The notes beneath the pieces are model-generated. The model did not search any database, had not been told where the DNA came from, and was given only the letters and a program-made list of their open reading frames with translations. A DNA stretch of 35,952 nucleotides, taken from IMG/VR virus record IMGVR_UViG_3300038548_000196, positions 1 to 35,952 of that record; one strand, written 5' to 3'. The position numbers were made by a program, and so were the translations under genes. Numbering within the stretch: the stretch's first letter is position 1; each line of letters starts with the position of its first letter. Source of the DNA: a virus. Below are positions 1-35,952 of the stretch, one piece after another.

Positions 1-127
1 TCTTTGGAGATACCTTAGAGCTTAAGACCCAAGCCGGTGTTGGCATTACTCCGACATTACCCGCTAATTCTGATCAAGACCCAGTTGTTGAAATGCTAGT
101 TTCTGATGATGGCGGCGAAGAGTTTGT
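1..127. repeat. Left copy of the 127-bp exact terminal repeat
   Basis: Bases 1-127 are identical to 35826-35952. The repeat lies wholly inside the gp10-like coding sequence and keeps its frame, so it marks the overlap of a circular sequence rather than a functional element. A length of exactly 127 equals a commonly used largest assembly k-mer, which favours an assembly overlap over a true phage direct terminal repeat. Confidence 0.95.
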
Positions 128-293
128 ATCAGGTGGAACTAGAAAACTAGGCAAGCAGGGTAATTTTAAAAAGAGACAGATTTGGGAAAGGCAAGGCCGC
201 ATTGATTATGATTATGTTTATCGGTTCAAGACTTCAAACGCGGTTAAAATAGCTTTCCTTAGAATGGATATTACTTTAACGGGTGGCGTATGA
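1..293 (+). CDS. P22 gp10-like tail (DNA stabilization) protein, C-terminal part across the circle join
   Basis: This is the 3' end of the gene that begins at 34637. Codons are in frame from base 3, and the joined gene has 494 codons including TGA (493 aa), close to the 472 aa of P22 gp10. The fragment alone has an internal ATG at 93 that is not a real start. The stop overlaps the next start as ATGA at 290-293, so it is translationally coupled to the small protein downstream. In P22, gp10 binds below the gp4 adaptor ring and helps close the DNA channel of the head. The frame continuity is seen directly; the function is by family resemblance and gene order. Confidence 0.85.
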   Translation, partial: FGDTLELKTQAGVGITPTLPANSDQDPVVEMLVSDDGGEEFVSGGTRKLGKQGNFKKRQIWERQGRIDYDYVYRFKTSNAVKIAFLRMDITLTGGV

Positions 294-541
294 GTGATGT
301 TAATCCGCCAAAAAGAGGCGAAAAGATAAGCGAGCAGGGTAATATTGCTAAGGATTTTTCCGAGTATATCGAAAACATTTCGGAGATTCTAAGCTTCTTT
401 CAGGTTGGTGATGGTGATCCGACCGGTTCGCTGGTGACAAAGCGTAAAATGATTTTTCTAAGGCAAGACGGTGGCGCAGGCACAACCCTTTACATTAATG
501 AACTTGGTGACGGAACTTTTAACGGATGGCGTGCAATATGA
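290..541 (+). CDS. Small late protein in the gp26 position, function unknown
   Basis: 83 aa, starting in an ATGA overlap with the gp10-like gene and ending in an ATGA overlap with the gp14-like gene, so it is part of the tail/ejection operon. P22 has its needle gp26 (233 aa) at this place, but this protein is much shorter and lacks the long trimeric coiled coil. The C-terminal half (about residues 45-83) is rich in Gly, Asp and Thr with alternating hydrophobics, which suggests a small beta domain. It ends in a W-R-A-I tail. Structural role is inferred from position only. Confidence 0.75.
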   Translation: MSDVNPPKRGEKISEQGNIAKDFSEYIENISEILSFFQVGDGDPTGSLVTKRKMIFLRQDGGAGTTLYINELGDGTFNGWRAI

Positions 542-1026
542 ATTTAGAACCCATAAAAGATATGGAAGTTGTCAAATCTATATTGACTGATTCCGAAATG
601 TGGGCGCGAATTAAAGAAGATGATAACGAATTAGAAGCTTTTGAAGTGCCCGATAATGACGAATTATTGTGGCTAGGGATTTATACAGATGACGGTTTGG
701 CGGGTATGTTTTTTATCCACAATTTGAATCTATCTACAATTCAATTGCACGCTCATATCTTAGAACCGTATCGAGAGAAGTACGCCAAAGAGGCAGGTAA
801 GTTAGTAATCACTTACTTTGCCCACGTAATGAGTGATAGAATAAACAAATTAGTCGCAGAAATACCCGTTTGCTATCCGGATGTCTATCACTTCAGTCTT
901 AAGAACGGCTTGAAATCTGAAGGCATTAACAAAGCAAGTATTTTAAAAAATGGTGAGTTTATGGACCAACACAGATTAGGAATAACAAAAGAAGAGGCCA
1001 TCTCATGGGTACAGCAGCAGTCTTAG
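538..1026 (+). CDS. P22 gp14-like protein, GNAT-fold (DUF2824 type)
   Basis: 162 aa from the ATG at 538, which overlaps the upstream stop (ATGA); the ATG at 526 lies inside the previous gene and is less likely. The N-terminal 60 residues are acidic. About residues 60-140 show the alternating strands and helices of a GNAT-like acyltransferase fold, with a segment 'HILEPYREKYAKEAGK' resembling the start of the acetyl-CoA-binding helix region. In P22-like phages a protein of this class (gp14) sits between the needle and ejection genes and is needed for head/tail assembly. The enzyme activity is not established and the pyrophosphate-binding loop is degenerate. Assignment rests on position and the DUF2824 look. 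Confidence 0.65.
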   Translation: MNLEPIKDMEVVKSILTDSEMWARIKEDDNELEAFEVPDNDELLWLGIYTDDGLAGMFFIHNLNLSTIQLHAHILEPYREKYAKEAGKLVITYFAHVMSDRINKLVAEIPVCYPDVYHFSLKNGLKSEGINKASILKNGEFMDQHRLGITKEEAISWVQQQS

Positions 1027-1883
1027 CGGGCGGTACATTATTATCTAGCGCCATTGGCTCAAGAGATACTAGAAAAGCTGGGCAACAGCAAGCAGAATCA
1101 GCAGCAGAAGCGGCGGCAATTAGAGCGGGTGCATTCAGAGAAGCGGCCCCAATTGAAGCGGGCGGCATTCGCGAAGCTGGTGACGTTCAACTTGGCGGGT
1201 TCAAAGGTTTTGCAGGCGCACAGACAAGAGCGGGTGAAGTTGGTGCAGGAGCATTAAGAGAAGCGGCGGGAACTTTTCAGCCATTCGCGGTTGGTGGTGC
1301 AGAAGCAGCCCAGCAAGAAGCGGCATTAAGCGGCGCATTAGGTCCAGAAGCACAACAAAATGCTTTAAATGCTCAAGTTGACTCACCATTTACCCGGTTT
1401 ATTGAACAGCGCGGCCGTGCTCAGATAGGACAAAGCTTTGCGGCGGGAAACAGTTTAGGCGGCGGCGAAAGATTAAAAGCTTTAACCGAGTTCGGCCAAG
1501 GTGTTGCTACTCAAAGCCTTAGCCAGCAATTACAGAATTTAAGAAATGTTCGCCAAGGCGGATTTAATGCGACTACTAACATCGCTGATTTAATAAGCAG
1601 AGCGGGCGGCGTTGAATCCGGTGCAATACGCGGCGCAGGTCAGGCAGAATTAAGCGGCCAACTATCCATTGCAGATGCAATTAGAGGCGCGACGAGTGCA
1701 GAGGCTACAGGAATAAGAGGTGTTGGCAGCGCAGAAGCAACAGGTGTTTCTCAAGCTGGAACAGCAATTGCCCGAGGCAGACTTGGTGCATCACAACAAA
1801 TACAGCAAGGCGTTGGCGGCTTAACCAATATTTTAGCGCTACAAAATCAAGGTCTATTTACTAGACCACCTTCGAGGATTTAA
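1005..1883 (+). CDS. Gly/Ala/Gln-rich ejection protein (P22 gp7-like position)
   Basis: 292 aa. It overlaps the upstream gene by 22 bases; an AGAGG site precedes the ATG. The N-terminus has a small hydrophobic stretch (residues 4-16). The rest is almost entirely Ala, Gly, Gln and Glu/Arg, in loosely repeated units such as 'EAGGIREAG' (about residues 52-60) and 'GIRGVGSAEATG' (about 234-245). Low-complexity proteins of this type are internal virion proteins ejected with the DNA in podoviruses. Position before two further ejection-like proteins matches P22 gene 7. No enzymatic motif is visible. Confidence 0.7.
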   Translation: MGTAAVLAGGTLLSSAIGSRDTRKAGQQQAESAAEAAAIRAGAFREAAPIEAGGIREAGDVQLGGFKGFAGAQTRAGEVGAGALREAAGTFQPFAVGGAEAAQQEAALSGALGPEAQQNALNAQVDSPFTRFIEQRGRAQIGQSFAAGNSLGGGERLKALTEFGQGVATQSLSQQLQNLRNVRQGGFNATTNIADLISRAGGVESGAIRGAGQAELSGQLSIADAIRGATSAEATGIRGVGSAEATGVSQAGTAIARGRLGASQQIQQGVGGLTNILALQNQGLFTRPPSRI

Positions 1884-1884
1884 G

Positions 1885-2979
1885 ATGGCTAGTATATTAG
1901 ATCAATTTGTAAAGGCTAGAGGCGGATTGATTGGTCAAGCGGGCCAAGAGATTAGCCAGCAAGGCCAGCAAGCCGAACAGGATAGATTTTTAGAAACGTC
2001 TAATCTTCGATCCATTGGTATTGGTGCTTTAGAAGCGTTAGGCCAAACTGACCCAACATCACAAGACGCTTTGCTAACTCGAAGAATACAAGAGATTACT
2101 TCGCGCGGTGGCGATGCTAGAGATACTCAGGAAGCTTTAGATACTCCATTCGAGCAAAGACAAGGATTATTGCAAAACGCTGTACAGATAGCTCAGCAGG
2201 CTGGTGCATTAGGTGGCGCTGGCGCTGGAAATGTTCAATCAAGATTTGTTACTGACAAAGGCACTGTAGGATTAGTGTTTAGAGATGGTCGCGTTGAAGA
2301 CACGGGCGTTACTGTTCAAGAATCATTCGCTCTAACTGATGAAGGGTTAGCTTTTGGTCGAGGTAGTGGGCAATTAACCCAGCCCGGTCAACCATCTGAA
2401 GCTTTGACTTCTAAGCAAATTATAGAGCAGGAGCAATTAGCAAGAAGTAGAAAGGCAGAATCAGCAGCAGAAGAAGCAAGGCTAAAAACTAGAGCATCCG
2501 AAGAAAGCAAAGCATCCGTTAAAGCTGGTGAGCAAGCAGCAACCAACATAGTTAAAGTTGATAAAAGTATTGCGAATATTGACAGGGCTATCGACGCTCT
2601 TGATAAAGGCGCTAGAACGGGCGCTGTTCAGAGATTTTTGCCAAGCGTTAAGTCGGCAAGTGTTGAATTAGATAACATCCGAAACAGCATGGGTCTTGAT
2701 ATTATTGGCGCTGCTACCTTTGGCGCATTATCTGAAAGCGAATTAGAATTTGCCCTTTCCACGGCTATTCCTACAGGATTAAATGAAGCGGCATTAAAAG
2801 ACTTCTTAATAAGAAAGCGCGATGTTCAGAAGAAAGCTAGAGAAGCCTTAGCCAATGCGGCTAGAGAATTCAGTCAAGGCAAGACTAGAGCGCAATTATT
2901 AACATCACAAGAGGCGGCTAAAACCCCGTCCGGTCAGAGCTTTACTTCTAGCGCTGGCATTAAATTTACGGTGAAATAA
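1885..2979 (+). CDS. DNA ejection protein, P22 gp20-like position
   Basis: 364 aa, one base after the preceding stop and overlapping the next gene by TAATG. The N-terminal half is Gln/Gly rich. Residues about 175-240 form a charged, Ala-rich helical/coiled-coil segment. Residues about 255-340 hold a compact helical block with 'GAATFGALSESELEFALST' followed by 'TGLNEAALKDFLIRK'. This block recurs at the C-terminus of ejection proteins in many podoviruses (recalled, not searched). It would be packaged inside the head and released at infection to help DNA cross the envelope. Confidence 0.75.
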   Translation: MASILDQFVKARGGLIGQAGQEISQQGQQAEQDRFLETSNLRSIGIGALEALGQTDPTSQDALLTRRIQEITSRGGDARDTQEALDTPFEQRQGLLQNAVQIAQQAGALGGAGAGNVQSRFVTDKGTVGLVFRDGRVEDTGVTVQESFALTDEGLAFGRGSGQLTQPGQPSEALTSKQIIEQEQLARSRKAESAAEEARLKTRASEESKASVKAGEQAATNIVKVDKSIANIDRAIDALDKGARTGAVQRFLPSVKSASVELDNIRNSMGLDIIGAATFGALSESELEFALSTAIPTGLNEAALKDFLIRKRDVQKKAREALANAAREFSQGKTRAQLLTSQEAAKTPSGQSFTSSAGIKFTVK

Positions 2980-4991
2980 TGACAATTACTGTAGAAGCAC
3001 AAGGAAAAACATTTGAATTTCCTGACGGTACAAACTCGGATCAGATCGGCCTATCGGTTGATGAGTTCTTTTCTAAGCAAGCACCTGCTAAGCAAGTCGA
3101 TACGATTCCCGATATATCTCCTGCTGAAGGCGTAGGGTCTGCTGAAGCTTTGCTTATCGGTCTAGGTAAGGGATTTACAGATATAGGTCGTGGCGTTGGC
3201 TTGCTCGACCCTGAAACACCTTTGGAAAAACAAGCTTTTGAGCAATTGGAAGAACGTCGCCCGGTATCCACTTTTGTAGGTGAGATTGCGGGTCAGGCTT
3301 TGCCATTCGTGCCTATTGCTTTAGGTGCTGAATTGGCCGTGCCTGCATTGGCGGCAAAGAGTGCATTAGGAGTTGGCGCAACACAAGTGGCCAGAATCGG
3401 CGCACAAGGTTTAATAGGAGGTACTGAAGGTGCAATTATCGCTGAAGGAACAGATAAAGACCCATTGGCTGCGGCCGGTATCGGTGGCACTTTGGCTGCT
3501 AGCATCGAGGCTGTGTCCCCTATTGCTGGTCGCGCTGTCGCTGCAATTTTTAGGAAAGTAACAGGTAAAGCCCCTACAGGTGCGCTAGTTACTCCGGAAG
3601 GTCAGCCCACGCCAGAATTACAAGCTGTTTTGGATGAAAAACAAATAAGCTTTGATGATTTCACCAATGAAGCAGTGAGCGAGTTACAAACAACCGCCCC
3701 AGTTTCAGCGGAAGAAGCAACACGACAAGCATTCTTGGAAAGCCAAGGTTTAACAGGCGCGGCGGCTCCGACTCAAGCACAAATAACTCGCGGCGCAGAT
3801 GAATTTCAAGCTCAGCAAGAAGCGGCTAAAACATCAACAAGAGTTAGACAGGTCATTGAGGCGCAGGAGGGAGTGTTAAGTTCTCGTTTTGATAACGCCA
3901 TTATTGATACGCTTGGCCAGTCAACATCAGACACGGCCCCTGTCATTGATGCGGTAGTGACTAAAGCGACCGTATTGGATAAAAAGATAGGCGATTTATA
4001 CAATCAGACAAGAGAAGCGGCTTCAGGCGCTAAAAATATTCGTTTTGAATCATTGGCTAGCAAGTTGAGGGCTAAAGCTCCATCTAATGAGGCTACCCAA
4101 GGCGCTGTGAAGGCTATAACGGGTGATTTGCAGGCAAGAGGTATACTTGATGAGAACATGAAGGTTGCGGGCCGTATCGATGTTCAAGCAGCTGAAGAAG
4201 CAAGAAAGTTTATGAATAGCCTTTTTGATCCGCAAATACCTTTTAGAAATCAGGTTATCAGAGAGCTAAAAGAGTCTTTAGATAATGACGTTTTTCGCTC
4301 GGCTGGTGATGATATTTTTAACCAAGCAAGAAAAGCTAAGGCTGATTTTGAAACGGGGCTTTCAAGGGCTGGAGTTTCTAAGTTTGATAAGCGAAAAACC
4401 AACCTTGTCAGGGATTTGCTAGAAGATAAAGTTAACCCTGATAGATTTATTGATGAAGTCGTCAAAAGCAAGAAGTACAGAGCTAGCGACCTAAACCAAT
4501 TAAAGCAGTATACGCAAAAAGAATTTCCACAAGCATGGCAAGACTTAAGAGCAGAAACTTTGCAAACCATAAAAGACGGTTCGTTTAAGGGGCCAAAGGA
4601 TGCTGAGGAAAGGCAAGCATTAACAAGAGCGGCATTAGAGTCTGAATTAAAGAAGATCGGCACGCAAAAGCTAAATGTTATTTTTGAGCCAAGAGAGATT
4701 CAATTCTTAAAAGACCTTTCGAAAGTGACAGAGCTTCGCGAGCCAGTTAGAGGTACGGCTTTAGGTAAAGGCCCAAGCGCTCAAGCCATCGCAAAACTTG
4801 AAAAGACTTTAAAGGATATACCAATATTAGGCCAATTAGTTGACTTCATTGACGTTGATGTTGCCGGTAGAGCAGTAGTAAAAGCAAAGCCTAGGCAGAT
4901 TGAAAGAGAAGTGGGCGAATTACAAAGAGGATTAACCACGGGCGCAGCGGCTTTAGCGGCTCCGGTAGCAATAAGCCAGCAAAACCAATAG
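2979..4991 (+). CDS. Large DNA ejection/transfer protein, P22 gp16-like position
   Basis: 670 aa, starting by TAATG overlap. Residues 1-30 form a small beta domain ('ITVEAQGKTFEFP'). Residues about 104-190 are strongly hydrophobic, Ala/Gly rich and helical, plausible for membrane insertion. Residues about 230-560 are long amphipathic helices, and residues 630-670 are Ala/Gly rich. P22 gp16 (609 aa) is the last of three ejected proteins and is required for DNA entry across the inner membrane. Size, order and membrane-active segment agree with that role. No lytic transglycosylase motif is seen. Confidence 0.72.
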   Translation: MTITVEAQGKTFEFPDGTNSDQIGLSVDEFFSKQAPAKQVDTIPDISPAEGVGSAEALLIGLGKGFTDIGRGVGLLDPETPLEKQAFEQLEERRPVSTFVGEIAGQALPFVPIALGAELAVPALAAKSALGVGATQVARIGAQGLIGGTEGAIIAEGTDKDPLAAAGIGGTLAASIEAVSPIAGRAVAAIFRKVTGKAPTGALVTPEGQPTPELQAVLDEKQISFDDFTNEAVSELQTTAPVSAEEATRQAFLESQGLTGAAAPTQAQITRGADEFQAQQEAAKTSTRVRQVIEAQEGVLSSRFDNAIIDTLGQSTSDTAPVIDAVVTKATVLDKKIGDLYNQTREAASGAKNIRFESLASKLRAKAPSNEATQGAVKAITGDLQARGILDENMKVAGRIDVQAAEEARKFMNSLFDPQIPFRNQVIRELKESLDNDVFRSAGDDIFNQARKAKADFETGLSRAGVSKFDKRKTNLVRDLLEDKVNPDRFIDEVVKSKKYRASDLNQLKQYTQKEFPQAWQDLRAETLQTIKDGSFKGPKDAEERQALTRAALESELKKIGTQKLNVIFEPREIQFLKDLSKVTELREPVRGTALGKGPSAQAIAKLEKTLKDIPILGQLVDFIDVDVAGRAVVKAKPRQIEREVGELQRGLTTGAAALAAPVAISQQNQ

Positions 4992-5000
4992 GAAAAGATC

Positions 5001-7277
5001 ATGGTAACTAAGACAATAGGCAGTAACTTCGCGCGCACAGATGACGAGTTATTAGTAACAACAAACCCTAATTATTCACAAGGCAGACTCGTTAGCGGTT
5101 CATCTGCCGTTGATGTTATTGTGGCCGATACTAATCCAGCCACAACGGTTTTAACTGATCAGCAGCAAATTACCATTGAGCTTGATCATGGTTCCAATAC
5201 CGTTATTTCTCCCACATTTCAATTAGGAACTACAGCGTCGAAAGCAATAGTTAAGAGGTCGAATGAATCTCTACAGCTAGGGGATACTGGCGGAACAGGT
5301 TATAGCTTAATTTTAAAGTTTAGCGCCGCATTGGATAAATGGGTACTTCTTAATCCAGCTTCAGAAGTAACTAATTATGCAAATCTGGTACAAGCTTTAG
5401 CAGGTTCTAATGCGGTATTAGATTTTGTTACTATTTCCGAACGTATTTCAGGCAAAGGGTTTGGTGGTGGACTTTATCAAGTTGTTTCTGCTGATCCGGG
5501 ATTTAACTTAATAAACCCAGCAAAAACAGACAGCAGCGGTAACTTCCTTAAATTAATTCTTAATTCTGCTGAAATTCTAGTTGAGCAAGCTGGTGCAGTT
5601 GGTGATTTTGATATTGATGCTTCACTTGATGCTAATGGAGTTGATACAGGCGTTAATACTGGAACCGTTGATACAGCAGCTTTCAACGAGTGTTTGGATT
5701 TTGCTACTGCTAATCTATTCGAAGCTATTGCTGGTAATCCAACAGGCACAAATAAGAATCTTAGAGCAGGATTCGGCGGCTTTAAAGTATCTACACGTGG
5801 AGGCGCTAATTACAAGATAGACGCTACCCTTACCCAAAAATCTAGAGTTCATTTAGATCTTAATGGCGGAAGTTTAGTTGCTGATAATACGGCTGTTTGG
5901 TCAACTCTAACAGGCCCTGTAGTTGATTTTATAACCGTTACCAATGGTGGTAGTTCATATACTCAAGCAACTGTATCAGTAGTTTTAACAGGTGGTGGCT
6001 TTTCAGAAACCGCAACAGCTACAGCTTTAGTGGCAAACGGAGCAGTAGTCAAAGTATTTCTAACTGATGATGGTGCAGGGTATACAAGCGCTCCTACAGT
6101 AACTATTAACGATTCTGGTTCTGGCACAGGCGCTACAGGTACATCCGAACTAATGACCCTGACCGACCCTCTAGTTAGCAGTATTGCGGACGCTAATTCT
6201 TTCACAGCATTTAGAGAGGGTGTAACGAACGGCTCATTATGGTGCAGAGCCATAACCGATGGCATTAGAATGCGCGTTGGTAAATCTCTAGAAACTAATA
6301 ATATTGATGTATTTAACAGTAAAACGTCTAGCTATGCGCTTCTCGGATGTGATAACAACACATTCTATAATTGTAATGGCCACTCAGGATTGAAATATTT
6401 AGTTTATGGGTCTTATGATTGGGATACCACCTCTACCATCTCATCTAATGAGAATGAATGGATAGGTGGGTCTATGTTTGGTGGTGATCGTGCGTCAGTA
6501 AGATGCGGAACTCAAGCAAATAACTGGAAATTCTCTAATACGGTAAGGCAGAGTTTCGATGGAAATACATTTGGACACGAATTCGTACTAGGCGGTGTAT
6601 CTACTGGGCATTCGATGCTAAATACAAAAATAGAGCATGATGGTGATAACCCTAACGCATCTATAGTTGTTTTAGGTGGGACAGGTCATGATTTGACATT
6701 TACCGCTGCGCCTAATGCTATAACTGTTTTTTATAAATGGGTGCAAAACGTAGGCGGCACTGATGTTCGAATAAAAATGATTGCTACTAGCACTGTGATG
6801 GACGGGAGAATAGTCAACCCTAATGCTGCCAATGACTTTAGCCCTTTTCAATCACAGCCTTTTAATGGTATTACAGTTTACGATGTTCCTTATGCAACAA
6901 TAGCGGATCTTAGCTCTTACTTTGATTGGTGCAGAGACTTAGACGGGCTAGATCAAGGTGGCTCATCTCAGTTTAATGGCTTTATTACCAAGCAAGGTCT
7001 ATTAGGATCTGGAATGTTAATGGGACCAATAGAGGCAGAGGTTAGCGGTAACGCTGTCTTAGGATTGCAGACTTATGTAGAAGGTGATTCTGTAGCGGCA
7101 TTCTCTGCAAGTGGTCAGGGTAATGTTGTTATGCGAGATTTTTCCGCTAGAAAGGGCAATATTGTTCAGCTCCAGGCTTTTGCTAATGATGCAGCGGCTA
7201 CCGGCGGAGGTCTTGTTTCTGGTGACTTATACGAAGTAGCAGCATCAGACCCTAGACAAGTAGCAATTGTTATCTAA
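5001..7277 (+). CDS. Tailspike/tail fibre with beta-helix and inserted beta-sandwich domain
   Basis: 758 aa, ATG after GGAAAAGATC. Residues 1-120 form a beta-rich head-binding/adaptor-like region. Residues about 125-230 resemble the lead-in of a pectate-lyase-type right-handed beta-helix ('GGGLYQVVSADPG', then a trimer-like 'VDTAAFNECLDFA'). The beta-helix continues to about residue 600. About residues 309-385 are a discrete insert with the motif 'VTNGGSSY...DDGAGYTSAPTVTI', a two-copy glycine-rich beta-sandwich unit common in fibre proteins. The C-terminus carries a small conserved-looking end domain. It probably binds and perhaps cleaves surface polysaccharide, as P22 gp9 does; catalytic residues cannot be picked with confidence. 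Confidence 0.8.
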   Translation: MVTKTIGSNFARTDDELLVTTNPNYSQGRLVSGSSAVDVIVADTNPATTVLTDQQQITIELDHGSNTVISPTFQLGTTASKAIVKRSNESLQLGDTGGTGYSLILKFSAALDKWVLLNPASEVTNYANLVQALAGSNAVLDFVTISERISGKGFGGGLYQVVSADPGFNLINPAKTDSSGNFLKLILNSAEILVEQAGAVGDFDIDASLDANGVDTGVNTGTVDTAAFNECLDFATANLFEAIAGNPTGTNKNLRAGFGGFKVSTRGGANYKIDATLTQKSRVHLDLNGGSLVADNTAVWSTLTGPVVDFITVTNGGSSYTQATVSVVLTGGGFSETATATALVANGAVVKVFLTDDGAGYTSAPTVTINDSGSGTGATGTSELMTLTDPLVSSIADANSFTAFREGVTNGSLWCRAITDGIRMRVGKSLETNNIDVFNSKTSSYALLGCDNNTFYNCNGHSGLKYLVYGSYDWDTTSTISSNENEWIGGSMFGGDRASVRCGTQANNWKFSNTVRQSFDGNTFGHEFVLGGVSTGHSMLNTKIEHDGDNPNASIVVLGGTGHDLTFTAAPNAITVFYKWVQNVGGTDVRIKMIATSTVMDGRIVNPNAANDFSPFQSQPFNGITVYDVPYATIADLSSYFDWCRDLDGLDQGGSSQFNGFITKQGLLGSGMLMGPIEAEVSGNAVLGLQTYVEGDSVAAFSASGQGNVVMRDFSARKGNIVQLQAFANDAAATGGGLVSGDLYEVAASDPRQVAIVI

Positions 7278-7570
7278 TGAATGAGCTTGAACTCTCCCAC
7301 TTCCTAATCCCTATAGCTACCTTATCGGCGGCTATCATGGGAATATGGAAGTTTTGGGATAAGATAGTAGCGTCAATTACTAAAGGTTTTGTGACTCACG
7401 AAGAATTAGAAATACATGACCGAAAAGTCAGGGAATACATTCTAAAAGAAGATGATAAGAACGATAAATACATTCAAACCATCGACGGTAAAGGCCAAGA
7501 GAATCGAGAAAAGATAGCTTACATAAAAGGCAACTTAGACGTTTTAAATAAGCTATTTATCGATGATTAA
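7277..7570 (+). CDS. Membrane-anchored coiled-coil protein (spanin- or XhlA-like), last late gene
   Basis: 97 aa, starting in a TAATG overlap with the tailspike stop. One hydrophobic segment (residues about 7-25, 'FLIPIATLSAAIMGIW') is followed by a basic stretch and a charged helix to the end (residues 40-97), with heptad-like spacing. This layout fits an inner-membrane protein with a long soluble coiled coil: an i-spanin (Rz) or an XhlA-type lysis accessory protein. Its end meets the minus-strand gene at 7567 tail to tail with a 4-base overlap. Lysis role is inferred. Confidence 0.65.
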   Translation: MNELELSHFLIPIATLSAAIMGIWKFWDKIVASITKGFVTHEELEIHDRKVREYILKEDDKNDKYIQTIDGKGQENREKIAYIKGNLDVLNKLFIDD

Positions 7571-7824
7571 AACCCAGCAGAAGCACCCACGGCGTTAACC
7601 ACGTCAGGATTCGATAGGAGCGTGGTTAGAGCTTGGTATATAACTGGATCAATAATACCTTTAGCGCTCAATACGGTTAAGATTACGCCTATTACAGTGA
7701 CCCATATCGGTACAGCCTTTTTAAGCTCTGATTTGTGAAAGTCTGAATTTTGCGGCTCGTTTGAGTTTGAGTTTATTTTTCTTGAAATTAACCCTAAGCC
7801 AATTTTTAAAAGTAGTGGATTCAT
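7567..7824 (-). CDS. Small membrane protein, possible holin
   Basis: 85 aa. There is a hydrophobic N-terminus (residues 3-13), a polar Asn/Ser/Lys linker, then a clear transmembrane segment (about residues 38-54, 'AVPIWVTVIGVILTVLSAKG') and a weakly hydrophobic C-terminal helix. It is the last gene of the minus-strand transcript carrying the endolysin and MazG-like genes. Small size, membrane segment and linkage to the endolysin allow a holin role, but two other holin candidates exist (9155-9328 and 21823-22044). Confidence 0.6.
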   Translation of the reverse strand: MNPLLLKIGLGLISRKINSNSNEPQNSDFHKSELKKAVPIWVTVIGVILTVLSAKGIIDPVIYQALTTLLSNPDVVNAVGASAGF

Positions 7825-7900
7825 TTAAAGTTCCTATTATAAATATACCGACCCCAATAGAGCCGGTAGTTAGTTGAAAGTAAATTAACGATTCTAGCAT

Positions 7901-8257
7901 TTAATAATTCTTACCGTTTTCTAAAGCTCTATTTTCTCTTTTATGGTCGGCTCGATTACTATTAAACTCTAACTTTTCGACAATTGCCCCGCCTAAATCC
8001 ATATTTAAAGCACCGGCCAAGTCAGAGATTCTTATCATTGCATCGGCCAATTCAACTTCAAGCATTTTTCTATGCGGTAGCTTATCGTCCATTAAATTCT
8101 TCCTGTCTCCTTCCATAGCTTCTGCAATTTCAGAAACAATCAACATTAAGCATCTAGGCACAGTCTCCCAAGTAATTTCCCTATCCCACCACCCAGCCTT
8201 AGAAGCTGCGCCGTGTGAAATATTTACCAATTCATCTACACATTTATTTAATTCCAT
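7901..8257 (-). CDS. MazG-like nucleoside triphosphate pyrophosphohydrolase
   Basis: 118 aa from the ATG at 8257, which lies 9 bases after an AGGGG site; the upstream GTG at 8263 is too close to that site. The all-alpha NTP-PPase signature is visible: E43-x-x-E46 in 'SEIAEAMEG' and E69-x-x-D72 in 'EVELADAMIRI', the four acidic residues that bind Mg2+. Such enzymes hydrolyse (d)NTPs to monophosphate and pyrophosphate; in phages they may adjust nucleotide pools or (p)ppGpp signalling. A second, different MazG-like protein is encoded at 23934. It follows a 31-aa polybasic ORF with 2 bases between. Confidence 0.8.
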   Translation of the reverse strand: MELNKCVDELVNISHGAASKAGWWDREITWETVPRCLMLIVSEIAEAMEGDRKNLMDDKLPHRKMLEVELADAMIRISDLAGALNMDLGGAIVEKLEFNSNRADHKRENRALENGKNY

Positions 8258-8259
8258 AA

Positions 8260-8355
8260 TCACTTACCCCTAGTTAATTTCTTATCGCCTTTTATCAAAG
8301 CTTCTAATTTATTGATTTGCTTATTCTTCTTTGTCTTGCGTCGTCGTCTATGCAT
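8260..8355 (-). CDS. 31-aa highly basic peptide
   Basis: ATG at 8355 overlaps the endolysin stop (TAATG) and the TGA ends 2 bases before the MazG-like ATG, so it fits tightly between two genes. Sequence begins 'MHRRRRKTKKNKQ', continues with a short amphipathic helix and ends 'TRGK'. The AGGGG ribosome site of the downstream gene lies inside its coding end. It could be a real small nucleic-acid- or membrane-binding peptide or a coupling ORF. No family recognised. Confidence 0.5.
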   Translation of the reverse strand: MHRRRRKTKKNKQINKLEALIKGDKKLTRGK

Positions 8356-8738
8356 TAATACACCCACATAGTCAAATGACCCTTTGGCAGCTCTTCACGA
8401 TACCCCCAGTGGACAAAGGTTTTAGCCACACCTATTGCATTAAACCCTGCGTCAATCCCTGCCTGAACAATATTACCGCGATTAGATCCATTGCATGCTA
8501 TGTCGATACCGTTGCCTTTTTGATGGTCGGCTGGTGTAATTCTATGAACCTCATTTTTATGATAAGGGCATCTACCTCCGGAAGTAACTGAGCAGGGATC
8601 TCCTAAAATTTCACGTGCTACTTGGGCTCTATCCAAAGTTTCTTGGTTAACGCTTCTTTCGTCACATGCCATATTCAAACAAGTGCAAAGCAGCTTCTTA
8701 TCATATTTCGGATTAAAGTTCTTAGTTTGTATAGTCAT
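8355..8738 (-). CDS. Peptidase M15-family endolysin (peptidoglycan endopeptidase)
   Basis: 127 aa. It shows the M15_3 pattern: 'SGGRCPYH' (residues 53-60), His72 and Asp79 in 'DHQKGNGIDI', and His110 in 'FVHWGY', which together supply the zinc ligands. These enzymes cut peptide cross-links of peptidoglycan, usually as D-Ala-D-Ala carboxypeptidase or L-Ala-D-Glu endopeptidase. There is no signal peptide, so release across the inner membrane needs a holin. The ATG follows the upstream TAA directly. It is unusual for P22-like order that lysis genes lie on the early strand, away from the virion operon. Confidence 0.85.
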   Translation of the reverse strand: MTIQTKNFNPKYDKKLLCTCLNMACDERSVNQETLDRAQVAREILGDPCSVTSGGRCPYHKNEVHRITPADHQKGNGIDIACNGSNRGNIVQAGIDAGFNAIGVAKTFVHWGYREELPKGHLTMWVY

Positions 8739-8924
8739 TTATTCAACCATTAATATGTAGTTAGTTATTATCAAATTCTTATGGCCGCTGCTAGCTGATA
8801 GCTCTACCTCCATGCGTTCCACCATATCTATAGATGATATTTTTGAATCTGTAGTTATCTCGGAATTTCCATCACCTCTAAAGTACCAACCGCCAAACGT
8901 ATACACGATAAAATATTTATACAT
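8739..8924 (-). CDS. Hypothetical 61-aa protein
   Basis: Begins directly after the stop of the upstream gene and ends directly before the endolysin start, so it is clearly in the same operon. The N-terminus is aromatic and beta-like ('MYKYFIVYTFGGWYF'), followed by Ser/Thr-rich sequence with a short acidic helix. No recognised family; a small beta-rich phage protein. Confidence 0.65.
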   Translation of the reverse strand: MYKYFIVYTFGGWYFRGDGNSEITTDSKISSIDMVERMEVELSASSGHKNLIITNYILMVE

Positions 8925-9143
8925 TTACTCACCTATCCCGTTAATTGCTTTAATAACCTTCACAAGATCAAGGCTATCAACATTCTGAACTAGAACCTCT
9001 CTGCTAACATCTTCAGTTACCTCAAATTCTGGCGTGTATGCGTAGTCGGTCTCCGGCATGTCGTTAACTTTTTCCCATCTTCGGCCTCTCATAACCTTTT
9101 CTTGAGTATATTCAGTTATTACTATTTTAAATCGCTTGCTCAT
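8925..9143 (-). CDS. Hypothetical 72-aa protein
   Basis: Start preceded by GAGGGTGAG at good spacing. A basic N-terminal strand ('KRFKIVITEYTQEKVMRGRRW') precedes an acidic C-terminal half. No recognised domain. Tight spacing on both sides places it in the SSB-to-endolysin operon. Confidence 0.65.
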   Translation of the reverse strand: MSKRFKIVITEYTQEKVMRGRRWEKVNDMPETDYAYTPEFEVTEDVSREVLVQNVDSLDLVKVIKAINGIGE

Positions 9144-9154
9144 TTACTCACCCT

Positions 9155-9328
9155 CTATCTATTAGTTATAAATAAAATATGCAGATACAAAAGTAAATGC
9201 CACAACAGATATGACATTTTGGCCGACGGGTACATTACCCTATTTCCTCCAATAGCAACGCAGAATTCAGGAGCCACTAGCCCCACAAGTGCAAATCCAA
9301 TAACACCAATAATATTTAACAATTCCAT
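9155..9328 (-). CDS. 57-aa two-segment membrane protein, holin candidate
   Basis: ATG at 9328 follows a strong AAGGGG site. Two hydrophobic segments are visible: residues 4-27 ('LLNIIGVIGFALVGLVAPEF') and about 39-55 ('SYLLWHLLLYLHILFI'), separated by a short polar loop with one Arg and one Lys. Size and two-pass topology are those of a class II holin, and the endolysin gene lies about 400 bases downstream on the same strand. It reads through without frame breaks and ends in TAG 11 bases before the next start. Holin function is inferred. Confidence 0.6.
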   Translation of the reverse strand: MELLNIIGVIGFALVGLVAPEFCVAIGGNRVMYPSAKMSYLLWHLLLYLHILFITNR

Positions 9329-9367
9329 CTTATACCCCTTAATTAACGTTTATCTTCACCGCCGAAA

Positions 9368-9400
9368 GCCCGATTGAAGGAGCTTAAGACGGGCATCGGG
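9368..9400 (-). promoter_or_regulatory. Competing hairpins between ssb and the membrane protein gene
   Basis: GCCCG (9368-9372) pairs with CGGGC (9390-9394), while the overlapping CCCGAT (9369-9374) pairs with ATCGGG (9395-9400); the two stems exclude each other. On the minus-strand transcript the first stem is followed by only three U residues, so it is at best a weak terminator. It could attenuate transcription after ssb or protect the 3' end. Confidence 0.35.
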
Positions 9401-9419
9401 AGGACGCTAAGTCATTGAT

Positions 9420-9836
9420 TTAAAAAGGAATGTTCTGGTTAAACTCGTCATCAAAGTTATTAGCCGGTGTTTGCTGCTGAGTTCGCTGTATCGCTGCTTG
9501 CTGTTGAGGCGCTGCTTGCTCTTGTCGTGGCGCATATTGATTAATAGATCCAATCCAAGCGTCGATAAACTCAATACTATAATTACCGTTATACTCGCTA
9601 ATCTTCTGCTGCTTAGCTCCAATCTCGACTACTGCATTTTCTACCAATGCTTGGCGATAAAAGTCTGCCTGATTACCCGCTTTGGCAAATACAACGGCCT
9701 TATAATTTGTCCATTCCTTTTGCTTAGTAGCTCGGTCGTAATACTGTACGCCGCCGCCAATACCAAACCCTACACTTTCACCGGCTTGAAACTCATTTGC
9801 TGGTCTGTTTAATCTAATTGTGATGCCATGACTCAT
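9420..9836 (-). CDS. ssb: Single-stranded DNA-binding protein
   Basis: 138 aa. The N-terminal OB-fold-like region (residues 1-95) has the beta pattern of phage SSBs, with 'WTNYKAVVFAKAGNQADFYRQ' matching the 'w.f..fgk.ae.....lkKG' region and 'IEFIDAWIG' the last strands. A Gln/Ala/Pro-rich linker (96-128) leads to an acidic tip 'DDEFNQNIPF', which is the SSB C-terminal peptide that docks replication and repair proteins (E. coli DDDIPF). Gene neighbours Gp157 and a single-strand annealing protein form a recombination cassette. Confidence 0.85.
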   Translation of the reverse strand: MSHGITIRLNRPANEFQAGESVGFGIGGGVQYYDRATKQKEWTNYKAVVFAKAGNQADFYRQALVENAVVEIGAKQQKISEYNGNYSIEFIDAWIGSINQYAPRQEQAAPQQQAAIQRTQQQTPANNFDDEFNQNIPF

Positions 9837-9837
9837 A

Positions 9838-10317
9838 CTATTTAATCCTCAATGATGATTTACTTTTAATTAATTCCGCGCCTTCTACTTCGCCTTTCTT
9901 AAGCTCAGCTAAAAGCATTTTCTTATCTAGCTTAAAATCTTCTACCTTAATCATAAAATCGGAGGGAATATCAAGTAAGCTAGTAACATTAACTTTATCC
10001 CTACCTGCTACACATGAGATAGTAAACTTAGCGCTTTCTATCTTCTTCTTGCCAAGCTTCTCCATACTTAACCGTAGATACTCCCTGAGCTTCTCTTCTC
10101 TATACACTACGGCATCTGCTCGCTTATCCAGCCTATTAGCCTCATTCGCTAACATATCCGACTGAGCGCGAAGGTTTGCCAGCACATGGCATATAGCATC
10201 AGCCTTATCATCAAACTCACCCTCTAACGATTCAAGCGTATCGGCTAAAGTCTCCGCGTCTAGGTCCATGTTTTCTAATTCTCGATACTCTTCTGTTAAT
10301 TTATATAATGATGTCAT
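9838..10317 (-). CDS. Gp157-family protein
   Basis: 159 aa, start in an ATGA overlap with the annealing-protein gene. It matches the Siphovirus Gp157 pattern: acidic N-terminal helices, a central long coiled coil with 'ANLRAQSDMLANEANRLDKR', then 'REEKLREYLRLSMEKLGKKK', and a beta C-terminal part ending in 'KSSLRIK'. The family commonly sits beside recombinase and SSB genes; its biochemical role is not settled. Position here agrees. Confidence 0.8.
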   Translation of the reverse strand: MTSLYKLTEEYRELENMDLDAETLADTLESLEGEFDDKADAICHVLANLRAQSDMLANEANRLDKRADAVVYREEKLREYLRLSMEKLGKKKIESAKFTISCVAGRDKVNVTSLLDIPSDFMIKVEDFKLDKKMLLAELKKGEVEGAELIKSKSSLRIK

Positions 10318-10919
10318 TTAATACCCCTTATTCTTTTCTTTGTACCGTCACATACGTCATATTTTTCCTCAAGATTGGATATTATCTGGTCTGGAGTTCG
10401 CTCGTTAGTTGCTATTGCAGCGGTAAACTTTTCAAGCATCGAGTCATACATTCCGCTAGTGAACACCGGCTTCTCTTTAAACGCTTGCTCCATTTCTTGA
10501 ATGTATTTATTATCGTCAAACTTGCCCAAGAAAATATCAGCGTTAAACCCCATGCAAGATAAGCACTTAGTTAAACCGTCCGTCGTGGCTTTCTTCATAA
10601 GGTCTTTATCTTTCATCTTCTCGTTTTTATCGATGTATAGCGATGCTTGGCCCCATTGCTCTATACTTCCGTTATCGTTAGATAGTTTGTCCTTAATCCA
10701 CACGTTAACCAGCACAGCTACCTCGTTAGTAGGTAAGTGCTCAACCTGCTTTACAGACCATCCCCATCCTTGACCAGCCGGACCAAACTCACGCGTAGCA
10801 GCTTCAATCTGTCGATAAGGATCAATAGCCGTTATAGCTCTGCCAAACGTTACCTTTTTAGTATGAGCTGGATTTGTCTTAGAAACCCTATCCCATAAAT
10901 CCATATTAGAAACTTCCAT
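10314..10919 (-). CDS. Single-strand annealing recombinase (Rad52/Sak- or ERF-like)
   Basis: 201 aa from the ATG at 10919 (AAGGG eight bases upstream; in-frame GTG codons upstream are less well placed). Residues about 15-50 contain 'YRQIEAATREFGPAGQGWGW'. Residues about 110-140 contain 'LMKKATTDGLTKCLSCMGF' followed by 'ADIFLGKFDDNKY'. This pair of motifs is typical of phage annealing proteins in the Rad52/Sak/DUF1071/ERF group, where the second segment lies in the DNA-binding fold. It would anneal complementary strands coated with SSB for recombination-dependent concatemer formation, supplying headful packaging substrate. Confidence 0.75.
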   Translation of the reverse strand: MEVSNMDLWDRVSKTNPAHTKKVTFGRAITAIDPYRQIEAATREFGPAGQGWGWSVKQVEHLPTNEVAVLVNVWIKDKLSNDNGSIEQWGQASLYIDKNEKMKDKDLMKKATTDGLTKCLSCMGFNADIFLGKFDDNKYIQEMEQAFKEKPVFTSGMYDSMLEKFTAAIATNERTPDQIISNLEEKYDVCDGTKKRIRGIK

Positions 10920-11103
10920 CACTATCACCCTTATCTCTCAATGAATTACTAGCAGCTATCATCGCTTGCCATTCATTAGTGCTTATTTCATTTATTCTAT
11001 TGCTACGAAACTTCTTCATTCCAGTTTTAACTAGCCAATCTTCGTGGTTGCCATTAGCGCAATACTGAGCCTCTAGTATTTCCTCGCTCGCTCCTTTAAT
11101 CAC
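10906..11103 (-). CDS. Hypothetical 65-aa protein, GTG start
   Basis: GTG at 11103 lies 6 bases after AGAGG; it overlaps the upstream gene by 8 bases and the downstream annealing gene by 14. The sequence has 'NGNHEDWLVKTGMKKFRS' and a helical C-terminus. No known family. Compact overlaps on both sides support it as real. Confidence 0.6.
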   Translation of the reverse strand: MIKGASEEILEAQYCANGNHEDWLVKTGMKKFRSNRINEISTNEWQAMIAASNSLRDKGDSDGSF

Positions 11104-11302
11104 CGTGCACCTCTTTAGCTTTCGCTACGATTAATTCTTGAATGTAAACATTGTTACCGGTAAGTAGAGTGTCGGCGGCATTGTTAATAGCTTCCTGCTT
11201 AAACGCACCGGCTAACCAGTACATACCCTCATCTAAACCATCAGAAGAAACTAGCGCGATAAATCTAATTTCAATATCTTTAATCTTATCTTCGTGGTCC
11301 AT
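11096..11302 (-). CDS. Hypothetical 68-aa protein
   Basis: Mostly helical acidic protein ('MDHEDKIKDIEIRFIAL', then 'GMYWLAGAFKQEAINNAAD'). It lies in the minus operon between a 57-aa and a 65-aa gene, overlapping the latter by 8 bases. No domain recognised. Confidence 0.65.
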   Translation of the reverse strand: MDHEDKIKDIEIRFIALVSSDGLDEGMYWLAGAFKQEAINNAADTLLTGNNVYIQELIVAKAKEVHGD

Positions 11303-11304
11303 TC

Positions 11305-11478
11305 TTATTCCCCGTCATCTATTGCAAAACAATTAACTTCATAAAAGTCATACCCATGCGGAGAATCAAGAGCCTTCTTCTTATCGCAGCATTCTTTAGC
11401 CTTTTCTCTTGTGCTAAAAATGCCAAGTATTACAAATCCCTCATAATTTATATGAGCCTCGGCTGTGTAAGCATTCAT
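11305..11478 (-). CDS. 57-aa protein, first gene of the left minus operon
   Basis: ATG at 11478 follows GGGAAGGGGTAGGAA. Short alpha/beta sequence with 'EGFVILGIFSTREKAKECC', then 'DKKKALDSPHGYDFYEV'; it looks like a small domain of the type that reads 'variable/increment keyed' phage proteins, but I cannot name a family. It is nearest to the divergent promoter region, so it is likely the first gene transcribed leftward. Confidence 0.65.
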   Translation of the reverse strand: MNAYTAEAHINYEGFVILGIFSTREKAKECCDKKKALDSPHGYDFYEVNCFAIDDGE

Positions 11479-11516
11479 TTCCTACCCCTTCCCGTGTGTA
11501 AATATTCAATACCGCA

Positions 11517-11544
11517 ATAATACACCTATTGGAATTACTTGCAA
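11517..11544 (-). promoter_or_regulatory. Leftward promoter for the SSB/endolysin operon
   Basis: On the minus strand TTGCAA (11544-11539) and TATTAT (11522-11517) are separated by 16 bases, a good sigma70 match. It lies 39 bases upstream of the ATG at 11478. Its -35 box lies within the inverted repeat 11531-11565. Confidence 0.65.
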
Positions 11545-11565
11545 CCATCTATTGCATTTAATTCC
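11531..11565. promoter_or_regulatory. Operator-like 14-bp inverted repeat over divergent -35 boxes
   Basis: Arms at 11531-11544 and 11552-11565 are complementary at 12 of 14 positions (outer GGAATTA / TAATTCC, inner TGCAA / TTGCA) with a 7-base spacer. The symmetry covers the -35 boxes of both divergent promoters, as expected for a dimeric repressor controlling both. The adjacent small regulator gene at 11605 is the obvious candidate for the binding protein. Confidence 0.6.
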
Positions 11566-11580
11566 ATTTAGATTTAGTAT
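11552..11580 (+). promoter_or_regulatory. Rightward promoter for the plus-strand island
   Basis: TTGCAT (11552-11557), 17 bases, TAGTAT (11575-11580). The expected start of transcription is near 11587, 18 bases before the ATG at 11605, leaving room for the AAGAGG ribosome site. Confidence 0.65.
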
Positions 11581-11604
11581 TACTCAACTAATAAGAGGTT
11601 ATAA

Positions 11605-11820
11605 ATGAATAAGGATACGGCAAGACGCATTCTAGGCGTTAAGAATAAAGGGCTAGCGGATCATTTAATGATGACCGAAGGCTCTGTTAGGAATATGCGA
11701 GACTTATCTAAGGCACAAGAGATGATGGTGATACTATATTATGATTTGAAGTGTGTTACGGCTGATAACGTGGCGCTACAGGATAAGCTTGATAGGCTTG
11801 TAAGATCGTTAGATTATTAA
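11605..11820 (+). CDS. Small putative DNA-binding regulator (Cro-like)
   Basis: 71 aa. Residues about 4-36 read as a helix-turn-helix: 'ARRILGVKNKGLADHLMMTE' followed by a recognition-like helix with 'SVRNMRDLSKAQEMM'. The C-terminal helix (about 50-71) could dimerise. It is the first gene after a promoter whose -35 box lies in a two-fold symmetric operator, the standard setting of an autoregulated phage repressor or Cro. Alternatively it may be a phage protein of another kind; the HTH call is by eye. Confidence 0.6.
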   Translation: MNKDTARRILGVKNKGLADHLMMTEGSVRNMRDLSKAQEMMVILYYDLKCVTADNVALQDKLDRLVRSLDY

Positions 11821-11856
11821 ACGAGCAATAACGCTCACAATAAAAAGGGTAATAAC

Positions 11857-12249
11857 ATGTTTGAATTTTTAAAGAATAAAGAAGTGGATAGTCTTAAAAG
11901 CAGAATTACATATCTCGAAGATAAAGAGCTTGTAGCACGCGAAGCTAAACGAATCGCTGAAGACCAGCTTGCAGAATTTAAGCATAAGACAAAGCTTGAG
12001 CAGGAAGATATTAAACACATGGTTAAGATGAAAGAAGAAAAGCAAGAAATTGAACTCGATAAGAAGAAAGTAGAATTAGAGCGAGAACACTTTAACAAGA
12101 TTGAAGTCGTTAAGGATGACTACCGCTTAAAGCTTGAAGATCTTCTTAAGAATCAAATCAAAGATGCTAAAGAGTCGCATCAAAAGCTTATGGAGCACAT
12201 GCCTAAAATCGAGGCTATGTTTAGCAATCAAGAAATAAAGAAGAGTTAG
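11857..12249 (+). CDS. 130-aa coiled-coil protein
   Basis: AAAAGGGTAATAAC precedes the ATG. Nearly the whole chain (residues 7-105) is a continuous Lys/Glu-rich heptad-like helix ('KSRITYLEDKELVAREAKR', then 'EKQEIELDKKKVELERE'). No catalytic motif. Such proteins may be structural or scaffold-like, or SMC-like adaptors. Function unknown. Confidence 0.7.
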   Translation: MFEFLKNKEVDSLKSRITYLEDKELVAREAKRIAEDQLAEFKHKTKLEQEDIKHMVKMKEEKQEIELDKKKVELEREHFNKIEVVKDDYRLKLEDLLKNQIKDAKESHQKLMEHMPKIEAMFSNQEIKKS

Positions 12250-12251
12250 GT

Positions 12252-12470
12252 ATGGCTATTAGAGGAGGTTTTGCTCAGGAAACGGGTTTAGCAGGAGCAT
12301 TCGGCGCTCAGCATCAACAAGCGGCATTAATGGCTGGCTACAGAGGTCAAGCGGCAATGGGCGGCCTATCCGGTGGGCTAGGTGGTCTTATTTTCCAAGA
12401 ACCTAAACCCAAAACCTATAAAGATGAGCTTCAGGAAGAAATTGACGAGTGGCTAGAAGATATTAAATAA
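12252..12470 (+). CDS. 72-aa Gly/Ala-rich protein with acidic tail
   Basis: Starts two bases after the coiled-coil gene. Residues 1-48 are Gly/Ala/Gln rich and resemble in composition the ejection protein at 1005-1883 ('GGFAQETGLAGAFGAQHQQ'); residues 50-72 form a charged helix ending 'EEIDEWLEDIK'. It is odd to find ejection-like composition inside an early-type block. It might be a virion protein gained by transfer, or a membrane-active peptide. Function unknown. Confidence 0.6.
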   Translation: MAIRGGFAQETGLAGAFGAQHQQAALMAGYRGQAAMGGLSGGLGGLIFQEPKPKTYKDELQEEIDEWLEDIK

Positions 12471-12480
12471 GGGTAATGAT

Positions 12481-12657
12481 ATGAATGAATTCAAAGTAGG
12501 CGACTTGGTAAAAGTTAAAGGCGAGAATGTAGTAATTGAGATTTATTCAATAGGGGATAGCTGTATTTTTGATAAAGATGGCTGGTCGTATGATGCTGAA
12601 ACTATATCCCCATACAAGGGCGCTATAAGCGTGTTTAAGGGTGATAATGATGAATGA
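12481..12657 (+). CDS. 58-aa protein with small beta-barrel look
   Basis: ATG at 12481 follows AAGGGTAATGAT. The pattern 'FKVGDLVKVKGENVVIEIYS' followed by 'CIFDKDGWSYDAETISPYK' is that of an SH3-like/KOW-type small barrel, common among tiny phage proteins. It overlaps the next gene. No function assigned. Confidence 0.65.
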   Translation: MNEFKVGDLVKVKGENVVIEIYSIGDSCIFDKDGWSYDAETISPYKGAISVFKGDNDE

Positions 12658-12976
12658 CGACTGGGCCTCAAAAGCCTATCAACAGATCATAGACGCCGGT
12701 AAAGACTGGGCAGATAAAGACGCGGCGGCTAAGTTTCTGGACGATACGCGAAAGCCTATGCTTGCTCAGATAACTAATACAATGGAAGGAGGCGGGCAGA
12801 CGGCTAAAGAATCTAAAGCCCGCGCTCATCCTGATTATAATGAGCATTTAGTTAAGCTTAAGACCGCAAGAAAGGAGGCTAACCTATCTCGAGTTAAATA
12901 CGATGCTGCTAAGACACTGGCCAGCTTAAGACAAACACAAGAGAGCCTTAAAAAGGCTGAGATGGGGTTACGATAA
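12647..12976 (+). CDS. Hypothetical helical protein, about 109 aa
   Basis: Two adjacent ATGs at 12647 and 12650 follow AAGGG; either may be used. The protein is highly helical and charged: 'SKAYQQIIDAGKDWADKDAA' near the N-terminus, then a lysine/alanine-rich C-terminus ('EANLSRVKYDAAKTLASLR', 'QTQESLKKAEMGLR'). Likely folds as two or three helices. Ends in TAATG overlap with the next gene. Confidence 0.65.
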   Translation: MMNDDWASKAYQQIIDAGKDWADKDAAAKFLDDTRKPMLAQITNTMEGGGQTAKESKARAHPDYNEHLVKLKTARKEANLSRVKYDAAKTLASLRQTQESLKKAEMGLR

Positions 12977-13170
12977 TGAAGGCTAAAAAAGTAGGGTTGA
13001 GAGATGGGGGCTGCAACTTTTGCACGCCTAATTACAAAGGTGATAAAACTGTTTATCAATATGATACCGTTTACCAAATAAGCAAAATAAAAGGGTATGG
13101 CTTAACGGCTACTATATGCCAGCCATGTATAGATTCTTTGAATAGACAAATAGCTGAGGATAAATCATGA
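12976..13170 (+). CDS. 64-aa zinc-ribbon-like protein
   Basis: Two CxxC pairs at residues 13-16 ('CNFC') and about 49-52 ('CQPC') can bind one zinc. The start is in a TAATG overlap and the end in an ATGA overlap. Small zinc ribbons in nin-like regions are often nucleic-acid or protein adaptors; no specific role. Confidence 0.7.
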   Translation: MKAKKVGLRDGGCNFCTPNYKGDKTVYQYDTVYQISKIKGYGLTATICQPCIDSLNRQIAEDKS

Positions 13171-13292
13171 GCGAATACCAGCGAACACTTAAAAAGAGAC
13201 AAAAATACTTAAACTGGACACTTACGGCTTATAAGGTATTACTAGCGGTAGGCGTTGTTGTATCGATAGCATGGTTAATATGGGGTAAATAA
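13167..13292 (+). CDS. 41-aa single-pass membrane protein
   Basis: ATGA overlap with the zinc-ribbon gene, TAATG overlap with the YbcO gene. Basic N-terminus ('QRTLKKRQKY') precedes one transmembrane segment (about residues 20-39, 'TAYKVLLAVGVVVSIAWLIW') ending GK. Topology N-in by the positive-inside rule. Function unknown. Confidence 0.65.
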   Translation: MSEYQRTLKKRQKYLNWTLTAYKVLLAVGVVVSIAWLIWGK

Positions 13293-13576
13293 TGGCTAAG
13301 ACAACTAAAATAAGACAATCAGCAAGGGGTGAAGACTGCGCGTTTAGGTTTCCTGATGTGTGCAACTTTAACCCAGAAACAACAGTGCTATGCCACGTAA
13401 ACACTAAATATAAAGGATGGGGTTTAAAATCCCCTGATTTATTTGCCGCGTATGGCTGTTTTGACTGTCATCAATACCTAGACTCTAATAGCGGTGCAGA
13501 TCCACAATCTGTTATGGATGCTGTTTTCGAGACTCAATATAAACTTATGGAAAAGGGGTTAATTAAAATTGTCTAA
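13292..13576 (+). CDS. YbcO-family (DUF1364) nuclease-like protein
   Basis: 94 aa. It shows the diagnostic opening 'IRQSARGEDCAFRFPDVCN', then 'PETTVLCH', 'KGWGLKSPDLFAAYGC' and 'CFDCHQYLD', with Cys/His residues suited to zinc binding. The family, from lambdoid nin regions and the DLP12 prophage, is thought to be a DNA nuclease related to NinG/HNH-like recombination functions. Its position next to a PD-(D/E)XK protein supports a recombination or junction-processing role. Confidence 0.85.
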   Translation: MAKTTKIRQSARGEDCAFRFPDVCNFNPETTVLCHVNTKYKGWGLKSPDLFAAYGCFDCHQYLDSNSGADPQSVMDAVFETQYKLMEKGLIKIV

Positions 13577-13886
13577 ACATAGAAGAGCGGCGAAAGTCGA
13601 TGCAAATCAAAATGAAATAGTAGCAACACTAACCAAGCAGTATGGTTTATCCGTATCGCTAAATCATGACGATATTTTAATTGGATATAGAGGGAGAACC
13701 TATTGGTTTGAAATAAAAGACCCTGAAACAGCATTCAATAAGAACGGTACATTCAAGAAGGGCGCTATAAAGCCAAGTCAGGAAAAGTTAAAAGCTGAAT
13801 GGAAGGGTCACTATGAAATTGTATGGACTGTTCAAATGATACTTGAGAGCATCGGTGTACAAAAGCGTTTAGCTGAGATAGACTAG
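13569..13886 (+). CDS. PD-(D/E)XK nuclease-like protein, possible junction resolvase
   Basis: 105 aa with a TTG start at 13569, about 10 bases after AAGGGG and overlapping the YbcO gene by 8 bases. The nuclease core is visible: Glu16 in 'QNEIV', Asp34/Asp35 in 'NHDDILIGY', and E48-I-K50 in 'YWFEIK', followed by 'IKPSQEKLKAEW' with Gln71. This order (E...D...ExK...Q) fits VRR-NUC or archaeal-Hjc-like phage nucleases that replace RusA/Rap in nin regions. Exact specificity cannot be told. Confidence 0.7.
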   Translation: MSKHRRAAKVDANQNEIVATLTKQYGLSVSLNHDDILIGYRGRTYWFEIKDPETAFNKNGTFKKGAIKPSQEKLKAEWKGHYEIVWTVQMILESIGVQKRLAEID

Positions 13887-13924
13887 AGCCTTGAACTTAT
13901 CCGACAGCTTTACCCCTTAAGTCT

Positions 13925-13960
13925 CTAACAGTCTCATTCCTGTTAGGGGCTTTCTCTTTT
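13925..13960 (+). terminator. Terminator between convergent genes
   Basis: CTAACAG (13925-13931) pairs with CTGTTAG (13940-13946) across an 8-base loop, followed by GGGCTTTCTCTTTT. It ends the plus-strand island. The stem also lies just past the stop of the converging minus-strand gene at 13959, so it may act in both directions. Confidence 0.75.
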
Positions 13961-14123
13961 ATATCGTTATAAATCTGCTCATAAACTCAGCATCTGCTTT
14001 CATATCTTCTGCTTGCTGAATAAATACGGCCTCTTGTTTTCTGATTCTCTCCTTAAATGCCTTCATGTCATCCTCAGTAACGGGTTTGTCATTTATCATC
14101 AATATTAATTCTTCTATTGTCAT
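13959..14123 (-). CDS. Hypothetical 54-aa helical protein
   Basis: ATG at 14123 overlaps the upstream stop (TAATG). The chain is helical and charged ('MTIEELILMINDKPVTEDDM', then 'FIQQAEDMKADAEFM'). It is the last gene of the right-hand minus operon before the convergent terminator. No family recognised. Confidence 0.6.
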   Translation of the reverse strand: MTIEELILMINDKPVTEDDMKAFKERIRKQEAVFIQQAEDMKADAEFMSRFITI

Positions 14124-14254
14124 TATTTCCCCTTATGCCTTCTGGCAAGTTTACCTCTAATAGCCTGTAGCTCTAATTCAGCACACATCGGCATGTGACA
14201 TTTAACAAAGTATCTGTATTTCTTAATCGACCAACTAACTGATTTCTTATCCAT
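14123..14254 (-). CDS. Hypothetical 43-aa basic protein
   Basis: Starts at 14254 after AAGGGG that is held inside a hairpin (14257-14295). Basic, with two Cys ('KCHMPMC') and an Arg/Lys-rich end ('GKLARRHKGK'). It could bind nucleic acid; no family known. Confidence 0.55.
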   Translation of the reverse strand: MDKKSVSWSIKKYRYFVKCHMPMCAELELQAIRGKLARRHKGK

Positions 14255-14256
14255 TT

Positions 14257-14295
14257 GCCTAACCCCTTAAGTTGTTTGTACTCTTAAGGCTAGGC
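14257..14295 (-). promoter_or_regulatory. Hairpin enclosing the ribosome site of the 14254 gene
   Basis: On the minus strand GCCTA (14295-14291) pairs with TAGGC (14261-14257) and CCTTAAG (14289-14283) with CTTAAGG (14271-14265), giving 12 base pairs with a small internal loop and an 11-base apical loop. The Shine-Dalgarno AAGGGG is inside the 3' arm. There is no U tract. It is likely to reduce translation of the last two operon genes unless opened. Confidence 0.5.
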
Positions 14296-14316
14296 TAACG
14301 ATTGGCTATTGCAAGT

Positions 14317-14508
14317 TTATATTTCCTGCTTTGAATCTCTCCAACTATCGGGAACACCTAACTTAAGAGCAAGCTCTTTGCACTTGTCTTTATCGGGTAA
14401 TTCTTCAGTGCCTCCAAACGCCTTAAACAAATAGTTTTCGACCTGAACTCGTCTATTTAGGCTTAGTTCGTATTCCCTTTGCCATTTACAGCACTTGCAA
14501 TCGCTCAT
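14317..14508 (-). CDS. Hypothetical 63-aa protein with N-terminal Cys motif
   Basis: Begins 'MSDCKCCKW', three cysteines near the start, then a helix ('QREYELSLNRRVQVENYLF') and a basic/acidic end. Start in ATGA overlap with its upstream neighbour. The lone Cys cluster could be half a zinc site. Function unknown. Confidence 0.65.
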   Translation of the reverse strand: MSDCKCCKWQREYELSLNRRVQVENYLFKAFGGTEELPDKDKCKELALKLGVPDSWRDSKQEI

Positions 14509-14801
14509 TTTTTAACCTTCATTATTTTTAGCTTTATTTCTTCTCGATAACGAATCCAAGTCTTAGGTATTTTGAACAAACCAGCGATTAACTCTGGTCT
14601 ACCGCCGCTTGGCTCGTTGAACTTGTCAGCCATAAGGATATATTCTTTAGTTTCCTTAATTATCCAGCCCACTTGATGCGTTACAAAATCATCATCCTCT
14701 ACCCACTCGACAGCCTCATCATACGTTTTCCAACCGCTTTCGTTTGACATTGCATCAGCCCAGCCGATTGCTACTAATTTAAAATCTTTTCTTTCTTTCA
14801 T
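14505..14801 (-). CDS. Hypothetical 98-aa protein
   Basis: ATGA overlaps at both ends. It has two Trp-rich beta/alpha stretches ('FKLVAIGWADAMS', then 'DFVTHQVGWIIKETKEY') and a Lys-rich C-terminus. The pattern resembles small phage proteins of unknown role encoded near replication genes. No domain named. Confidence 0.7.
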   Translation of the reverse strand: MKERKDFKLVAIGWADAMSNESGWKTYDEAVEWVEDDDFVTHQVGWIIKETKEYILMADKFNEPSGGRPELIAGLFKIPKTWIRYREEIKLKIMKVKK

Positions 14802-14995
14802 GTTATCTCCTGATTAATGTTATTTACTTCCTGATACTCGTTAACTACCTTCGCATATTGCCCTAACTGATTAGCTAACTCTGTCTTCTCTAGCTGCAAT
14901 TGATCGCAATACTTCTCAAGCCTTTTATAATCGTCATAGTAAACAGTTGAGCGCTTGCCGGATTTATGGTTAATGGTTGGTATTGGTTTAATCAT
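14798..14995 (-). CDS. Hypothetical 65-aa coiled-coil protein
   Basis: ATGA overlaps at both ends. Residues about 18-63 form a helix with heptad-like leucines ('YKRLEKYCDQLQLEKTELAN'). The N-terminus is basic and extended. Function unknown. Confidence 0.65.
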   Translation of the reverse strand: MIKPIPTINHKSGKRSTVYYDDYKRLEKYCDQLQLEKTELANQLGQYAKVVNEYQEVNNINQEIT

Positions 14996-15219
14996 ACGTC
15001 CTCCATTGAAAGCTTGATGCTGTAAATATCTAAATCATTTCTTTCTGATAAGTCATTAATATATTGGTCGAAGTCTATCAATTCAGATTTAGAATCCCTT
15101 AAAACCCATCTACCACCAAAGCTATTGCCATGAGGAGTCTTACCTTTATGCTCTCGCTTTATTTGGTGTCCGCATTCGCTTGAGTAATTACCCTCTTTAT
15201 CCTCTGAAAACTTAATCAT
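14992..15219 (-). CDS. Hypothetical 75-aa protein
   Basis: Overlaps the downstream gene by ATGA and the upstream winged-helix gene by 8 bases. Contains 'FSEDKEGNYSSECGHQIKRE', a Gly-rich middle and an acidic tail. No family recognised. Confidence 0.65.
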   Translation of the reverse strand: MIKFSEDKEGNYSSECGHQIKREHKGKTPHGNSFGGRWVLRDSKSELIDFDQYINDLSERNDLDIYSIKLSMEDV

Positions 15220-15538
15220 ACATTTCCCCCTGCTTCTCTGGCAATCCCACTAAACCAACCATACGCCCAGTTGTAGAGCATTTGGTGGCACCCTTATCGA
15301 CTAATAACCCATCTTTAATAAGAAGGTTTACGCGGCCAGCAGTGGCTCCCAGCTCAATATCTGCAAATTCCGCTATCTGCCTTCTAGTTAATCCATCACT
15401 ACCCTTAAGCCCAAATAAAAACCCCCATTCCAAAGCTACCTTTACAGCCACAAGTATTAACTGTCGCTGCCTTTGCTTATTACCCGAGCTTACATGGTGT
15501 TGATAAGCTGCTCTTGATGTTGGCGCTACTGTATCCAT
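15212..15538 (-). CDS. Winged-helix-like DNA-binding protein
   Basis: 108 aa from the ATG at 15538, seven bases after AGGGG; the ATG at 15544 is too close to that site. Residues about 47-95 read as a winged helix: 'LTRRQIAEFADIELGATAGR' (helix-turn-recognition helix), 'VNLLIKDGLLVDKG' (wing entry) and 'GRMVGLVGLP' (wing strand). The N-terminal part holds 'KQRQRQLILVAVKVALEW', probably a helix. It may regulate the early operon or assist replication. Only the fold is inferred. Confidence 0.7.
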   Translation of the reverse strand: MDTVAPTSRAAYQHHVSSGNKQRQRQLILVAVKVALEWGFLFGLKGSDGLTRRQIAEFADIELGATAGRVNLLIKDGLLVDKGATKCSTTGRMVGLVGLPEKQGEMYD

Positions 15539-15559
15539 ATTCATTCCCCTAATACCTGA

Positions 15560-15676
15560 TTAATTAAAAACTACTGGCTTAACTGGTCTTAAAAATATCT
15601 CCGAACCAATTAAACCCGCTATTAATAATTTCTTTCGCGCTTCTTTATGAGCTAAAATCGCCTTTTCTCTATTCAT
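15560..15676 (-). CDS. Hypothetical 38-aa basic peptide
   Basis: Starts in a TAATG overlap with the helicase stop. Sequence 'MNREKAILAHKEARKKLL' is an amphipathic basic helix, followed by a hydrophobic stretch 'IAGLIGSEIFL'. Tight coupling to the helicase gene supports translation; role unknown. Confidence 0.5.
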   Translation of the reverse strand: MNREKAILAHKEARKKLLIAGLIGSEIFLRPVKPVVFN

Positions 15677-16992
15677 TAGTTAAATCCTCTCGATTGTTTT
15701 TTGTTTTCGTATGGCTGATAAGTAAAATTAGATACGTCTAAAAACTTACTTCGGCTTAAATCAGTGCTTAGTATTTCATTACCTATTTCGCCGTTTCTAA
15801 ACTTCCTTACCAGTATTTCTGCAAAGCCTTTATTCATTGCGTCATCTTCGTAGTAAACCTCATCACGATACACAAAAATAATAATGTCTGCGTCTTGCTC
15901 AATCTCTCCAGAGTCCCTTAGATCACTCATCATAGGTCGCTTGTCTGGCCGCTTCTCTACCTCTCGGCTTAACTGGCTAAGTAGTATGATTGGTATCTCA
16001 AGCTCTTTGGCTAAGGCTTTAAGCCCCCTTGTAATTGATCCTATTTGAGCTGTACGGTTATCGCCTTTACCATCCATTAATTGCAGGTAGTCAATAACGA
16101 TTAAATCTAAGCCTTCACGCATCTTCTTTTTCTTGGCAATGATGCTCATTTGCTGAACAGTGCGCGAACATTCATCAATGAATAGGTTCTTATCCTGAAA
16201 GTTAGATACTGTCCGAGATATGCTAGGCCACTCATCTTCGTTTAATTCGCCTGACTTGATACTGTTAAGCGGTACGCCTGAAAGGTTTGATATTGATTTA
16301 TCTATTAATTCGCTTGATGTCATTTCTCTACTAAAGAATAGAACCGTTTTACCAGTCATAGCGTTATGGTCTGAGATGTTTAATGCAAAAGTAGTTTTAC
16401 CCATTGCGGGCCGACCAGCGATAATAACTAAGTTACCAGGCTTCAGCCCGTTGATTCTTTCATCTAACTTTTCAAACCCTGTAGCGATTCCATCCATACC
16501 TTGAACCGATTGGCGGCGACCTAGCTCATCAATAAAACCCTTAAGATTTGTCTTTAAATCTACGATGCCTTTTTGCTCGGGTTCTTGTAGTTCAGAGAGG
16601 GTATTTAGCACAGTCTCCATTTTGTCTGGATAACTACCGTACTCACCGGCCATAGCAGCTAATCCTGTTAGCGTAGTGACCAGTTTAGCCCCTTGGCTAT
16701 CTCTTCGTATTGCCTTGTAATAATTGTTCAGCCCAAGGTCACTGATGAAGCCTGACATAATCAAAGCGGTGTGACCAAATAGCCGGTTATTATCTGGATA
16801 AGTCTTACTCACATAATCCAAGAAAGTAGCGTTATCAATAAAATCGCCATGCTCTTTCATATCCAAGATTGCTTGGAATATCTGACGGTTATCTAGCCCC
16901 ATAAAATCATTGGCTATTAAGTCGTAGTCGTCTAGTAGTTTTGAGTTGTCTAGGATGATTCCTATAAAACAGTTTTCTGCCTCGTTGCTCAT
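15676..16992 (-). CDS. dnaB: Replicative DNA helicase, DnaB family
   Basis: 438 aa. N-terminal helical domain (residues 1-110), linker, then RecA-like core: Walker A 'GRPAMGKT' (193-200), 'FFSREM' with the catalytic Glu223 (most DnaB have SLEM, here SREM), Walker B 'LIVIDYLQ' (297-304), 'LSQLSREVEKR' (338-348) and the arginine-finger block 'DLRDSGEIEQDAD' (357-369). It unwinds DNA 5' to 3' as a hexamer at the fork. Start overlaps the initiator stop by 4 bases (ATGA). No loader or polymerase is encoded nearby, so the initiator may load it, as P22 gp18/gp12, and the host Pol III would follow. Confidence 0.92.
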   Translation of the reverse strand: MSNEAENCFIGIILDNSKLLDDYDLIANDFMGLDNRQIFQAILDMKEHGDFIDNATFLDYVSKTYPDNNRLFGHTALIMSGFISDLGLNNYYKAIRRDSQGAKLVTTLTGLAAMAGEYGSYPDKMETVLNTLSELQEPEQKGIVDLKTNLKGFIDELGRRQSVQGMDGIATGFEKLDERINGLKPGNLVIIAGRPAMGKTTFALNISDHNAMTGKTVLFFSREMTSSELIDKSISNLSGVPLNSIKSGELNEDEWPSISRTVSNFQDKNLFIDECSRTVQQMSIIAKKKKMREGLDLIVIDYLQLMDGKGDNRTAQIGSITRGLKALAKELEIPIILLSQLSREVEKRPDKRPMMSDLRDSGEIEQDADIIIFVYRDEVYYEDDAMNKGFAEILVRKFRNGEIGNEILSTDLSRSKFLDVSNFTYQPYENKKQSRGFN

Positions 16993-17744
16993 GAGTATTT
17001 TCTTTCCTTGTTGCTGTTGTAAGTATCTATCTTGATTAGAAAGTCAAAAGAGGCTTTCCAGCTTGAATGATCACCACCGCGAGCGGCATCACCTTGGAAG
17101 AATCCAATGCTTGAACAGTAATCAAAATACCGTTCCCAATGCTCAATGTTATTAGTGTGATTCTTCTCGAGCTCGTTATCAGTATCTAAATTCCATAATT
17201 TTTTGATAGCTGACTTTCGCTTTGAGCTCCATTGCTTAGAAGGAACTAAACCAGCGTTACCAGTAGGCTCAGAATAATTTTTCTCATAGGCATCAGCGAT
17301 AAGCTGATAAGGAATATCTTTCTTAGTTATTGTTTCTTTATTCTTAGTTCTTAGTTCTTTATTGGCATTGCCTTCGCTATGCGTTCGCATTGCATTCGCA
17401 TCACCCTTTAAAGCTTTGTTTTTTAAAGACTTTTTATCCCATCTAGCGTTTGCAGCACTCTTTGCCTTCTCGCTTCGTGTTCTATACTTCTCTATTTCAT
17501 CATTTACTTTAGAGTGATAGTAGCCATCATCTTGAGTTATAAAAAACTCCTGCAATACGTCTGCAATGCGTTCGCATTCCGTTCGCATACGGATTAATTT
17601 GGCTATTTGTTTGATGTCGATCGGTAGAGGTTCTTCGTGTAAATAACACCAATCAAGCATTCTTCGATAAGCTAGATCTTCTAAATCGTCTAGGTGCGAA
17701 GTGTGGCTTAGATAGTTTGATACATTGAAGTTATAGAAGTGCAT
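16989..17744 (-). CDS. Replication initiator-like protein with DUF1376 domain
   Basis: 251 aa. Residues 1-85 match the DUF1376 pattern: 'MHFYNFNVSNYLSHTSHLDD', 'DLAYRRMLDWCYLHEEPLP' and 'FFITQDDGYYHSKVNDEIEK'. Residues 86-140 are a low-complexity Lys/Asn/Ala linker ('RTRSEKAKSAANARW'). Residues 150-251 are a C-terminal helical domain of the kind that contacts the helicase. DUF1376 proteins commonly precede DnaB or DnaC genes in phages. Its coding DNA contains 11-bp-phased repeats that look like an origin, and the start codon lies behind a leader that can hide its ribosome site. Confidence 0.8.
   Translation of the reverse strand: MHFYNFNVSNYLSHTSHLDDLEDLAYRRMLDWCYLHEEPLPIDIKQIAKLIRMRTECERIADVLQEFFITQDDGYYHSKVNDEIEKYRTRSEKAKSAANARWDKKSLKNKALKGDANAMRTHSEGNANKELRTKNKETITKKDIPYQLIADAYEKNYSEPTGNAGLVPSKQWSSKRKSAIKKLWNLDTDNELEKNHTNNIEHWERYFDYCSSIGFFQGDAARGGDHSSWKASFDFLIKIDTYNSNKERKYS
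17371..17440. repeat. Putative origin: iteron cluster 1 and adjacent AT-rich stretch
   Basis: Units of 11 bp begin at 17374 with TCGCTATGCGT, TCGCATTGCAT and TCGCATCACCC, so TTCGCAT recurs one helical turn apart. Bases 17379-17401 match 17566-17588 at 21 of 23 positions. Immediately next is an A/T-rich stretch (about 17405-17440) with runs of T and A that could melt. Origins inside the initiator gene are known from lambda O and P22 gene 18. Confidence 0.55.
17551..17591. repeat. Putative origin: iteron cluster 2
   Basis: Four 11-bp units in a row: TGCAATACGTC, TGCAATGCGTT, CGCATTCCGTT, CGCATACGG. The core ATGCG-TT-CGCAT (17566-17577) is also two-fold symmetric. The same DNA word as cluster 1 is read in a different frame of the protein here, so the similarity is not due to the protein sequence. 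Confidence 0.55.
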
Positions 17745-17840
17745 ATAGAAACCTTGTTTATGTAATCCTTGTTATTTGAAAGTAGGGCGGTGCTAAACAA
17801 GGAAAGCAGAATCAGGGATCAATCCGATTCGTTTACCGCC
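17742..17840 (-). promoter_or_regulatory. Structured leader with mutually exclusive stems over the initiator ribosome site
   Basis: On the minus-strand RNA, GGCGG-TAAAC-GAATC-GGAT (17840-17822) can pair in order with ATCC, GATTC, GTTTA and CCGCC (17819-17786), making 19 base pairs with bulges. The GTTTA used there is part of CCTTGTTTA (17802-17794), which is perfectly complementary over 9 bases to TAAACAAGG (17760-17752). That second segment holds the AAGG ribosome site seven bases before the ATG at 17744. A near copy, TAACAAGG, lies at 17774-17767. Opening one stem therefore exposes or hides the start of the replication gene. Confidence 0.6.
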
Positions 17841-17853
17841 AACGCGTATTGTA

Positions 17854-18024
17854 TTACTTATCAACACCTACTTGCAATCTTTTAAATAGATCATTGCTTA
17901 ACTCTTCTAATATTAAAGGACCAAGGTCAACGGCTAACTTATCCATATATTCCTTCGATATTAAGCCCTCACTATACGCCTTCATTGCTTGCCCAAACTC
18001 CCATTCTGCTTGCGTTATAATCAT
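17854..18024 (-). CDS. Hypothetical 56-aa helical protein
   Basis: ATG at 18024 follows AAAGGGGTTAAAAC. Acidic helical sequence with 'QAEWEFGQAMKAYSEGLISK', then 'DLGPLILEELSNDLFKRL'. Located directly upstream of the initiator leader. Possibly a small regulator; no family recognised. Confidence 0.65.
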   Translation of the reverse strand: MIITQAEWEFGQAMKAYSEGLISKEYMDKLAVDLGPLILEELSNDLFKRLQVGVDK

Positions 18025-18060
18025 GTTTTAACCCCTTTATACAATCAATATCTGCTATAA

Positions 18061-18336
18061 TTAATCATCTTCAAGCCATATTAATTCCTTGCGTGCTGCG
18101 ATTATTCTGGTAACTGTTTGTTCAGGAGTTATGACAATCTTACATTCAGTCTCTATCCTTTTAAGGCTATCATCAATCTCTCGCTCAATAGCCAAATTGA
18201 ATTCTTCGGTAAAACAATGATGCCTTCTCGCTAAATTAGTAAGCATCTCCCAAGCCTCACTAACATCGCTATTTTCTAAATATAAAAACTCTTCCAATTC
18301 ATTTGATTTCTTTACTAGCGATTTATAATTGTTCAT
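18061..18336 (-). CDS. Hypothetical 91-aa helical protein
   Basis: Almost all helix, acidic, with 'SLVKKSNELEEFLYLENSD', a His-rich turn 'ARRHHC' and 'TRIIAARKELIWLED' at the end. Part of the early minus operon. No catalytic motif or known family. Confidence 0.65.
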   Translation of the reverse strand: MNNYKSLVKKSNELEEFLYLENSDVSEAWEMLTNLARRHHCFTEEFNLAIEREIDDSLKRIETECKIVITPEQTVTRIIAARKELIWLEDD

Positions 18337-18375
18337 CCTATTTACTCCTTATCAATACGTAGTTAGTTGGTATAA

Positions 18376-18579
18376 TTAATCTTCATCTGGCCATTCATAA
18401 TTCAAAATGAAATCGACGTTTGATAATCCGGTAAACTCCCAATCTTCAAGAACTTTATTAGGTATCGGGCAAATTTTACCATCGTTAATAAACTCTAAAT
18501 CCTTTAATTCTGGACGATTCATTCGGCCGCGCTCATTCGCTAAGTTAAAAACATCTTGAACATCTATTTTAGTTTTCAT
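18376..18579 (-). CDS. Hypothetical 67-aa protein
   Basis: Acidic alpha/beta protein ('IDVQDVFNLANERGRMNRPE', 'LEDWEFTGLSNVDFIL', tail 'EWPDED'). In the early minus operon; the start follows a GGAGAGTAG-type site. No function known. Confidence 0.6.
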   Translation of the reverse strand: MKTKIDVQDVFNLANERGRMNRPELKDLEFINDGKICPIPNKVLEDWEFTGLSNVDFILNYEWPDED

Positions 18580-18612
18580 TCTCTACTCTCCATCATCAAT
18601 GGTTATAAGGTG

Positions 18613-18825
18613 TTATTTAAAATACGCCAATATCTTTACAAGACCTTCTAGGCTGGATCTTGTCTCTTCAATGCTGGCCTCTATCTCTGATTTGCAAGCG
18701 ATGCATTCCCCTCCATGATTGGTTGTCCTAACCTCATTTTCACCATTTGCGTTTTGAACAACCCAGATTTCATTGTCCATTTCCCATCCGTCATGCAAAA
18801 CCCTAGTGCTAAATATCTTTTCCAT
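18613..18825 (-). CDS. Hypothetical 70-aa protein
   Basis: N-terminal beta-like part with 'RVLHDGWEMDNEIWVVQN', a central 'HGGECIACKSEIE' containing a CxxC, and a C-terminal helix. ATG follows AAGGGGTATAAGTT. Possible single zinc knuckle. Role unknown. Confidence 0.65.
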   Translation of the reverse strand: MEKIFSTRVLHDGWEMDNEIWVVQNANGENEVRTTNHGGECIACKSEIEASIEETRSSLEGLVKILAYFK

Positions 18826-18828
18826 AAC

Positions 18829-18993
18829 TTATACCCCTTTAGCCTTATTAACTTCTCTATTATTGATACCGTCTACAATCTCAGGATTAACTAAGCGCTC
18901 AACAACAATTTCAGTATCGGTAACATAGCCATGGTAATAAATCCTTTCGTTACCTAAGTAAGCCTTACCAGTAATTAATTTATCGTTATCCAT
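18829..18993 (-). CDS. Hypothetical 54-aa protein
   Basis: ATG at 18993, overlapping the upstream gene by 8 bases. The first half is beta-like ('KLITGKAYLGNERIYYHGYV', 'TEIVVERLVN') and the tail basic. Its 3' end carries the ribosome site of the next gene. No family recognised. Confidence 0.6.
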   Translation of the reverse strand: MDNDKLITGKAYLGNERIYYHGYVTDTEIVVERLVNPEIVDGINNREVNKAKGV

Positions 18994-19183
18994 TATGATC
19001 ATCCTTTAAAATGTTAGCTGGGTGAATACTTCTCTTTATGCATGTCTCGCCCCATTTAACTACAGGTATCTTTTCGTTTAGAATATTAGATACAAACCCA
19101 ACAACGACGCCTTTTTCACCACTTCCAGTTAAGATTTCGTTTTTTATTACTTGATCGCCAATTTTACATTCTGATATGTTCAT
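18986..19183 (-). CDS. Hypothetical 65-aa SH3-like protein
   Basis: Beta-rich, with 'CKIGDQVIKNEILTGSGEK' and 'GVVVGFVSNI', then 'KIPVVKWGETCIKRSIHP'. The pattern G-D-x-V...G-V-V-x-F...P-V-V-K-W is that of small SH3/KOW-like barrels. Overlaps both neighbours. Function unknown. Confidence 0.65.
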   Translation of the reverse strand: MNISECKIGDQVIKNEILTGSGEKGVVVGFVSNILNEKIPVVKWGETCIKRSIHPANILKDDHNG

Positions 19184-19629
19184 TATGATTCCCCTCTGAT
19201 TGATTCAAGCGCATTGCTAACTAATTCACATACTTCATTAGGAATTAGATTTTCCAAATCGCCAATATCTAAATCCTCAGTATGATTAATCCAATTCCAC
19301 TTAATGGCCTCTTTAAGCGCCTTTTTTAACTGTATAATCTCATCACCAAAAGCGACACAAGTTTTAATCAAGTTCTGATTACCTGACTCAACAACTTCGC
19401 GGTGCATTCTATGCTGCTCGGCCTTTTCTTCTAACTCATCTCTCTCTTTAATAACGTGCTCAAGAGAAAACATTAAAGCTTTTTTTGTTTCCAAGTTAGC
19501 GGACCAATCCGCCTTAAGCTCTCTCACCTCATCAATAAGCGCTAGCCTTTCCTGCTCAACGTTAACTGCTTTATCCATAACATCACCGACCAAGTTGCTC
19601 TTATCCTGATTATCTGTTTCAAAGCTCAT
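19183..19629 (-). CDS. 148-aa coiled-coil protein
   Basis: Start set at the ATG at 19629, nine bases after GGAGG; further upstream codons would run through the previous gene. Residues about 20-90 are a long charged coiled coil ('EQERLALIDEVRELKADW', 'EHVIKERDELEEKAEQHRMH'), and the C-terminal part is acidic and helical ('NLIPNEVCELVSNALES'). Resembles ead/Ea-type small phage proteins. Function unknown. Confidence 0.65.
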   Translation of the reverse strand: MSFETDNQDKSNLVGDVMDKAVNVEQERLALIDEVRELKADWSANLETKKALMFSLEHVIKERDELEEKAEQHRMHREVVESGNQNLIKTCVAFGDEIIQLKKALKEAIKWNWINHTEDLDIGDLENLIPNEVCELVSNALESIRGES

Positions 19630-19852
19630 TATCGCCAGCCTCCCAATCCAAAAACACACCGCAACACATGGGGCGATCAATTCCTTGATTGATATAATGC
19701 CAATCGCAATCCATTAGCTGGTTGATTTTCATAATATCTAACGCCTCTCTAAACCCTTTTAACTGTCTATTATTTGCGTAATGCTCGCTTTCTGTTTTCG
19801 AGTTATTAACCGCTTCTACTAGCTTGATATGCTTATCTATAAATTTGCTCAT
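19619..19852 (-). CDS. Hypothetical 77-aa protein
   Basis: Helical N-terminus ('KHIKLVEAVNNSKTESEHYA'), and a C-terminal segment 'DCDWHYINQGIDRPMCCGV' with three Cys and one His that might bind metal. Overlaps the downstream gene by 11 bases. Unknown family. Confidence 0.6.
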   Translation of the reverse strand: MSKFIDKHIKLVEAVNNSKTESEHYANNRQLKGFREALDIMKINQLMDCDWHYINQGIDRPMCCGVFLDWEAGDNEL

Positions 19853-19855
19853 AAA

Positions 19856-20050
19856 TTACCCCTTGGCTCGTCGTTCGTTAACTTCATTAAGTCTCTTAGC
19901 CTTCTCTCTAGCCTCTCTATGCTCTGCTAGCTCATCCGGTACAATCACACTATCTCGATACGTTATAGGCCACTGGCAGTTAATACATTCCTCTGACAGC
20001 GATACTTGGCTTATTGGTAAATCTCCGCAGTGTTTACAGTTCCAAATCAT
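19856..20050 (-). CDS. 64-aa zinc-ribbon protein
   Basis: CxxC pairs 'CKHC' (residues 5-8) and 'CINC' (about 22-25) form a rubredoxin-like zinc knuckle at the N-terminus, followed by a charged helix ('AEHREAREKAKRLNEVNERR'). Start in an ATGA overlap with the 45-aa gene. Probable DNA- or protein-binding adaptor. Confidence 0.7.
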   Translation of the reverse strand: MIWNCKHCGDLPISQVSLSEECINCQWPITYRDSVIVPDELAEHREAREKAKRLNEVNERRAKG

Positions 20051-20184
20051 ACGACCACCGTAAAGATATACTCATCTCCCTGAAGCTTTGGCCATCTAAC
20101 AGTGATAAAAAATCCGCAATCTACTAGCATTGCCCGCGCTTCTTTAAGGCTGTTAGCCAATACTGCTAGCTCATACTGTTCCAT
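20047..20184 (-). CDS. Hypothetical 45-aa protein
   Basis: ATG at 20184 lies inside the end of the upstream gene (14-base overlap) and the stop overlaps the next start (ATGA). A helix ('AVLANSLKEARAMLVD') is followed by two strands ('GFFITVRWP', 'YIFTVVV'), a plausible small alpha/beta fold. Unknown function. Confidence 0.6.
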   Translation of the reverse strand: MEQYELAVLANSLKEARAMLVDCGFFITVRWPKLQGDEYIFTVVV

Positions 20185-20353
20185 AATCTTTATCTCCAAA
20201 TACTTTCTTATGATCTTCTTCGATTAATTCAGATACTACTTTTGTCGCGCTCATATTGTAGTAACCGGCTAACTCGATTTGCATCTTTCTAATGCTGGGG
20301 TAAATGTTGAACCCGTAGGCTTTGGTTACTTGGCTTATCTTAATTGCTGGCAT
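20171..20353 (-). CDS. 60-aa possible DNA-binding protein
   Basis: Contains 'IKISQVTKAYGFNIYPSIRK' then 'LAGYYNMSATKVVSELIEED'. The second segment reads like a ribbon-helix-helix or helix-turn-helix, and the end 'HKKVFGD' is basic. No operator can be tied to it. Function tentative. Confidence 0.55.
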   Translation of the reverse strand: MPAIKISQVTKAYGFNIYPSIRKMQIELAGYYNMSATKVVSELIEEDHKKVFGDKDYGTV

Positions 20354-20356
20354 TTC

Positions 20357-20548
20357 TTATTCCTCGTTAAAGTATGGGTGGGTTAATTCAAAGTCTTCTA
20401 TCTGGTCAAGTGCGTCTAATTCACTAAAGGCCGTACCGCATAGCACTTCAGTATCGCAATTGTCTTTGTGCCAAAAATCATAGTCATAAGCCCTTAGTGG
20501 TATTGGCTTAGCGCTTAATTGTATGGTCCATCCGTCTGGTAATTTCAT
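20357..20548 (-). CDS. Hypothetical 63-aa protein
   Basis: Small acidic protein with 'LPDGWTIQLSAKPIPLRA' and a helical C-terminus ('SELDALDQIEDFEL'). AAAGGATC precedes the ATG, and a GC hairpin lies just upstream of that site. No family recognised. Confidence 0.6.
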   Translation of the reverse strand: MKLPDGWTIQLSAKPIPLRAYDYDFWHKDNCDTEVLCGTAFSELDALDQIEDFELTHPYFNEE

Positions 20549-20558
20549 GTGATCCTTT

Positions 20559-20578
20559 GCCCCTTGCGGGGCTTTGTT
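20559..20578 (+). terminator. GC hairpin with T tract on the plus strand, between minus genes
   Basis: GCCCC (20559-20563), TTGC loop, GGGGC (20568-20572), then TTTGTT. The U tract is only on the plus-strand transcript, so it would stop RNA running antisense to the early genes. On the minus strand it is a hairpin just ahead of the ribosome site of the 20548 gene. Confidence 0.55.
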
Positions 20579-20580
20579 GG

Positions 20581-20808
20581 TTAAAAGTTTATTAAAGTTA
20601 CATTAAGCGAATCACTATCAACTCTTTTAGCTAAGTAGCTGCTAAGTGATTTATTTGCCTGCTCGCAGTCGCTATGAAGCTCGCCTTCACCAAAAGAAAA
20701 TGTTTTAACTGTTCTTTTCTTGTTGATGTAATAGATACCCGATTTAGCGTCCGCGTCTATGTAGTCTCTGTCGTCACTCATTGTTAAGTTAATTATTAAA
20801 GCTTCCAT
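20581..20808 (-). CDS. Hypothetical 75-aa protein, first gene of the early leftward operon
   Basis: Start set at the ATG at 20808, nine bases after AAGGG; the ATG at 20814 is only three bases from it. The same spacing (GGGGTAAGTGATT-ATG) is seen before the MazG-like gene at 8257. Sequence 'IYYINKKRTVKTFSF' is beta-like, and the rest mixed. It is the first gene after the leftward promoter, so expressed first; early host-takeover function is possible but unproven. Confidence 0.6.
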   Translation of the reverse strand: MEALIINLTMSDDRDYIDADAKSGIYYINKKRTVKTFSFGEGELHSDCEQANKSLSSYLAKRVDSDSLNVTLINF

Positions 20809-20851
20809 AATCATTTACCCTTTAGTTTGTGTGCCTTGATTCGATGAAGTG

Positions 20852-20879
20852 ATAATACATCATATGACTTGTCATGTAA
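20852..20879 (-). promoter_or_regulatory. Leftward early promoter
   Basis: On the minus strand TTACAT (20879-20874), 16 bases, TATTAT (20857-20852). Transcription would start near 20845, about 37 bases before the ATG at 20808. An inverted repeat lies in its spacer. Confidence 0.6.
20864..20875. promoter_or_regulatory. Operator-like inverted repeat in the early promoter
   Basis: ATGAC-TT-GTCAT (20864-20875), 5-bp arms with a 2-base centre, lies between the -35 and -10 boxes of the leftward promoter. A dimeric regulator bound here would block that promoter. Candidates are the HTH proteins at 22597, 11605 or 20171. Confidence 0.5.
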
Positions 20880-20881
20880 TG

Positions 20882-20923
20882 TTTAAACGCGACAATAATC
20901 ATTTAATTTAAACGTGATAGAAT
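20882..20923 (+). promoter_or_regulatory. Rightward late promoter with direct repeats
   Basis: TGATAGAAT (20915-20923) is an extended -10 match (TGnTATAAT with one change); the -35 region is poor, as often in activated or extended -10 promoters. Two direct repeats, TTTAAACGCGACA (20882-20894) and TTTAAACGTGATA (20907-20919), agree at 11 of 13 positions, 25 bp apart. They could bind an activator, or a protein acting on early elongation. Confidence 0.55.
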
Positions 20924-20965
20924 TAGCCCTCAAATAAACTATAAATGAAACTTTAAAACTCGTGT

Positions 20966-20988
20966 CCCCTCTCACAGGGGCTTTTTTT
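20966..20988 (+). terminator. Terminator in the leader of the late operon
   Basis: CCCCT (20966-20970), loop CTCAC, AGGGG (20976-20980), C, then seven T. It lies about 40 to 60 bases after the predicted late start and four bases before the ATG at 20993. A terminator placed between late promoter and late genes is the hallmark of Q-type antitermination control in lambdoid phages. Confidence 0.75.
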
Positions 20989-20992
20989 ATCT

Positions 20993-21214
20993 ATGGATAT
21001 AACCAAAGTAATACTTAAGTACGATGATCTATTTCAGCTTATAAAGGCTGGTATGACAGATGAGGAAGTGGAGTGGTTACTAGATGAGTTTAATAATGTT
21101 ACAATTGATTTTCTATTGAATGCTACAAAGCAATTTCCAAACCTTAAGGATTATGTAAATGTCTGCCGACAAGAAGAAGAGAGTAAAGAAAAAGAAGCCG
21201 ATGAAGGTAGCTAG
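20993..21214 (+). CDS. Hypothetical 73-aa protein, first after the late leader
   Basis: The ATG at 20993 follows the terminator U tract by four bases and has no good ribosome site of its own; an ATG at 21053 after AAAGG is an alternative start (shorter protein). Acidic: 'EEVEWLLDEFNNVTIDFLL' then 'ESKEKEADEGS'. The 3' end overlaps the polybasic gene, and an acidic/basic pair of adjacent proteins could interact. Confidence 0.6.
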   Translation: MDITKVILKYDDLFQLIKAGMTDEEVEWLLDEFNNVTIDFLLNATKQFPNLKDYVNVCRQEEESKEKEADEGS

Positions 21215-21341
21215 CGGAACAGGTAAAAAGACACCCGTTAATCCTAAGCCTAAGCCTAAAAAAGTTGCAGCAGCTAACGTAGGGCGTGGTAATGGGCCAA
21301 TAAGCCGAAAGAAGAAGACTAAAGGCAAAAAGGTTAGCTAA
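21159..21341 (+). CDS. 60-aa lysine-rich protein
   Basis: More than a third of residues are Lys or Arg: 'DKKKRVKKKKPMKV' (residues 4-17), a Pro/Lys middle 'PKPKPKK' and the end 'SRKKKTKGKK'. It has no hydrophobic core, so is probably disordered and binds nucleic acid or acidic lipid. AAGGA precedes the ATG, and TAATG couples it to the membrane protein downstream. Histone-tail-like DNA compaction or transcript binding is a guess. Confidence 0.65.
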   Translation: MSADKKKRVKKKKPMKVASGTGKKTPVNPKPKPKKVAAANVGRGNGPISRKKKTKGKKVS

Positions 21342-21823
21342 TGACCGTTCAAGTCGTGGCGCTTCTATTTGTAGCTTGTGCCATATTAAATATACGGAAT
21401 ACTAACGTAGCAAGATCAGCTGCTGGCATGTTCGCCTTGGCCCATCTAATAAATACCAGTGTTACGTTCGGCGGCATAGACTTCTATTATTACGCAGGAT
21501 CATTCGCGGCATCACTCCTTGTTTTCACATTCTTAGTATCATCTGCCTTATGGTCTCGATTACTTAGCATTATATTGTTATCATCAATTGCAGTAAGTTT
21601 ACTAGGTGTGGTGAATGTTGATGTTTTCCATAAAGAATGGATCGAAAACCTTATTTATTCACACACTATTTTAGCAACCTTTTTAGAGCTAGTGGTCTTA
21701 GTGATGATGCCTACAAGGATTTTGGATCTTGATAAGCCAAATAGTTTACGAAAATTTAGGGAATCTATTCTACGGCGCTCTTTTGATCTATTCGATTATA
21801 AAACTCATAAGGCACAAGCCTGA
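21341..21823 (+). CDS. 160-aa multi-pass membrane protein
   Basis: Four or five hydrophobic segments: about residues 3-20, 25-45, 48-72 ('FAASLLVFTFLVSSALW'), 75-92 ('SIILLSSIAVSLLGVV') and 107-127. The C-terminal 35 residues are basic and soluble. It could be a superinfection-exclusion or lysis-related protein. Tight coupling by TAATG upstream and TGATG downstream. Confidence 0.7.
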   Translation: MTVQVVALLFVACAILNIRNTNVARSAAGMFALAHLINTSVTFGGIDFYYYAGSFAASLLVFTFLVSSALWSRLLSIILLSSIAVSLLGVVNVDVFHKEWIENLIYSHTILATFLELVVLVMMPTRILDLDKPNSLRKFRESILRRSFDLFDYKTHKAQA

Positions 21824-22044
21824 TGAATCCCGAGATAGCAAGCCAGTTAGTCGAGACAGCCGACACAGTGATGAAGACTAGCGCAGGGATCGCAGCATAC
21901 GGTACGGCCGCTCACGTAGCCACCGCACCAATAAACGACTATTCATTTATCACAACAGTAGTAACACTCTCAGTAGCCGCAATCGCTGGCGTATATCACC
22001 TTCTACTTATCTATAAAGTAGTTAAAGAAATTAAATCTAAGTAA
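21823..22044 (+). CDS. 73-aa membrane protein, holin-like
   Basis: Begins 'MNPEIASQLVETADTVMKTSAG', a weakly amphipathic helix, then an Ala/Thr-rich stretch, one strong transmembrane segment (about residues 44-67, 'TTVVTLSVAAIAGVYHLLLIY') and a Lys-rich C-terminus. Size and topology resemble short phage holins with a basic C-terminus. It would be expressed with late genes, which fits lysis timing. Confidence 0.65.
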   Translation: MNPEIASQLVETADTVMKTSAGIAAYGTAAHVATAPINDYSFITTVVTLSVAAIAGVYHLLLIYKVVKEIKSK

Positions 22045-22089
22045 TAATCTAAATAACTTAATTAAAACTATACATTTATTTATTAGGTG

Positions 22090-22206
22090 TGATAAGCTGT
22101 GTTTATCGATTGGAGGCACTGATACTGTCTCGTTGACAATTGGTAGCCTAGAAAAAGCGACATTGGTCAAAGCGGATACGCGAAGGTGTAAGACCCGTCT
22201 AGGTTT
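22090..22206 (+). ncRNA. Candidate structured RNA in the 187-base gap (no family assigned)
   Basis: Nested and serial stems: GATAA/TTATC (22091-22107), TGTC/GACA (22126-22138), CCTAGA/TCTAGG (22147-22152 with 22198-22203) enclosing GGTC/GACC (22165-22168 with 22192-22195), and GCG-GATA-CGC (22172-22181). ATTGG recurs at 22109, 22139 and 22162. No ORF crosses the gap, and it ends just before the start site of an exported protein. It is not a tRNA: no T-loop and no acceptor stem. Confidence 0.4.
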
Positions 22207-22231
22207 TAACTTAATTTAAAAGGGGCAGGAA

Positions 22232-22594
22232 ATGAGTTTAATTTTAAGAATTACAGCTATTTTATTTATGACGGTGTTAATGACGTACTCATGTGTTGGA
22301 GTATCGACCAGAGTTGATGAGATAAAAGAAGAGGCCCCAGAAATTATCAACTCAAGAAATTGGGAAATATTGAGATACGAAGGCTATCAGCTTGGGTCAT
22401 GGGCCAATCATGGCGGCAAGGTTTGGTATCACGTTAAGGATAGTGGTCACGTAAATACTTATTACCGAGTTTATATAACAAAGTGGGGCGGCGAATTACA
22501 TTTTAATTACGGATCTCCAGAAACTTTAAATAGAGTTAACTTAGATTCAGCTAATGGTTCTCCAGTTTTATCTATAAATTTAAACGGCGATTAA
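22232..22594 (+). CDS. 120-aa putative exported or lipid-anchored protein
   Basis: N-terminal signal-like segment (residues 3-20, 'LILRITAILFMTVLMTYS') ends in Cys21, though the lipobox is not canonical (TYSC). The mature part is beta-like and aromatic ('WEILRYEGYQLGSW', 'KVWYHVKDSGHVNTYYRVYI'). It lies alone behind a structured leader, with AGGGGCAGGAA before the ATG. Such single exported genes are often conversion or superinfection-exclusion morons; that role is inferred. Confidence 0.65.
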   Translation: MSLILRITAILFMTVLMTYSCVGVSTRVDEIKEEAPEIINSRNWEILRYEGYQLGSWANHGGKVWYHVKDSGHVNTYYRVYITKWGGELHFNYGSPETLNRVNLDSANGSPVLSINLNGD

Positions 22595-22596
22595 CC

Positions 22597-22794
22597 ATGA
22601 AGTTAAAAGATTACATATTTAATAACGACCTTAAGAAACAAGACTTTGCTAAAGCTCAAGGAGTAGATCCATGCGTAGTAAGCAAATGGCTAAAGGATGG
22701 TTATGTGGTATTTGAGGGTAAATTATACAGTGAGCGCCGCGTATTAGTTGGACCTGTAGAAGCAGCCGATAAGGCATCTAAGAAAGGGGTATAG
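22597..22794 (+). CDS. Cro-like helix-turn-helix protein
   Basis: 65 aa with a short HTH: 'LKKQDFAKAQGVDPCVVSKW' (helix, turn, recognition helix, residues about 11-31), then 'LKDGYVVFEGKLYSERR', the wing-like end seen in small phage Cro/AlpA-like regulators. It starts two bases after the exported protein. It may bind the 20864 operator or another early site; not testable by eye. Confidence 0.7.
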   Translation: MKLKDYIFNNDLKKQDFAKAQGVDPCVVSKWLKDGYVVFEGKLYSERRVLVGPVEAADKASKKGV

Positions 22795-22796
22795 GA

Positions 22797-23186
22797 ATGA
22801 ATAACGAAGAACAGTTTTACTTGCAGGATAAGCGTAGCTATGTAGGTAATGATATTTTGTGGTGGGCTAAAGATGGTAAGGGTTATACCACTGATTTAAG
22901 TTGTGCTCATGTATACACAAAAGAAAAAGCGTTAGCGCAAAATAAATGCAGGCATACAGATGTGCCTTGGCCAAAGTCTTATGTTGATAGTAAATCTCGT
23001 CCAGCTGTTGATATGCAATATGTAGATATTCAAACAGCACTACAAGGTACGGATATAAAATTATCTCAGCCAGAAAAGCCAAAAAAAGAGACTTATCGTT
23101 GTGAAAATTGCGGTTTATTTGTTAGCGAAGAGGAATATTACTCTACTGTCTATCATGGCGAACCGTGCCGTAAATGTGACGACTAA
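22797..23186 (+). CDS. 129-aa protein with C-terminal zinc ribbon
   Basis: Residues 1-95: 'FYLQDKRSYVGNDILWWAKD' and 'THVYTKEKALAQNK'-like helix, typical of small phage proteins that begin with a beta hairpin. Residues 100-129: two CxxC pairs ('CENC', 'CRKC') forming a zinc ribbon. It lies in an accessory block of tiny genes. No function known. Confidence 0.7.
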   Translation: MNNEEQFYLQDKRSYVGNDILWWAKDGKGYTTDLSCAHVYTKEKALAQNKCRHTDVPWPKSYVDSKSRPAVDMQYVDIQTALQGTDIKLSQPEKPKKETYRCENCGLFVSEEEYYSTVYHGEPCRKCDD

Positions 23187-23188
23187 CC

Positions 23189-23341
23189 ATGAGCACACCA
23201 ATGCTAGGCAATGCAGAGAGCACAGACCCAAAGCCAAGACGCAAGACGGACGAGCCATCAAAGCCGGATAGAGATAAGACGTTAAAGCGATGGGCTGTAG
23301 AGGAGCATCAGGAAGCTAAACGATTAGGGGTAGGGTTATGA
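23189..23341 (+). CDS. 50-aa basic, probably disordered protein
   Basis: ATG at 23189; the end overlaps the next start (ATGA). Pro/Lys/Arg/Asp-rich ('DPKPRRKTDEPSKPDRDK') with a short C-terminal helix ('KRWAVEEHQEAKRLG'). No ribosome site of strength is visible, so coupling to the upstream gene is likely. Unknown function. Confidence 0.55.
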   Translation: MSTPMLGNAESTDPKPRRKTDEPSKPDRDKTLKRWAVEEHQEAKRLGVGL

Positions 23342-23544
23342 ATAATATTGATTTATGTGATTGGCTAAGAGTTAACTCTAGCGGAATTTACCGGCCATCA
23401 GCGGAAGCGGCGGCAGTAATCGAATCATTAGAGGCTGATAACAAGGTACTAACCGCAAAGGTGAAAGAGCTAGAGGCGTTTATAGAGTCTAAAAGACCTG
23501 TAATTGTTAAGGGTCGTGATGGTAACGATGTGGCAATTATTTAA
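23338..23544 (+). CDS. Hypothetical 68-aa protein
   Basis: ATGA overlap with its neighbour; AGGGGTAGGG provides the ribosome site. N-terminal 'NIDLCDWLRVNSSGIYRPS' and a coiled-coil middle ('AAVIESLEADNKVLTAKVKE'), a pattern seen in short phage proteins that dimerise. No family name. Confidence 0.65.
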   Translation: MNNIDLCDWLRVNSSGIYRPSAEAAAVIESLEADNKVLTAKVKELEAFIESKRPVIVKGRDGNDVAII

Positions 23545-23565
23545 CCACCAATAGGGGCGAGAGTG

Positions 23566-23730
23566 ATGACTTGGAGCGAATTTAAAGAAGAGGTTGATAA
23601 ATACCTTTCAGATAACTCGATACCGGACAACGTGACTGTTGATTGGATAGATTCTCATATGCCGAGCAAGGGTGGTTTAGAGGTCAGTTTAAATGTTATG
23701 GCTGACAGTATCACTATAACTAATTATTAA
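23566..23730 (+). CDS. Hypothetical 54-aa protein
   Basis: ATG at 23566, eight bases after AGGGG (GTG at 23563 is the alternative). 'TWSEFKEEVDKYLSD' helix then a beta-like end 'GLEVSLNVMADSITI'. It is one of four consecutive genes preceded by a similar AGGGG-GAGA leader. No domain recognised. Confidence 0.65.
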   Translation: MTWSEFKEEVDKYLSDNSIPDNVTVDWIDSHMPSKGGLEVSLNVMADSITITNY

Positions 23731-23745
23731 TTAAGGGGTGAGATA

Positions 23746-23886
23746 GTGAAGAGTGAAGAAGAACTTAGAGATTTACTTATGGAGCTTAGAGTTAAACGTG
23801 AAAATGTTGCTGATTCTGGATTTACGGATTTAATCAGAGTGATTGATGCGAAGATTTACCTTCTTAGATGGGCGCTAGGTGAATGA
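23746..23886 (+). CDS. Hypothetical 46-aa helical protein, GTG start
   Basis: GTG at 23746 lies about seven bases after AAGGGG. Two helices: 'EEELRDLLMELRVKRENV' and 'TDLIRVIDAKIYLLRW'. Likely a small dimeric helical hairpin. No function known. Confidence 0.6.
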   Translation: MKSEEELRDLLMELRVKRENVADSGFTDLIRVIDAKIYLLRWALGE

Positions 23887-23915
23887 TCGTTAAGTGTGAA
23901 GCGTGCGGAGTATAA
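23883..23915 (+). pseudogene. Ten-codon ORF with CxxC, possible zinc-ribbon remnant
   Basis: ATG in an ATGA overlap with the preceding stop; the ORF reads MIVKCEACGV then TAA. This is exactly how small zinc-ribbon genes begin in this genome, so it may be a truncated copy. Alternatively it may be a leader peptide for the MazG-like gene whose ribosome site follows. Confidence 0.4.
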
Positions 23916-23933
23916 CCAAAGGGGATGAGATAG

Positions 23934-24215
23934 ATGAATCGACAAGAACACTTGTTAGTAATATTGGCCGAAGAGTGCAACGAGGTAGCCCAGCAAGCAG
24001 CAAAGGCGCTTAGGTTCGGAATTGATGAGCAGAGGGATTTACCGACCTCTAACCGCGAAAGGCTTTTGCATGAATATAATGACTTGATGGCTGTTGTGGA
24101 GATGCTTCAAGATGAGGGTATTTATTTACGGGCCCAAGGAACGTTAATCGAGGCTAAGAAAGAGAAAGTTGAAAAATATTTAAAGTATTCAAAAGAGCTT
24201 GGCACCTTAATTTAA
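23934..24215 (+). CDS. MazG-like nucleotide pyrophosphohydrolase, second copy type
   Basis: 93 aa. 'LAEECNEVAQQAAKALRFG' supplies E13/E14 and E17; 'LHEYNDLMAVVEML' supplies E47 and D50, matching the EExxE...ExxD metal-binding plan of all-alpha NTP pyrophosphatases. It differs in sequence from the enzyme at 7901 and is on the late strand. AAGGGGATGAGATAG precedes the ATG. Substrate may be a modified or canonical dNTP. Confidence 0.75.
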   Translation: MNRQEHLLVILAEECNEVAQQAAKALRFGIDEQRDLPTSNRERLLHEYNDLMAVVEMLQDEGIYLRAQGTLIEAKKEKVEKYLKYSKELGTLI

Positions 24216-24239
24216 CCAATAACAGCATAAGGGGATGAG

Positions 24240-24359
24240 ATGAATAGACTAAAAAACCTACTTCTAAACGCATGGGTGATAACGCTAGCAGTATTTATAT
24301 CTGTATTTGGTTTCATATATGGAATGATAACCGGTGTATGGATTAACTTTTTTAATTAA
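24240..24359 (+). CDS. 39-aa single-pass membrane protein
   Basis: ATG at 24240 five bases after AGGGG. One transmembrane stretch (residues about 11-35, 'AWVITLAVFISVFGFIYGM') with a basic N-terminus. The length is typical of small phage membrane proteins. Role unknown. Confidence 0.6.
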   Translation: MNRLKNLLLNAWVITLAVFISVFGFIYGMITGVWINFFN

Positions 24360-24375
24360 TGGTTAGGGGAAGGGT

Positions 24376-24558
24376 ATGATAAAAGTAATATTATCGATTA
24401 TTATAGTTATGCCGGTTATTTTCATTATAGCCGTGTTAGGTGCTCCATTTTATACTTTGTGCGTATATTGCGGAGAGCGTGAAATTATAGACCCTTTACT
24501 TGATAGGGTTGGCGAGAAATTAGCCGGTAAAGTGTCAGAGTTTTGCGGAGATAAATGA
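24376..24558 (+). CDS. 60-aa membrane protein
   Basis: N-terminal transmembrane segment (residues about 4-24, 'VILSIIIVMPVIFIIAVLG'), then 'CVYCGE' with CxxC and an acidic/basic helical tail. AGGGGAAGGGT before the ATG. Could be membrane-anchored with a metal or disulfide site. Unknown. Confidence 0.65.
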   Translation: MIKVILSIIIVMPVIFIIAVLGAPFYTLCVYCGEREIIDPLLDRVGEKLAGKVSEFCGDK

Positions 24559-24562
24559 TATA

Positions 24563-24751
24563 ATGAGCGACACACTGCCAGAAGGGTTTAAGCCAGTAAG
24601 CGAGAAGCCAAAAGACAAGAGCCTTGTTGGAACCACTACACTATGGCGCGGTAAATGGCTATTTGGAATGGCTGGATTTAAAGATGGTCAATATTATAGC
24701 GTTGATAATCCAGAAAGAATGATTGATACACCTAGCGGATGGAAGTATTAA
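24563..24751 (+). CDS. Hypothetical 62-aa protein
   Basis: 'LPEGFKPVSEKPKDKSLVGT', then a beta hairpin ('LWRGKWLFGMAGFKDGQYYS') ending 'GWKY'. This resembles the 'exported phage protein with K-x-W' DUF551-like pattern, but I cannot assign it. Ends in a TAATG overlap. Confidence 0.6.
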   Translation: MSDTLPEGFKPVSEKPKDKSLVGTTTLWRGKWLFGMAGFKDGQYYSVDNPERMIDTPSGWKY

Positions 24752-24957
24752 TGGGAAGCCCGTATAAAACTGATTACTTTGAGGGATACCGGCCTTGCGA
24801 TAGACCAGAAGAGATTAAGAAATTACAAGCTAAGATTGATGACTTGAATTCAAAAAAGTATTTAGAGGATATGGCCTTTATTAAGCAAAACAATAAACGG
24901 GTAATGGAATCACTAGCAATAGAGAAAGCCCATAAAGAACAGATGGTGAAGGTATGA
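24751..24957 (+). CDS. 68-aa helical protein
   Basis: Start chosen at 24751 (TAATG overlap); an in-frame ATG at 24739 is inside the previous gene. After 'DYFEGYRPCDRPEEIKK' the rest is a helix ('KLQAKIDDLNSKKYLEDMAF'). Ends in an ATGA overlap. Unknown. Confidence 0.6.
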   Translation: MGSPYKTDYFEGYRPCDRPEEIKKLQAKIDDLNSKKYLEDMAFIKQNNKRVMESLAIEKAHKEQMVKV

Positions 24958-25181
24958 ATACAGCTACATTAAACGTCACCGGTACAGACGGCATATTTGA
25001 AGATGATCACGTATTTTTTGAAACTAGCCCTTTAAGATGGTGGGCAAAGTATAAGCAGCTATCTAGCTTATTAACTCAAATTGGATTTAGTCGGGCCGGT
25101 GGAAAGCCCAGCCTTCAAGAATTCAAAGTGATAGAAGTAAATGAATCTTCTTTAGTTATAGAGCAGGTGATTAAGGTATGA
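24954..25181 (+). CDS. Hypothetical 75-aa protein
   Basis: ATGA overlaps at both ends. Beta-like N-terminus ('TATLNVTGTDGIFED'), aromatic middle ('SPLRWWAKYKQLSSLL') and C-terminal strands ('FKVIEVNESSLVIEQVI'). No family recognised. Confidence 0.65.
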   Translation: MNTATLNVTGTDGIFEDDHVFFETSPLRWWAKYKQLSSLLTQIGFSRAGGKPSLQEFKVIEVNESSLVIEQVIKV

Positions 25182-25282
25182 ATTATAGTTATCACGACAA
25201 AGTAATGATCTGGAAAGGGTTTGTTATCGGCTTAATTGTCGGTGCAGGCGTAGTTGAATTAATCCACATGTACGGGGTATAG
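25178..25282 (+). CDS. 34-aa single-pass membrane peptide
   Basis: ATGA overlap start after AAGG. Polar N-terminus, one transmembrane helix (residues about 12-30, 'WKGFVIGLIVGAGVVELI'). Separated by one base from the next gene. Function unknown. Confidence 0.55.
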   Translation: MNYSYHDKVMIWKGFVIGLIVGAGVVELIHMYGV

Positions 25283-25283
25283 A

Positions 25284-25508
25284 ATGAGCAATCCAAATTG
25301 TCCAACATGCGATATAGAGACAACACCAGAAATAAGAAAAGAGAAGTATAAATCAGATACCGGTGTTAAAATGGCCGTTAACCTGACAATATTCATCTGT
25401 GGTAACTGCAAAAAAGAATTTATGGATGAAGAGGCGCAAAGAATCTACCAAGCGCGATGTGAGAATTATGTGCAGAAGGTAGAGAATAAGAAAGTGAGTG
25501 TTCACTAA
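25284..25508 (+). CDS. 74-aa zinc-finger protein
   Basis: CxxC pairs at 'CPTC' (residues 6-9) and 'CGNC' (about 39-42), with 'KKEFMDEEAQRIYQARCENY' helix behind. The layout is that of YgiT-type zinc ribbons which often lead a regulator, here without an HTH domain. Unknown target. Confidence 0.7.
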   Translation: MSNPNCPTCDIETTPEIRKEKYKSDTGVKMAVNLTIFICGNCKKEFMDEEAQRIYQARCENYVQKVENKKVSVH

Positions 25509-25509
25509 T

Positions 25510-25764
25510 ATGAAAAAGCTAATTGCAATGTATACCAAAGATAGAAATTCATGGGGAATATACGAAGAGGACGACGATTTTAAAGGATGGGTATCATATA
25601 GATCGGGATCATTTAATACCGAGACTGAAGCTAAAGAAGCGGCAGAATTAGAACAGAAAGAAATTGATCTTATAAACGACGCATTAGATGAATACATGAA
25701 GCCAATTTTGAATCGACTTTTCAACCCACCTAATTACTTATTTACTCTAGGCCAAGGAATATAA
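25510..25764 (+). CDS. Hypothetical 84-aa acidic protein
   Basis: Start set at ATG 25510; the GTG at 25498 is an alternative, and no strong ribosome site is seen for either. 'MKKLIAMYTKDRNSWGIYEE' then 'GSFNTETEAKEAAELEQKEI', a helical end and a hydrophobic C-terminus. Unknown function. Confidence 0.6.
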   Translation: MKKLIAMYTKDRNSWGIYEEDDDFKGWVSYRSGSFNTETEAKEAAELEQKEIDLINDALDEYMKPILNRLFNPPNYLFTLGQGI

Positions 25765-25765
25765 A

Positions 25766-25828
25766 ATGCCATCACACACAGTAAAAGAACGTAAGAAGAA
25801 AAAGAAAGCTAAACCAGTACGTAAGTAA
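25766..25828 (+). CDS. 20-aa polylysine peptide
   Basis: ATG one base after the previous stop; reads MPSHTVKERKKKKKAKPVRK then TAA. Eleven of 20 residues are Lys or Arg. It stands just before the terminase genes. Short basic ORFs like this are repeatedly annotated in phages but rarely tested; translation here depends on coupling to the upstream gene. Confidence 0.45.
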   Translation: MPSHTVKERKKKKKAKPVRK

Positions 25829-25872
25829 GTAATCACTAACCCAGCAACCTTGGCTTAACAAGGGGAAGTAAT

Positions 25873-26334
25873 ATGTCAGATAATAATAGAGCAGTATTCG
25901 ACACACTGAAGACAGAGCATCAAAAAGTACTCTTTAACATTGTCTTTGAGGCAATGAATCAAACAGATGCTTATCTAGACGCTTACCAAACATCAAGCCC
26001 TGATTCGGCTAGGGGTGATGCAAGTAGGCTGCTATCAAATTCCAACATGCAGGAGGCTAAGCAGGAGCTTATGGACGAGCTTAAAGAGCAGTCCACAGTT
26101 TCCTTTGAGTGGTGCGCTAAACAGCTTGTAGAGGCAATACAGGGCGCTAAGGATGAAGACAAGATAGATTACAACTCTGTGAAGGGATGCGTTAACGAAT
26201 TAAACAAAATGATGGGTCACCACGCAGCAGAGAAGAAGGACATCACCACTAAAGGTGAATCACTAAACGCTTTATCTGACGAGCAAATAGATGCAAGGCT
26301 ACTGGCTTTAGAAAATGCAACTACAGAATCTTAG
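25873..26334 (+). CDS. terS: Terminase small subunit
   Basis: 153 aa, AAGGGGAAGTAAT before ATG. The N-terminal part reads 'QKVLFNIVFEAMNQTDAYLD' plus 'YQTSSPDSARGDASRLLSN', the Terminase_2 helix-turn-helix pattern that recognises the packaging site. The middle has a central oligomerisation helix, and the C-terminus an acidic tail for the large subunit. Overlaps terL by 20 bases. Recognises pac DNA and starts headful packaging. Confidence 0.85.
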   Translation: MSDNNRAVFDTLKTEHQKVLFNIVFEAMNQTDAYLDAYQTSSPDSARGDASRLLSNSNMQEAKQELMDELKEQSTVSFEWCAKQLVEAIQGAKDEDKIDYNSVKGCVNELNKMMGHHAAEKKDITTKGESLNALSDEQIDARLLALENATTES

Positions 26335-27973
26335 TCGCAAGCAGAAAATAGAGTTTATCCAGTTATCAGAGGAAAAGGCTAGGCGTGAGAGTCGCACTGT
26401 TGTTGGCTTGGTTCATCCTATTGATGGTCACACCCACTCGGTCACTCTCCTTAAAGGTAAGTGGGTACTAACTAACAAAGCTCCGGACGCATATCTAGCG
26501 GTTAAACTTGAGCCTGTTCTTAAATCATTCAAGCGCTACATTATTATAATTGGCGGTCGTGGATCGTCCAAGTCCGTTGGTGGTGTTGACATAAGCTTAT
26601 TTGATGCAAGGGATAACGGGGCCAAAACTTACTGTCTTCGCGAATACCAATCAAGTATTAAAAACTCAGTCCATTCATTATTGAAGGATGAGATAAGCCG
26701 ATTAGAATTTAAAGACTTCGATACTCAGCAAAACACCATTAAATATAAAGATGTTGAGGCTTTCGAGTTTGCCGGGCTAGCAAGGAATGTTGACTCGATT
26801 AAGTCGGCTCACGGTTTCAAACGGTTTATTATCGAAGAGGCTCAGTTCATATCCCAAGACTCACTTGATACCCTGACACCTACCGCACGAAAGAAGCCGC
26901 AAAAAGGATTGCCGACCAAGATAAAACAAGTCGATGATGTTTCAAATGTCTCTATGGTTTTTATTGCCAACCCTCATAGCTCAGCAGATCCATTCAGCCA
27001 AAGGTTTATAGTTCCTTTTCAGGATGAGATAGACCAACACGGATTTTATGAAGACGACCTGCACCTGATTGTCGTTATGAATTACATGGATAACCCATGG
27101 TTCGATCAGTCAGGCTTAGAAGAGGAAAGGCAATGGGATTATGAGAACAAAGAGCGCAATCTCTATGATCATATATGGCTAGGTAAGCATAATGATTCTG
27201 TTGATAACTCAATTATTAAAGCTGAATGGTTTGATGCGTGCGTTGACGCTCATAAATTACCGCACCTTAAAGAAGCGTTTAAACCTCACGGCGTTAAGGT
27301 AGCTTCACATGACCCGGCCGATGGTGGTAAAGATGCCAAGTCGTTTGCTATGCGTCATGGCTCTATCGTTACTCACGTTAAAGAATATAAGGCCGGTGAG
27401 ATTGACGAAGGTTGTGATTGGGCGACAGGTTTAGCCATTAACCTTGGCGCCAATATATTTCGATGGGATGGCGACGGAATGGGCGCAGGGCTTAAGCGTC
27501 AAGTGTCCGATGCCTTTGCCGGTACTCAAATAACCTATGAAATGTTTAGGGGTGGATTATCTGGCAGCGCTCAGCATCGAGCAGAAGATATTTATACGCC
27601 GGTTCAGGATGATAGCAACAAGACACCAACGACATACGCAGAGACCTTCTTAAATGACCGCTCACAGGCTTATACTACTTTGGGTGATAGGTGTTACAAT
27701 ACCTACAAGTGTGTTATTAAGGGTGAGTATATGGACCCTGATTTAATGATAAGCTTTGATTCCGATGGCATTGATAACATGGGTGCTTTTAAGTCTGAGA
27801 TTTGTCGCATACCGAGAATACCGAACCCTAAAGGGTTAATACAAATTATGGGTAAGCAGCAGATGAAAAAGCTAGGCATTAAATCCCCTAATATGTCCGA
27901 TGGTGTAGCCATGCTTATGCCATGCCCTGTAATCCAAGCCCCAAAGGCTAGAAAAATGAGCTTTGTCGTATGA
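26315..27973 (+). CDS. terL: Terminase large subunit, headful type
   Basis: 552 aa. ATPase: Walker A 'GGRGSSKS' (80-87), Walker B 'FIIEEA' (171-176) with Glu175, motif III 'FIANPHS' (217-223). Nuclease: Asp333 ('SHDPADGG'), Asp385/387 ('RWDGDGMGAG') and Asp529 ('NMSDGVAML'), the RNase H-like metal triad. This is the P22/Sf6 type (Terminase_3-like) that cuts when the head is full, so virion DNA ends are circularly permuted. It works at the portal vertex with terS. Confidence 0.93.
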   Translation: MQLQNLSRKQKIEFIQLSEEKARRESRTVVGLVHPIDGHTHSVTLLKGKWVLTNKAPDAYLAVKLEPVLKSFKRYIIIIGGRGSSKSVGGVDISLFDARDNGAKTYCLREYQSSIKNSVHSLLKDEISRLEFKDFDTQQNTIKYKDVEAFEFAGLARNVDSIKSAHGFKRFIIEEAQFISQDSLDTLTPTARKKPQKGLPTKIKQVDDVSNVSMVFIANPHSSADPFSQRFIVPFQDEIDQHGFYEDDLHLIVVMNYMDNPWFDQSGLEEERQWDYENKERNLYDHIWLGKHNDSVDNSIIKAEWFDACVDAHKLPHLKEAFKPHGVKVASHDPADGGKDAKSFAMRHGSIVTHVKEYKAGEIDEGCDWATGLAINLGANIFRWDGDGMGAGLKRQVSDAFAGTQITYEMFRGGLSGSAQHRAEDIYTPVQDDSNKTPTTYAETFLNDRSQAYTTLGDRCYNTYKCVIKGEYMDPDLMISFDSDGIDNMGAFKSEICRIPRIPNPKGLIQIMGKQQMKKLGIKSPNMSDGVAMLMPCPVIQAPKARKMSFVV

Positions 27974-30132
27974 GTATAGACTTTTCAGATCATGACGTAA
28001 TCGTTGGCCAATTAGAAAAGGACCAGCACGACGAGAAATACGCAAGGGACTTATCCCGAGAAGATCAGCACTTTCTACATGACGTTGATGGTATGTGGGA
28101 AGATTCAATTATTACTAAGTTCGGTGATCGTCCGCGTTATACGTTTGATATGGTTAGTCATCAAATAGACAATATAGCCGGTGAGATTGAACAGAACGAG
28201 TTTCAAGCCAAGGTAGACCCATTAGGCGCAGGTGCAAGCAAAGAGACTGCCAAGGTACTTAACGGCCTTATACGCAATATTCAAGTGGCTTCTAATGCTT
28301 CGCGTACTTATCAGCGTGCAGGCAAGAAGATGATTCAAATCGGCTTCGATGCTTGGCGTGTCGTATCTGACTTTGAAAGCCAGAAAAGTTTTAAGCAGGT
28401 TCTAAAGATTCAAAAGGTTGATAATGCTATTAACCGAATATGGTTTGATTCTAATTCAGTTGAAGAAGACAGGTCAGATGCTCGATGGGTGTTTGACTTA
28501 AGAGCTTTGAACGCTTCAGTTTATAAGGACAGATTCCCAAAGGGCGAAGCCAAGAGCTTATCCGAGAATAACGGCCAAGAGTTTAACGGTAGCGTTCGAG
28601 ACACCCGAGAAGTCATTGTAGTTGCTGAAATACTCTACAAAAAAGAAGTTCGTAAGATGGTAATAGAGTTCAGTGACGGCTCTATATTTGAAGACGATGA
28701 TAAGCTTAAGGCTCGAATGGATGAGTTAGCCGAGCAAGGCATTACCCCTGTTCGTGAACCTGTTGAGCGCGCAAGCTTTGAAGTTAAGTCTCGCTGGTTT
28801 GATGCCGGTGGATGGCTTGGCGAAGAGCAAGATACACCTTTTAATTTACTGCCTGTTTGCCCAGTTTATGGTGACTTTGACATTATCGACAATAAGATCA
28901 GCTACCAAGGTAAAACCCGAAAGCTTATTGATCCCCAGCGCGTATTAAACTATGCAGAATCAAGAAAGATTGAAGAAGGGGCTATTGCTCCGCGCGCTAA
29001 GATATGGATGACAGAAACCCAAGCGGCCGGTCATGAAGCGTCATTAGAGCAAATGAATGTTAGTGCTGACCCTGTTCAAATGTACAATTTCGACAAAGAA
29101 AACCCTACCCCACCATTCCCAACACCGGGCGCACAGGTCAATCCTTCATTAGCCGAAACATCAGCATCAATGCAGGCAATGATTCAAACCTCTACCAATC
29201 AGCATACTGACCCACAAAGATCATTGGTCAGTGGTGTTGCTTTAGAGCGCGCAGAGAATAAGGGAAACACTTCGAACATCAAGTATCACAACTCTTTAGT
29301 TGTCGGTATTAACTATTGCTGTCGCGTGCTTATGGGTGCAATCCCTGTTGTTTATGATACGCGCGAAAGACAAGTAAGAATTTTAGAAGAAGATGGCACG
29401 GCTAGCATCGTAACCATTAATAAAACTATTCGTGACGAAGAAACTAATCAACTAGAAACCTTAAACGATTTCTCTATTGGTGATTTCGATGTGACATGCT
29501 CAGTCGGTGCAGCGTTTAAGAATCAGCAGCAAGAAGCCGTGAACGCTCAGCTAAGGCTTGGTGAGATAGCGCCTGAAGTTATAGCTCAAGGTATGGACGT
29601 GCTTATTGGCAATATTCAAGCGCCGGGCATGGGAATACTCCAAGAGCGAGCACGCAAGCAATTGTTTGATGCTGGTATTATCCCCGAATCTCAATGGACT
29701 GATGAAGAGAAATTAGAAGTTGAGGAAGAGATAGCACGATTGCAGGCCGAGCAAGAGCAGGCAGGCGGGCAAGTCGATCCAATTCAAGAGGCTGTTGTGG
29801 CTGATGCTGTTAGTCAGATTGAAAGCCGACAGAACCAAGATCAATTGGATGTTGCTAAATTACAGGCTGACTTAGAAAAGCAGCAAGAAGATTTCTTTAT
29901 TAAGCAAGGCGAACTTGATCTTAAACGAGATGAGCAAGAGCGTAAGAACTTTGAAACCATGACCAAGATGCTGAAGGAAATTAGAGAAGGCTTCGGACTT
30001 GAAACAATCGCCGGACCTCCTACAGTCTCAGCTATGGACAACCAAGCAAGACTTGTATTAGACTTACAGAATCAGGTTAGTAATGACTTACCAACTAGCT
30101 CTGATGATATACCCGAACCTAGCGTGATCTAG
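27970..30132 (+). CDS. Portal protein, P22 gp1-like
   Basis: 720 aa, nearly the length of P22 gp1 (725). Overlaps terL by 4 bases. Contains 'FGDRPRYTFDMVSHQIDNIA' and 'QFNGSVRDTREVIV'-like beta segments of the clip and wing, the long stem helices, and a C-terminal coiled-coil barrel (about residues 590-680, 'DQLDVAKLQADLEKQQEDFF'), which is the barrel of P22-type portals. It forms the dodecameric ring through which DNA enters, and signals a full head. The stop lies in the tandem hairpin element 30114-30160. Confidence 0.88.
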   Translation: MSIDFSDHDVIVGQLEKDQHDEKYARDLSREDQHFLHDVDGMWEDSIITKFGDRPRYTFDMVSHQIDNIAGEIEQNEFQAKVDPLGAGASKETAKVLNGLIRNIQVASNASRTYQRAGKKMIQIGFDAWRVVSDFESQKSFKQVLKIQKVDNAINRIWFDSNSVEEDRSDARWVFDLRALNASVYKDRFPKGEAKSLSENNGQEFNGSVRDTREVIVVAEILYKKEVRKMVIEFSDGSIFEDDDKLKARMDELAEQGITPVREPVERASFEVKSRWFDAGGWLGEEQDTPFNLLPVCPVYGDFDIIDNKISYQGKTRKLIDPQRVLNYAESRKIEEGAIAPRAKIWMTETQAAGHEASLEQMNVSADPVQMYNFDKENPTPPFPTPGAQVNPSLAETSASMQAMIQTSTNQHTDPQRSLVSGVALERAENKGNTSNIKYHNSLVVGINYCCRVLMGAIPVVYDTRERQVRILEEDGTASIVTINKTIRDEETNQLETLNDFSIGDFDVTCSVGAAFKNQQQEAVNAQLRLGEIAPEVIAQGMDVLIGNIQAPGMGILQERARKQLFDAGIIPESQWTDEEKLEVEEEIARLQAEQEQAGGQVDPIQEAVVADAVSQIESRQNQDQLDVAKLQADLEKQQEDFFIKQGELDLKRDEQERKNFETMTKMLKEIREGFGLETIAGPPTVSAMDNQARLVLDLQNQVSNDLPTSSDDIPEPSVI

Positions 30133-30160
30133 GGAAACGAACCTAACGTCATTAGGGAAC
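30114..30160 (+). promoter_or_regulatory. Tandem hairpins before the scaffold gene
   Basis: Two near-copies, 30114-30137 and 30138-30160, each form a 5-bp hairpin: CCTAG/CTAGG with loop CGTGAT (30118-30133) and CCTAA/TTAGG with loop CGTCA (30142-30156). The fifth pair differs (G-C against A-T) yet still pairs, a compensatory difference. The portal stop codon is inside hairpin 1; the scaffold ATG is 26 bases after the second copy. Confidence 0.55.
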
Positions 30161-30185
30161 TTTAATAGCCATTTAAGGTTGATTT

Positions 30186-31001
30186 ATGAGTAATGAGCAG
30201 AATGCGGCTGTTAGTGGAAGTGAAGACTTACCAACGACAGTAGTAGAAGGATCGCAACCTTCAACGGACAAAGCCAGTGCTAGTCCAGAAGAAAAGAAAG
30301 CTTACGCACTTGATAAGCGTTTTGGAAAGTTAACCAGTGATATTAAAAGCAGAGATGCACAGTTAGCCGAAAGGGATAAGTCTCTTGAGAGCATGACTGG
30401 TCAAATGTCAGAAATGAAGGCGAAGATTGACAGCTTAACCGCTCCTAAGCCCGCGAGTTCTGATCTTGAGTTTGATAACCCTGAAGAGTTTAAACGGCAG
30501 AATGATGCCTTTAATGCTCACGAGTTAACGCAAGTACGAAACGAAGCTATTCAGGCCGCTAAAGTTGAATTTCGACAAGATTTAAAATTAGAGCGAGAGC
30601 AAGAAGAGTTAACCAAACAGCAAGCAGCGTTTGAGCAGCAAGCAAACGATCACATTAAGAAAGGTGCAGCAATAGGCCTAACTGAAGAAGACATGGTAAC
30701 GAGCGCAAGAGTATTGGCTCAATCAGGTGTTCCAAGTGAAGTTCAAAGTTTCCTTTTTGATGATGCAGAAGGTCCGCAAATTATGGATTTTCTAGCCAAT
30801 AACCCGAAAGAGTTAGCGGCGATGATTGAAATGCCAGCCATTCAACAAGCTTCCTATATTGAGCGAACAATTCGTGTAAACGCTGTATCAACAAAACCCA
30901 CGGTAACGGGTGCACCTCAACCGCTAATGAATATAAGTGGTGGTGGAATGCAAGAGCTAGACGATTTTGAAAAGCTTTGCCCCGGTGCTGAATTTAAATA
31001 A
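30186..31001 (+). CDS. Scaffolding protein, P22 gp8-like
   Basis: 271 aa (P22 gp8 303 aa), AAGG seven bases before ATG. Disordered acidic/Ser-Thr N-terminus (1-35), then long charged helices ('DAQLAERDKSLESMTGQM', 'REQEELTKQQAAFEQQAND'), a central helical block and a small C-terminal domain. There is little hydrophobic core, as expected for an extended scaffold. It would fill the procapsid, guide coat assembly and ejection-protein uptake, then exit. Position between portal and coat is diagnostic. Confidence 0.82.
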   Translation: MSNEQNAAVSGSEDLPTTVVEGSQPSTDKASASPEEKKAYALDKRFGKLTSDIKSRDAQLAERDKSLESMTGQMSEMKAKIDSLTAPKPASSDLEFDNPEEFKRQNDAFNAHELTQVRNEAIQAAKVEFRQDLKLEREQEELTKQQAAFEQQANDHIKKGAAIGLTEEDMVTSARVLAQSGVPSEVQSFLFDDAEGPQIMDFLANNPKELAAMIEMPAIQQASYIERTIRVNAVSTKPTVTGAPQPLMNISGGGMQELDDFEKLCPGAEFK

Positions 31002-31015
31002 TATAGGTAACTAAA

Positions 31016-32284
31016 ATGGCTAACTCACTAGATAAAAACTTTTCCACCATCGTCCTAAAAGGATTCTTACCCGGCTTCATGTCTGATCTTGTATTGGCTA
31101 AGTCTGTGAATCGAGAATTGCTACAAGGCAAGATTAATCCAAACACAGGTGCTTCAGTTCAATTTAAGCGCCCCCATCAATATACAGCAGAACGAACTTC
31201 TGGTGGTGATGTAAGCGGATCAACTAAAAACCAATTTACCTCAGCAACAGCTACAGGCGAAGTAGGCGACTACATTACTGTACGCGTTGAGTACTCACAG
31301 CTAGAAGAAGCTATCGAACTTAATGAGCTAGAAGGCATTTTGCAGCCAGTTCGCGACGAAATGGTAACTTCTCTTGAAAGTGAAATTTCTGACAGAATGA
31401 TCGCAGCAGCGGCTTTGGTATCAGGAACCCCCGGCACAGCAATCACTAAATGGTCAGATGTTGCTAAAGGTGGCAGCTTACTTAAAGCGATTGGTGTTAA
31501 AGGCCAAACTTGGGCGGCTTTAGATCCTTTCAGCACTGAAAACCTAGCTGACGCACAAGGCGCATTAGCAAGCGGTAGTGATAACCTAGTCAATAAGGCT
31601 TGGGAAGATGCGCAAATCTCCGGTAATTTCGGTGGTCTTCGCGCAATGATGACCAATGGCTTAAGTAATTACACTTCAGGTACTCAGGCGGGTGTTGCCG
31701 GTGTTACTGTAGAAAACACTCCTGTAGTTACTTACTCAGCGCTTAAAGATTCTTACGAAATCACGGTTGATTTAGAAAATCTAGGCGGAGTCCTTACTTT
31801 AAAAGTTGGTGATATTGTTGAATTCGATGACACTTTTCTTTTGAATCAGCAAACTAAAAGCGTAATGGTTAGAAATGGTACTTCGGTTCCATTCACTGGT
31901 ACTGTGACCGCTGACGTTACCGCTGTAGCTGGTAAGGTTACCGTTGTATTGTCAGGTGCTCCAATCTTTGACACTTCAAATGAGCAATACGACACTGTTA
32001 GCCGAGCTATTACAGCGGCCGATACAGTGACTGTATTAGGAACGGCGGGCGCGATAGTTCAGCCTTCAATGTTCTATACCAAAGGTGCATTTGGCCTAGG
32101 TACTGTTGAATTACCTAAGCTTCATTCCATTGATAGCGCTGTTGTTAACCATGAAGGATTTAGCATTCGAGTACATAAGTATGCTGATGGTGACAAGAAC
32201 ACTCAGATGGTTCGTTTCGACATCTTACCTAGCTTCTGTGTATTTAACCCATTCATGATGGGCAAAATGTACGGTAATCCTTAA
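31016..32284 (+). CDS. Major coat protein, P22 gp5-like (HK97 fold with I-domain)
   Basis: 422 aa (P22 gp5 430 aa). N-arm and P/A domains are suggested by 'FSTIVLKGFLPGFMSDLVLA', 'NTGASVQFKRPHQYTA' and 'EISDRMIAAAALVSG'. About residues 222-345 are a beta-rich insert ('YEITVDLENLGGVLTLKVGD', 'TAVAGKVTVVLSGAP'), at the place of the P22 insertion (I) domain. It ends with 'SIRVHKYADGDKNTQMVRFD'. It builds the T=7-type head with the scaffold. A strong terminator follows. Confidence 0.85.
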   Translation: MANSLDKNFSTIVLKGFLPGFMSDLVLAKSVNRELLQGKINPNTGASVQFKRPHQYTAERTSGGDVSGSTKNQFTSATATGEVGDYITVRVEYSQLEEAIELNELEGILQPVRDEMVTSLESEISDRMIAAAALVSGTPGTAITKWSDVAKGGSLLKAIGVKGQTWAALDPFSTENLADAQGALASGSDNLVNKAWEDAQISGNFGGLRAMMTNGLSNYTSGTQAGVAGVTVENTPVVTYSALKDSYEITVDLENLGGVLTLKVGDIVEFDDTFLLNQQTKSVMVRNGTSVPFTGTVTADVTAVAGKVTVVLSGAPIFDTSNEQYDTVSRAITAADTVTVLGTAGAIVQPSMFYTKGAFGLGTVELPKLHSIDSAVVNHEGFSIRVHKYADGDKNTQMVRFDILPSFCVFNPFMMGKMYGNP

Positions 32285-32297
32285 TAGCTTGATGTTC

Positions 32298-32319
32298 AGG
32301 GGGTTTCGGCCCCCTTTAT
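32298..32319 (+). terminator. Terminator after the coat gene
   Basis: AGGGGG (32298-32303) pairs with CCCCCT (32310-32315) across TTTCGG, then TTTATC. The gap between the coat stop and the next gene is 61 bases. It probably ends part of the transcripts so that coat is made in excess over the downstream tail genes. Confidence 0.8.
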
Positions 32320-32345
32320 CAATTTAAAATTTTAAGGAAAGTATT

Positions 32346-32636
32346 GTGTCTAAAAGAATCATATCAGATGGAGTTGTAGCGCTCGGCGTTGGTAGCGGGA
32401 ACGAAAGAACTTTGGCAGCGTCCGATTCATTTGGACCGGCTGTCGTTATTCCCGGTTATATTAATTCTGATGGTAATTTCGTTGGGTTTAAGGATGATTC
32501 GGAAACAGAGCTTTCATTTACTTCTAGCTTTCAGATTGTGCAATCCGGCGGTATCGGCATGAAATACGCTGTTAGTGTTTCTAGCTCAGATGCAACCACC
32601 GATATTCTTATAGAAGAATTTCCACACGGACGATAA
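32346..32636 (+). CDS. Hypothetical 96-aa head/decoration-like protein, GTG start
   Basis: GTG at 32346 after AAGGAAAGTATT. Beta-rich with Gly and Ser: 'DGVVALGVGSGNERTLAA', 'GPAVVIPGYINSDGNFVGF', 'SFQIVQSGGIGMKYAVSVS'. The gene is in the head-completion position after the coat. It could be a small decoration protein; no family known. Confidence 0.65.
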   Translation: MSKRIISDGVVALGVGSGNERTLAASDSFGPAVVIPGYINSDGNFVGFKDDSETELSFTSSFQIVQSGGIGMKYAVSVSSSDATTDILIEEFPHGR

Positions 32637-32666
32637 TAATAAACCTTATTTTAGGAAGGAATTAAA

Positions 32667-32855
32667 GTGGCTCAATTGTTTATTAACGGAGTTCCGAAAA
32701 TAGAATTTAAGCGTGAAGTCGCAATCCTTAAACTGGGCATTGCTGACAGCGTTGAGCTTGATAAAAAAGGTAATGAAACTTTATTGCTTGATGATTTGGT
32801 GGTTACTCTATCCGATCAAGATAAAGCGGATATTGAAGAGGAGCTTAAAAAATGA
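32667..32855 (+). CDS. Hypothetical 62-aa protein, GTG start
   Basis: GTG at 32667 after AGGAAGGAATTAAA. Alternating basic and hydrophobic strands ('QLFINGVPKIEFKREVAI', 'VELDKKGNETLLLDDLVV') with an acidic helical end. Overlaps the next gene by ATGA. Likely a small structural protein; unknown. Confidence 0.65.
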   Translation: MAQLFINGVPKIEFKREVAILKLGIADSVELDKKGNETLLLDDLVVTLSDQDKADIEEELKK

Positions 32856-33610
32856 GCAATGTTATAAGTAAATCCTCAAACAAAGGCAGTGATTATTTTA
32901 TTGATGTCGTATTGGGCCGAATAGCTGGCTTTTCAATGGCGACTATAAACGGCGTTAATACCTCGTTATCCTCTTCATCTGAAGATATTAGCGACCAAGG
33001 CGGAACAGTAACGCCGCTAAGTGTGGCAGGTTCTTTTGAGCTTGTTACATCTGGCAATGATACGGTAGCAGGTACAGGCGTTCAGTTTGTAGCGATAACC
33101 TTTTTAGATGCGGATTGGGAACCTGTAACGGTAATTAAAGCCACAACAGGCGGCACATCTGCCATTACTGGTAGCTTCTTGAGATGCGTTTCTATTATTG
33201 GCATTCAATCGGGGACTCTTAATTGGAATGACAACATTGTCGATGTTCAAGTTGCAAGCGGCGGACAGGTTCATTTAAGAATGAGTCCAGCAAACAACAG
33301 TTCATTTCCTGCTTTCTACTCAGTACCGGCGGGAAAGACAGCGCGAGTCGTTAATGTTGCAACCTTTGTTGCTAAGAATGATGAAATACAATTCCAACCT
33401 TATTTGATTGGGCAAAACGGAAACTTTATTTCTGGCCAGCCTATCCCTTTATTTGAAGGTAGCGTTAACCAAAGATTATTTACCCCTTTCCCCATTACTC
33501 AGAAGCAAGACTTTGTTTTTAGGGGTGAGACTTTAAGCGCGGGCAGTGCTAACGTGTCGATTATTGCGGAAATATTACTCGAAGATGTTCCAGTAACGGC
33601 GAATCCATAG
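32852..33610 (+). CDS. 252-aa beta-rich virion protein, function unknown
   Basis: ATGA start. Throughout rich in beta-strand patterns and Ser/Thr/Gly ('GSFELVTSGNDTVAGTGVQF', 'QVHLRMSPANNSSFPAFYSV', 'ANVSIIAEILLEDVP'). No coiled coil or membrane segment. Between coat and gp4-like, it may be a decoration or head-tail accessory protein. No P22 counterpart recognised. Confidence 0.65.
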   Translation: MSNVISKSSNKGSDYFIDVVLGRIAGFSMATINGVNTSLSSSSEDISDQGGTVTPLSVAGSFELVTSGNDTVAGTGVQFVAITFLDADWEPVTVIKATTGGTSAITGSFLRCVSIIGIQSGTLNWNDNIVDVQVASGGQVHLRMSPANNSSFPAFYSVPAGKTARVVNVATFVAKNDEIQFQPYLIGQNGNFISGQPIPLFEGSVNQRLFTPFPITQKQDFVFRGETLSAGSANVSIIAEILLEDVPVTANP

Positions 33611-33618
33611 GGTATAAA

Positions 33619-34158
33619 ATGAGTCAAACAATAGGTTTCATAGTCGATCGAGCTTTTTCGATAGCCAAGATTAAAAAGGGCAATATCGACATTGAAGACG
33701 AGGAAATGGCAATAGGCATTGATACCTATAACGACATTATAACTCAGTTTGGTATTGACGGTATTAGCCTAGGCGCGACCATTGTTAGCTCTAAAGATGA
33801 TGAAGCTGATGTGCCTGACTGGGCTAACGAGATGATTAAGACCCAAATAGCCTTAAGACTTCTTGACGAATTTAACCGACCTCTAACCGTGGTATTGTCC
33901 GAGCGTGCCGATAGAGCTTTGCGCGCAGTGATGAGAATGGTTAGTCGACAAAGAGGTTCAGCATTCCCGAGCACTTTGCCAGTTGGTACAGGTAATTATT
34001 CAAGTTCTAGCTCGCGTCGTTTTTTCCCTAACAGAGATTGCGGGGACATTACAGGCGGCAATGGTGATTTCATGCTTGACGATGAAGGCCATGTAATACA
34101 AGACGATAGCAGCTGTGCAGGCGCTAACATTTCATCAATTGGAGATTCTAATGGCTAG
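33619..34158 (+). CDS. P22 gp4-like head-to-tail adaptor
   Basis: 179 aa (P22 gp4 166 aa). Helical N-terminus 'QTIGFIVDRAFSIAKIKKGN', 'DTYNDIITQFGIDGIS', then 'EMIKTQIALRLLDEFNRPL' and 'RALRAVMRMVSRQRGSAFPS', the pattern of P22 tail accessory factor gp4. It forms the ring below the portal onto which gp10 and the tail assemble; P22 gp4 also has muramidase activity, not evident here. The C-terminus is extended by a Ser/Gly/Asp-rich tail. Confidence 0.8.
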   Translation: MSQTIGFIVDRAFSIAKIKKGNIDIEDEEMAIGIDTYNDIITQFGIDGISLGATIVSSKDDEADVPDWANEMIKTQIALRLLDEFNRPLTVVLSERADRALRAVMRMVSRQRGSAFPSTLPVGTGNYSSSSSRRFFPNRDCGDITGGNGDFMLDDEGHVIQDDSSCAGANISSIGDSNG

Positions 34159-34636
34159 AGAAAGTAATTTTACAAAAGTAACCACGATTGGCGACAACGA
34201 TTTAGTTCGTGTAATCAAAGATACTTCTAGTCGTAACATGACTAAAAAGAATTTTGTTACTGATATTCAGCAGTTGCTATTAGACTTAGGATTCTTAACC
34301 GCTGCTACTTTGCCGCCTTCAGTATCACAAACTCGATTCATTCAGACGTTTGGCGTTAATCACACATTAGAATTAACTGATGACGCTTTGCTGATGGATG
34401 CAACTGGTAGCACTATAACGGTTAATTTAGTTTTTGCTGCTTCTGCATTTGATTCCGCGACCGATAAAGGGCAAAGATTCACGATTAAGAAGATAGACAC
34501 AAGCGCTGTTAACAACGTGATAATAAACCCAGCAGGAGCCGATTTAATCGACGGTAATACGCAAATAACATTGAGCGGTAACTTAAGACCGTCAATAGAT
34601 ATTATTTCGGATGGTGCTAACTGGTTTCTTATCTAA
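34151..34636 (+). CDS. 161-aa tail protein of fibre type
   Basis: ATG at 34151 six bases after GGAG; overlaps the gp4-like end by 8 bases. The N-terminal half has the shape of a fibre attachment segment ('TTIGDNDLVRVIKDTSSRN', 'MTKKNFVTDI'). The C-terminal half is a beta-roll ('FTIKKIDTSAVNNVIINP', 'NTQITLSGNLRPSIDI', 'WFLI'). Similar end modules occur in fibre proteins, and the tailspike at 5001 begins with a related-looking segment. P22 has no gene here. Minor tail fibre is the best guess. Confidence 0.65.
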   Translation: MARESNFTKVTTIGDNDLVRVIKDTSSRNMTKKNFVTDIQQLLLDLGFLTAATLPPSVSQTRFIQTFGVNHTLELTDDALLMDATGSTITVNLVFAASAFDSATDKGQRFTIKKIDTSAVNNVIINPAGADLIDGNTQITLSGNLRPSIDIISDGANWFLI

Positions 34637-35952
34637 ATGACTAATATTGCGATAGATGCAGGCTTTTATCAGAGTTCAGTTTTGCCATTTTCAGCGCAGA
34701 ACTGCGTCAATGTATATCCTGTAAATCCTCAGAATAAAGGCGCTATTAGTGGTGGCTCTTTGTTCTCTACTCCCGGTCTTCAGGAATTATTCCCTGTTGA
34801 CGGTGTTGGTCGCGGATCTATCAAGTTTTTAAGAAATGATGACTTATCAGTAAGGGCTTTAATCCCTGATATTTACATTGTTGCCGGTACTAAGTTATTT
34901 CAAATGACCAGTTTGACCGTTAACCCTGTTGATTTGGGTGTGATAGATGGCACTGACCGCGTAATCATGGCTACAAATGGCTTTGTTATCGCGATCATCG
35001 TACCGGGTGGCAAAGGTTATTTCTTTGATCCTGATACCGGTTTAACTGAAATCACAGATCCTGTATTTGCATCATTCCAAGCTCAACCGGGTGGCGTGAC
35101 AAGCGTTGTATCATTGAATGGCGTGTTTGTTTATACCACCTCAAAAGAGTTCTTTATCGGATCACTATCCACTGATAATAAAGGTAAAGACTTTGACGGG
35201 CTAAGTTTTGCGACTGCTGAAGTTAAGCCAGATGATAATGTTAGGGCCGGTGTTGTTGATAATGAATTACTAATTTTAGGCACTGGATCAGTTCAAAGAT
35301 TTAGAGCAAGCGCAACAGGTTTCTTATTCGCACCAGTATCGGGCGCTACTTTTGACCGTGGATTAATTGCCCGTCATAGTTTTATAGAGTTTGATGATTC
35401 ATTCTTTTATCTTGGAAAGCAAGAGAACGGCGGAGCGGCAATCTTAGAGGCTTCACGGGGCAGAATATCAACTGATGCGATTGATTCAGTTATACAGAAA
35501 TTCACCCAAGAAGAGCTAGAAAGCGTCTTCTCGATGACTTATGAAGAAGATGGGGCTTTATTCATAGCCTTTACCTTTCCTACTACCACTTTTGTTTATG
35601 ATTCGACAGCTTCAAGACTTCAGCAGACTAATATCTGGCACGAAAGAAAGTCAGGCGGCGGGCAATGGCGCGTTAATGACATTATTGACGGATTTAACAG
35701 AAAGATTGTTTTAGATAACTCGGTCGGTCGTATTGGCATTATGGACCGCGATATTTTAGATGAGTACGGCGAAGATATTGAGCGAGAGTTTACCGGGGCA
35801 TTTATCGCGAACGAGGGCCAAGCATTCTTTGGAGATACCTTAGAGCTTAAGACCCAAGCCGGTGTTGGCATTACTCCGACATTACCCGCTAATTCTGATC
35901 AAGACCCAGTTGTTGAAATGCTAGTTTCTGATGATGGCGGCGAAGAGTTTGT
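34637..35952 (+). CDS. P22 gp10-like tail (DNA stabilization) protein, 5' part across the circle join
   Basis: Starts ATG 34637 directly after the previous stop (TAAATG). The frame runs to the window end and continues from base 3 of the window (codon 427 plus), so the protein is 493 aa. Characteristic parts are 'AQNCVNVYPVNPQNKG' (residues about 18-33), a beta-propeller-like repeat pattern ('DIYIVAGTKLFQMTSLTV', 'NGVFVYTTSKEFFIG', 'NELLILGTGSVQRFR'), and 'GGGQWRVNDIIDG'. This matches the P22 packaged-DNA stabilisation protein. It sits between the gp4 adaptor and the tail tip. Confidence 0.85.
   Translation, partial: MTNIAIDAGFYQSSVLPFSAQNCVNVYPVNPQNKGAISGGSLFSTPGLQELFPVDGVGRGSIKFLRNDDLSVRALIPDIYIVAGTKLFQMTSLTVNPVDLGVIDGTDRVIMATNGFVIAIIVPGGKGYFFDPDTGLTEITDPVFASFQAQPGGVTSVVSLNGVFVYTTSKEFFIGSLSTDNKGKDFDGLSFATAEVKPDDNVRAGVVDNELLILGTGSVQRFRASATGFLFAPVSGATFDRGLIARHSFIEFDDSFFYLGKQENGGAAILEASRGRISTDAIDSVIQKFTQEELESVFSMTYEEDGALFIAFTFPTTTFVYDSTASRLQQTNIWHERKSGGGQWRVNDIIDGFNRKIVLDNSVGRIGIMDRDILDEYGEDIEREFTGAFIANEGQAFFGDTLELKTQAGVGITPTLPANSDQDPVVEMLVSDDGGEEF
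35826..35952. repeat. Right copy of the 127-bp exact terminal repeat
   Basis: Identical to bases 1-127. Removing one copy leaves a circle of 35,825 bases in which the gp10-like frame is intact. Confidence 0.95.

Follow-up and report, generated by a model that had tools for sequence, protein, structure and literature searches.

The closest described system is the late control of Salmonella phage P22, which consists of the promoter PR', the terminator tR' and the antiterminator of gene 23. The annotated P22 record places the late promoter at 37852-37880, the RNA start at 37887 and tR' at 37917-37945, which gives a 59-nt RNA. Among the three known Q families, no significant similarity in sequence exists (PMC7171158). 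The promoter of phage 21 has two direct-repeat subsites to which Q21 binds (PMC6606751). AlpA of Pseudomonas aeruginosa, an antiterminator whose sequence is not homologous to Q, loads at a site between -35 and -10 (PMC7969949, PMC9371919). One of the promoters under its control, PA0807, has its terminator beginning 26 bp past the start (PMC7969949).

We then compare with these systems a region in the window, i.e., the whole stretch of DNA analysed here, a linear virus record from IMG/VR that is 35,952 bases long. Its terminase, portal and coat genes belong to families including those of P22-like phages. According to the gene listing, genes on the minus strand fill two stretches, one from 20814 to about 14123 (including a helicase and a DUF1376 gene) and one from 11302 to 7567 (with SSB-type and recombination-type genes and the M15 endolysin), a plus-strand operon occupies 11605-13886, and the late operon starts at 20993 on the plus strand and continues at 93-7570. 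The first-pass annotation had put all virion genes downstream of the control region on the plus strand; this holds for the virion genes, including those at 93-7570, while the M15 endolysin at 8355-8738 is on the minus strand. In fact, this endolysin (Peptidase_M15_3) and a short ORF at 7567-7824, also on the minus strand, are inside the early-strand operon, and L085 likewise has a lysozyme-like ORF after SSB. Lysis therefore seems to be outside the control of the plus-strand late promoter.

The control region sits within the 178 bp separating the divergent early and late operons. On the plus strand, an extended -10, TGATAGAAT, is read at 20915-20923 (TG-A-TAGAAT), in which TAGAAT matches the -10 consensus in 5 of 6 positions with TG in front. 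The hairpin follows after 42 bases at 20966-20980, with CCCCT at 20966-20970, the loop CTCAC and AGGGG at 20976-20980. Seven T occupy 20982-20988, and after ATCT the ATG of the first late gene is at 20993, so that the T-run ends 4 bases 5' of it. All these elements are read directly from the sequence where the first-pass annotation had placed them. Two direct repeats, TTTAAACGCGACA at 20882-20894 and TTTAAACGTGATA at 20907-20919, are likewise read directly. The first of them is contained in a block at 20878-20898, which is a candidate loading or activator site, and the second in a block at 20904-20926, where it overlaps the extended -10 and no -35 element is found. With the start taken 7 nt past the -10, the predicted leader RNA covers 20930-20988, and the predicted intrinsic terminator (5-bp stem, 5-nt loop and T7) covers 20966-20988. 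In the leader there are also TATAAA at 20940-20945, a possible -10-like pause element at about +11, and a three-codon ORF without Shine-Dalgarno at 20945-20956 (ATG AAA CTT TAA). The first late gene, at 20993-21214, has 73 aa, and its codon use is coding-like from the first codon, which supports translation from 20993. On the minus strand, the divergent early promoter block is at 20815-20863, with a predicted -10 TATTAT at 20857-20852 and the early gene starting at 20814.

Within the window alone, the terminator exceeds chance, which is not so for the promoter or for the direct repeats. The window contains one perfect stem with 5 bp or more, 4 or more of them GC pairs, and with T7 behind it; a dinucleotide-shuffled window is expected to contain 0.05. 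When the local 178 nt are shuffled, such a stem-plus-T7 terminator appears at a frequency of 0.0005. The folding energy of the hairpin (-7.3 kcal/mol, z -0.76) is weak. As to what this terminator could otherwise serve, there is no plus-strand gene in the upstream 7 kb, and the plus-strand operon ending at 13886 carries its own terminator just after it, with the end near 13958. By a sigma70 matrix, an equal or higher score is reached in 858 of 1000 local shuffles, so the promoter alone is weak; the pattern TGNTA[TG]AAT appears in 24 of 1000. The direct repeats are matched by 55 of 300 shuffles and are thus not significant alone. TATAAA is not distinguishable from AT-richness, since a 5/6 match is reached by 23% of shuffled leaders.

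A pattern search for the repeat plus -10 matched three contigs, one of which, L197 (on contig G405, 22,665 bp, IMG/VR), is a real relative, and its orthologous control region supplies the decisive evidence. The segment 20806-20986 is 80% identical overall between the two. Both TTTAAACG repeats and the extended -10 are kept in 42 of 44 bases (20/21 in the block of repeat 1, 22/23 in that of repeat 2), against 8 of 14 just upstream of repeat 1 and 12 of 29 where the first late gene begins. The early promoter block keeps 45 of 51 columns and the leader part 20927-20965 keeps 35 of 39, with TATAAA kept and the three-codon ORF identical. The repeat pitch is 25 bp in the window and 36 bp in L197, and the 11-bp insertion between the repeats amounts to about one helical turn. 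CCCCT/AGGGG in the window corresponds to CCCTC/GAGGG in L197, where 5 of 5 pairs are kept, two of them through changes on both sides. Slid versions of the structure are worse, with 30-70% of cells paired, and the shuffle control reaches the hairpin pairs in 118 of 500, which with two sequences only is not decisive. The T-run is kept as well (T7 in the window and T6 in L197), with the start codon right behind. This conservation, between two sequences, indicates that these parts of the control region are under constraint. It also led us to reject two other elements, an alternative promoter TTGTCA-GACAAT at 20869-20896 with a better matrix score, whose -35 is lost in L197, and an inverted repeat ATGACTTGTCAT near 20863-20874, which is not conserved there.

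Behind the terminator, the gene order looks alike in the window and G405, namely small, Lys-rich, membrane-type and small protein, with a similar-sized first gene in the same place (L197 9467-9694). BLAST draws no link between the first late-operon proteins of the window and those of G405. The terminase and portal of G405 differ in kind from those of the window, while the control region is orthologous. A control region remaining constant while the neighbouring proteins and the virion module change would be the expected look of a late switch. No relatives were obtained when sought through the proteins at 20993, 21341 and 20581. A terminase scan of GTDB genomes gave one Aestuariibacter locus and one weak match without a comparable region, and the pattern search in 395 genomes of the Aestuariibacter order gave none.

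Compared with P22, the predicted RNA of the window is also 59 nt, and its hairpin begins from about +35, against 30 nt after the RNA start in P22. The differences are that the window has no gene 23/Q homologue and a divergent early operon in place of the Q gene beside the promoter, no -35, and a hairpin of lower stability than tR' (-16.4 kcal/mol) which abuts the first gene and seems to double as its Shine-Dalgarno, while tR' lies about 300 bp before gene 13. The likeness to AlpA at the alpB and PA0807 promoters consists in a candidate loading site between -35 and -10, a short distance from start to terminator and a weak terminator, the AlpA terminator tB being also weak (PMC9371919). However, the AlpA element GGGACGN5GGTA is absent from the window control region, and AlpA governs chromosomal cell lysis whereas the module here precedes phage late genes. 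With phage 21 the window shares two direct repeats at the promoter, but the repeat is TTTAAACG instead of TGAGCA, the spacing differs, and no PF06530 protein is present in the window. Among the features of a Q module (lambda, P22, 21 and 82), the sequence shows, by chance test and conservation, a predicted late promoter with a predicted intrinsic terminator between it and the late genes, and a conserved candidate repeat lies where the binding element is expected, between -35 and -10. The module would work like the P22 late module; we do not claim membership in the Q-controlled class, because neither a Q protein of the two testable families nor a Q gene beside the promoter was found.

On the whole, we give a probability of about one half to the reading that this is a late promoter-terminator switch of the P22 type, loaded by a phage factor, with antitermination as the most likely mechanism. 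The segment would be where the late operon is controlled. Host RNA polymerase would start near 20930 at the extended -10 promoter lacking a -35, and by default the terminator 20966-20988 would stop it after about 59 nt. Through the two TTTAAACG repeats, of which the first is just upstream of the -35 position and the second in the spacer beside the -10, a phage factor from the early operons would then be loaded at the promoter and would let the polymerase read through into the virion genes. As anatomy and conservation, the switch is well supported. The first-pass annotation had proposed a Q-type antitermination switch, of which the promoter, the immediate terminator and the first late gene stand by the anatomy, by L197 and by the P22 geometry, while the action of an antiterminator is what we infer. 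Its proposal that the repeats are the loading site gains weight, because they are conserved with a spacing difference of 11 bp, about one turn; an antiterminator would then be what acts there.

The same repeats could also bind a phage or host activator that raises initiation, the weak terminator merely trimming the leak with no antitermination involved. The missing -35 element and the poor sigma70 matrix score would fit such an activator-controlled late promoter, as would conserved repeats with helical phasing. But a terminator kept by compensatory changes behind the promoter would cut the activated transcripts too, and the P22-like distance would be left without explanation, and we regard this as unlikely. 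Still less probable is that the terminator acts as an insulator against antisense or stray read-in, with the late promoter downstream, inside or after the first ORF. There is a matrix match with TG at 21100 (score 8.2); however, it is the promoter-side elements upstream that are conserved and not the DNA past the ATG, and the ORF is coding from its first codon, which makes this reading very improbable.

The hairpin itself calls for another explanation to be weighed. Many late genes in the window use AGGGG-type Shine-Dalgarno sequences. For the first late gene, no such sequence follows the T-run, and the best candidate is the 3' arm of the terminator (20976-20980). AGGGG is 12 nt before the ATG in the window and GAGGG 6 nt before it in L197 (GAGGG-TTTTTT-ATG). 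Probably, then, the 3' arm doubles as the Shine-Dalgarno for this gene, and the hairpin could both halt the polymerase and, on polymerase passage, hide the ribosome-binding site. Mainly because the ribosome-binding site probably lies inside the hairpin, we keep a purely translational switch among the readings, in which the hairpin hides the Shine-Dalgarno and the T-run is a spacer or a ribosome landing site, with no transcription stop. The stem of just 5 bp agrees with it, as do the best Shine-Dalgarno lying in the 3' arm in both phages and the 6-nt spacing in L197. Such a switch would nevertheless govern one small gene and not the operon. A conserved T-run right after a GC stem is a terminator signature while the spacing to the ATG is not conserved, and in two terminase relatives, G001 and G002, the Shine-Dalgarno is separate and located after the T-run. 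We consider this reading distinctly unlikely.

Returning to the switch loaded by a phage factor, we searched for a Q antiterminator. Six-frame searches (E up to 10) with PF06530 and PF03589 gave no match in the window or 12 related records, with the E. coli positive control detected. A six-frame search with PF06323 was without match, and its control was equally silent. Pfam-A hmmscan of about 30 window proteins gave no member of a Q family. The earlier statement that there is no recognised Q is thus borne out for PF06530 and PF03589 by controlled searches and not contradicted for PF06323, in the record as given, which may be incomplete. No Q gene is present directly upstream on the same strand, where instead a divergent minus-strand gene is located at 20581-20814. 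Since the Q families are mutually dissimilar (PMC7171158), an unrecognised Q would be expected rather than shocking, though hard to find. The protein at 8925-9143 was considered as a Q candidate by its position only, a homologue being directly before the G001 module, and was set aside as nothing further supports it. H6/1 gp46 carries the annotation termination/antitermination protein and matches no Pfam family. No AlpA-like chain is among the PDB sequence matches of seven candidate proteins, AlpA itself not being the query.

Because the switch is conserved and P22-like and has no recognisable antiterminator gene, the comparison suggests that phages with this site use an undescribed protein to turn on their late genes. 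As the site is common to the window phage and G405, a factor that binds the repeats should be conserved between them, and thus be encoded by one of their common early genes or in the part of G405 off the contig. The common early genes are 20357-20548 (97%), 19856-20050 (95%), 19619-19852 (99%), 19183-19680 (44%) and 14992-15219 (100% over 58 aa, at the contig edge), and none of the five has a Pfam, PHROG or PDB relative pointing to function. A tentative and somewhat doubtful extension is that a new, unrelated family of late antiterminators would act at the helically phased TTTAAACG repeats, with the terminator hairpin hiding the ribosome-binding site so that late transcription and translation would open together. 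If true, the family would serve phages with P22-like or other virion modules. A small conserved site, a relative keeping it across a change of virion module and few common early genes would make the search for the antiterminator simple.

Promoter-terminator pairs are also seen in terminase relatives. Across 28 loci with 150 terminators, a promoter scoring above the 99th percentile of random positions lies 20-60 nt upstream 7 times against 1.5 expected, although we judge two of the seven (L010 and L011) to be spurious, since their -10 coincides with a divergent gene's start codon, and not every locus is independent of the others. G001 (L015) has a TTGACA/TAAAAT promoter, 42 nt to the hairpin and then a weakly tail-fibre-like gene. 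G002 (L053) has a TTGACT/TATTAT promoter 44 nt before the terminator, and its first gene encodes a repressor-like protein, so its operon may not be purely late. In both, the promoters are near consensus and the terminator directly precedes the gene, a compact order like that in the window, which speaks for the switch reading. In addition, a hairpin GGGGGTTTCGGCCCCC plus TTT is found at 32299-32314 on the plus strand shortly behind the coat gene, and a terminator-like hairpin occupies the same position within the late operon of the relatives L005, L007, L014, H6/1 and AH02.

Several other elements were observed. The early promoter block at 20826-20863 on the minus strand (TATTATCACTTCATCGA) reappears in Drexlerviridae phages, where it lies in intergenic DNA ahead of genes, with a 23-nt identity upstream of a gene in one of them, and the L197 version is found in 136-kb Vibrio phages such as F88 (E 3e-6). 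By these matches, it is a promoter-like element common to unrelated phages. The leader of the DUF1376 gene at 17719-17853 (minus strand) has 135 nt that are 94% identical to L085 while the adjacent protein is 34% identical; it has no Rfam match and is possibly a structured leader or an origin element (fold z -1.49). An unlisted basic ORF of 43 aa at 14123-14254 on the minus strand (MDKKSVSWSIKKYRYFVKCHMPMCAELELQAIRGKLARRHKGK) has about 84% DNA identity in L085, with no family found. An intergenic element, CCTCCC.A.GCCCC...GGCTTT.TGGGTGAA, is at 9333-9420 on the minus strand and in L085 at 1-105 and 9790-9900, that is, after SSB in both phages and also before the first gene of L085. Finally, L082 (AH02) has at 33420-33850 an extended -10, TGGGTATAAT, right after a NinG-like gene, and some 400 nt further a terminator that precedes the next genes, which is possibly another late leader without a known Q.
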